64,000 nt of DNA from assembly GCF_036370855.1 (NCBI RefSeq), contig NC_088103.1:10789404-10853403 (forward strand). Direction: 5' to 3'. The translations under genes and the position numbers were made by a program. The notes beneath the pieces were generated by a model. That model had not been told where the DNA came from, searched no databases, and worked only from the letters and a program-made list of their open reading frames with translations. The DNA is from Dromaius novaehollandiae (lineage: Eukaryota; Chordata; Aves; Casuariiformes; Dromaiidae). Positions 1-64,000 of the stretch are shown here, piece by piece. How positions within the stretch are numbered: position 1 is the stretch's first letter; the number at the start of each line of letters is the position of its first letter.

Positions 1-9842
<9,842 letters not shown>

Positions 9843-10985
9843 CTCTAAAGATTGGGAATTTGGACACTCATTTTCTGTGTGCGCTGCTGAATGTAAATAA
9901 CTCATCAGTGGGGTATGAGTGCTGATGTGCACCATTTAGTCAAGCCAAACTGAAATCACATCCAATTACTTTAAAGGTTGCCTTTCAGGAAAAATGATAA
10001 TCCATATTCCCTTCTTTAATAAGCTGCTTGTTAAGCTGGTCGTTTTAGTGCCAGCATATTTGTAACAAACCAGAAGTATGAAATATCCTGTTCCATCAGG
10101 TACTGGATAGCTACTTCTTTATTCACTTTTATCTTGATAGACAGTTCTCTGTATAGGTGAATGGAAACACTTGAGGGAATAAATCAAAGCTGCTTTGAGT
10201 CAGTTTTCTAGGCTCAGTTTGGTTTTATAAGACTTTAAAATGTAGTTTACATACAGCAGTTGCTTTTATTAACATTCCTAATTAAGATACCCTGGTTCTG
10301 TGCAATTTGGAAAAGAAATAGGAAAATTTTCCTTGTCTTCAAAGCCTCATGTTGCTATTTAAAGATTACATCTACTTTTTAAATACTGAACTTTAATATA
10401 CATAATGTAATTAATATCGCATGAAGGTCCCTTGATGACTTGTCTAAACTGTAGTTTTTAACTACTTTTTATGAACTAAAATATTCAGAAGATAAATCTC
10501 TTAAAGTGAAATTCTGCTTATTGAAGATCATAGTTAGTCCTGCTGGTTTCACTGTATGTTTGATCTGTAATCTCTTTGTCAAAAAAAAAAAAAAACAACC
10601 CCAAATCACAAGAAACAAAACTAGAGATGCAACTTGATGGTTAAGAAGTTTACATGCTCAAATTCTATTTTAAAAAAGCATATGTGCAATACAAAGTATC
10701 CTCTACTTGATGGATCTATTTTAGTTTCCTTATGCTACCTCACATTGTACAGTCTTGCTGAGCCTTTTCTTTCAAAGATTGCTGGAGGAAACATCAAATT
10801 TTTTTGACTCCTTAAAAATCATTAGTATTTGAGAGATGTTTTCTCTTGGATCAATGTCAAGCCGTTGAGCACAAATAGTTACGGATAAACTTGTTGATGT
10901 TAAATGTGAGCATTTTCCAGTTTTTTAACTTGTTCTCTGACTTTTGTAATGTTTGAAATAAAAGTTTGATGTTTTGTTATGTTTC
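9843..10985 (+). other. DNA2: DNA2 3' UTR
   Basis: AT-rich, non-coding sequence after the DNA2 stop, ending shortly after an AATAAA at 10957-10962 that is followed by a GT-rich stretch. The end is inferred from the signal. Longer forms are possible, because further A-rich signals occur up to 12.4 kb. Confidence 0.6.
10957..10962 (+). terminator. DNA2 poly(A) signal
   Basis: Canonical AATAAA followed 6-20 nt later by TGTTTTGTTATGTTT, a plausible U/GU-rich downstream element. It is the best signal within 1.2 kb of the DNA2 stop. Confidence 0.6.
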
Positions 10986-12640
10986 GATGCTTTACATAAT
11001 TTTTGCATTATTCAAAACATTTCTGAATAGTTAACAGGATATCCTGTTCTCAGGTTAAAATATATACTTGGTCAGCAACTATATGAATGCCCTAAGCCTT
11101 TCAAAAGATTGTATCAAATGAATTATGGGGGGGAGTTCCTCCTAAAGTATAGCTCTATTACAGTAGTGCAGTTTCAGCGCTACAGTAGTTTTGGAATAAT
11201 ATATCCTTGTGTAGAATAGTGTTCTATGTTTGGAATCAAAAATGTACAAAAGTCTTAAATTTTAGCTTATCCAGGCAGTGATCTGTGTGTTATATTAAAA
11301 AAAAAAAAAAAAAAAAAAACCCCAACTGCCATCCTGCCACAAAATTGCATGAGAATTGGGCACAAGGACAACCCAGTGGTTCCTTATATACTTTTAAAAT
11401 ACATCCTTCCTTCTTGTTGTGTGGTAAAAATTGGACTGAGTGGAGAGATCTATAGGTTAGTGTTTTGATCTGGTATTCTCCAATGAAATGGAGATGGGAC
11501 TTATAAAAACTCCTGCATTCCAATGAATGTCAAAATAATACATTGTGAGAGTAAAATGAATCACTTATTCACTGTCTTTAAACCATGTCTTTGTAATGCA
11601 GAAAGTCATTGATACTGCTGGAGACTTAACAAATATGGGTTGAGCACTATCTTAGTGATGAACATGTTGCTGGGATTCCTAAAAATACCATAGGAATTTG
11701 TATGCCAGGCTAATAGGATCAGAGCCTGAATTAGGACTGTTCAATATTTAAGCTTATCTGTTCCTTTTCTTTTAAGAGAGGTAGGAATCATACTGTATTG
11801 GAAAGGCTGTAAGAAGACACTGTGTTCTTAAAGATTTTTCCTTTTTTCAATGTAGTCTCTGAAATAGGACGGGGAAAGGGGAGGTGAAGCATCTGCTTTT
11901 GTTCTACAGCTTGCCCTTTAATTGATCTCAAAAAGGATAGAGGTAAGATTATGATTTGAGTAACTACACTTTGGAGTGTTTTTTTTTTTTTTTCTTTTAG
12001 TGCAAGTGTCTCATGCAGTAAGTGTGAGATGAGATTCCATCTCTCTGGCTGAGCTTTTCCATCACAAAAATGTTTGATCTTAAACTGTGAAGACCTGTGG
12101 GGCTGCAGAGTTTTTTCTGTTGAGAGTCAAATTTCTATCTTTGTTTTAGTAATTTTGAGATGTCTGAGCTTTTTACCTTTGAAAAGACTACCTCTTCCAT
12201 ACACTTTTTTTAAGGTGTTTGAATTGTAAGAACTAGAATCAGGCATGTTTGTTTTAAGATATGAGAGGTGTTTCTGAAATGTGTTATTGAGCTTTGGAGA
12301 ATTAATATTTGAAAGAAACAGCAGAGCTTCACACTCAGGATTCATGAGACTCCCAGATTGTGTCTAAGCTGCTGGACATGAACACTGTCCTAACACTCAT
12401 TAAACAGGGGTGGCAATATCATTGTGAAAATAAATGTATATTTTTTGCAACATGCATGATTAGGGGAAGGGCCTTGTAGCTAGGTGTGGTTTTTCTTTTC
12501 TTTTTTTTTTTTTTTACTTCTGGGCAGCCTTTTCAGTAGAAGGGGAGGAGGAGGGGGTGGAGGTGTCTGGGAGGGTTCCCTTTCTGAGGGAAATCTCATC
12601 CCGGCTGTGCAGTGGGGGTGAAGGCCCTGAGCCGCAGCCT
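10986..12640. other. DNA2-RUFY2 intergenic region
   Basis: No coding exon was recognised. It holds a 23-base A run (11297-11319) followed by CCCC, T-rich tracts near 11980-11998 and 12494-12516, and an AATAAA at 12429-12434. It could contain distal DNA2 3' UTR or upstream RUFY2 promoter DNA. Confidence 0.5.
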
Positions 12641-12739
12641 AGGGCTTGTGCGGCACTGAAGGGAGGAGGAAGAGGGGAAAAAAAAAACAAAACAAAACCC
12701 CACCACGCTGTGCCCCCAAAACTAAAAACGTGACGGCCC

Positions 12740-13310
12740 TGCCGCTGTGGCCTCCCCCCGCCCCTGCCTGGGGGCGGGACGGGTCCTCCCGCCGCCGGGG
12801 GCGCCGTTGGGCGCGGGGGGAGGCCGGGCCCACGCCGCGGCAGCCGGGAGGAGCAGCGGGGCCCGCAGGGGGCGGCCGGGGCGGCTCCTCCCTCCTCCTC
12901 CTCCTTCCCCTCCTCCTCCTCCTCTCCAGCCATGGGTAAGTGGCGCCCGGGGCTGCGCTGGGCCGGGGGGCTTTGGGGTGCCCGGCTGCGGGGCGGCTCG
13001 GCTCCGCGGGGCGCGGTACCCGGAGCCGCGGGGGAAGGGGCCGGCGGAGCAGGGGCGCTGCGGCAGCGGCGCCGAGCCCCCCGCTGCGGGGGGCCGCCCG
13101 AGCCCCGGCCCTCACGTAGGCAGAGCCCCGCCGCGAGTAACGGCGGCGTGGCGGAGACGATGTCCGCGGGGGGCCGGCGCGGCCGTTGGGGCGGGCGGCG
13201 GGTTCTGTCCGCCTCAGCGGCCGGCAGAGGCGGCGCCGGGGCTCGGGGAGCGGCGGCGCGGCGTTGCCTGCTCGCTGGCAGGCTGGCGTGAAGGGACGGT
13301 GCTGCGGTCC
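12740..13310 (+). promoter_or_regulatory. RUFY2: CpG-island promoter of RUFY2
   Basis: A sharp GC-rich, CpG-dense block in AT-rich surroundings, with GGGGCGGG/CCCCGCCC Sp1-type boxes near 12755-12780 and no TATA box. It contains the first coding exon. A pyrimidine tract made of CCT repeats (about 12885-12928) lies directly before the ATG, probably in the 5' UTR. The start of transcription cannot be placed from sequence alone. Confidence 0.8.
12932..12935 (+). CDS. RUFY2: RUFY2 coding exon 1 (ATG plus one base)
   Basis: Only ATGG is coding; donor ATGG|gtaagt follows at once. The preceding gccATGG is a near-ideal initiation context. Splicing to 15625 makes codon 2 GCT (Ala). Because only four coding bases are present, the exon rests on splice phase and on the family start MA[10 protein letters not shown]. 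Confidence 0.88.
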
Positions 13311-16300
13311 GTAGGCTTCGTGACTGCGCGTTTTTACCCTTATTTATTTATAATGAGCCTCTGGCTGCTCATGCAGACTGGGAGAAAAATCTCTCTTGGG
13401 TCAAGCCTTGCTAGCGTGGCTGGCGAGGCTAGCGAAATCGCTGTTGCCTACAAATAGTCTCTTCAGCCGCTACTGTTTTGGGTGAAAAAAACTGTTCTCG
13501 GTCCATTTTGTGCCCTGAGTCTACCCCGTCAGGTCCTGGAGCAGCAGCTCTAGAAAACACGCTATGTAAAATCCTAAATCTTGATTTTTTATTTATTTTT
13601 TTTTTTTTTAAGAAGCAGGCAAAGGAAAAGCAGCTGTGTGCAGCTAGATCGCGCTTTGTGATGGACGTAAAATGCAGTTCTGACTCAGAAAGACCAGGCA
13701 AGAGAGCTGACAATTAGAAGGACAGTAGCCGTGGAACTGTGTCTGCGGGGAGGGTCAACCCCAAAAGTCAAAGTTAGGTTGCTTGAAATAAAAGGAATTT
13801 GTAAGATGCCTTTGGGGAAAATAGCCTGGCTGTATGCTGAGGGAGAGCGATCCCACCTGAAACCTGAATCCTGTGACAATGTTTTGAGTTTAGTACTGTC
13901 GGTACCAAATCCAATAAAAAGGGAAGCCAATGTGAACTTTACTAATAGAAATACTCTTGTTGCGAGGCCTCCCCTGTTCTAGAAAGGGGCTACTGATACT
14001 GCATTTTTTAGGGTTGATTCAGTCCCCCATGTTTGAGTGGACAGGTGGTCAAGAAAGAAACTGGGGAACTGTGACAGCTAACTGGGGAAATACTTGCCAA
14101 AGTACTGCCTCTAATTGTCTTCTCTGACAATTTTTAATGTTTTCTGTTGGAGTACTGGTAAATTGTGAGAACATGAAAGTAGTTTTTAAGGCTATCTTGG
14201 GTACATCGTCATAGTAATTGTTTTCTAGAAAAATGAGATAGATTAGGTAATGTAGTGTAGTATTGATATTTAACAGGCAGTTAGAAAAGTGGAAAAAAAA
14301 ACTAGGTTGTCAGTATCTGATACCTAAATACATAAAGCTTTGATATGCAAGAAATCAGACAAATCATGTTGTTGCTGTTTGGGGAATATATTGAGGGATG
14401 AGTCCATCTGTTACAGCGATTCTGTTTTTTTCTTTGGTTTGTACACCAGCATTCCGAGTTCTTTGTGCTTTCCGATGTCTGAGATTAAGTCATATACCAA
14501 TACTTTGATTTGTGGAGGAAGAAGCTAACAGTTTTCCTCAAACACAAATATGTGTATGTGTTTTGACATATGTGGCTCAGTGTATTAAAAAAAGATGATC
14601 TGTGTTCTTCACTTACTTATTGCACTTCCATCTGTTAGTTTTAATCACAGATAGCGGAAACCAGTAAATCTTAACTTTCTTTGCTCCTTCCTAAGTTACT
14701 TTGTTCATGGCGAATAAATAGAAGGTTGCTTTGTTTCAGTTCCATCTTGGCAAAATAGAGGGTGACCTGAAATAAAAAGCTTTATTAAAAATAAAATAAA
14801 CTAAGAATCTCTTGAACACTCTGGATTCAGTAGTTGGAGCTCTAAGAAGAGGAACCTTGTCCATCTTGTCAGATTAGAAAGTTTTTAAAAATCTGGAATT
14901 CTACTGGTCAGACTTAGTCCCCAAATCTAGGTTTTTGTAATGTTACATTTTGTAGGCTTACTAAAAATGTTTTTAAGTGGAACTTTCAAAGCAGCGCCTT
15001 TTGGTATTCTTAAACTTTCCTGCGTAGAAAATATTTTGTAATTATATGAGGAACTTAAATCTCAGTTCTTCAAAAAAACAAATGTGCACATGTACTGTTT
15101 TCCTGGACCTACTCCAGTTCTTACTCATGGAGACTATTTACAACATAAAAAGGAAGGTACATGTTTATGTCACTGTGAAATTAGGGTCACCATAGAAACT
15201 GATTACGTACAAGAGAAGTATGATGTCACGAGTATGAATGCAGCTTTGACATCATGGTAATAGCACTGATTCCTGTTATGCAGCTGAGCTTTTGAGCACA
15301 GCATCAATGCCCATTTTAAGTTAATTCTCAGTTATTGACCACTACCAATATGAACTGAGACAATAAAGTAATAGAGAATTAACATTTTGAGCCTTGTTTG
15401 TTCACTCACCTATTAAAACAATGTAAGAACCGTTAAGAGTGTTTGTTCTGGAGTGTATGTTGTTCTGTAACATGGTTCTGTATAGCACTTACTAAATTAT
15501 TCCTTTGAGTTTCGCTACATTAAGATAAGATAGTTTTCACTGGAACAAGGTGGCCATGAATCATTTTATTATGTTGTGTGTCTTCTAAAACTTGAACCAT
15601 AACTATTTTTCTTTCTTGTCCTAGCTGTCAAAGACCCTACAGCTGTAGAAAGAGCAAATTTACTAAACATGGCTAAATTGAGTATCAAAGGACTCATTGA
15701 ATCAGCTTTGAGCTTTGGCCGTACTCTGGATTCTGACTACCCTCCTTTGCAGCAGTTCTTCGTTGTCATGGAACACTGCCTGAAGCATGGCCTTAAAGGT
15801 GTGGTAACTGTTTTAGCTGCATGTTTCTCATACCAGACTTAACATTTTTCTTTCATTTAATATTTTTCCTTCATTCTTTCGTGTATGAGATAAAATTATA
15901 GTGCCTTATATTGCTTTAAAAAGTAAATATGTAAATTGTCACCTTTTATAATCAATGTCGTCATTTGTAAATAATCCAGGGATTACCAGAACTGCATGTA
16001 TGTTACTCAGGTTTTTAGTTAGTCACACTTTTTGTATTAGTTGTGCTCCAGCAGCAGCAATTTTATGGTCACAGCAAAGTAATTCTTAAGGTAACTTCTG
16101 ACACTGGTGAACTGACCGCTTATTTTGAAGGACGTTACTCCAGTAACTTAAATTAACTCAGATATTGTATTTTCTTTTACTAGTAAGAAAATCCTTTCTA
16201 AGTTACAATAAAACTATCTGGGGTCCTCTGGAACTTGTGGAGAAGTTATATCCAGAAGCTGAGGAAATAGCAGCAAGTGTCAGAGATTTACCTGGCCTCA

Positions 16301-19300
16301 AGTAAGTTGTAATGGTAAAATACAGCAAGAAAACATAGGGCCTGATTTGAGAATTTACAGATGTCTACAAATTTCATTTCACAGTAACGAAGCCTCTGAA
16401 AAGCTAACATATAATATTGAGGGAAAGCATAGGTGATGTGTTTTGTAGGAAACAGCTAAAAATAGTAAGATGCTTGTTTTTGTTTTCTTATATCCATGGG
16501 AGAAGAGTTTTCCGAACGTTGGACACTGTAGAAAGGGATGGGTTACGTAATGAGCAGTTCACAGTCTCGAACTGCGGTAAACATGTGAGTCCAGTCAGCT
16601 AAGGCTGTGTAAAAACGAAAGGTGTAATAGTGAAGGAGAAAGAATTGGGCAGCTCTTCAAATGCTTGTGGTAGGATTCTACAATGTAGGATCCTTCTCAA
16701 ATGTAAATTTCTGCCATATAATACAATCTCCTGCCATCCCTCAGCACTCTGCTTTTGTGTTTAGCATTATAATTGGCTGTACATTGAAATCTGGAAGGGT
16801 TTGGTTATGTTGTGATCGGTTGGTTATCTGACAGTATAAAAGGTTATTTATTTACTGCTTTAGACCTTGTCTGAAGTGCAAAGGTATGTAAATTATTATC
16901 TACTCTTGTGTCAGGCTGGATGAAATAATACCATTTGCCAAGTATCACACTTCCTGCCTTGATACAACATACATTTCTTTTGCATTTAGGTGCTTACTAC
17001 ATTTTGAGTGTGCAGGCCCTAGAAGAGAAGGCTGTAAATGTCTAAGTTTAATTTGTTGGATATTAATGTTAGCCAGTTCGGTACATTCTTATCCTTCTTG
17101 AAATGTCTTTCTAAGATATCACCGAATTTGTAAAGAGAGATGAGTTAAAGCTAGAATTCAGTATGTGTAGACCCAGAGAACTGGATTGGGAAGACAAGCT
17201 TCCCAAGTGACAGACATTTGGTTACTTTTCTCATAGTTCCTCTGAAGACTATAACAGAGTCGCAGAAGGGAGTCGGATTTGTTGTAGAGACTTTACTTCA
17301 GCTAGATGCTGAAGATCACCTTTATGGCACTGTCAGGTTAAGAAGAGTGTGTTTGCAGGATAAAAGCACCACTGTTTAGAATTCTCTCCATGCTGCTAAT
17401 GGCGTGTTGTGTGAAAACAAAGTATGTTTACATACAACAGTGTGTAGAAAGCTAAATGTTCTCACTGTCCAGGCAAAGCGGTTAGTTTTACTGGCAGGCT
17501 CGTGTGCTTTGTCTCCACCAGTTCTTTCCAGGGTCTGCTCCAAGCTAAGCTGAGTTGGTGAAAAAATTTCTGACCTTTTCTGAAAGTTTTGAATTGAAGC
17601 CTAGAATTACGTCTTCACTGACTGTAGCTACTCAACTAATAGTTTAAAATAACTTTTCAGAAATCTCAGTTGTGCAGTTAATAGGCCGATAAAGATAATT
17701 AAGACAGTAAATAAATATATTGTTGGTCTTGGACTGTTTGTCTTCTCCATCCTCCCTTCTCAGGACACCCCTGGGCCGTGCCCGTGCCTGGTTACGGTTA
17801 GCACTAATGCAAAAGAAAATGGCTGACTATCTTCGCTGCTTAATCATTCAGAGAGATCTTCTCAGGTAAACAATTAAGTAGATTTTGTTTAGAGTTTTAT
17901 TTTAGAGGAGTGGTCTCCTGAACAAGCATTATTATATTCTATTTGCTACTTTTTAATGTATCCATAGTGTAGCAAGACCCAGTTTTTGGCCTGTGGGCTG
18001 ATTTTTTCCAGTGCTCAGGGCAGAGGGACCAAACACTGCTGGGTCATCAAGACTGAGGGACAGCTGACAGGTGAAGAGATGATGTTCTGAGGGAAACCTC
18101 ATCATGGTAGAGAGCCCTTCTGCAACGTGCTTGACTATTCTTTCATAGGTGAGGGTGATGGAGAAATGCTCCCTCTTCATTCCTTGGCCATGCAGAATGG
18201 TGGACTAGAAACCTCTGGAGAGGCGAAGAATTCACCCCTACCATATGCATAGTTTACTACCAAGCAACCCTTGCATGGAGGCCTAGTGCCTTGAAATTTC
18301 CTCTCCTTTCACTATTCCAAAACTGGCATTGCTCTGGCTTACTCAGCTTTGCATTCTGTTGTGCTCTGTATAACTTCTTATTTGTGGTGGGGTAATTGGA
18401 GCATAAAGGGAAAAAGGACTTGTCATCTTCATTTCAGTCCTATCACCTATACATATTTAATCCCTTATCTGATTTCTTTAATTTCAAGCATGTATTCGTT
18501 AAAGTCCAGAACTTCTTTTGCACGTGAAGTAAAAAATTCTGTCATTCTTTTTCAGCATGTTCTAGCATTTCTTAACAGCATAAGAATGGTCTGATTCGGT
18601 TTGGCCAAACATCCATCTAATTGAGTATGCTATCCAAGACTGGCTAATAGTAAATGTATAGGGAAGAGTGTTTTTTGTGGGGGAATAAGAGGGGGGGACA
18701 AGATGAGTCTTATCCCCCAAATTGCCCAGCACTCCAGCAGCTTGCGGCTCAGCTTTCTTGAGGCAAAGCTAGTGTCTTTGTTCTTAATAGCCTCTGAGAC
18801 AGACCATTTGCTTTCTAGTTTTAAATATTCATGGTGAAGTCAAGGTATGGGCAGAGCCAGTTAATCTTTAAGAACATTGGAGTAAGGCTAAAATAAGAGA
18901 AGCAATTCAGATTTAGATGTTACTTACTATTAATTTATTACATGTAAATGTAATAAAGTCCACAATGTAACTATTTGATGCAATTCTTCTTATTTAACAG
19001 TGAATTTTACGAGTATCATGCACTCATGATGGAGGAAGAAGGAGCAGTTATTGTTGGTCTGTTAGTTGGGTTAAATGTGATAGATGCTAACCTGTGTGTA
19101 AAGGGAGAAGACCTAGATTCACAAGTAAGTCGATACAGGTTAAATAATGTACACATGGTTCATAGGATTTTTATGTGCAGTAGTTTTTGTTACTCGAGTT
19201 GTGACTGACTAGGACTTCTGCTAGAGACTTTTTACAAAAACTTGCTTTATGTAGTGTAATAAAGAGCTATAAGAGGGTGTCTGCTTTCAGTATACAAAAT

Positions 19301-22300
19301 AAGACTTATTTCAGTAAAATTCTCCTTCCTTTGCAAACTGTTTTGACTTTGAACTTTGTTCAAAGGTAAAACTTGTTTTCTGAAGGTATTGGTGGCTGTC
19401 CAGCTGAGTTTTTACAGTAATTTTGTTTGTGAAAAGTAGTGTAAGGCATGTTCCTCAGAGGAGTCAGAGGAAACAAGCTGTAGTGAGCAAAAAGAGAGAC
19501 TTCTGAAGTATGGTGGAAATCACATCCAGGAGTGTAGATTTAGTGTGTTAGAAAAAAATCTGTTTGATGGAGAAAATGTGTGTATGCACACATGGAGGAT
19601 GATATATAAAAGCTTTTGGAGGAGAGACTTTTTAGAAAAGGTTTGGAAGGAACAGGTAAAAAGAATAAGATAGGATAGGAATGAAACAAGAGAGTGTCAT
19701 ACAAGCCAAGCGAGCTCCAGAAGGAAACAGGTAGATTAGAGAAACTGAAACACATCTATGAAGAGACTGTTAGAGACCAAAAGGAGCAGTTTCAGGAAAG
19801 CAGGCCGGGTTAAGTGCGTTTGTAGAGGTTTATGGATAGAGGTGGAAGCAGAACTCATGGTAATGTTATTTATAGCCCGTATGATTACATTAAAGCTTTC
19901 CTGTTAAGTTGTTGACTAAGCTCAGTCAAATGTATGTCATCTTTTCTTAGTACTGGAAGGAGTTCAGTTCATTGCATGTTGTTCATTTTGTTTCTAAGGT
20001 AAAATTTTTAATTAATATGTGAGAGTATATCTTTTTTAAAAGAATCTTGAAAATGTTACTGTTCAGTTTTTTATGCTTCAGTTAAATCTGCTGAAAATGG
20101 ATCAATCTGAGAAAAGTTGGTGTAACTGAGACTTTAGTAATTACGTAGATACAAAACCATGAATAGCAACAGCAGTTACTTGTATGATATGAAACTGTAT
20201 ACATTTGCTTTCCCCTAGGTTGGGGTGATTGATTTCTCTATGTATTTAAAGAGTGATGACGACATTGGGGGTAAAGAAAGGTATGTTCTCCCCAAATACC
20301 TCAGATTTTGCTTATTAATGAATGATTTCTTGGAGGGTGTCTTCTTCTTTGTAGAGGCAAGTCAGGTTCCCAAGAGATGAAGTTTCCAGATCTAACAGTC
20401 TTGAGCAAGATTGTGCAGTACATTGTTTTGTATTACTAGTTAGCTGGCAGAATACTTGTACTCTGCAGCAAGCCAAAGCAACATCACCTACTTTCTTTAC
20501 CTGATGGCCAGTACTGGAGAATTTCGGGATGGCTGCGTAAAGCCATCTTGCTAAAGATGCCAAGAACCTGTCAAAATAAAAAGCGGGGGGGGGGAAGGAA
20601 AAAGCCAAAGAATCTGCTAACATTTAAGCCCTCGGCTTGGGTTTTAGTCAGTATTTCAAAGAACCAAAGTTATGGTAAGGTAAATGAATGTGCTTTTTGT
20701 TTTGAGACTGTATATATTCTTAACGCTTTACGTGTAATAATTGCTTGTAGTCACAGCATTGGTTATTTTATCTCTCACTACTGTCTTGTGGTAGAAGTTG
20801 CTGACTTGAGCAGTGAGGTAGTGAGATGAAGTTGCTTCCTTTTCTTTTAAACACATTTAACATGGACATTGCGTGTGATAGATATATCTGTTTTCAGTAC
20901 ATAATTGACAATGTCATTTTGTTAAAGTTCATTTTATAATGTTCTTGCTTTAGAAATGTCCAGATTGCTGCAATTTTGGACCAAAAGAATTATGTTGAGG
21001 AACTAAACAGACAATTAAAGTAAGTATTACTTTGCAGTATGCATGTCAGTCCAGGTTTTCGGGTAAAACACCTCTGCTTCCTTTTATACCACGGCTTTGT
21101 GAGCAAGAACTTCAGGGAAACAGGTGAAGATTCTTTGAGGATGCAGCACTGTTGGAAAAGATGCACTCTTTTCTGGAGAGACTGAGGGGAGGAAGTCTTA
21201 ATTTTCATTCTTTTGTTTTTGATAGTTGGAACCTTTAGAGACTGAAAAATACCAGACCAAAATTGTCAAAGGTACTTTAGATTCAGAACTTCACAGGAAC
21301 AAGCTAGGTGTGGATACATTGTCAGAAATATGATTTTAACTGCATTCCACTCAAGAGTTTTGAGCAAGTATTATTGAATGCTCTGGATGAATTCACATGT
21401 TTTTGTTTCTTTGTCTTTCATAATATTTTAGTTTGTAGCTTTAATGATTAGGACCACAACTGAGTGGATTCACCGGTTGCTGGAAACTATTTACGTGTTG
21501 TAGGTTGTGGTTCTCACAGAGACATAATTTTCAGGAAAGCAGCATTAGCTGCTAATATCCTGTCGTAAATGAAGAAAGTCGGTGCCTTTTTCTTTCCACT
21601 TCCTGCTCACTTTGGTGGGTGGAATAAACCTAGTCCATGAGCATGTTTGTTACTGTACAAATACAGGAATAGTGATTGTATCTGAAGAATATTGTATGAA
21701 AGGAAATAATGCAAAGAGGTTAAAAAAAAAAAACCCAAGAACTGCTTCTATAGGATCTGTAGTATAGCTGATCATCTTGGTTCCCTTTTGAAACAAAATA
21801 ATATTTTTTTCATTTTTTAATGTTGATAATCTTGATTATTAGTTACTATATGGCTGCTGTGATGCTACAGGCACTCTGATTTGGAATTTTGCCAGTCACT
21901 GAACAGAAACCTCCAGCAGGACACAGTATCAAGTATACAGTAGTACATCAAATATGAGCCAAATGGAAGTAAGTTAAGGAGGAGAAAAGAATTGCCACAA
22001 GCAAGAACAGTGGTGGTTGTGTAATGTAATGATAGCTATCCATTATCTCAGTGATCCTGTGTTTATTCAGTATGTTCTTGTACACTGGTTTATGCATGAA
22101 ACTATTGCAAACCAGCAGCTGAACAGTTTTCCTCTTTTATTTCAGGTCAGCTGCTCCTCTCCACACATCATAAACTGCATTAATCTCTTCTACCTAGCTA
22201 TTCTTAATGAACTGGTAACTTCCTGAGGGCACCACAGTAGAAATAGGGGAAAAAGGAAAGGGTGTTACAGAACAGGCGTTTTTTTCTGTGCATAAAGGTC

Positions 22301-25300
22301 AGCCTAGAAGAATGTGCTTACAGCAGAAATGGGCAGTCAGCTAATGGAGGAAGCTTGGTCAAAGGATGTTGTTTAATAAGATAGAAAAGCATACAAATAG
22401 AAGGGAATAAGATTCCAAATACTCTTACAAGTAAAAGCCAGAAGCAGCAAAAAAGAGGGAGCCTGAGGATAAATTAAAAAAATGTGGAGGAGCAAATAAT
22501 TTTATAAAAGAAGGTGGATTTTAGAGGAAGGGATGATGGAGCAGTCATGTATGGAACACTGCTGAGAATCTGGAGAAGGGTTTTCATTATATGGGGGAAA
22601 AAAAACTGAGAAGGCTGCAAACTCTTTTGAGAGAACTTCAGAATTTGGATACAGTATAGGATGTGAGGATAGAGGGAGAAATGTAAGGTCACACCCAACA
22701 ATGAGCTAAGGGACAAGGATGACACTGGGAGTTGGGAAGAAGCATATAAATATTCAACAAAGAGACTAATTTTCTTACGCTAGCAAAACCTCAAGCAGTG
22801 TGCACAAACCTGTTACCGCTTACCATTGATCATTTTACTTGTCATTAAAGCTTTTGAGCTTTGTTGAGTAAGTTTTAATATAATTTTGAATAATGGTTTC
22901 TTTCTTTCTTTCTTTCAGTAGCACAGTTAACAGTCTACATGCAAGAGTTGATTCATTAGAGAAATCAAACACTAAGCTAATCGAAGAGGTATTATTTATT
23001 AGAAATGTATAATACGTATTATTTACTCTCAAACACTGTTTTTATAAAATATTTTAATTATTCTAATCTATACAAATACTGCATATTTTCAGATACCTTT
23101 TAATTTGGCTTGAAGAAAAGGTGCAGTAGTTGCAGGGAGTTGAAGTCAGCTTCCCTTGGTAACACGCAGCATTACTAAGTGCATTCTTCAGAACATCACA
23201 ATTTCTCACTGGCAACTCAAACAGAAAAGGTGGCTTTCTTAATACCAGCTGTCAGTCATATTTTGTGCAGTTGACTAGTCCATAATGGATGACACCAGCT
23301 ACTATGTAGAGAGTGAAGGCAGTTCAACAAGCAATTTCTGTTGGTTCTCAGTCTTAACCAAGGGATATTTTCTTGTTCATTTACTGTATGCAGTTTTTAA
23401 GATTTGTCTAACTCTGCTTCTGTATTTATATCTTAGATTTTCACATATATTTGATGCTTGACTAGATTGCATTATACTTAGCTTTATGAGAGAGGGAGAG
23501 ACTTTTTTTTTAACCCAAGCTATTTGAGCAATACCTAATGAAGTGGAAAACTGAAATGTCTTAATTCAGCTCTGTTGATGAGATAGTATTAATGTATCCA
23601 GATAGAGGAAAATTTTTTTTTTTTAATATTAATTCTCAGAGTTTTATGGTTCTTTTACAAGTCTTCATCTCCAACTGTCTGCCTATTTTGATCAGCTGCC
23701 TTATAATCCTGAGAATAAGGTGTATATTACAGGGGAGCAGCTGTAAGGTTTTCTCTTTTGTACTTTTTTTTTAATCTGTGAGGACTTTGCTTATCTAAAT
23801 TGCTGCGTATGATACATTAAGATGTCCAAAAAGAACAGAACTAGATATATTTGAATGAAAAAATCCCCACCCTTTAAGAAGAGCAAAGGGGATTGAGAGT
23901 CTTTAATCCATAAGGAAGCAATGAGAAGAAAGCATAAACTTATTTATCAGACAAAATAACGAAGCATCTTGCATATACATACTGTTGTATAAGAAGAAAT
24001 TGCCATTCCTAAAAATGGGAGCTTTATGTTTTCTTTAAAAAGGAGAATAAAACCTTTGTTTAGTAGACTGAGAGAAGAGGACAGAGAATATCTTGGTCTT
24101 GCATGCATTAGAACATTTTTATTTTTTCTGCAGAAAAGTGGTCATACTTACTTTTTTTTTTTTTTTTTTTTTAGTTAGCAATAGCCAAAAACAATATAAT
24201 TAAACTTCAGGAAGAAAACCATCAATTAAGGAGTGAAAATACACTTATTTTAATGAAAACACAGCATCATCTAGAGGTATGCTAGTTTTACTATATTTAA
24301 AGTATTGTGATTCATTTGAATTGTCATTTGAATGTTCTTACATGGCAACTTTAAGCAAGTAGTAGCTGGGCCAAAGCTAAAGCAACTTATGTTGGGGAAA
24401 GGACATATTAGATCTGGAAAGTTTATAGTGGTGTAAATATATAGAAATTATGTAAGCCTTAGATTACTCTATTACCACATGCAAATTTTATAGCATTTTT
24501 CCATGTTTTCTTTCTTTTTTTCTTCCCTGTTGTGCTTTTTGCTTTAAGCTGTCAGCTATGTCTAAGGACATTTAAGACAATATTATCTAGAAATTTTGTC
24601 AAAACTGTGTGTGTTTTAGTTGGCAAGCTGTGTGTTCTGAGCTGTCTCATTATCTGAACAATATGTCATTAGGAGTAATTGTACAATTGCTTAACAGCTT
24701 GCTTTTTTTTTCTCTTTTTTTAAGCTCTAACTTGTAGCTCCATATATAACTTCCTGTATATTTTACAGGATAATTGGTAAAAGCACAGGTTAAGCAGATG
24801 TTTGGATTGCTTGGGTTATAGAAGATTGCTGTGTATTGAACTGAGGAGGACTATATTGCAGAACAGTTGTTTATTTTGCTACATTTACTCTATGAATTGT
24901 CATTGTAAAACTGATGGGCACATAGCAGAAACAGAAGCTCCTTCCCTGTTTGCGTTGTACTTGGAGACTGTATGTTTTAAGTGGGTTTTTTGCACTACTG
25001 TTAAATTTATCACATGCATTTCTAAACTTGCAATGAAAAAGATAAATTCTTCATATCTTCATAGGTAACTAAAGTGGATGTTGAAGCGGAACTTCAGACA
25101 TACAAACACTCCAGACAGGGTTTAGATGAAATGTACAATGAAGCACGCAGACAACTTCGAGAAGAATCACAGCTTCGACAAGTGAGTACTCTTTTCTAGG
25201 AGTACCCTGCATTTCTAGAAGATTATGTTTGAGAAGAGTCAGTATATAAATATTTCTAGTTTCGCTTTTGCACCAGTCCTCCTGCCCTTAATCCAGAGTG

Positions 25301-28300
25301 TTGCTTCTTTAACTGCATCTTATAAAAAGGCTTTTCAAACACAGCAACCGATACATTAATATTTCTGTAACAATGTTGTTAAAAACATAGAAAACACAGT
25401 TTATTTGAGAACGTTAGAGGTAGGTTGTTAACAGTACTGTATGCGTGGTTTTGTTCTTGTGTTAAATATTTCTTGCAAAAATAGAAGTACTTTAGTTCTA
25501 TTTTTGTAATTAATTATTAGCCAACTCTTTATAAGAAATTATTCTGGTGGTGTTGCATGATGTGAGGTATTTTCTCCCAAGGTTAAAAAAAGAAAAAAGC
25601 AATAGTCACTAAGTACAGGGGCATAGTGTTTCTATAATGGATTTTTTTTTGCATAATTGCGGGGGGCAATAGAGTTTCTGTGGTGGTGAAATAGATGGTG
25701 CGGCAACCCTGTTGGAGTTTAGCTTTTGCCTTTTTCAAAACAGTAGATAAAATGTTGTGTAATTGTTTAAAGATTCTGCATTGCATTGTGTTTCTGTGTT
25801 TTACAGGACATGGAGAACGAGCTAATGGTTCAAGTTAGTATGAAACATGAGATAGAACTTGCCATGAAGTTGCTGGAGAAGGACATCCATGAGAAACAGG
25901 ATACTCTCATAGGCCTTCGACAGCAGCTTGATGAAGTTAAAGCAATTAACATGGAAATGTACCAAAAGCTGCAGGTAAAGGAACAGTCTCTTATTAAACT
26001 GATGAAATGACTTTGATGGAAGAATGAGAGATGCCTTACCCTTTTGTTTAATTAAACACTGCTGTTTCCTTAATTTTTAGTTTCTTTCTGCTTCATAGGT
26101 CAGCTTGCCATTTCAGAATATTCCTGATGCAAACAGGACTTCACACAAAGCAGTTTTTAAGGCAGTCACTTAATGTTATTGGGATTATAGAAGAAAAGAG
26201 CATGAGCAAAACAGTATGGCCTATTAGCATCCCCTATGGAATAGGGAGAGTAATGCTTTATCTAATGACATTCATGCCTGTGTTGTACAAAAAACAGCAA
26301 GAGAACTATAAAAGGTACAGGCAAGTAGTGGGGTGTTAAAGAGGAGATCTGAGCGTTCAAAGTAAGGAAAGGCATTTGGAAAATAGACCTTTTTTAAATC
26401 TGTTAACAGGTTAAGTTTTGTATCAATGTAAGGCTAAAAAATCTTTGGGAGAGTATGGATCACAGAGGCCCAAAATACAGTTAGCAAATGATGAAATGCC
26501 AGGGAAGTTTAGTGGTGAATTATTTATGTAGAAGATAATTTCGATTAATGGAGCAAGCTTTCAAAAGCAGCACCAGAAAATAGTCAAGTTTGTAGCAAAG
26601 TGAAGGGAAAAAGTCAAAGGGCTGCTGCAGAGAGAGAAGTGAGATTGTAGACAGGATGCTGCTTTCTACCTCTAACTGGTGTGTGAGGAAACTGGACTAG
26701 GAGAAGAGAAATAGAAAGACAACTGGAAAGAAAAGTAAGAAGAGACGATTCTTAGGTATGTTATGATCTGTAGTTTTTTGTTTTTCTTTTAAAGCTGTAC
26801 TTCTGGGGACCATAGGTAACCTGGTTTCACTTAATGACATTCAAACCCTATTCCTGGACAATCAAATGAGTAAATTTCCAGGACTGGGCATCTTAGGTCT
26901 TTTTAGTAAGGGTATAATGGGCTACTTAAAAAGATAATCGATGAATTTAAGTTGAGTTGCAAAATGAATAGCTAAGAAAGGAAACCAAAATGAAAAATGT
27001 GTTCTTGTTAAATAGTGTGTACATTTACAAAGCATAAAACTACAAATAAGCTTTAGGCATGACATTTTGTTTAGGTGCTTTTTGTCAGTTACATTTTTTA
27101 AACTGGAATGTTTAAAACAAATCAAAACTTGAAGCCATTTTAATGTTTTTTCCTTCAGACATTGAAGAAAAACCTCCATGAGCTGACAGTGTAATACGAA
27201 CCCACTTCAGTGTTAACCTTTTTTATAATACAGGTTACTGAAGATGCTATGAAAGAAAAGAATGAAATAATTAGTCGATTAGAGGATAAGACCAATCAAA
27301 TTAATGCAACTATGAAACAACTAGAACAAAGGTACAGGTTCATCTTTGTTTTTCTTCATTCATTTCTCCATCCCTTTCCCTTACTGCATTCCTATACAGT
27401 TGCCACTGAAATGTAAATTTCAAGTTGGAAATTGAAAAGGGAAGTTTCTGAAACAGCCACCAGTGGTTTATTGTTTGTTTTTTGTTTCTTGTAATAAACA
27501 GATTTATTTTAATCACAAACTTAAACTTTCATTTTTCTTCCTCCACCATCTTTCCTCTGATCCTGGGTTTTTGTGCTGATATCAACAGCTGTTTTTTAAG
27601 CTGTTTCAAAATTCTGATTCGTTATCATCTCTTTTTTTTCCCTATCTGAATGAAATGCAAAAGAAACCAAAGCATTAATCTTGAATATACTTAAGCATGC
27701 GCTTAATATAAATATTTAATGCCTTCATGGATCACTGCTATATTTGCTGAAGTTACTAAAATTGTCAGTTGCTTTAAAAGTACCGTTATCTTCAATGCTG
27801 TAATGAGTTTTTACACTGAAAGTTTGAGAAGTGAAACACTAAAATTCCAGTGTGTGGATTTACATTATAATTAGAGTACATATTTTGCATAATTAAAATG
27901 CCATTCATATGTATAATTTAGTGGTCTATATGCAACATCGATCTTTTAAATTGTAAAATGTAACATATCCATAAGCCCTGTCATGTTGGTGTTTGACATG
28001 TCGTTTTTTCTTTTAAAATTGATTATGAAAAACATGGTTATGTATTAAAAGATTTAGTGACATGAATATTCTTTTATTGACATCCTTTTTCCCTCTTTTT
28101 TTCTTTTTATCCTTTATCCTTTATCCCAATTTTTGTTTTTACTATTTTACTGCCTTCATCCGTCTCTGATTTTTGTCCACTGCATTCATGAAGTGACAAA
28201 GATCTGTTAACTCAAACTAGGACTATTGCAATGTCATTCATCAAATGTGCCAGCAATGAAGCTCAGCACCAGTATAAACTTGTCAAAGATATATCATTCT

Positions 28301-31300
28301 GAAAGCTCCTCCAGACCTGTTGTGTTTAAAAAATTACTGATAAAATAAAACTTAAGAATTTTAAAATTACAGTTTTAAATATAAAGTGGTATTAGAAATC
28401 TTGCACTGTAACTGACCATAGCTGGGTTCTGTTGTTTTCTGAAGGAACATCATCTCCCATCTCACTTTACCCCTCTTAAAAAAAAAAGAAAAGAAAAGAA
28501 AGTAATTGCATTTTTATTAAGCAAACAGACGCTACTTTTCTAATAATAGTTAATCACTTTTAAATTGTCAAAGTTTACTTTAAAAGGTTAGCTGTCTTTA
28601 CTTTGACTTCACATTATGACGACCATTGTTTCTAATCTAGTGATTTTTCCTTTTCTTTATTGTACTAGTAGATTTAAAAAGTAACCCTTCTGACCAATAT
28701 TTCTCTTCTCCCCTGCTTATTTCTTTCATATTTAGGTTGTCTTTATCTTGGGATAAAGGGGGTTGGTTTTTTTGGTTGTACCTAGCACTGTTTTCATAAA
28801 CAGTGTGGGTTTTCTGTTTAAGCGTTGTGCCAGAACGATATATTAAAAAAAAGGGAGGGGGGGAGAAGGTTAAAAATAAAAGTTCTGTATGTACAGTGGA
28901 AGGATTACAGGGTTTTGGGATAAAACAGCTAAAGCACAATTCTGTTTTGCTGATGTGAAGCAAAATATTTTCACAGAGGTATGTAGTGTTTGGAGCCCAG
29001 ACTTGGGTAGGACTCCAGGCAGGAAGGGTTATGCACTTGGTAAATTTTGTAGCTGTAATTCCTACTTAGAACAGCAGCATCGGGGCAGTTGTAGTAGTAG
29101 CCAGGATTTGCATTTAGGGTGCAGATCCTGAGCTTGTCTAACCTGTTTGTCAGCTAAGTGTCTTACCTCTCTGTGGATATGTCTGCATTGTAGTCATAAC
29201 CTGTGGCTTTGCCCAACCTGTTTTCCCTCCTTCCACCCCTCATTAGGCAGGCTTTACAATCTTATTACTGCTTTGAGTTGCTGCTTGCATGCACTGCTGG
29301 AATGGATGTACTTTACTTGGACATTTAGTCTGCATGCAGCAGAAGCATGCAGGTAAGAGAATGTCGTCGCCCTTGATGTGCTTCCCGCTGTTTCCCTGAA
29401 AGTGCGGAGGGGAAGCTGATCAGGGAGAATCCTTAGTGTTTCAGCAGAAGGGTTTGCAAAGGTGGAGGCGAGACCCAGCAGTACAGGAAGGGCTTCTGCT
29501 CCGTGGTTATATGTTATTTTATTCCTTGGTTTGCAATCAGAGCGAGCCTTTAACACAGGATGGTTTGGGGGGGGGGGGGAGGGGGGAATCCCCTATCCCC
29601 AAAGAAAGACCCAAAACAGAAACACCCAACAAAACAACAGAGTAGACCACGGCAGAAACGGGAGTGTTAACCACCTCATAGTCAATCTATGCAAACAAGT
29701 ATCTGCCTCAGTATCATCTCAGCAGGAAAACCTGCTGTGAACTTAGCACAACTCTGTATTTGTCTGAATCACAGCTGTGCAGTTTGCCTTGGTGCTAGTC
29801 TAGAGGCTGATGCTGTAGCCTGGGTTGGCTAGCATGTTTCTCAGGTAGCAAGAGGAAGATCCCTGTCTGTGTTGGTTGTGGAAACTGCAGTGTAGTTTCT
29901 TTTGTAGTTTAGAGAGGGCTTTAACTTGCTTTGGGTTTCCTGTCTTGTGTAGCTTCCTTCAGCCTCTTTTGCCCTGTGAATTGACTCTGCTTTTTCCCAA
30001 TATTCTCTTCCCTGTACACCTGTTTTGGCCCTCTTTGCACTACAATTACAAATACGACTGGGAATATTGTTAAAACAACTGATACAGTTGAATGGGATAG
30101 TACAAGCTTTATAATGTAGTTTAATTCCAGTCTTTTATCACTTGTTTACTGGCAGTTTTTGGAAACTCGCACTGGTGCAACTTCATCAGTAGAAGCACAA
30201 ACGTAGACAGACTGCCGACTCAGTTTCCTTTTCTTTAGCTGACGTTGGCAGTTGTGAGTTTCTCTCCATTCAGCCAGCTGCTGGGAAGCGAGAACTCAAG
30301 CACTGAGAGCGGGTGTCTCGGGTTTCTCCCACCACTTACCTGGGTGGCCACTTGCAGCGTTTTTTTAAACAAGACTCTTCAGCTGGGGACATTCAGTAGT
30401 ATTTTACAGGCTCTTTTCATCAAGACAGGTGTAGCTGTGGTAACGCAAGTTCCATTTTAGTACCCTTACCTTCGTCACATTACGTCTGTCTTTTTTTGGA
30501 CTGAAGGGATGGTCAAGCAGAGAGAAACCACAATGAATTAATGGATTTCAAGGGCAGGAGAGTGCTAGCTGAAGCAGAAAAACAACCCTTAGAGTTCTAA
30601 AAGAAAAGATTAAATTAAAAAAAACCCTGCTTGATTAATGTTTTATTTATTTTGTCTATAGTATGGAGCTATTTTAACCAGTGTAAGAATGCATTATTTT
30701 TAATACAGATTATTTAAATTTATTTAATAGCGTAACGTAGTTGACGTAGTTCTCTAAATGTAGTGGCACCCTTCAGGCTGTGTCTTGTTGTATTAGGATA
30801 GGTATGTTTTTGCTGTTTGATTGCAGTGCTCTGTGTTCAGCCTTACACCTGAATTGTTTGGGGCTGTTTTTGCACAACACACACTCTGCCCTGTCTTAAT
30901 GGGTGGTTAGTACAAACCAAGTACTTCTACAGGCTTTATTTAAAACAAAACAGAAAAACCTTCCCAAAATAACACATGAACATATGCTAAAAATAAAAAG
31001 CATTAAGGTATATGCTTCAATTCTAAAATATGTATCCTCATGCTTTGGCATCTGTTATTCATGAGCATAAAATAAAAAAAGTATCAAGATTTACAATGAT
31101 TACTCTCTTACTGTATGAAAACAGGAGCTACTTCTCTAGGCATTGTATGGATTTCTCGTTTGAGTTTGTGAGTTTCCCCCAAACTTTGTTTTCATTTAGA
31201 AATGTTTCTATTTCCCCATTTTTCTTTTATTTGTTGTCTTCACCCTCTACACCCTAGTTCTAGCCTCAGTTTTACCCAAAGTTGATTTGAATTACACCAG

Positions 31301-34300
31301 ATTGCAGCAAGCAGAGAAGGCTCAAATGGAAGCTGAGAATGAGGATGAGAAACTTAAAGAGGAATATGTGAATAAATCTGAAAGACTGCAGAAAGAATTC
31401 TCCCAGAAGGAGAAACAGCTGTAAGTATATCTTTCCCCTTTTGAAAAATATACAGCAGTAAACATTCTGCAGTGCAGTATGTCTTGTTACAGGACCAGCC
31501 GGTACAAGCTGGTTGTTGGTAAATGATTTTGAACAAAATGTAAATAGTAGAGATGTTGATACTAGATACTGGCAATGTGGAAGAAAATACGCCATTCCAA
31601 GAAAGTTGTGCTACCTGTGCGCACTTACAAAATGGTGTATAGCTAGAAACGAAAGAACAACAGCAATATTTTTTTGGTGGGAAGTACCAGCTTAACTATT
31701 AGGAAATTATCCCAAGAGGGGAAAAGTATGTAATACGATAATAGTAATCCACACTTTTATCCAAACCCAGAAATATGTAACAATATAAACTTACAGAAAT
31801 CATAAGACTAGTATAACTGATCAGGCTTATGAATAAGGTAAAACCTCAGAAGTGGTTTAACTAACCACTATGCAGGAAATAATAATAAAAAAATCCACTA
31901 GAATCATAAATATAAAAATGTGAAATAAAAGCCAACCTCTGCCCTTTCTCATGTTAAATCCTCAAGCAGGATTTAACCCAGAGAGTGTCCATCCAGCTAC
32001 CTGTTGTGAGGAAGCTATCAGGAATAAAAGCAGTTAACATAGATGTTCTGATTTAAATAAATATCTAAAGTAAAAAGCTCCCTGTAGGGGTAGGTGTTTT
32101 CCTTTTCTGGAAAGACAACAAGTAAAATATTTAAGATGGTGCAAATCTGTGGCACTGCAAGGATTGGAGCGTAAAAATTAGTGGCTTCCAGTCTGATGAT
32201 TAGCCCACCCTGCCTCTCTCATAACTCTGAATGTTAATAAATTTGTTTAACTGCCATGACAAATGTTTACTTTACTACCACAGTCATCTTTACAGATTTT
32301 GGCAAAAGAACAGTTCAGACCCCAACTTTAGAATTCTGCAATTCTGAAACCTCAAGGTCATGTTCACTTCTGATCTTTTCCAACCAGATGCTGAGGTAGT
32401 GTCCCAAAATGTAAGTCTTTCCTTTAAAAATGATTTTGCTTTTAAAACAGGAAAACTAAGTGTGGTTCTCCACCAAAACCCTCGCATGTTTACTGTCAGG
32501 ATTTTTCCTCCTTTATTGCATTGGCAGGATTTAGATCTAGAAGCTTGAACAGTGTGCTCCCATCCTTGTTTTCTCTGTGATGTTCTAAAGACTGACTCTT
32601 CCAAGTGAAATTGCAGCTGGAGTGGATCTTCCATCAGAATAGCCTTAGTTCCTTTAACTGGACTCAAATAGCTATAATTAATAGAATTTAGATCCCTCTT
32701 TATATTGAACCTCAGCTATATAGGAAGCTCACTAAAACCAATCCTCCCTACCAATTCTATTCAAATTTTCATAAGCCTTAGTCTAAAACAGAAGATTAAC
32801 ACCTAAAGATAGAATACTAAATAACTTTTGTGAGCACAAGAGATGAATGTAATCATTCTCTGCATCACCAGTGGCAAGGTGGTTTGTTTGTATTTATTTT
32901 GGAAACACGCTATGTAAATTCAAAGGTGGGGGCTTTCTGTTATGCATGTTTGAAAAGATTCTTTAGGATTTTGTGGTTTATCTACTCTTGGTCATATTGT
33001 AAAGGTCAGCTCTTCAAAATGTGTAGAAGTCCTGATCTTTTAAAATGTACTTTTTTTCAAAGCACTTTCTAAATGGCAGTGTTGTGTTTTCCCTATTACA
33101 CTCATGTCTAAAGTGTTATGATATTGCTGCATTATTTCTTTTTAAAAAATACCAACTGATCGGTTGCTTATTATGCTAGTAGTATATTGCACCCAGAAAT
33201 AAACTCATTTTTAATTAAAAAAAAATACTGTTGTGCACAATGATTGTTTTTTGTTTTGCAATTCTAGGCTTCAGCTGGAAACAGATTTGAAAATAGAAAA
33301 AGAGTGGCGGCAAACCTTAGAAGATGATCTTCAAAAGGAAAAAGAAACTATATCTCAGCTCAGAATAGACACCCAAGAAATAATTAACCTTAAAAAAGTA
33401 AATTCTGCAGTAAAACTAAAACTTGAATAGTAATTTAGAAATTGACTGCAAAGGTAATTTGTGGACTTAGACATGGTATTTTTAAGACTTTCTACAAGTT
33501 GGTAAGAAAGATTAGATTAATCTATTCTGACAAATAGATGAAGAAAATATATTTGGGAAAGAATTGTTCTTCTTTTTACTCTGTGTCTAGTCTTCAGGTC
33601 AGAACTCAGTCCCTTGAATAAGGAAAAATGAAATCCTTATTTTCCATTTTCAGCTGTATTGAAGACTCTGTCTTCTTACGGTGGGCCAGAAAGTGCTTCA
33701 GGTTCTCTCTAACTTGGTATACATGGCTATGTAATGTTGTTTTCTGTGCAATCAATCATTTTTACTCCCTTCCTGGAGAAGACTGAAGAAGCAAAAATGC
33801 TTTGTCTTTTAAGGTCCAAGAGAAATTAATCTTGGTTTGCTGCTGTTAGATTTAGATTTGGGAATCTTAATAGAAGATAGTGTGATGGAACAATTAATCT
33901 TACTTTCTCAGTAAGATCAGCTTTGGTTAGGAATATTTTTCTAGGCAGTAGGCATATACAATATTGTTCCTTTTTGTGAATATTTTTTTTTCTTTTAAGG
34001 AGTTTCTTAAACTTCAGGAGAAGAACAGGCAACTGAAAAGGATATGTCAAGACCAAGAAGCAGCTCTCCAAGAACTGGCATCCAAGCTTAGCGAGTAATT
34101 TCATTTTTCATGATGATTATATTTGTCATATAAAAGTGAATTAAGGAAAAATATAGGATGGTAGTCATGTGAATTACACTGTATAAGACAGTATTACCTG
34201 GCCAGTAATCTAGAAGAAGAAAAAATATGTTTAGTTAGGTCAGGTCTGTTTACATGCATTTCTGTCTTTGGCTGGTGGGCTAGTTATGAAGTCATGTGCA

Positions 34301-36360
34301 ATTATAGGGCTCTGAACAGAAAATCCTGGTTAAAAAGGGCCTGGGAGCATTAGGAGATACTTTGCATGTCTCATGAAGATCCTTCAAAGATTTAAGGAAC
34401 ACACAGAAATGGCTGGCTCAAGTCTTGGCGGGCTTTCCTAAAGAAACCAAGTAGAAGGTAATAGCTCTGGCTTCAGCAGGATGCTTAGCTTTTTATGAGG
34501 ATTGTCTGCTCATGGATTCCTGTCTTTTAGTGATAAAGATTGCGTATATGACAGTCTCATACCATTGTTTGCTGTGAAGTCTTGAGACTATGTAAGAGAT
34601 TATTTTATCAAAAACTCTTCAGACTACAGTGAGCAGTAAGCTCTGAGCACAGCTCTATTGTTATCCTCCACCAGCGTTGTTAAAGTTTCATTTAATGATC
34701 GTTTAAATAGTTTTGCCATGATCAGTGTAGGCTTTCTATGCTCTGTACAGTAGCTTAGTATATATACCATAGCCCCACCAGTTCTGAGAGGGGGGCACTG
34801 GATGACTGCGGGGAGCCTGGTTTCTCCATGAAGCCAGAAGTTTCAATTCCTGTTCTGTACCGGTGCTGTGTGCTGTGCACAGAGTTATGCTGGCACAAGC
34901 TTCTGCCATGCATATAACTCCAAGCACTTTCACAGCCATTCAGAAAGGGTTATGAGCTGTTTAGAGATAAGTTGTTGTCTTTGTTTGTATGGTACTTAGT
35001 ATAGTGGAGAGTGATATTGATTGCATTTCCTGGTTGCTGCTTTAATAAAACACTAGCTAAAAGTTCATAATACTTTGCTTATAACTTTTTAAATAGCTTG
35101 TGCTTTTAAAGTTGTTGACTATAACTGACAACAAAAGTTTGAAATAACATACTCTTATTTTTTAGATCAAAGCTGAAAATAGAAGATATAAAAGAAGCAA
35201 ACAAAGCATTGCAGGTTAGTAGGATTGGGAGGAAGAAGAAACTTTTTTTTGTTCTCTTTATCATATGTATATTTCTAGCACATCTAATTATCTCTTTATA
35301 TCATTGTGTTAGACTTTATCAGATATACATATTCACTATTGATTTTCCTTCAGGGACAGGTTTGGTTGAAGGACAAAGAAGCTACACACTGCAAGTTATG
35401 TGAAAAGGAATTTTCACTTTCCAAAAGGAAGGTAACTCTACAGAAAGATTTTTTTCCAGCTTGTGTACATGTATTATGAGAAAAATGTTAATTGTCTTAG
35501 AGATGCAGCACAGAATGTCAAACTTGGGATGAATGCATAGGTATTTTTGAGATGTTTTTCTAGTTCTTTGATTTGTTTGAGCTTGACTTTGAACACAGTT
35601 GGGTCCTAATCTTAAAAGAAACGCTGCCTTTTGGTGCAGTGCCACAGAAGAACATACTTAAAATTTATTCAGCTTACTTTGTGGAATCATGGTCTCAAGC
35701 ACTTGTCAGCTCTGGCACTGTTACAATTTGCCATATGTGAAAATCTTTCCATTTGACTTTTTTTTATACAGTAGATGAAAAAAGTATGAATTTATTACAG
35801 TTCTAAAATAAACTGTGATGTTAATTTCTGTGCTTAATTAATGCATGCAAGAATCTTTATTTTACCTACTTTTTATGTTAAATCTCACTAGCTGCTTGAC
35901 AGAATCATCCATTCTCTACCAAATATCATTGTTTATATGGTATTTTTATTTGACAAGGTATGTTAGTTCTTCTTAAACAAGGGATTGAAAACAGTCTGCA
36001 AAGCTCATATATGGCTATCTAGGATTGCATTGTAGATTGGTATTTAGATTCTTTTGAAAAACAACACCACACAGCACAAAAAATGGAAGGAATTGGATTT
36101 CACTTTGTTCTGTATATTATAGTCTAGCAGAATCTGATTATCAAGTGTATTTCCAATGTGAATTTTAAATTTTTTCTTGATTTTTTTTTCTTCCTTCCCT
36201 TCTCTCTGTTATTTAGCATCATTGTAGAAACTGTGGTGAGATCTTCTGTAATGCCTGCTCTGACAATGAACTGCCTCTGCCTTCCTCGCCAAAGCCTGTT
36301 CGTGTCTGTGATTCCTGCCATGCGATACTTATACAGAGGTGCTCTTTTAATGTGCCATAA
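12932..36360 (+). CDS. RUFY2: RUFY2, RUN and FYVE domain protein (18 coding exons, complete)
   Basis: RUFY2 is an endosomal effector that binds PI3P through its FYVE finger and small GTPases through RUN and coiled-coil parts. The 18 exons are listed separately; all junctions are GT-AG and the frame is open throughout, giving 606 residues, the size I recall for the human protein. The RUN domain spans about residues 37-170 and heptad-rich coiled coil about 200-533. The FYVE finger (about 537-600) has all eight zinc cysteines (C546, C549, C562, C565, C570, C573, C590, C593) and the PI3P signatures WLKD (537-540), RKHHCR (558-563) and RVC (588-590). The start is ATG at 12932 in a strong GCCATGG context. 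Residue 2 is Ala and the reading begins [12 protein letters not shown]. An alternative terminal exon at 28194 would remove the FYVE finger. RUFY1, RUFY3 and RUFY4 are the paralogues; the N terminus and tail fit RUFY2 best. Confidence 0.97.
12936..15624 (+). other. RUFY2 intron 1
   Basis: 2.7 kb. Its first 370 bases are CpG island and the remainder is AT-rich with no exon I could support. The long open frames in the GC-rich part are a composition effect. Confidence 0.6.
15625..15798 (+). CDS. RUFY2: RUFY2 exon 2, start of RUN domain
   Basis: Acceptor tgtcctag, donor CTTAAAG|gtgtgg. Encodes residues 2-59 and one base of Val60, [19 protein letters not shown] to EHCLKHGLK. The last third is the first helix of the RUN domain. 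Confidence 0.96.
16184..16301 (+). CDS. RUFY2: RUFY2 exon 3, RUN domain
   Basis: Acceptor ttttactag, donor CTCAA|gtaagt. Encodes residues 61-98, [20 protein letters not shown] to DLPGL, with the [13 protein letters not shown] stretch conserved in RUFY RUN domains. Confidence 0.96.
17764..17865 (+). CDS. RUFY2: RUFY2 exon 4, RUN domain
   Basis: Acceptor cttctcag, donor CTCAG|gtaaac. Encodes residues 100-132, [20 protein letters not shown] to [21 protein letters not shown] is the RUN core helix. Confidence 0.96.
18575..18900. repeat. Possible old CR1/L3-type LINE 3' fragment in RUFY2 intron 4
   Basis: The stretch from about 18582 has the order gtctgattcggtt, ccatctaattgagta, gctatccaagactggctaa, which resembles the 3' end of ancient CR1/L3 LINEs (ccatctagtc... 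tatcctgtctc... cagtggcca). The match is from memory and much decayed. RepeatMasker would settle it. Confidence 0.35.
19001..19124 (+). CDS. RUFY2: RUFY2 exon 5, RUN domain end
   Basis: Acceptor atttaacag, donor TCACAA|gtaagt. Completes Ser133 and encodes 134-174, [20 protein letters not shown] to KGEDLDSQ. The [14 protein letters not shown] helix closes the RUN fold. Confidence 0.96.
20219..20280 (+). CDS. RUFY2: RUFY2 exon 6
   Basis: Acceptor cccctag, donor GAAAG|gtatgt; 62 nt. Encodes residues 175-194, [20 protein letters not shown], the link between the RUN domain and the coiled coil. Confidence 0.95.
20954..21019 (+). CDS. RUFY2: RUFY2 exon 7
   Basis: Acceptor ttgctttag, donor TTAAA|gtaagt; 66 nt. 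Encodes 196-216, [20 protein letters not shown] and L, the start of the first coiled coil. Confidence 0.95.
22897..22916 (+). repeat. (TTTC)5 microsatellite serving as splice tract
   Basis: Five TTTC units end one base before the AG of RUFY2 exon 8 and form most of its polypyrimidine tract. Confidence 0.95.
22919..22988 (+). CDS. RUFY2: RUFY2 exon 8, coiled coil
   Basis: Acceptor tttctttcag, donor GAAGAG|gtatta. Completes Asn217 and encodes 218-240, [20 protein letters not shown] and IEE, with leucines at heptad spacing. Confidence 0.95.
24152..24172 (+). repeat. T21 homopolymer at RUFY2 exon 9 acceptor
   Basis: A run of 21 T directly followed by the AG of exon 9. It is the whole polypyrimidine tract and probably varies in length. 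Confidence 0.95.
24175..24276 (+). CDS. RUFY2: RUFY2 exon 9, coiled coil
   Basis: Acceptor is the T21 tract plus AG; donor CTAGAG|gtatgc. Encodes 241-274, [20 protein letters not shown] to KTQHHLE, a classic heptad pattern. Confidence 0.95.
25065..25181 (+). CDS. RUFY2: RUFY2 exon 10, coiled coil
   Basis: Acceptor cttcatag, donor CGACAA|gtgagt; 117 nt, phase 0. Encodes 275-313, [20 protein letters not shown] to EESQLRQ. Confidence 0.95.
25807..25974 (+). CDS. RUFY2: RUFY2 exon 11, coiled coil
   Basis: Acceptor gttttacag, donor CTGCAG|gtaaag; 168 nt, phase 0. Encodes 314-369, [20 protein letters not shown] to EMYQKLQ. Very close to the family sequence. Confidence 0.96.
27234..27331 (+). CDS. 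RUFY2: RUFY2 exon 12, branch point between two isoforms
   Basis: Acceptor ataatacag, donor CAAAG|gtacag. Encodes 370-401, [20 protein letters not shown] to MKQLEQ, and ends in phase 2 (AG). Both exon 13 (31301) and the alternative terminal exon (28194) fit that phase. Confidence 0.95.
28194..28302 (+). CDS. RUFY2: Candidate alternative terminal exon of RUFY2 (FYVE-less isoform)
   Basis: After a long pyrimidine-rich stretch and the AG at 28192-28193, a frame in phase with exon 12 runs for 36 codons to TGA. The join reads ...MKQLEQ then [14 protein letters not shown] and ends YKLVKDISF. An AATAAA follows 42 nt after the stop. The predicted protein is 437 residues: RUN plus the first coiled coils, no FYVE. 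As I recall, the short RUFY3 isoform ends in a similar exon whose reading after LEQ is S-(E/D)-K-D-L. This is seen as phase, acceptor, open frame and poly(A) signal; expression is inferred. Confidence 0.72.
28344..28349 (+). terminator. Poly(A) signal of the short RUFY2 form
   Basis: AATAAA 42 nt after the stop of the alternative exon, with T/GT-rich sequence (GGGTTCTGTTGTTTTCTG) about 75 nt further on. Confidence 0.55.
28350..31300 (+). other. RUFY2 intron 12, distal part
   Basis: About 3 kb without a supported exon. It holds a G13-A-G6 run (29567-29586), two short hairpins (28741-28758 and 28786-28805) and a CpG-poor but GC-richer stretch at about 28.9-30.4 kb. Open frames here have no recognisable product. 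Confidence 0.5.
29567..29586 (+). repeat. G13-A-G6 run in RUFY2 intron 12
   Basis: Nineteen G interrupted by one A on the sense strand, able to fold as a G-quadruplex. Confidence 0.9.
31301..31420 (+). CDS. RUFY2: RUFY2 exon 13, coiled coil
   Basis: Acceptor ttacaccag, donor CAGCT|gtaagt; 120 nt. Encodes 403-441, [20 protein letters not shown] to SQKEKQ. An upstream AG at 31267-31268 would bring an early stop and is not used in this model. Confidence 0.95.
33268..33397 (+). CDS. RUFY2: RUFY2 exon 14, coiled coil
   Basis: Acceptor aattctag, donor AAAAAA|gtaaat. Completes Leu442 and encodes 443-485, [20 protein letters not shown] to IINLKK. Confidence 0.95.
34000..34094 (+). CDS. RUFY2: RUFY2 exon 15, coiled coil
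   Basis: Acceptor tcttttaag, donor AGCGA|gtaatt; 95 nt. Encodes 486-516, [20 protein letters not shown] to LASKLS. Confidence 0.94.
35166..35214 (+). CDS. RUFY2: RUFY2 exon 16
   Basis: Acceptor attttttag, donor TTGCAG|gttagt; only 49 nt. Encodes 518-533, [16 protein letters not shown], the end of the coiled coil. Confidence 0.93.
35354..35431 (+). CDS. RUFY2: RUFY2 exon 17, first half of FYVE finger
   Basis: Acceptor tccttcag, donor AGGAAG|gtaact; phase 0. Encodes 534-559: the WLKD element and the first zinc pair CKLC, ending SLSKRK, the start of the basic PI3P-binding patch. Confidence 0.96.
36217..36360 (+). CDS. RUFY2: RUFY2 exon 18, rest of FYVE finger and stop
   Basis: Acceptor tatttag. 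Encodes 560-606, [20 protein letters not shown] to RCSFNVP, then TAA. It completes RKHHCR and supplies six of eight zinc cysteines and the RVC motif. Confidence 0.96.
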
Positions 36361-39300
36361 AATCCTTTTACAAAATATCTATCAACTTTTGCTATTTAGC
36401 TAATTCTGTAAAAAAACAAAAAACCAAGATGTATACAGAACTATTTCTGGAATTTCAGGTAAGCAGTCTAGAGTTGCAATTTCAAGGTACCATAAAGGAG
36501 TTAGATGTCTGCTTCCTGTTGAAAAAAATTGAGAAAATGGGATTCAAACACCCTTTTGGCTCCTGCAAGGATACCATCCTGAATTCCCTTTGTTATGCCC
36601 AGGAGATTGCTTAGGAAACACATTTGATCTAGTCCAAATATGGGGAATATTTCATATTGATGCTTTCCTTCAGCAAATTCTTTGGTCAAATTTAGGTGAC
36701 ACTGAGGATATGTTGGAAGACAGTCTGTTTCTTTTCCTCCAAAACATGCAGTCAGTAGGGTGGTATTTTGATGTTAAAGGTACATAGCAAATTATTAATG
36801 TAGATAACATATATGGAAACTGAAATTAATGTAATATTAAACATATTTACACAGGTCTTGCTAACTCATTCTGAAATGGCTGGTTTCGTTCGGTTGTGTT
36901 TCTTGAAAAGGCAGTATTAGCTTATACCAGCAATTTCCAGTGAGGTCAGTGAGAATTACATATGAAATCAAGAGTAGCGTTTAAGCTTTGGATATTCTTA
37001 AATATCTGTTACCTTAATGGAACAAATCAAAAAATGCTGCAAAAAGTGCAATACCATTAATTTCAGAGTAATGTTTTTCTTTGAATATATATAATTAAAA
37101 TTTTCAGAATTCTGAGAGAACTGGAATGTCTTTGTTATACTGAAAAATTAGTATCTTTAGGAGGATGAGTTATTCCTTTGAAAGATGAGATGTATTAAAT
37201 TTTGTTAGCTTGTAGTTATTATGAGAAGGAAAAAAATTCCTTCATTTCCTTTTCATTGTTCAGTGGGAGAAATCTAAAAATCTAAAACATTTTAGCTTTG
37301 TAGTATATCTTTTAACATTCCATTTCATGTTTTTTCTTATTTACTGATATCATTAATCCCAAGATTTCAAAAAGGGATATATCAGTTGTATTTAAAGAAA
37401 GAATCAAACAGAAGCCTACATTGATTTTGATATGCAGTCTCTGGAGGGAAAAAAAAAAACAAAAACAAAAACAAATTTTGAGTTATTTTGGCTTTCAGGT
37501 GCTTAGAATGTACTTGTTCTGTATGTGTTTCCCTGAGGCTTTTCCCAAGAAAGTAAAAAGGTAGTGAGATATGAAACTGTGGTTTTACATTTGGGACTTG
37601 AGCAGACTTCTGTCTTAGATCTGGTCCTACATATTTGTTTGTATGTATTTTTGCAGTGAAAGTGGTCTCAATATCTTGTGTGCAATTTTGTAATTGTAAA
37701 ATCCTCTGTAACTTTTTTGAATTTAATAGTAAAGTTTTTATTCTGATTTTAACTGGGAATAGGTAGAGTTTTACAACAGTGACAAAAAATACACCAGCTA
37801 ACTCCTTTCTTCCCCTTCTCTCCCCTACCTCATCAGTGTGGGAGCTTAATCAAGAGGTAAAATCTGAACAGTGTTGCTGTTAAATTCACAAAATCTTTTT
37901 TCCAAACCAGGAGTTTTACTTCACTGTCTGGATTAGTGTAGTCACACTGATACTGAAGTATTAAACAGTAGCTGCTACTGGAATGTATTGTTTATTAAGA
38001 GAAGCAGTCTGAATTTGTATATGTAGCTACCTTCATCAGAGTAAGATGTCCCTTAAAATATAAACAGAAAATATCCTTTTCTTGTGATAAAGGGGTCCTT
38101 TGCATCAACATCAAGCCAGAGTTTCTACTGTGCTACAGCCCTTTCAATTTCAGTCCACTCACGCAGTGAGTCCATAAACCTTTGGGCAGGTATGAAGGCT
38201 GTGCATCGTTGCCTCTGGTTTAAGGAGAAAGTCAGAGTACCTTATCTCTCTCCCTCTCTGAACAACCTCTCTAGGAAGAGACAGAAACTCGAGAGCGACA
38301 GCAAGGTTTCTGTCATCTGCATTCTCAGAGACTGGCTGTGTCACAGAGCAGAAACAGCAGCCTTGGCACTTAGGGACCTTCCGTTAATTTTGGGAGACAC
38401 TGTTTCCCCAGATTGTGTGCCACGTACTTGGCAGAGCTGAGAAGCTGGCTCTGATTTCGTGAGGGTGAACTTGAAGTGAAATCTTCCAAGCAGAAATACG
38501 TACTTACTAATTGATTTGATTACTGCTTTGAATGCCACAGAGCCACAGACACTGATAGACTGTTCATATTTAAATGATATACAGTACCAAAGATCAAAAA
38601 TGCATGCATTAAAAATGCACATGACAGTGTTAATCCAATAAGCGACTTCAGAAGCTCTTTTGGAGGAAGGGAGGGCAATTTATGAAGGAGATTCAGTGTT
38701 AATATGTATTTGATGAGTGTCTTAGGCGTTATGATGATCTTGAAGAAGATGATACTTAACCTGCTTTTACAGGGTAGTCTGCAAGAAGTCAGACCTAAAT
38801 CTGCTGCAGAGTTTGCTTGTGATACACTATTGTGAAGCCAGACTGTGGTAGCTGGTTTTAAATTTAAAAAGGAATATCTATAACTTAAATAACACAATTG
38901 ATGCAGGTTGTCCAGTAAGCTATACTTGTTTCTGCTTCCCCTCATTTTCAAGATTTGATACATCAAAGATTATTGCACTGACAACTTTGTTTTCTGTAGT
39001 CACAGGTGGAGGGAGATTTTGTCAGATAGGTAAGAAACAATTGCCAGGTAAGAAACAAGTATCAACAGATGGAAGGTGTATTTTTCTGAATTATTTTGTA
39101 AAAATTTTAAATGTGCCATATCCAGGTTTCCATTAAGAGAGAGATGTCCATCAGAAAGTTTTTGCCTCACATTGTCTGTAACCTCAAATGTCTTTGCATT
39201 ATTTCCATGTAAATCGTGTTTTTTAGCTTGTATGTGTAGTCACAGTAAGCTGAAAGTACCATTCTAGAAGCTGAGTGATTTTGCTGCCAAGAGACACTAG

Positions 39301-39968
39301 GATTGAATACTAGGGACCACAGATCCTTTCTCTGCTGCTTTGTGTTGGACAAGAAGGTTCTTCCTTCTTTTGTCACCATCTTTCTCAAACTTACAGAGCT
39401 CATTCCTAAACTCTAATTTTTTTCCAGAGAGCTTTTGAGCAGGTATGGCTAGTTCTGACACATCTCACCACTCTTTTTAGGTTGATGTTTCACGGTAACT
39501 TCTGCTGGAACTTACATCCTTATTCTTCCAGTAAGTAAATAAAGATACATCCTTTAATAAACTGTATTTAGTTATTGACTTTACTTTCACTTCATTGCAG
39601 TAGAATGAATCTTCCTTCTTTTTATGTTTATGTGATTGGACACAACAATGGAATCTCCCTGCTTTGATCTGGTTAGCAGTAAGCAGAATTATCTACCCAA
39701 GTAGTTCTTTCATCCATGGATTTGGAAATCCTTACTAACAGGAACAAGGTGGCATTGAAACAGATCTTTTAACTAGGCTATATAAATCATTCTTGCACTT
39801 TGTTTAGCTTAGCTGTATCATTTGAGGATAGTTATTTAGTTAATATTATAAAAACTATACCAACTATTCTTTTAACACATCAAATGTAGTTGCTGATGTA
39901 GCTTTTGTAAAGAAAAATGTTTTTAAAATTACTTAATATAACTTTTTGTATAATACAAAGCAAATATT

Positions 39969-39984
39969 TGTAAATGTGTAAATA
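39969..39984 (+). promoter_or_regulatory. Tandem Pumilio-type sites in RUFY2 3' UTR
   Basis: TGTAAATG then TGTAAATA; the second matches the UGUANAUA consensus exactly. They sit 13 nt before the distal AATAAA. Confidence 0.45.
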
Positions 39985-39996
39985 GTTTTTGAAAAA

Positions 39997-40002
39997 AATA
40001 AA
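39997..40002 (+). terminator. RUFY2 distal poly(A) signal
   Basis: AATAAA followed by T/GT-rich sequence around 40040-40100 (TTTGTAATTTGG, TATTGTGGCTTGTT). Confidence 0.6.
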
Positions 40003-40020
40003 TATAATTGATCTGCAACT

Positions 40021-43000
40021 TAACTATGGGAATAATGTCACTTTATTTAAATTTGTAATTTGGAATGTATTGAGTATTTTATTGTGGCTTGTTCGAGTTG
40101 CCTAGAAAGTCTTTGCGTATGTTGGGGAAGGGGGAGCTAATTGCCAATTACATAACAAACTAAATGTTTCTTACTTGCCTCCTGAAAGGATTCTGAGTGT
40201 TTTCAGGTGGGCTTTATGTGGGATAGGTGTGATGGGAGCAGGGTTTGATTTAGGATAGAGATGATGCTCGTCTATACTGCTTTAATAAGTAACTTTTCAA
40301 AAATGTTGCAGGGAACAAAAATAATTTAAAATGAGCAATCTTTTAAAATAAGAACATAGTGCAGTCGTTACCAATGCCGACATTGCCATAACATATAGAG
40401 ATGCAATAAATTAAGTTTCCATTGCTTTGATTGTTTCCTCTCCTCTGTGTCTCCAGATCTGTGTGGGAAAATGTCGCTGAAGTATCATGTAATGTATTCA
40501 GATTGCTTTTATATACGATGTAAGTAAAATTTCTGACCTGAACTAAAAGGCAAATACTGTATAATGTTCTTTTCAGTCTTTCATCAGCATCAAACTATGT
40601 AGATGGCCTGCTTTTAGCAGGTTTTGGGACCAAACTGTCATTTATCCATTAATTCTGTATTTGTTTTTCTACAAAAGCCTCTTCATTTGACATTGATTAT
40701 CATCTTGTGATTCTAAATCTTCTCTTACTGAGTAAATGAAGACTCGTGCAGTACCTAATCCATTCCTCAAAAGAAACTCTGTAACTGTGTTCACATAGCA
40801 CCAGAGCTGCCTGTATTATATTCTTCTTGGAAAACGGCTTATGACTTAAATGAGAGGATGTTAGCGAGTAGATGAAAAATACACTTATCCTTCTGTCCCT
40901 ACAGTGATTGTACTGGCTGCTCCACTTTATTGCAAAGGCTATTAAATTTATTATCTGTATAGTTTTACCTGCTTCTCTGAACTGAAAGGGATATCCTAGC
41001 TGATTTCCTACTCTGCTGTCTAGCTGTTCTAAATACTTTTGGGTGTTTCTGGGACAGGGACCTGTGCTTACAGTGTTGCACTGAAAAACAAAGGTGCTGT
41101 TTTCCTATTTCACCTCTTCAACTAAGGTATGTAGAGTGTGTGTGTGTGTGTGTTACTGTCTTCTCAGTAATGTAAATTCCTCTTGGAAAGGGTAACATAA
41201 AACCACGCTACAGAAAACTTTCAAACACTAAACACCACTAGTTTTTTTCCCTACCTCTAGCAGATTACAGGCTCTTCACATGCCAGTGAAGAACTGTAAC
41301 TGTGTAAAGGACTTCGAGTAGTATTGTAGTGAAATGACTAGTTGCTTTTTTCTCAGCCTGCATATAAACAGTTGAAGTTACAGTATTCAAACTCTTAAAT
41401 ACTTATTATTTACAAACTTTACCACTGTAAAGACTTTTCAATTCTTCCAGTAGAAAAGCAGGTGGTTGCAGCTGGTCAGATGCCCTCCTCTTCCCTCTGT
41501 TCCCTAGGAAGCTCATTCCTGCAAGAGCTGGCACTCATCACACACCTGCAGCAAGCCAGTGCTTCCAGGAACCAGTTCTGCAGAGAAGTGTACTCTTTAC
41601 AGTGAAGATTGAAATAAAACTTTGTATACAATGATAAAATCTAAACCAAAAAACTTCTCCACTGAAGAAGCTTGTTTCAGGAGTTTTTTTTAAAAAAACC
41701 ACCAATTTCTCTGCCATTTAAGTATTGCTTATAATACTTGGAAGATTCAAAGCTGAATGCTGGGTTTTTTTTAAAGGGTGAAATAACTGAAGCGAGGGGT
41801 CCACTTTCATTTAAACATGACGTGACAGGGCTAAGGATCAAGCATAGCATAATTTCATTCTTCGAGACTCAAATGTAGTGAATCTCTTGCAGCTTACTTG
41901 GCTATAAAGAATAATTTGAAGCTTAACTCAGAAGGTGAGGCTTAAATAAGTACTGACATGCTCCTTCTCATAAAATAGAATGCAAAATATAAGTGAGGAT
42001 ATATTACAGAGCTATTTTATGAATAGCTTCTATGCTATGCTTTCTATAGAAAAAATATTACAGCTTCTGTCAGGTGCAGATATCCTCTACTTCCCTGTAA
42101 GATACTTTTTTTCATGCAGCTTAACTCCTGCCCTGACCTTTGTGATCTTAGTTTTATGTAAGATGTAAGCCTTTTCAGCAACTGACCAAATATCCACTGG
42201 TTACTGTTAATGCCTTGTGAAATCATTGATACAGTAACTGCAAATCATCTCCCCTCCCCTTCTCATTCAAGAGAAAACTTCTTGTACTGGAAAGCTTTCT
42301 ATGCTACATCATTACTTTTTCAGTTATTACCTCCAACCACTTTGACACAAGAACATATTCTCTAGTAAAATAGACTCCATTCTACTCTCTCCCACAATAA
42401 GACATTTATTACATATATAACACAGTACTAGCAAAACAGGTGACAGACTTTCAATACCCAAGATCACATTTGACATTGTAAGGAGGCATTGAGGACAAGC
42501 AGTTAATTTGGGAGATCACACTGGCTCAGAATAAATATGAAATACCTTTTTTTAATCACAGCAGGTATGTTAAGTGTCTTCAAACAATGTTTCTTACATA
42601 TGTTACATGTCATAAATGCACAAAAACTTTATCAGGTGTTTTGGGTTGTGTTGATTTAACAAATATTAGGCTTGCATCCATTTCTATTTTAGAGGCATTT
42701 GGCTTCTAATTGCTCACCCATGTAATGGCTTGCCACGTTTTGAACAAAGAGAGACAAGTCAGCTGTATGGAGCAAAAAAAATTGTTTAAATACAGTGGTT
42801 TCATAAAGAAAAAAAAATTCTAACCTACTTAGAAATTCCCCAATCTTCCCAAAAGCAGTGCTTATTTAAAAAGTAGTATCAAAGTAGATCATTTCAAATT
42901 AACTAGTACTTGACCTATTTTATGTTAACTAAAGGATAAGCTGTGCTAGTGTTTTAGTTTGATAAGCAACTGATTTGCACATTTATGAATGTGAAGACAT

Positions 43001-43470
43001 GAAATGCAGTCTCTAGAATTCTACAGCAAACCATGGAAATAAACACTGTCGCTTAGTTTTGTGGATGCACAGAACTTGGTCACTCTACTCATTTATTTAT
43101 GTAGTTGTACGTTGGAAAATCACAGTAGATTCCGATACCAAAAGGAAGGAAGCTGAAACTATGACTTTTAGCCTCCATACCTTTTTCAGCTTAATGCTGT
43201 TAGGAAATTACTACATACAACTTATCAAAAGGATTTAAGGAGAGGTTGTAACCAAATCAATTAATCTATTCAGCTACCTTTTTCCTTTAAAAAAAGTGAG
43301 TTTTTCAACTCATTCACTACACCAAGATTACACAGAACTAAATCAGTGTTCGTAGGAGTCACAGTACAACCACCTTTATTGAACCAATAGTAGTACAACA
43401 TCTTAAACCAACTGCATTCTTGAATATGTAATACATCCTTAGGAGTAACTAGTATAAAAAGTATCAACAT
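40021..43470. other. RUFY2-HNRNPH3 tail-to-tail intergenic region
   Basis: No exon recognised. Contains a short GT repeat (about 41136-41153) and AT-rich sequence. On the minus strand, further AATAAA signals at 43092-43097 and 42405-42410 mean that part of this stretch may be distal HNRNPH3 3' UTR. Confidence 0.5.
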
Positions 43471-43490
43471 CAGTGGTTTGAATATAAAAA

Positions 43491-43700
43491 TTTATTTAAA
43501 GTCAGAGTATGCAACAAATAAAACCTACAGAAAACAGATTTTCCCATCACAATCTGTTGCTTACCAAATAATATTGTGAAAACACATTCCTTCAGTCATT
43601 ATAAAGTTCTTAAAATACAAAAGAAATTAAAATTTTTAAGAAAATCTAGTAGACCAGAGACTGTTTTTTCCAGGATATTTTGTAGAAGCAAGGCCATCCT
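43491..43700 (-). other. HNRNPH3: HNRNPH3 3' UTR (proximal form)
   Basis: Sequence after the HNRNPH3 stop to the first AATAAA on the minus strand (TTTATT at 43491-43496). The human UTR is longer as I recall, so the true main end may be a later signal such as 42405-42410, which has a better GT-rich stretch after it. Confidence 0.45.
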
Positions 43701-43777
43701 TCAATACATTCCACGCCATCCTCCTCCACCCATACTGCCTTGCCCATAGTATCCTCCACTATTTCCACTGCCACGAC
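43701..43777 (-). CDS. HNRNPH3: HNRNPH3 last coding exon
   Basis: Acceptor tttgcag on the minus strand. Completes Ser319 and encodes 320-343, [20 protein letters not shown] then RGMY and TGA, the glycine-rich tail. Confidence 0.95.
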
Positions 43778-46700
43778 CTGCAAACAATTGACACAAGGTC
43801 ACGTATACATACCTTAAAGAAAAGAAAAAATTTGATCGGTGATACAAAAACAGTTGGTTTGGCACCAGCCTAAATCACACAAGAAAACAATACTTCAGCA
43901 ATACTTTTCTAAACAAGCATTTGCTGTAATTGCCAAATGCATGAAAAAAACTAGAGGTGATTTATGATTTAAGTTAAACAATACCCCCTCCCCGGCTCAA
44001 AGCATAACTATCCTGTATCACAAAACACCCCACCCTTCCAGATCATGTCAGAAGTTAATGCAGCAATATAGCCATCAAATACATAACAAAACTTTTACTT
44101 ACTATATCCACCCAAGCCATCAGGAGTTCCATACCCTCCGCTGTAATTGCTACCCATTCCCATTCTACCAACAGAGCCATAACCTTGATCTGAAAAACAG
44201 AATGTGCATGATTACAAATTTGGAACTCACTAAACTTGGCAAAAATCAGCTAAATCTGAAATTCAGGCATACCCATTCCATCTCTGCCATAGCCTCCCAT
44301 TCCAGAACCACCTCCAGCAGTTGAATTCAGGAATAGTTCAATATATCGATGCTCTGTAAGAAACAAAGTTACCTGTGTTTCAGTTCAGAAACTGGAAGCA
44401 GAGATAAAGTAAAAACCAACCAACCAAACAGAAACTCCCCCCAACCTCACAGACAGCATCTTCACTATCCTGAAGCCTGCAAAAAGTGAGTTTGAAATAC
44501 AATCAATACCTAGTGATTCTGATGAACAGCAAGAAGTCTATTAAAACTTGTGTATCTACTGCACGGTAACTTCAATGTTACGGAGTTTAAACCCTTTTCC
44601 TCAATTTACTCTTGCACACCCAATGAAAGAATTGTCAATGAAAACCTCATGTGAACACAACACTCACGCATGTGATTTTTATCCTTGGACATGGCAGCTA
44701 CTGCATCCTCATGTGTTACAAATTCCACATCTGCTTCTCCTGTCGCTCTTCCATCTGCCCCAATGTCAATGTGAACTCTTATAGGATTCAATGGTGAGAA
44801 AAACTAAGGACAAAAATAAAAATCTCATGAACTTAAGAATTCAAGCCAGGGACATCTTTTGCTACCCCAGTAGTTAGATGAGCACTGCATTTTTATCTCA
44901 TCCTATCAAATAAATCTAATTAGTTATTTCGTAAGTATTAGTGTCATTGTGCCGTAGCATTAGAAGCCACTTACGATTTACTATTACACAATTTGAAAAG
45001 CTCTAGCAACAAAGGTTAAGGAGATCTCTAAAAACATACAAGCAATAATACCTTCCCAGACACAGTGCTTTAAGCAACAAGTTATAATATGAAGCCTTCC
45101 TGGAAAAGATCTTTTTTTTCCTTCTTTTTGGAGCAGTAGAGTCAAAGAAAGTCCCTAAAGCACGCTTGTATTCATGATATTAACCTGGTATATTACTGAA
45201 TACTACTCATCAAGCTTTCGACTTGCAATAACATACTCTCAATTAAAGCCTGAAGCCTGGCCCTTGTACTCAGACTTTAAACTAAAGGAAACGGCCAAAG
45301 TGATAAAATACTGCTCATAATAGTAATAAAATAAAATGGCACATCCAGAAGAAGAGAGAGTCTTTGACATGTAACACAGAAGCAATTAAAGATGGTGCCC
45401 CCCTTGTAGTGGCTGTGCTCAGACCAGGCCTCCTAAGCCAGGAAAACTTTTTCCCCTGCAGAAGACAGCTCCAGACTGGCACAAGCATGTACTCTTGAAA
45501 CCTTGTGGATGTTCTTTGATCTGCCACCCTGATCTCTTATACGTAATGTGACCTCTCCCTACTCCCCCCACATGAACACTGCTCTCTACAGTTCTCCCAC
45601 CCTGTCCCTCCTAGAAAGGAATCTCATGTAAATATACTAATCTGCAAACTAAAAAAAAAAAAAGTTTCACATTTGCCATCAGTCATTACATAACTAGAAG
45701 TCTTTAACTTCTGAAGACATTATAAAATGAGGCTACTGAAAGCAATAACCATCCCTCCAATACATTTTTATGTAAACAAGCAAGCAGGGAGTGTAGAGAT
45801 TAATGTTAACTAAAATTTGGCTAGCTTCTTCAATAATCCTACCTCAAGTGTTAACTTTATAAAGACTCACTTACTATTCAGTTTTGTAGCACTCGTGTAA
45901 ATGGCCACGAATTTAATTAGCATACATATGAGACCTATCAGCCACTTAGCTGAGAACCATAACCAAGTTTGGAATAGAAAAAACAACAAGAACTCCTGGC
46001 ATTAGAAGGCTCTTTTTAATAGGATACTCACATTAGCAATATCATTTTCTGTTGCTCGAAAAGGCAGTCCTCTCATGTGAACAAAATGACCACCACCATG
46101 GAAACCTGAGCCTGCATCTCCAGCTCCACCATAGCCATGTCCTCCCATGCCTATTAAAAAACAAAACAAAAAGTTACCCATAAAAACTGAAGAAAAGCTA
46201 GAAGAGCTATTACTACTGTTTTTTGTGTGCCACTATGCCACTAAATGTTAAATGTTTACACTTCCACTGTTATCAACCAAAACACTCAACCGAGAGATAT
46301 CCTAAACAATACATTTACATTTTCCAGATCCCTCCCTCCCCCCTCCCCCACAACTTTTTCTTTCTTCTTAAAAAAAGAAAATAATTTAATGAAAGAAACC
46401 ATTATTTCTGTCTTGGAAATACTGAATCTAACAACTGAAATGATATACAGATTTCTTTAAGCAAACCATTTTGTTTGTTTGGTTGGTTTTTTTACCTCTC
46501 CCATCTCTCATTCTGTCATCATAGCCATCATTTCCATAGCCATAGTTATTATAGCCACCATAATCATCAAAGCCTCCGTATCCTGTACAATTAACAGAAA
46601 AAAAAGTGATTATATTATTACTAAATATTCATGCAGCAATGCACAAGAGTCAATTTTCAGTCTCTGGGCACCCAAAAAACTGCAGTTGCCTCTACAGACT

Positions 46701-48537
46701 GCTAAACCTGAATTTCTGAACAGACTGGAAGTGTAAGATTCCCTTTTATAGTAAAAAGGTTGAAGCATGCAGGTAGGATTTTCAACTGTGATGAAAACAG
46801 TTTTCTTATTACTTCCGTAATTCTTAAATACTAAGCTACAATTTTTGATACATTATTTGTAATAATCCCTTTTAGACAAGTTTTCAAACCTAGCAGGTAC
46901 TGAAGCTACTGCCATTTCTTTCTTTCTTGACAAAGGTGTCAGAAACACGAAACTGACAACAGAACCTCCATTCATTAGATACACATACCACCGTCATATC
47001 CACCACCTCCTCGACGCATTCTGTCATACATACTTCCACGCCCAGCTCCATAATAACCCCCTCTTCCTCCTAATGGTCTATCATATGGTCCAGGTCGTTG
47101 CTGTCCCATCATTCTTCTTGGCGGGTCATAGAATCCTCTGATTTCGCTCTTACTACTTTTGAAGATTTCAATGTATCTAAATAAAAGAGCATTTTCAAGG
47201 TACAAATAAGCATACATGCATAAGCTGCCTGAATATCACAAAACGCCATACTAAATTATTTTCTATAACTAAATGTACAATCCAATAAAAATGACTAAAG
47301 ATGCCATACAACTTAAGTTTCTCCTCAAAACCTTAAGAATCTTAAGTGTATCAAAGAAAAACTTTTACATTAGTAAAATTTACTATGTGCAAATTCTAAC
47401 TGTACAAATTAAACATAAAAGATTCTTTCCAGTATGAAAAACATACTGTTGAAAAACAACATCTGGCTATAGTGGCATTTATCACAAATTACCCTACATA
47501 AAAACGATTGAAACAAAATTCTGATTTTAGCAAACTACACAGAGTATTACTGTCTCCCCCACCCCCCAAATCTACTATATTTCCCAAGTTAACTTAGGAT
47601 CAATTATAAAAATTCTTAAAAAAAAAAAAAAAAAAAAAAAATAGCCAGTTCAATATTATGGTCCCCAACCCCCCCAAAAGCATTACTGACCCACAACCCC
47701 CAAAAATAAAGATTTAACACCATCCCAAACTCTCCATCCCCACCTGTGCCCTATTCTTTCCTTGTGTTTCCCCAGAGCATTTTCTGCTATCTCCTTTGAA
47801 GCAAACTGCACGAAGGCCTCCCCTGTGCTTCTCCCCTGGTAGTCCAGCGTCAATGTTATCCCATTTGGCACGATTTCCAACCCTTTAACCCAAGGACAAA
47901 TAACCCCATCAAGGGGAACAGTGTTAAAGGCTGAAACATTCCCATCTGTAGCAAATACTTAAAGCATATCTAAACAACAACAACGGAAAAAAAAAAAAAC
48001 CTTGTTTCCCCCATCACCCAACAATACAAGCCAATGATCTTTCATTAAACATTTATGGATTTAGCCATACTTGTTTTCTGTTTAAACTATGCAAAAAAAT
48101 ACAACCATCTAAATTAAATGAAAACATAGCTACCAAACAAGTCTTTTAATTGCTCCAAATGCTAACATATAGATTATTTCAATATACATAATACATTTAC
48201 CACCTTGACAAAATAAGATACATACTCAGCTTTACTACATCTACTGTTATTTGTACTTTAATTAGTGGACATAAATCTTATTTAGAAAAAGATAAACTAG
48301 TTTAATCTCATCCCTCCCGCCCGCCCCGTTAATGGGTCTTACAAATTAAAACTGTGTGAAACATTGTGCAATAGATACAAGAAAACTCAGTCACTGTACT
48401 TCGACTATACTAGAGATACCTTGGAAAAACTGAACAATCTCTTCTTTGCTGCAACCAAATGGCAAGCCTCGAAGTCGTACTACTGTTCCATCATTAGTTG
48501 TATCATTTGGCCCATTATGTTTTCCGCTCCAGTCCAT
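43701..48537 (-). CDS. HNRNPH3: HNRNPH3, heterogeneous nuclear ribonucleoprotein H3 (9 coding exons, complete)
   Basis: HNRNPH3 is a nuclear RNA-binding protein of the hnRNP H/F family, which binds G-rich RNA and regulates splicing. Nine minus-strand coding exons (48420-48537, 47744-47882, 46989-47176, 46496-46582, 46032-46150, 44668-44803, 44273-44353, 44103-44189, 43701-43777) join in frame to 343 residues, close to the human length of 346. Quasi-RRM 1 covers about residues 18-95 (RLRGLPFGC at 21-29, STGEAFVQF at 58-66). Quasi-RRM 2 covers about 197-275 (MRGLPFRAT at 203-211, ATGEADVEF at 237-245). Gly/Tyr/Arg-rich linkers lie between them and at the end, finishing WRGMY. Only two qRRMs are present, as expected for H3; H1, H2 and F have three. 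The start ATG at 48537 opens [12 protein letters not shown]. It shares a CpG island with PBLD. Sense-strand G tracts crowd its introns. Confidence 0.97.
44103..44189 (-). CDS. HNRNPH3: HNRNPH3 coding exon 8
   Basis: Acceptor gtttttcag, donor GATATA|gtaagt (minus strand); 87 nt. Encodes 291-318, [20 protein letters not shown] to GLGGY, Gly-rich. Confidence 0.95.
44273..44353 (-). CDS. HNRNPH3: HNRNPH3 coding exon 7
   Basis: Acceptor tcttacag, donor GAATGG|gtatgc; 81 nt. Encodes 264-289, [20 protein letters not shown] to YGRDGM: the last strand of qRRM 2 and the start of the Gly-rich tail. Confidence 0.95.
44668..44803 (-). CDS. HNRNPH3: HNRNPH3 coding exon 6, qRRM 2
   Basis: Acceptor ccttag, donor ACATGC|gtgagt; 136 nt. 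Encodes 218-262, [20 protein letters not shown] to SKDKNHM, with the RNP1-like ATGEADVEF. Confidence 0.96.
46032..46150 (-). CDS. HNRNPH3: HNRNPH3 coding exon 5, start of qRRM 2
   Basis: Acceptor ttttaatag, donor GCTAAT|gtgagt; 119 nt. Encodes 179-217, a Gly-rich stretch then [19 protein letters not shown], the RNP2-like strand of qRRM 2. Confidence 0.96.
46330..46349 (-). promoter_or_regulatory. G-quadruplex motif in HNRNPH3 intron (after coding exon 4)
   Basis: Sense strand reads G5-A-G6-A-G3-A-G3, about 146 nt after the donor at 46495. Perfect single-base loops. Confidence 0.55.
46496..46582 (-). CDS. HNRNPH3: HNRNPH3 coding exon 4, Gly/Tyr-rich linker
   Basis: Acceptor ttgtacag, donor GGGAGAG|gtaaaa; 87 nt. 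Encodes 150-177, [20 protein letters not shown] then DDRMRDGR, low-complexity linker typical of hnRNP H proteins. Confidence 0.95.
46989..47176 (-). CDS. HNRNPH3: HNRNPH3 coding exon 3, end of qRRM 1 and GYR linker
   Basis: Acceptor tttatttag, donor GACGGTG|gtatgt; 188 nt. Encodes 87-148, [20 protein letters not shown] to GGGYDG, with the [20 protein letters not shown] repeat-like stretch. Confidence 0.96.
47663..47741 (-). promoter_or_regulatory. G-tract cluster after HNRNPH3 coding exon 2
   Basis: Six sense-strand G runs of 3-7 bases (47738-47741, 47724-47726, 47697-47701, 47690-47692, 47669-47675, 47663-47666) start 2 nt inside the intron. Intronic G runs near a 5' splice site are known splicing enhancers bound by hnRNP H/F. 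Confidence 0.55.
47744..47882 (-). CDS. HNRNPH3: HNRNPH3 coding exon 2, qRRM 1
   Basis: Acceptor ggttaaag, donor CACAG|gtgggg; 139 nt. Encodes 41-85, [20 protein letters not shown] to KERIGH. It is GC-richer than its surroundings. Its donor runs straight into a string of G tracts. Confidence 0.96.
48312..48327 (-). promoter_or_regulatory. G-quadruplex motif in HNRNPH3 intron (after first coding exon)
   Basis: On the transcribed-RNA strand this reads GGGGCGGGCGGGAGGG, four G tracts with one-base loops, about 92 nt after the donor at 48419. It stands alone in AT-rich sequence. Role inferred: binding site for hnRNP H/F proteins. Confidence 0.6.
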
Positions 48538-48556
48538 CTTTTATTTCAATCAAACC
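48420..48556 (-). CDS. HNRNPH3: HNRNPH3 first coding exon (coding part 48420-48537)
   Basis: Minus-strand acceptor cttttttttgtag-type tract ends at 48557, giving 19 nt of 5' UTR before ATG at 48537. Encodes residues 1-39, [20 protein letters not shown] to EEIVQFFQ, with RGLPFG of qRRM 1. Donor CCAAG|gtatct. Confidence 0.95.
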
Positions 48557-49049
48557 CTACAAAAAAAGAACCCAATCATTTTTGAGAATTTACATGTTCA
48601 AGTCCCTCCTTGCAAAACAAAACCTGTTTTTTCTTCAGAAAATTGACATTATGTATTATAACCTTTATTATGTACTTAAATTGTACTTTATGATAGCTGA
48701 AGCATGCACACATCTAAAAAATATACCAAACTTCAACATTGAACTCAGTTCGTAGAGTGTAACACGCATGTATGTGCAGCACAAAGCTCGCTATTTGCTC
48801 AGACTACAGTGAGCAGCTATCCCCCAAGTGCACTTTTTTCCCCGAAAAAGAAAGACAGACAGACAGACACAAAACAAAAAACCACGCCACATTTGCAGAA
48901 GGGGTAGGAGCCACAGAGTGTTGCAAGGCCTTCCTTTGTCTGCCAACCGAGCGCCACGGGCCACGCTCCCGTTTGCTATTTTCTTTAAACATTTCCCCAG
49001 AAATACCGAGCATGCTTTAGCTCAAAGAAAAGAAAGACAAGAGCGCGGG

Positions 49050-50480
49050 GAACAGCAAGATCGCCCCCTCGCTATCACCCTGACCTACAGGGGCCCCGGG
49101 CCGGCGCCGTCTCCGGGACGGTGCCCGCCGCTCGCGACAGCGTGGGGGAGGTGAGATGCGAGGCGGCGCGGCGGCTCCCGTGAGCCCCCCCGTAGACAGC
49201 AGGTGCCGGGGAGGGGGCTCGCAACGGGCCGCAAACGCGGGGAGCGCCGCCCGCGCGGCCTTTGTCGAGGGCGGCGAGCGCCCCCCCCCCCCCGCCCTTT
49301 CAGGCTGCGGCGCCGACTACCGCCAAAATCGCGCCCCTAGCCCGCCGCCATTTACCGCGCACCTCCCCAGGGCCGCCCCCGCCCCCCTCCCGCCTCGCCG
49401 GCCCCCGCCGCCACCTCTCCGCCTCGCGGGAGCCGCCTGGCCGCCGCCCGTCCGACCCCGGCCCTCGGGAGCCCCACGCCGCCGCGCGCGCCCGGCCTCT
49501 CCTGGGGCCGTCGCCGCCCTCGGCTCCACCACTCAAAATGGCGGCCGCGCTCGGGAACGAGGCTCCGCGGAGAGGCGCCGCGCCGCCCCTCCCTCCCCCG
49601 CCCGGGTGCCCCGCGGCCGGCGGCGCCCGCACGCACTCACGCAGGCGCCGGCCGCGGCGCGGCGCTCGGCCGGCCCGCCCGCCCCCAGGCCCAGGCTCCC
49701 CGGCTCCCGCCTGCCTGCCGGCGGGCGCGCCTAACGGAGGCCGGCTCCCTCCGTCCCCGCTCCCCACTCACCAGCAGACCCCTACACACCCCTCGACGTG
49801 CCCCGGCAGGAGCCTCCGCCTCGAAGACGCCCCTCCTCGCGCCCGGCCGGCCGGCAGGTTAGGAACCTACGCAACCCCGGCGGACAGGATGGCGTCTCCG
49901 CCGCGCAAGTATCGCGATAGCCACGCCGCGCTCCTCAGCCCCGGCCGGGAGGGAGCGGCACATGCGCGCCTGGGGGCACAGGGTGCCACGGCGCATGCGC
50001 AGCACGACGGCTGTGGGGTTGGGAGCGCCCTCCCGCCCAGCCCTTTCATGGGGAGCGCCGTGCGGCCCTATGGCGCATGCGCCCTAGGCGCCGCCGTCAC
50101 GCGGTGCCCTGTGTTCGCTTGGCGCCGAGAGGCGCGCGGGGGGGCGGGGTTGGACTGTGTGAGCATTGCTGGCGCGCGCGGTTGCTTCCTGTCACGGCTG
50201 CGCGGCCGTTGCCTCGCGCCGGCCGTTGGGGCGCCCGCGGCGCTGCGCGTTTCCAGCTCTTTCGGGGCTGGCTTGGGAGGGGGCAGGGGGAGGCCGCGCG
50301 GCCTGGGCGCGCGCAGCGGTGGCTCGGATCTTCTCGGCTTTACCGCTGTGGTGAAGCAGCTGCAGGCCGGGCCCGGGGACCTCTCGCAGTTCCTCCCCTC
50401 CTAAACGCCTCACCGCGGGCCCGGCGTCGCGGTGGGAGGGCCCGTGAGAACGTAACCGGTGTAGGTAGCCCGCGCTGCAA
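49050..50480. promoter_or_regulatory. Shared CpG-island, divergent promoter of HNRNPH3 and PBLD
   Basis: 1.4 kb of dense CpG between the HNRNPH3 start (leftward) and the PBLD start (rightward). It has two exact GCGCATGCGC NRF1-type palindromes (49991-50000, 50073-50082) and a near copy GCACATGCGC (49958-49967). It also has YY1-type ATGGCGGC/GCCGCCAT elements (49345-49356, 49535-49545, 49886-49896). No TATA box. The 5'-noncoding exon of HNRNPH3 must lie here; good minus-strand donors are at 49771 (CTGCTG|gtgagt) and 49640 (CCTGC|gtgagt). Confidence 0.8.
49281..49293 (+). repeat. C13 homopolymer in CpG island
   Basis: Thirteen C in a row, or G13 in the HNRNPH3 sense strand; likely unstable in length and hard to sequence. 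Confidence 0.95.
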
Positions 50481-50694
50481 GAGGGAGGTTAAGATCTGCT
50501 GTAAATTATTAAAAGCAGCCAGGTGTCGAGCGCCGGGGGCGTGAAAGGGGGCCTGGGTCTGTGTACATGCCCGGAGGTGACGAGGCGGGGAGCCGCCGGC
50601 TCCTGCTTCTAGGGAAACATTAACTTCCAGAGCTGTGCTGTCATTCAGAGAAAGTGGAAAGTATAGTGTTGAAAACAACACTAGGCGAAAAAGA

Positions 50695-50778
50695 ATGCAA
50701 ATTCCCATTTTTACCGTTGATGCATTTACAAGCTGGTCATTTTCTGGAAATCCTGCGGCAGTTTGTCTGCTTGAAAAT
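50695..50778 (+). CDS. PBLD: PBLD coding exon 1
   Basis: ATG to donor GAAAAT|gtaagt; 28 codons, [20 protein letters not shown] then AAVCLLEN. The GNPAAVCL stretch marks the PhzF family. A noncoding first exon may lie upstream in the CpG island; AGs at 50611-50612 and 50645-50648 could serve as acceptors. Confidence 0.94.
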
Positions 50779-52756
50779 GTAAGTTTGAAAAGTTATTTTA
50801 TGAGGGCGACCAAAACGGCATTTACCTTTCTGTACTTGAGCTAAGCCTGAGCAATGAAGAACTGTACTCCGCTTTCTTTACTCTCAGGAGTTCAGCTTGC
50901 AAACATTGTTTGCCGTTGCTCCAGAGTACTTCTGCAGGGGAATTAGCACAGGAGTACATTTTTCAGTCAGAACGGTTTGGTACAAGACTTAATCTGTGTG
51001 TTTTTACAATAGGCTAATTTTATCCTAAATGAATTAAGCCAAAGAAAAACGTTGAGGATTCAAAATGAAATGTCCAGAAGGAAATGCATAACGTTATAGA
51101 TGGTACTTGATAGGATGTGTGTTTTTTTTTTTAATTAAGTGTTTAGGATTTTTCCCTCCTTTTCTTTACAGAAAGAAAGAGAGGCACTTTTATAGACCTG
51201 GATCCGAGTCTTTCACCTTTAATGTGTCTGTTTTGACTTTAGCCAGGTTTAGACAAACAAGTCTTTATCACCTGAAAGCTGCATGGTAGTTTGAGTGCAA
51301 TTGGCCGTAGTCGATGTTCTGAACAATTTTTGTACTAACTGGTACGCTGTTGACAGCTTCAACCACAAGCTATTTGTTAAACTGGATTAGAGAATTTATT
51401 AACCTTCTATTATTTGCGTGGTATCACTTGATGAAAATTATAAAGATGAAAATATAAGTATTGCAGTCAGTGGTAGCTTGTATTGACAATATTAATCATA
51501 TCTAAATGTTCTCTCATACAATACAACATACTTGCCAGCTCACTGGTAGTTAAGATTGAGAACATAATCACTTTAGAGGTATGTTTCGCCCTCTAAAATC
51601 TAAGTGCTCCCTCTCAAAATGAAGTTCCTGTAAAATTATGAACTTCTAGTTACATTTTCTATATTAAATTAATTTTGTTGCATTAATATATATTTACCAT
51701 GAAGGTATGCATGCTGCCTTTGGAATATTTAGATTTTGCATTTTAAAGTTTTCTCCACAGTGCTTAGGGTTAGAGGCTTCAGTTTCATATAAAAGCTGCG
51801 ATTCTAGTTAATTATTTTCTTCTAAGCTCTAAGAAAGTATAGCGCAGCTGCCAGCAAAATTTCTCTTCTCAGTTCCTTTCAAAGTCTCGGCAGATGCTTA
51901 AAAAAATTGAGAGTAGTGCAAGAAAGACAAACATTTTCTGCACTTCAGAAGTGCCACAGGATGGCAGTATTTCAATACTGGTATTTTTAATAATGCTTTA
52001 GCTGGCTGTTGTTTTGAATTGGTTTCTTTGGAGTGGCTGACCATTTTCCTGGACAAAACAAGACTATCACTATAAAAGGCTAAGATGTTTCATGGTATAG
52101 AAACCACTGTGCAAATAGATGTCTATTATACCAATCAGTAGTTGTTTCATATCTGTTGTTTGGGATCATTAGCTAAAGCTGATTAAAGTTAGCGAGGATA
52201 ATAAATAAAATTAGCAGGGCAAATCTTAACCTATGAGATATTGCACCTGACCAGCTTATCTTAGTACTTCCTTTCACTCGTGTTTTAATACTTTAAAGAC
52301 CTCAAGTTTGGCCAGTCAGTTTGTCAGCATAATTGTTTGGAAAGCACTGGAACAAGGGTGAAATAGAATTTTATGCAATCACTGTAACTCATGTATCCTG
52401 GGATCAATGTTCACTGGCTTATATCAGCAGGTGGTCTGAGCAGAATGTAGTGGACTTCAGCACTTGTTTTTTTTAGGTTTATCTGCTCTGAACTTACACT
52501 GGTTTATCATCTCGCTCCCACCCTTCAAACAGTGATATTGAGGGTACACCAGTAAGCGCTGGTCAGCCATCTTAGTCTTTGTCTTAGCCGTTGCTACAGA
52601 CTGCTAGCTGGCAAGGAGGATCTGGATGGAGTTTTCAGAGTTGCAAAAAGAGTGGTATTTAATTTGAATTGATGTTAGTAATCGTGTACCAGTATGACTT
52701 TCATCATAACTTTAAAAAAGATTTGTGTTCATGGACGAACTGAGTTTGGAATAGTA

Positions 52757-52808
<52 letters not shown>

Positions 52809-55800
52809 TATTCACCATGTGTTCCAAGAATTTATAAGCTACTGGGACAGATATTTGGAAATGCTGATGTACAACAATAATGAAAATAGTTGTCCCATTT
52901 CATGCTTAAAGATTTGGTTTTATTCTCAGAAATTATTTTTAACTAAAAATAAAATTGACTTATTATAATGGAAAATGAAATGACTGTATATTTGAAAGTT
53001 TGATTCTGCTGCTTATGGCCTGATTTTCATTGGGTTTGTTGTTTCAACGTTAGGACTTGAATGAAGATTTGCACCAAAAAATTGCAACAGAAATGAACCT
53101 CTCAGAAACTGCCTTTGTCAGAAAACTGCATTCCATGGATGACTTTACCAAAAGTGAGTCATTCTGTTTACCCAGCAAAATCTCTTACAAAGAAGTAGAA
53201 AGACACTATGGGTGCTGTTTTTAAGGAGTGGTACTGATTTATAAGACAGCAAAAGCAAACTCTTGGAGTTGTCATGTATCTTTTGCACACATTTTCTTAA
53301 GAATGTTTGTGTTGCATATCGAATGAATTTTACAATATGTGAACATTTATTATTGATAAAGTAGGCAACATATTTTAGTACCTTTTACTAAATGAACAAG
53401 TAACATATAGAAGATGTATACTTAAAGTGCTATGCAAAGGTGCTTCAGTTAATACTTCCATTATAACCAATACTTTATGGAGATAATTCCTTATTATATA
53501 AGCAGAAGAATAGAGACTGAAAGAGCTTATCTTTTATACAGAAAACTGCAAAGTGAATAGAATCTGTTCAGGAAATCATTCTTTTTCCTTTAGTGTAGCT
53601 GAAACTTCTGTTTCTGTAACGTGCTGTTACATCACCCTTGTACATTATAATATTGTAAATTAGTTTACATTTCACTGAAACTGGGATAACTGTAACGTGT
53701 CGCTTGAGGTGGGTTGTCACAAACTCTCATAAGCTGTCTATGGAGCCAATACTGAAACAAGCCGGTTTGCAGCAAAATGGGGGAATTGAAATTGCCCCAG
53801 ACAAACACATTGGGCTGCTCAAACATTCGATTAGCGTGAGTGACAGAGGGGTTTCACTGGTGTTCTTTGATAGTATATGTGAAGGAGGATGAAAGAGGGA
53901 GACATTGAAGAAGACAGTAAATGTCAGATAAAATTGAGTCCAGTCAAAATTGCTGTGTGTATTAGTTTTCAGCCACATCAGTTTGCTGATTCTGCTCACT
54001 TTGCAGGTATGTGAATGGTACTGCTGGCATAAGTAAGGGAGTGGAACCCCACTAGCCTGGAGTTAGATTCCAGGTTAAGGTACCGTATTGCCATACCCTC
54101 AGTTTTGATATGACCTGGTGGAAGAGACATAAACAGAGCTTTGGGGTTACAGACTGTCTGAAAGAGGCCCTAAAACAAGCAAGCAAAGAAGCTGTTCCAT
54201 GTCATTTGATTGCTCTTTTGCTGAGGGAGCAGGATTTTGTACAGTCTCTGTAATTAAAGAGGATTTTCTTGAAACAGTAACTGTTGTAATGTATTCCTAT
54301 TGTTAATAAATTGGAATTTTGTTTCGGGGGTTAGACTAACTGCTTGAATCAAGCAGTTAAATATTTTTTATTTTTCATGGTAACATTTTTCATGCTAACA
54401 CTTTGCCAATACATTTAATACACTTATTTATTTTCAAATCTTCCATATCCAACAGCATATAAAATGACTGCACATTAAAGTGCTTTTGATGTTAACGGGA
54501 CTGATGTTTGTGAGGTCAGACCTCTGCGGTTGCAGTACAGGGACAGAATTTTTTAAACAAACTCAGTCACTGAGCTGTACCTAAGCATATGTGAGGTACA
54601 GCAGAAGCAAGAGGAGTCTGAGCACGGAGTGTTAGGAACATCAGAATGTTGCTTATGAGACCGTCGTCTGCTTCTGGAGCACAGGATGATTTAGTAAGGA
54701 CTCCTGGACAAACAGTTTGCTTCTGCAGGAGTAGGAGGAGTTTAGGATCAGTGCATTTCATTTAACATTCATTAATGAAAATCTGCAGTATTTCAGAGAG
54801 ACATGAATTTATGAGAGGAAGAACTGCTTTCTTAGCCTGAGTACAGGCTACAATCATCCAGTTAGGTGTCCTGGGTCACAGTCAGCTTGTCTGTCTCCAG
54901 TTTGTCATGGCTGACTCCATTTCCTCCTGCTTTCAGCCATGATTTCTACTTGGGTGAGTGCATTAACACTACAGCAGGGTTGGCTCACAGCTGGCTTCCA
55001 TGTCTGCCCTATTTCAAATTGCTTCTCTGTGATTTTCATCGGTTTCAACCACTAGGTTTTGTGGTGATTCTATTTGTTTTCATTACATAGGGGACTCTGA
55101 CTTTAATGCACTAATTTTTCACAATGACAATAACAAAACTTGGTTATATGAAATCTCTTTTCTTCCTTTTGCACCTTTTAATCATATTTGCATGGTAATT
55201 ATTCTTTTGAAATATATTTTCATGAGCCCTCTTTTAAATACCACAGTGCAAGAACTCAGCAAAGTTTACAGCAAACCAGAGACAGTGCACTTGGCTCCAT
55301 TTTTTTTTAAACAACTAATAGAAATACGGCTTTTAGTGAAATTAAGGGTAAATATATGTTAGAGGCTTCTACCAGTGTTGGCTGGTGTTCTAAGCAAAAT
55401 AATTCTTAACTGACATAGCTCCTGTAAAGATTCCATTATACCAGTAAAGCTGTCTTCACTGGTATATTTTGTTTTACTCATGGGGAGAGAAGATGGTTTT
55501 ACTGTAGTGATTAAAGAAAAGCATTGTTTTGCTGGTAGGCAACTCCTTTACTCTTGTAACAAACTAGCTTTCCTATATTAGTAGTATACTGGCTCGAAGA
55601 AGAGACCTGACTCAAAAGCAATAGTTATTCCAAAAAATCAGTACAGAATAGATTCCTAAAAATGTGTTTATGACTGAGACTGATTGTTACATGCATTTTG
55701 TTTGACTGAAATGTCAACACTTTATAAAGTTTTGAAATAAATTGAAGAAAAAGACTCTTCCAAATAATAAAATTTCTTTTTAAGGTTCCTGCTTTGGACT

Positions 55801-58800
55801 GAGATGGTTCACTCCAACCAATGAAGTTTCTCTCTGTGGTCATGCTACACTTGCAGCAGCTGCTGTGTTGTTTCGCATACAAAGTAATATATTTTTACAA
55901 GCTATTTGTTATAGTAACTTTTATAAAATTTTTTTCCGATTAAGAAAATCTTCCTTTATTATTTCCCACAGCAAACACAGTTAAATCTTTAGTATGTTTA
56001 GAGAATACGTGTGAAGACCTTAGATACTGTCTATAACTGCTCTGTAATTCTACACTCAAATTCCCATGCCCCACTATCACTCTTGTTAAAAAGGAGTCCT
56101 AAGTATGCAAATTTCATTTGAGAGAGCTACAGTAGAGTTTGATAAATAGGGAATATTGACCCTTCTGTTAAAAACGCCTATACATTCTGGGGATATGCAG
56201 GAAACGTTCACTGGTAATTACTGTGTTCGTTAACCTCAGTAGCTTATTTATCGCGTTAGCTGGGAATTTTGTCTCAGAGTACAGTTTTGCTGTAGTTATA
56301 TTTTAGCTGCATAATTAACTTTCTGAATATACTGGGCTACTCTAGGAGCTATAATAATTTAGATTCAATTCTTAGGTTAAATATACAATGAATGTTGCAA
56401 TGCTGTCTCTCTAGAAAACACAAATTCAGTTCTCACTTTTGTGACTCTGAGCGGCGAATTAAAAGCTAGACAAGCAGAAGATCATATTGTCCTGGACTTA
56501 CCGCTTTATGTAACCTACCCACAGGTCAGTGAAAATTTTACTCATAAAAGGCTTTCAAGAAAAATATGTGTGTATAGATATACCCCCTGCACATTCTTAT
56601 CTGTGCACTTCTTTTTTTTTTTCACAATTCTTTTTTTTTTTTTTTTGCTCTAGGTATTTCAGGAAGTGAAAGAATTAATAAAGGTAAAAATAGAATCTGC
56701 ATGTGATGTTCAAAGCACATTTATAATAACTATGCTTACTTTTGTATACTAAAAGGACTGAAAAGTGACAACATCACGTTGCTTGATGCACTCCTGTAAA
56801 GTTTGAGGTCTGACTACTGCAGTTCAGAAAATGGAGTTCTCCAAAATGCTGCGGCTGAACTTTGGTCTCTCATTACTACTGACTGGAATGTCAGTATTTG
56901 AGTGACATCTTTCAGCCTATTTTATGCCTGTGAGGTCAGGTCTCGTGTCCCTGCCCTTGCCTCCTCAGTTCCTGAATTTCCTTACAAGTTGCCATATACA
57001 GAGCTGTCATGCATACCCATATTCATTCTAACATGCACTTAGTGCATTTGCTTTTCTTGCTTGCGTGTACTTGAGGGCTGCATGAAAGACCTTGCATAAG
57101 CCCTTTTCTAGCAGGGGAATTTGTTCTAATAAAAACTTTAAGGATATAGTATTTTATATTCACATTACTTTGTTTCCTTTAACTTTTTCACCAGGCAGCC
57201 GTAGGTGACATGGTTGTTCAAGATCTCCGTTACTCTCCTGACACAAAGAAACTCCTAGTCCGTCTCAGTGATGCTTATGAAAGGTGTTTAACACTTTTTT
57301 TTTTAATCAAGTGTCCTCTTGTTTAACTGCTCTTCCTGACATACTGGTTTCTTTTATCTTTTTTGAAACAGATGGATATTAAAAATTCTTTCAACTCTCA
57401 TGTTAAATAGTTATAGTCTTCCCAGATGAGCATACTGAACTGACAAGCTAGACAAGATCAATCTGAAACCTACCTCCAAAAAAGGAGGTATAGGAAACAG
57501 TTTTAATAAGAGTGTATTTTTCCCTATCCCTCCAAGTCAGAAATGATCCAGTAATCTAGTAGGAAATTAGGAGCCCTGCTTTTCCAAAAAAAAGAAATAA
57601 TAGTTTCATAGCTATAGAATTCCACTTACAGGGAGAGGGCACACTGGCGGATGGCATGTATTCATACTCCCATTTGACCATAGTCTGCTTACATGTGCTT
57701 TACAGCATCATAAGTAGCTTTATAGAGAAAATTCCATTTCAGATGATTCCAAGGTACTTTTTAATGTCATAGAGAACTGCATTTGATTGGTGAGTGAAAT
57801 GTGATTTGAATATATATTGTCCAAACCTGAACTCTTTAATCAGGCCAAATTACTATTAATTTTACTGGAAGCTTGACTTAACTGATGGTTTAAAAATTGA
57901 GCTAGTGAGAGATGGAAATATTCCCAGCTGAGTACTCAGTATTTTTACCTCTTTCAGACTTCATTTCTTAGGGAGGTTTCTGCAACTTCACAGAATTGAG
58001 ACTGTTGTACAGTGCGTTAGGATCCTATAAGGATCTCAGTGGTGGTGTTTGCTTGTTCTGAAAACAGGTGGAGTGCTTACTCGTTGCATTCTGTACTGCA
58101 GAAATAATTTTTCCAGAGATTTTAAAAAAAATAAAGAAATGTGCATTTTTGTAGGTTATGTTCCAAGCTACTCAGTTTTCAGAAATATAGGTAGAAATTA
58201 TATTGTTTGAAATTTTTTCTTTGCTCACTAGAAGTGTGTTACAATCAATGCAGTCTTCTCTCAAATGACATTGGCAGGACAACACTCAGAATCTTACTGT
58301 CCTCTAACCTTTACCATACCTGTTTTGAGATTGTAGAGAAGACTGCTTTGTAGTTGATGTCTGATACTTTTCAGTACTTAACTAATGTAAAATGAAGAAT
58401 ATGGGCTATTAAAATACTGTAATTAAATTCAAGATCCGTGTTGGAAAAGCTGCAAGTGAGAGCACAAGATTTTCTGTCAGCTGAGAAGACTGGAAAGGTG
58501 GAAGGACTCATACTGACTCTTAAGGGAGGTTCCAGTGGAAAACATGAAGGCTATGATTTCTACTCCAGATATTTTGGACCTTGGAACGGAGTTCTGGAAG
58601 ACCCTGTTACAGGTGCGTGTTTGCATGATAACAGACTCTTATTCTTGTGTCAATTCAGTTGAAAAGTTCTTGTTAAACTTCGTAAATTAGGTTTTGTACT
58701 TTGGATTCTTTCCTCTTGTAAATGATTTTATATGGATAGCGGGAATGTGCTCATTAAAGTGAAAACTTCTATGACCAATGCCAAACTCATTCAGAAAGAA

Positions 58801-60473
58801 TTGGCTTCCTGCTGTCATCAGGCCAGATATTCCTGCCTCTTTTTCAGATCTTTTCCCTGTAAATATTCTAATCAGAGAAAAAACAGAGACTAGTTAGGTA
58901 ATGAGTGAATACTGCAGAAGAAATACCCGTTTCTGTCACAGTGTCCCATAATTTTTGGTGCTTCAGCTGAGATATTGTCTAGTTTCATGACATCTTACTG
59001 TGGATATTCTCAGCCCTATGAATAATATGAATTCAGCTAGTTAAATGTTCAGAGGCAAGAAGGCTAGTTTTCTGCTTCTTGTGCTGTACTCTGTGAATGT
59101 GGTAATGATTGCTGCAGAAAGGTGAAAGTAATTTTATGTGCTTTGTTACCAGTTAATCACAGGATAATCATTAGTCAGCTGAGAGCTTGGTCAAAATCTC
59201 TTCTTAAAAATTTTACTAAAAAATTGAAAACTGACCAGACAATCCAAGCTTTGCCAATTGGGGTAGTGTGAGTAATTCATCACTTTAACAGAAAGAAAGG
59301 TTTACAAGAAATATAAGTATTTCAGTTGTTTGTTAAGCTTCCAGTCCTGCTTCCTCTTAAGAGCCAGAGGACAGAGTCTGGTGGATGTATCTGTTCCCAG
59401 AGCTCATTCTTGATCATCTGTGGGAAGACTGGTATTGATAGGTAGAAAAGGCTATTGCCTATCTTCCATCTGTAAGTGACCTTTCTTTCCTAGAAAGACA
59501 TGTTTTGAATGCATTGCAGAATTATACTTTTAGCAGTGTTACGGCTTTGCATTATCTTTCTTTGTATTGATTTCTCAATAGTGCTACATGGTCTTGTGTC
59601 CTTGAGCGCTGGTAATTATAGTTACTTTGCAGTAGGGTTTCCAGCAGAGCTTATTTGCCCCTAGCAGCTAATACAGACTGAAGCAGCATGTCTGCCTATG
59701 GATCTGAGAAGTCATCCTTAGTTTTTAAGTCATCTGCAAGTAAGAAAACAAGCTTGTTCCAAGTTGATCTTTTATTTTCCAGAGGCTGTAGTGATACCTT
59801 AAAGATCTCTTTGTTTCAAATCCTGATGCTTACTGACATTCAGGAGGTTTCTAATTTATGTCCAAGACTGAAAGAAAACTGAGTTTCTGATGTGAAAACT
59901 GTTAGGAGAGGGATTTTTTTCCTTTCAGGCAGCCTCTTAAGTCCACCTATTCCTATTCTTAACAAAATATTCGAAGGCCTGTTTGGATTTTTTTGTGGAT
60001 AGCTTGTTTATATTTCAGTGAATAACATATCTTGATGAGAAAAATTTTGATTTTGACTTTAATATTTTGAGATTTCGTTATTAGGAAATTTCATTTTCGG
60101 TTTAAAAAAGTAGTTTGGCTGAAGTATTTTAACCTGTACTATTTGTTATTCTTACCAACGGTGGCTTATCGTAAAGTCCCAAAATTTCCATTGAAGTCAC
60201 AGGGTGAGAAAGTAATACAGCTTGATCATGAATGAAGGAAATTCTAAAATTTTAAGTTCTGTCTGCTTTGCAAACTCTTAGAAATTTTTACCCTAAGCAT
60301 ACTCATGTAGCACTTGATTTGTTTAACAGCATTTACATTTTGAATATGATTGCTCTATAAACTAGTGATTCTAATTTAATTTTGTACTTTGTCTTCTCAT
60401 TTCTTTTAAGGGTCTGCCCATGCTGTTTTAGGCAGCTACTGGTCAGAGCAGCTGGGGAAAAAAGAAATGCTTG
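50695..60473 (+). CDS. PBLD: PBLD, phenazine-biosynthesis-like domain protein (8 exons; 3' end outside window)
   Basis: PBLD (MAWBP) is a PhzF-fold protein of the isomerase/epimerase-like family; its substrate in animals is not established, and it has been linked to growth-factor signalling. Exons 50695-50778, 53054-53153, 55785-55883, 56415-56524, 56654-56683, 57195-57283, 58434-58612 and 60411-60473 give 251 residues in frame. The human protein has 288, so about 37 residues lie in one or more exons beyond the edge. Family marks: N-terminal [27 protein letters not shown] with the catalytic-type Glu46, CGHAT (78-82), and EDPVTGSAH with the Asp227 equivalent to the PhzF active-site acid. ATG 50695 is chosen because upstream in-frame sequence has no other ATG. 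I found no match for the expected last exon (RGGELGISLR-like) before 64000. Confidence 0.95.
52759..52804 (+). repeat. (TG)23 microsatellite in PBLD intron 1
   Basis: An unbroken 46-bp TG run; a strong candidate for length polymorphism and Z-DNA formation. Confidence 0.97.
53054..53153 (+). CDS. PBLD: PBLD exon 2, catalytic Glu
   Basis: Acceptor caacgttag, donor CAAAA|gtgagt. Encodes 29-61, [20 protein letters not shown] to DDFTK, including SETAF whose Glu46 corresponds to the PhzF general acid/base. Confidence 0.95.
55785..55883 (+). CDS. PBLD: PBLD exon 3
   Basis: Acceptor cttttttaag, donor CAAA|gtaata. Encodes 63-94, [20 protein letters not shown] to VLFRIQ. RWFTP and CGHAT are conserved in PhzF-like proteins. 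Confidence 0.95.
56415..56524 (+). CDS. PBLD: PBLD exon 4
   Basis: Acceptor tctctctag, donor CCACAG|gtcagt. Encodes 96-131, [20 protein letters not shown] to LYVTYPQ. Confidence 0.95.
56654..56683 (+). CDS. PBLD: PBLD exon 5, 30-nt microexon
   Basis: Acceptor T16-gctctag, donor ATAAAG|gtaaaa. Encodes ten residues [10 protein letters not shown] (132-141), phase 0 at both ends, matching the expected F-x-E-V-x-x-L-I-K family stretch. Confidence 0.9.
57195..57283 (+). CDS. PBLD: PBLD exon 6
   Basis: Acceptor tttcaccag, donor GAAAG|gtgttt. Encodes 142-170, [20 protein letters not shown] then LVRLSDAYE. Confidence 0.95.
58434..58612 (+). CDS. PBLD: PBLD exon 7, second active-site region
   Basis: Acceptor aaattcaag, donor TACAG|gtgcgt. 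Encodes 172-230, [20 protein letters not shown] to VLEDPVT. Asp227 lies in the EDPVTG loop. Confidence 0.95.
60411..60473 (+). CDS. PBLD: PBLD exon 8 (last in window)
   Basis: Acceptor ttcttttaag, donor CTTG|gtaaga; 63 nt. Completes Gly231 and encodes 232-251, [20 protein letters not shown]. The protein continues beyond the window. Confidence 0.93.
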
Positions 60474-63400
60474 GTAAGAAGAACTGTTTTGTTGCAAACC
60501 TGCCCGTTTATGTGCAAGCTACCCACTATAAAAAGAAATGGTTTATATTATTACTACAGTCCAAACTCTAATATCACATATCTTTCATTGAGCTGCTGTG
60601 TATGCAGTACAGACTGGGATACTGCTTATTCTCCTTATCCATTTTCTTCATCTTAGTAGAATCATATGTAATATTTTTGTGTGTGAGGTAATCTGTAAGG
60701 AATTACTTTCTTCCCCTTGTACCAGCATAACAGACGGTGCCTGCAGTGAAACTGAAGTGTTGGTTTCTGGATCTTAACTCTCTGCAGTTAGTTTTTGATC
60801 TCAGGTTTTGGATTTTACCTCTCACGACCTTTCAGCATAGCTGAAGCTTGGTGAACTTTAGATGATGTTGATTTTTTTGTCCATTTTGACTGAATTTAGG
60901 TTGCTTCTTGTTCTCTATGGTTTGCATTTTGGGTATCAGGGAAAAGGTATCCTGTCAATATTTGCATTCATAATGTGTGCTGTTCAGTGCAATTTGGACA
61001 CTGGAATGTTAGCTGGCAGCATTTTCCTTCCCTTCATATGTGTATAAAGGTGAGAATGAAAAATGGCACATTTTCTGTCTGACTTAAGAATTTGTTGAGA
61101 ATGACTCTGGATTAATCCCTTCAGTGACTTTTTTAGGAAACCTTTTGATTTTAAAGTAGGTATTGTTTTTATAGCTAGATAGGAATATATTATCTATTTT
61201 AACATTCAGGCTCTGCTTAAAAATGTGCTTTATACTACAGGGGGTGTTTTTGTTTGTTTCTAGTACACCTATATATTTAGGAGTAAAGATCACTTTTACT
61301 CAGGATGATGTTTGTTTGTGCTGTAGCAAGAAAGAATATAAGAAAGAATGGTCAATTAAGTTTCAAGAAGATAAAGAATATGACTGTTTCAGCGTGAATT
61401 TGCCTTAAATATATATGAGTGGGGATAAGATGCATGGGCCCCAGCAAATTTTATTTGCTTGTGATATTTTATTTGCAATCTTACTTTTAAATGTTTAGGC
61501 CTTATAGAAGGAATTTGAGATGACCAGATCTCTGAAGTCAAAGAACAGATTTATTATTGGTGTTTTTGCATCTTGAGAAAATAAATGAGATGTGTTAGCT
61601 GGGTCACACATTTAGCTGTTAAGCAAGAAACTGAAGAACTCAGTGGAAGAAGCCAAGAGAAACCGTTATACCTGACATCATTGCATAAAAGAAGTATTGG
61701 GTGTCTGTCATGCTTCTCATGTTTCCAGTACTCTGCCAGGAAGTGGAAGAAGAATAGAAGCAGTACAAAATCACCTTTGTACTCCAGGCCCTGTCTGGCT
61801 TCTTAAGGGGGTGGGGGAGAGTTATCATTCCTTTGTGCACCTGACATCAATTAAGCTTTTGATAACATTTAGAACAGAGGTTGGACCCTTGAACTAATCA
61901 GGTTCCTCATCCGTAGAAGCAAGTGTTTTTCCAAACAAACAACTACCATGAATACATACCTTCCTCTATTTGACCAAATTAATCTCAAAATGGGCTTTTC
62001 TTGAGGATGATAAACTCTTTGAAGGACATATTAGCCCTCCATAGCTCAGTATGATAATCCACAGTGACTGAGACCCTGTCCATCATGGACTGATGAAAGG
62101 ATTTAACATCCTTTTCTGAAGATCTCCTATTTGCATTTATATCACACAAATCTGTGATAATTCCTGTAAAGTTGGACAAAAACCCATACTTTCTGAAGAG
62201 GAGAAGGTTACAGAATGGCTGTTTCTCAGAAGGTTTGACATTTTCAGATGTTAATGTGGGATTTGAAGCTTTGCCATACCATCACCGGACACTGAAACCA
62301 CTACATTAAGTAATCAACAGAAATTCTGTCTGTTTTTAGAAGATACTTACTACTACTTACATGTTTTCATGTATTCTGTATGTACTGGATTATGTTTTCT
62401 CTTCTAGAGAAACTAACTCAAGCAGCAAAGGCAATTTGTGCTGTAATCAGCTCCCCTCATGTATTTAGGTGGGAGAAAAAAGTCCAACTTCCTGCATAGG
62501 ATTTTTCATATTTCATCCATATGTGTCCTCGAACATTCTTTTGATGGAAGTCATGCAATACGGATTTAAAGAGAGCAAGTTCATTTGTCATCTGATCAGT
62601 TTTCTCTGTTTCTCTTTTACAAATACACATTAGGAATACAAGCTTTCCAAACAGGGTATAGAAGAATTTCCAAAGTATTTTAAAGGGAAGGGGCTTTATC
62701 CAGGACAGTTTTTACTTTAAAGGAAAGCTAGAGGAATCTTTCTGTACCTATTTACTTCAGAGAATTAATTTGTAGGGAAATTTTGCCTCCAACTTTCCTG
62801 ATTCCTTCTCAATACAAAACTGGTTTATAGCTTTTAAGTTTGTGTTGTTTTTTTTGTTTTGAAAAAAACGCCTGATAACTGAAAGATAACCATTCACAAA
62901 TTTTTCCAGGATTGCTTTCAACACAAGGTCCTGTCATTTAACTTTTCAGCATTGTAACATTTTGTTTTATAATGTAGGAATTGCTTCATAAGGTGGGATA
63001 AATCTACCCATATTTGGGTGTTTTGCTGATTTGATATCTGTTCAAGAGAGGAGTTCTGCAGTGTTTTAACCACAGCCTTCGTGTTTTCCAGTTAATCTTG
63101 GCATATAGACTGATAGAATTTACTGTCTTTTTTTAATAGATGCTCTGTTTCACTAGGGCTACCTCAGATTTATACATTAATTGTAACATTTCTGCTAAAG
63201 GAGAGGTGTTTCTCTCCATCAATCACTAGATTTGTCCATCTTCTTTCTTAGATTAAAAAAGTCTTGGAAATGTTAAGCGTCACGTAAGTGATGCACAATA
63301 ACTGCCTAAGAAAAGGGCTTTTTCATCAATCCTTACATAGGGATTAGAAATTCAGCCTAAATAGTAACTTTTAAAAATAGGTATTTTTATAAGAATGGCA

Positions 63401-64000
63401 GTTGTTCCTGACTTGATGTCATTATCTTGACATCATGAAGAAAATTCCTAAGTCCTCAAATTCTGTAACCAGCAGTCATTTAGATGTACCTAGTTTAATA
63501 AGAAACTCCTTGGCACAGCAGGTTAATATTAGTTGAAGGTCACCAGCCTCTTTGTTAAGGCAGGGATGCATATCTGCGTGCTAAAGTTCAGAATCTTTAT
63601 ACATAGGCTTAAACTTTTCTCTAACTCAGACTAATGACAGAGGAATTCAGGGTACTGAATTCAGCTGCTGTCTATTATTTCTGCAGATCAGAATGTGCAT
63701 GTTTGTTTTTATTCTTAGAATAGTTTATGTAGTATGAGATTTTCCTAGTAGATACAGATGTGGAAGGGAAGCACAACTGGATGATCCAAAAAGCAAATGC
63801 ACAGCAGAGATGCATGAAAGGCTGTGAAGACATTGCTATTGAATGAAATATTCCAGTTAATGAAATGTTTGATGTTCATCTGTTTACTTTCAGACATAGT
63901 GTGAAATATCAATGCTTTTGTGTGACAAAAAGAAATGATTAAGTATCTTTTTCAACTTGGGTAAAATTTTCTTGTGTGTGTTTTTTTTTTTCCTTCTCAT
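60474..64000 (+). other. PBLD intron 8 (open at right edge)
   Basis: 3.5 kb, AT-rich, with no exon that fits the missing PBLD tail in phase. It ends in a T-rich, C-rich tract (63979-64000) that looks like the start of a 3' splice site. Confidence 0.6.

Follow-up and report, generated by a model that had tools for sequence, protein, structure and literature searches.

The closest described system is the short form of RUFY3 (nRUFY3, RUFY3.2, Singar1/RIPX, 469 residues), which keeps the RUN domain and loses the FYVE finger (PMC8938451, PMC8299648). In the mouse, a FYVE-less Rufy3 form is produced via a poly(A) site in intron 12, which is used by some GABAergic neuron types and not by others (PMC8299648). 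Mouse Rufy3 intron 12 was equated with the emu RUFY3 intron considered below by number and not by sequence. Regulated polyadenylation gives C-terminally truncated Rufy3 isoforms, which neural precursors favour (PMC7236505), and the 469-residue mouse form is reported to be restricted to the brain (PMC10354229). Short RUFY3 was reported to be cytosolic both in HeLa cells (PMC8938451) and in macrophage lines (PMC10354229).

RUFY2 itself has been studied as a FYVE protein, and a FYVE-less form was not found described in the accessible parts of the literature searched for RUFY2 isoforms. The split between RUFY2 and RUFY3 is dated to the early vertebrate genome duplications. Here, we analysed a window of emu DNA (the whole stretch of 64,000 nucleotides) that carries RUFY2. 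Judging from its sequence, the segment 28194-28302, together with a short 3′ UTR, is very probably a true alternative last exon of this gene and the counterpart of the last exon of short (neuronal) RUFY3, because the tail of the paralogue matches it and a FYVE-less form of mouse Rufy3 has been reported.

Results

The exons of RUFY2 were located by tblastn, using a RUFY2 probe as the query (Table 1). The normal, long protein has 606 residues and contains RUN and FYVE domains (Pfam), the latter at residues 537-596. Joining exons 1-12 to the alternative last exon gives a predicted protein of 437 residues, in which Pfam recovered RUN (E 1.8e-38) and detected no FYVE domain at E up to 0.001. Frame and domain content agree with the earlier note on this DNA, which had proposed a RUFY2 form of this length with RUN and without FYVE. 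Full-length RUFY2 (LZ-FYVE) shares exons 1-12 and RUN with the predicted short form, but it continues into exons 13-18, which encode the rest of the coiled coil as well as FYVE and are absent from the short form.

Table 1. Features of RUFY2 in the window, in window coordinates.
Feature	Position	Strand	Remarks
RUFY2 exons 1-12	12932..27331	+	Located by tblastn with the RUFY2 probe; GT/AG borders and open frame verified; RUN in both products
Coding parts, exons 1-4	12932-12935, 15625-15798, 16184-16301, 17764-17865	+	
Coding parts, exons 5-8	19001-19124, 20219-20280, 20954-21019, 22919-22988	+	
Coding parts, exons 9-12	24175-24276, 25065-25181, 25807-25974, 27234-27331	+	
Exon 12	27234..27331	+	Present in both forms; phase 2 at its end; donor CAAAG/GTACAG
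CU-rich stretch and acceptor of the candidate tail exon	28074..28193	+	120 nt, 78% pyrimidine
Candidate alternative last exon, coding part	28194..28302	+	36-residue tail, S from split codon, then TGA
Candidate poly(A) signal of the short form, AATAAA	28344..28349	+	41 nt past the stop; hexamer match
Exons 13-18	31301..36360	+	Long form only; later coiled-coil part and FYVE

The candidate exon sits within intron 12, between 27331 and 31301. Its acceptor AG lies at 28192-28193, and the exon starts at 28194, where the split codon AG+T gives S; 35 further codons follow before TGA at 28300-28302. All the elements described earlier for this intron (an AG, a matching phase, 36 open codons, a stop and AATAAA) were seen in the sequence. 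Such elements abound in the introns of RUFY2: 170 of the 1563 intronic AGs open at least 36 codons in phase 2 with the stop inside the intron (frames running to the intron end were dropped from the count), and in 19 of these 170 an AATAAA or ATTAAA hexamer follows the stop within about 100 nt. By themselves, then, an open frame with a stop and a poly(A) hexamer were rejected as evidence (19 of 1563 AGs). It is the resemblance to the tail of RUFY3 in this genome that exceeds chance.

RUFY3 in this genome carries a tail exon in the corresponding intron (C4:12359447, minus strand), located between the exons that match RUFY2 exons 12 and 13. It has the same phase 2 and an AG/T border, and it encodes the peptide SEKDLVKQAKTLNSAANKLIQKHH followed by a stop. 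In both genes the preceding exon ends ...QLEQ in phase 2 and the following exon starts RLxQAEK. The RUFY3 stop lies at 22624 and an AATAAA at 22853 (coordinates of the reversed RUFY3 stretch). Both tails start S(D/E)KDL(L/V)xQ(T/A)(R/K)T; identity covers 6 of the first 11 positions, and 9 of these 11 score positive in BLOSUM62. Over the full RUFY3 tail, identity is 7/24. Phase 2 restricts the first tail residue to S or R, so the match at S says little. The RUFY2 tail has 36 residues vs. 24 in RUFY3, and the two diverge after residue 12; residues 12-36 of RUFY2 showed no clear similarity to RUFY3, and only the first part of the tail is therefore demonstrably related. Short RUFY3 is like the predicted short RUFY2 in its intron, phase, AG/T border and domain content, and is related to it in the first 11 residues of the tail.

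Among AG-started phase-2 peptides, the two tails are reciprocal best matches, with an anchored score of 35. The RUFY2 tail was compared with 3751 peptides from the sense strand of a 50-kb RUFY3 region, where the RUFY3 tail scored best and the next peptide reached 26. In the reverse direction, the RUFY3 tail was compared with 4393 peptides from the + strand of the 64-kb window, with 28194 best and the next at 24. Anchored scores elsewhere (other strands and the RUFY1 region) did not exceed 29. When intron-12 peptides were compared all against all, the tail pair ranked second of 64,320 pairs (35 vs. 36), the top pair being hydrophobic-rich and unrelated. Shuffled RUFY2 tails with the first S fixed reached 35 in 18 of 200,000 cases. 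The first 12 codons differ at 15 nucleotides, distributed as 4, 2 and 9 over codon positions 1, 2 and 3; bases 1 and 2 of the first codon come from exon 12. The alignment to short RUFY3 suggested earlier, made here with RUFY3 of the same genome, supports the proposed resemblance to the short RUFY3 tail: intron, phase and the S-(D/E)-K-D-L start agree, and the first 11 residues are related.

Splice sites were scored locally against a set of 31 constitutive acceptors and 33 donors of RUFY1, RUFY2 and RUFY3, from which RUFY1 and RUFY3 sites with ambiguous borders were excluded. The RUFY2 tail acceptor is weak, with only 2/31 constitutive acceptors scoring lower, and the RUFY3 tail acceptor is likewise weak (3/31 lower). 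Local scores equal to or above that of the RUFY2 tail acceptor were found at 443 of 1506 intronic AGs; within intron 12, at least eight other AGs score far above it (6.7 to 10.0 vs. 0.8). The exon 12 donor was the ninth lowest of the 33 in a leave-one-out score. Splice-site strength was accordingly rejected as support for the tail exon, as the score counts against it. Pyrimidine-rich stretches precede both tail acceptors. The pyrimidine share of the RUFY2 stretch is above the highest among the 31 scored acceptors (70%), and its 13 CU-type motifs are exceeded at one of them (14). Because the acceptor is weak and a CU-rich stretch lies upstream, as in RUFY3, the sites suggest that use of the RUFY2 tail exon is regulated.

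RUFY1 (Rabip4) is the paralogue that differs. Exons matching RUFY2 exons 12 and 13 are present, but the intron between them is 467 nt long and no tail exon like those of RUFY2 and RUFY3 was found there among 24 AG-started peptides (best scores 5 and 6).

Beyond the RUFY loci, a retrocopy search of the genome with the RUFY2 tail scored one candidate, the tail itself, and a search with RUFY3 exon 12 plus tail returned three scored candidates, the two RUFY3 exons of the query itself and exon 12 of RUFY2. Only best candidates are scored in these searches, so the absence of retrocopies of short RUFY2 or RUFY3 is unproved. A scan of bacterial and viral collections with six patterns of the RUFY2 protein, all lying outside the tail, found patterns in 14 stretches, none of which was confirmed. 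A degenerate tail pattern matched 1 viral and 28 prokaryote stretches in the same type of collections. When the end of exon 12 plus the tail was compared by tblastn with the pattern-matched loci, 13 besides the window gave matches with E values no higher than 1, the best being 0.011. We rejected these as stray vertebrate RUFY2 DNA, since they are essentially the pattern searched for. A search of solved structures with an E cutoff of 10 gave 16 distinct sequences, the best at 0.7; SNAP-25 accounted for 14, and none was named RUFY.

Discussion

The tail exon of RUFY2 is most likely older than the split from RUFY3 and has been kept since; we infer from the RUFY3 counterpart that its origin probably precedes that split. 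The exon could instead serve chiefly to lower full-length RUFY2 through premature polyadenylation, with a short protein that has no function of its own. Any use of an intronic poly(A) site necessarily drops the FYVE exons, and the unlike residues 12-36 would fit this as well. We consider it unlikely, as relatedness across the first 11 residues, together with the distribution of differences over codon positions, points to the peptide as a target of selection, and not to the 3′ end alone.

Less likely still is a decayed relic, that is, a last exon of the ancestral RUFY gene that RUFY3 kept and whose unused RUFY2 copy is open by luck. The weak acceptor and the diverged second half of the tail would be expected of such a copy, and the accessible parts of the literature searched held no short RUFY2 form. 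Nevertheless, a recognisable peptide, an open frame, the AG, the phase and the poly(A) signal have all persisted since the paralogues split, and the differences between the tails lean to third codon positions. A neutral intron is expected to lose such features over a vertebrate time scale. Moreover, the RUFY3 tail acceptor is also weak, yet a short mouse Rufy3 is reported. That an intronic frame simply happens to begin like the RUFY3 tail is highly improbable: post-AG frames of this length are frequent and one unrelated intron-12 pair scores higher, but the two tails pick each other out as best matches, in corresponding introns and in the same phase, and scores this high are rare among shuffles, both of which argue against it.

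As a genuine last exon, the segment would be transcribed, and RUFY2 transcripts would end early upon splicing to the weak acceptor past the CU-rich stretch and recognition of the poly(A) signal in intron 12. The resulting 437-residue protein would have RUN and as much of the coiled coil as exons 1-12 encode, and would end in the 36-residue tail where the long form has the rest of its coiled coil and the FYVE finger. Regulation may be neuronal, perhaps through PTBP-type repression at the CU stretch. Short RUFY2 would be mostly cytosolic and keep its RUN partners, which could thereby be uncoupled from PI3P membranes. By analogy with short RUFY3, we infer a competing, non-endosomal form.

More tentatively, and with some doubt, a regulated choice between a membrane-bound form with FYVE and a cytosolic form without it may have arisen once in a RUFY ancestor and been kept in both RUFY2 and RUFY3 since their split, with shared CU-tract control. 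Short RUFY2 could then be a new form, perhaps neuronal, that antagonises the Rab33A- and PI3P-linked function of RUFY2. Should cells make a FYVE-less RUFY2, results from knockouts, antibodies, expression data and RUFY2 constructs would have to be interpreted isoform by isoform, as proved necessary for RUFY3. Retention of such a switch in both paralogues would, if true, provide a datable case of conserved coding intronic polyadenylation.

Anatomy of the Predicted Short RUFY2 Form

RUFY2 lies on the + strand of the window and has 18 coding exons, which were located with a RUFY2 probe and then fixed by splice borders and frame. The long product comprises 606 residues, in which both RUN and FYVE were found. 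Within intron 12, a candidate alternative last exon would replace exons 13–18, and the predicted short product has 437 residues, with RUN present and FYVE absent. The earlier note had proposed this form from the sequence alone, and a check of frame and borders confirmed its coordinates, phase, peptide, length and poly(A) signal. The short product ends in KDISF (window 28285–28299), whose last three residues fit a hydrophobic-x-hydrophobic PDZ-ligand pattern, which may be chance. Elsewhere in the window, positions 49084–50541 are G+C-rich (77% G+C, CpG observed/expected 1.0) with AT-rich flanks, and long open frames, probably spurious, occur there on both strands; a neighbouring gene likely has its CpG-island promoter in this region.

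Features of the predicted short RUFY2 form (window positions) and of the paralogous loci in the same genome
Feature	Position	Strand	Remark
RUFY2 exon 12	27234-27331	+	end phase 2
Alternative last exon, RUFY2 (candidate)	28194	+	AG/T border; frame continues 36 codons
Stop TGA of short RUFY2	28300-28302	+	
Candidate poly(A) signal AATAAA of short RUFY2	28344	+	41 nt past stop
Locus taken to be RUFY3	C4:12332001-12382000	minus	sequence features together with exon matches
RUFY3 tail exon, corresponding intron	C4:12359447	minus	AG/T border, then SEKDLVKQAKTLNSAANKLIQKHH and stop
Locus taken to be RUFY1	C15:17284001-17324000	minus	sequence features together with exon matches

The open frame of the RUFY2 tail exon is not more than chance, because 170 of the 1563 AGs in RUFY2 introns are followed by 36 or more open codons in the phase concerned (frames running to the intron end were dropped); in 19 of these 170, a poly(A) hexamer also occurs no more than about 100 nt past the stop. 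The tail acceptor also scored low, with only 2 of 31 constitutive acceptors below it. At least as good a score was obtained by 443 of 1506 intronic AGs, and several others within intron 12 scored far better.

A Related Tail in RUFY3

A RUN-domain search of the same genome (1.47 Gb assembly, 271 contigs) gave 29 matches, from which the two RUFY paralogues were located. The corresponding introns measure 3716 nt in RUFY3 and 3969 nt in RUFY2, and the RUFY3 tail exon has an AATAAA about 226 nt past its stop. Its 24 residues differ at one position from the human short RUFY3 tail. The likeness between the RUFY2 tail and a short RUFY3 tail, proposed in the earlier note, was borne out by the RUFY3 tail of this genome at the start of the peptides, where 6 of the first 11 residues are identical and 9 positive. 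Across 24 residues, 7 are identical, and relatedness is demonstrable for the first 11–12 residues only.

Similarity was measured as an ungapped score anchored at the splice border. Tested against 13355 AG-started peptides from the RUFY3 region (3751 and 3815 by strand) and RUFY1 region (2863 and 2926), the RUFY2 tail scored 35 with its RUFY3 partner and 29 with the best other peptide. Conversely, the RUFY3 tail scored 35 with its RUFY2 partner and at most 24 with any other of 8809 window peptides (4393 and 4416 by strand). Shuffles with the first S fixed reached 35 in 18 of 200000 cases. When 240 intron-12 peptides were compared with 268 all-versus-all, the true pair ranked second, behind an unrelated, hydrophobic-rich pair scoring 36. 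Over the first 12 codons, the tails differ at 4 first, 2 second and 9 third positions, the pattern expected from selection on a peptide, though the sites are few.

The corresponding RUFY1 intron (467 nt) contained no tail exon, its 24 AG-started peptides scoring at most 5 and 6; therefore, not every RUFY paralogue has this arrangement.

Possible Regulation and Published RUFY Forms

Both tail acceptors are weak (in RUFY3, 3 of 31 constitutive sites score lower) and lie behind pyrimidine-rich stretches, which suggests that use of the tail exon may be regulated, and perhaps neuronal, via a PTBP-type repressor. The pyrimidine fraction in the 120 nt upstream is 0.78 in RUFY2 and 0.68 in RUFY3; among the 31 constitutive sites, one reaches 0.70 and two 0.68. 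CU-type motifs number 13 and 12, respectively (constitutive maximum 14).

In mouse, intron 12 of Rufy3, equated by its number with the intron studied here, is reported to contain a poly(A) site that yields a protein without the FYVE-related domain; the site is used predominantly in some GABAergic neuron types but not others (PMC8299648). Further studies describe C-terminally truncated Rufy3 isoforms as favoured in neural precursor cells (PMC7236505) and isoform use as highly variable across brain cell types for genes including Rufy3 (PMC11156538). The 469-residue mouse form is reported to be brain-restricted and was never seen on LAMP1 organelles when studied in macrophage lines (PMC10354229). 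The human 469-residue form, which lacks FYVE and part of the second coiled coil, was cytosolic in HeLa cells, and long RUFY2 was located on juxtanuclear vesicles (PMC8938451). In a family review, RUFY2 is reported to be nuclear early in development and to bind Rab33A through its RUN domain; the consulted passages on RUFY2 include no FYVE-less form (PMC7431699). Searches of the open-licence literature brought up no description of such a form, which says nothing of RefSeq or Ensembl, and an automatic annotation may well exist already.

Predicted Behaviour and Probable Origin

Short RUFY2 would retain RUN and as much of the coiled coil as exons 1–12 encode. It would probably be cytosolic because FYVE is lost, and could act as a competitor of long RUFY2. 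The intron, phase, border and peptide that the two tails share are most readily accounted for by a single alternative last exon in an ancestor, passed on to both RUFY2 and RUFY3. Either RUFY1 lost the exon, or it was gained after RUFY1 branched off. The survival of this exon in RUFY2 suggests that it is used.
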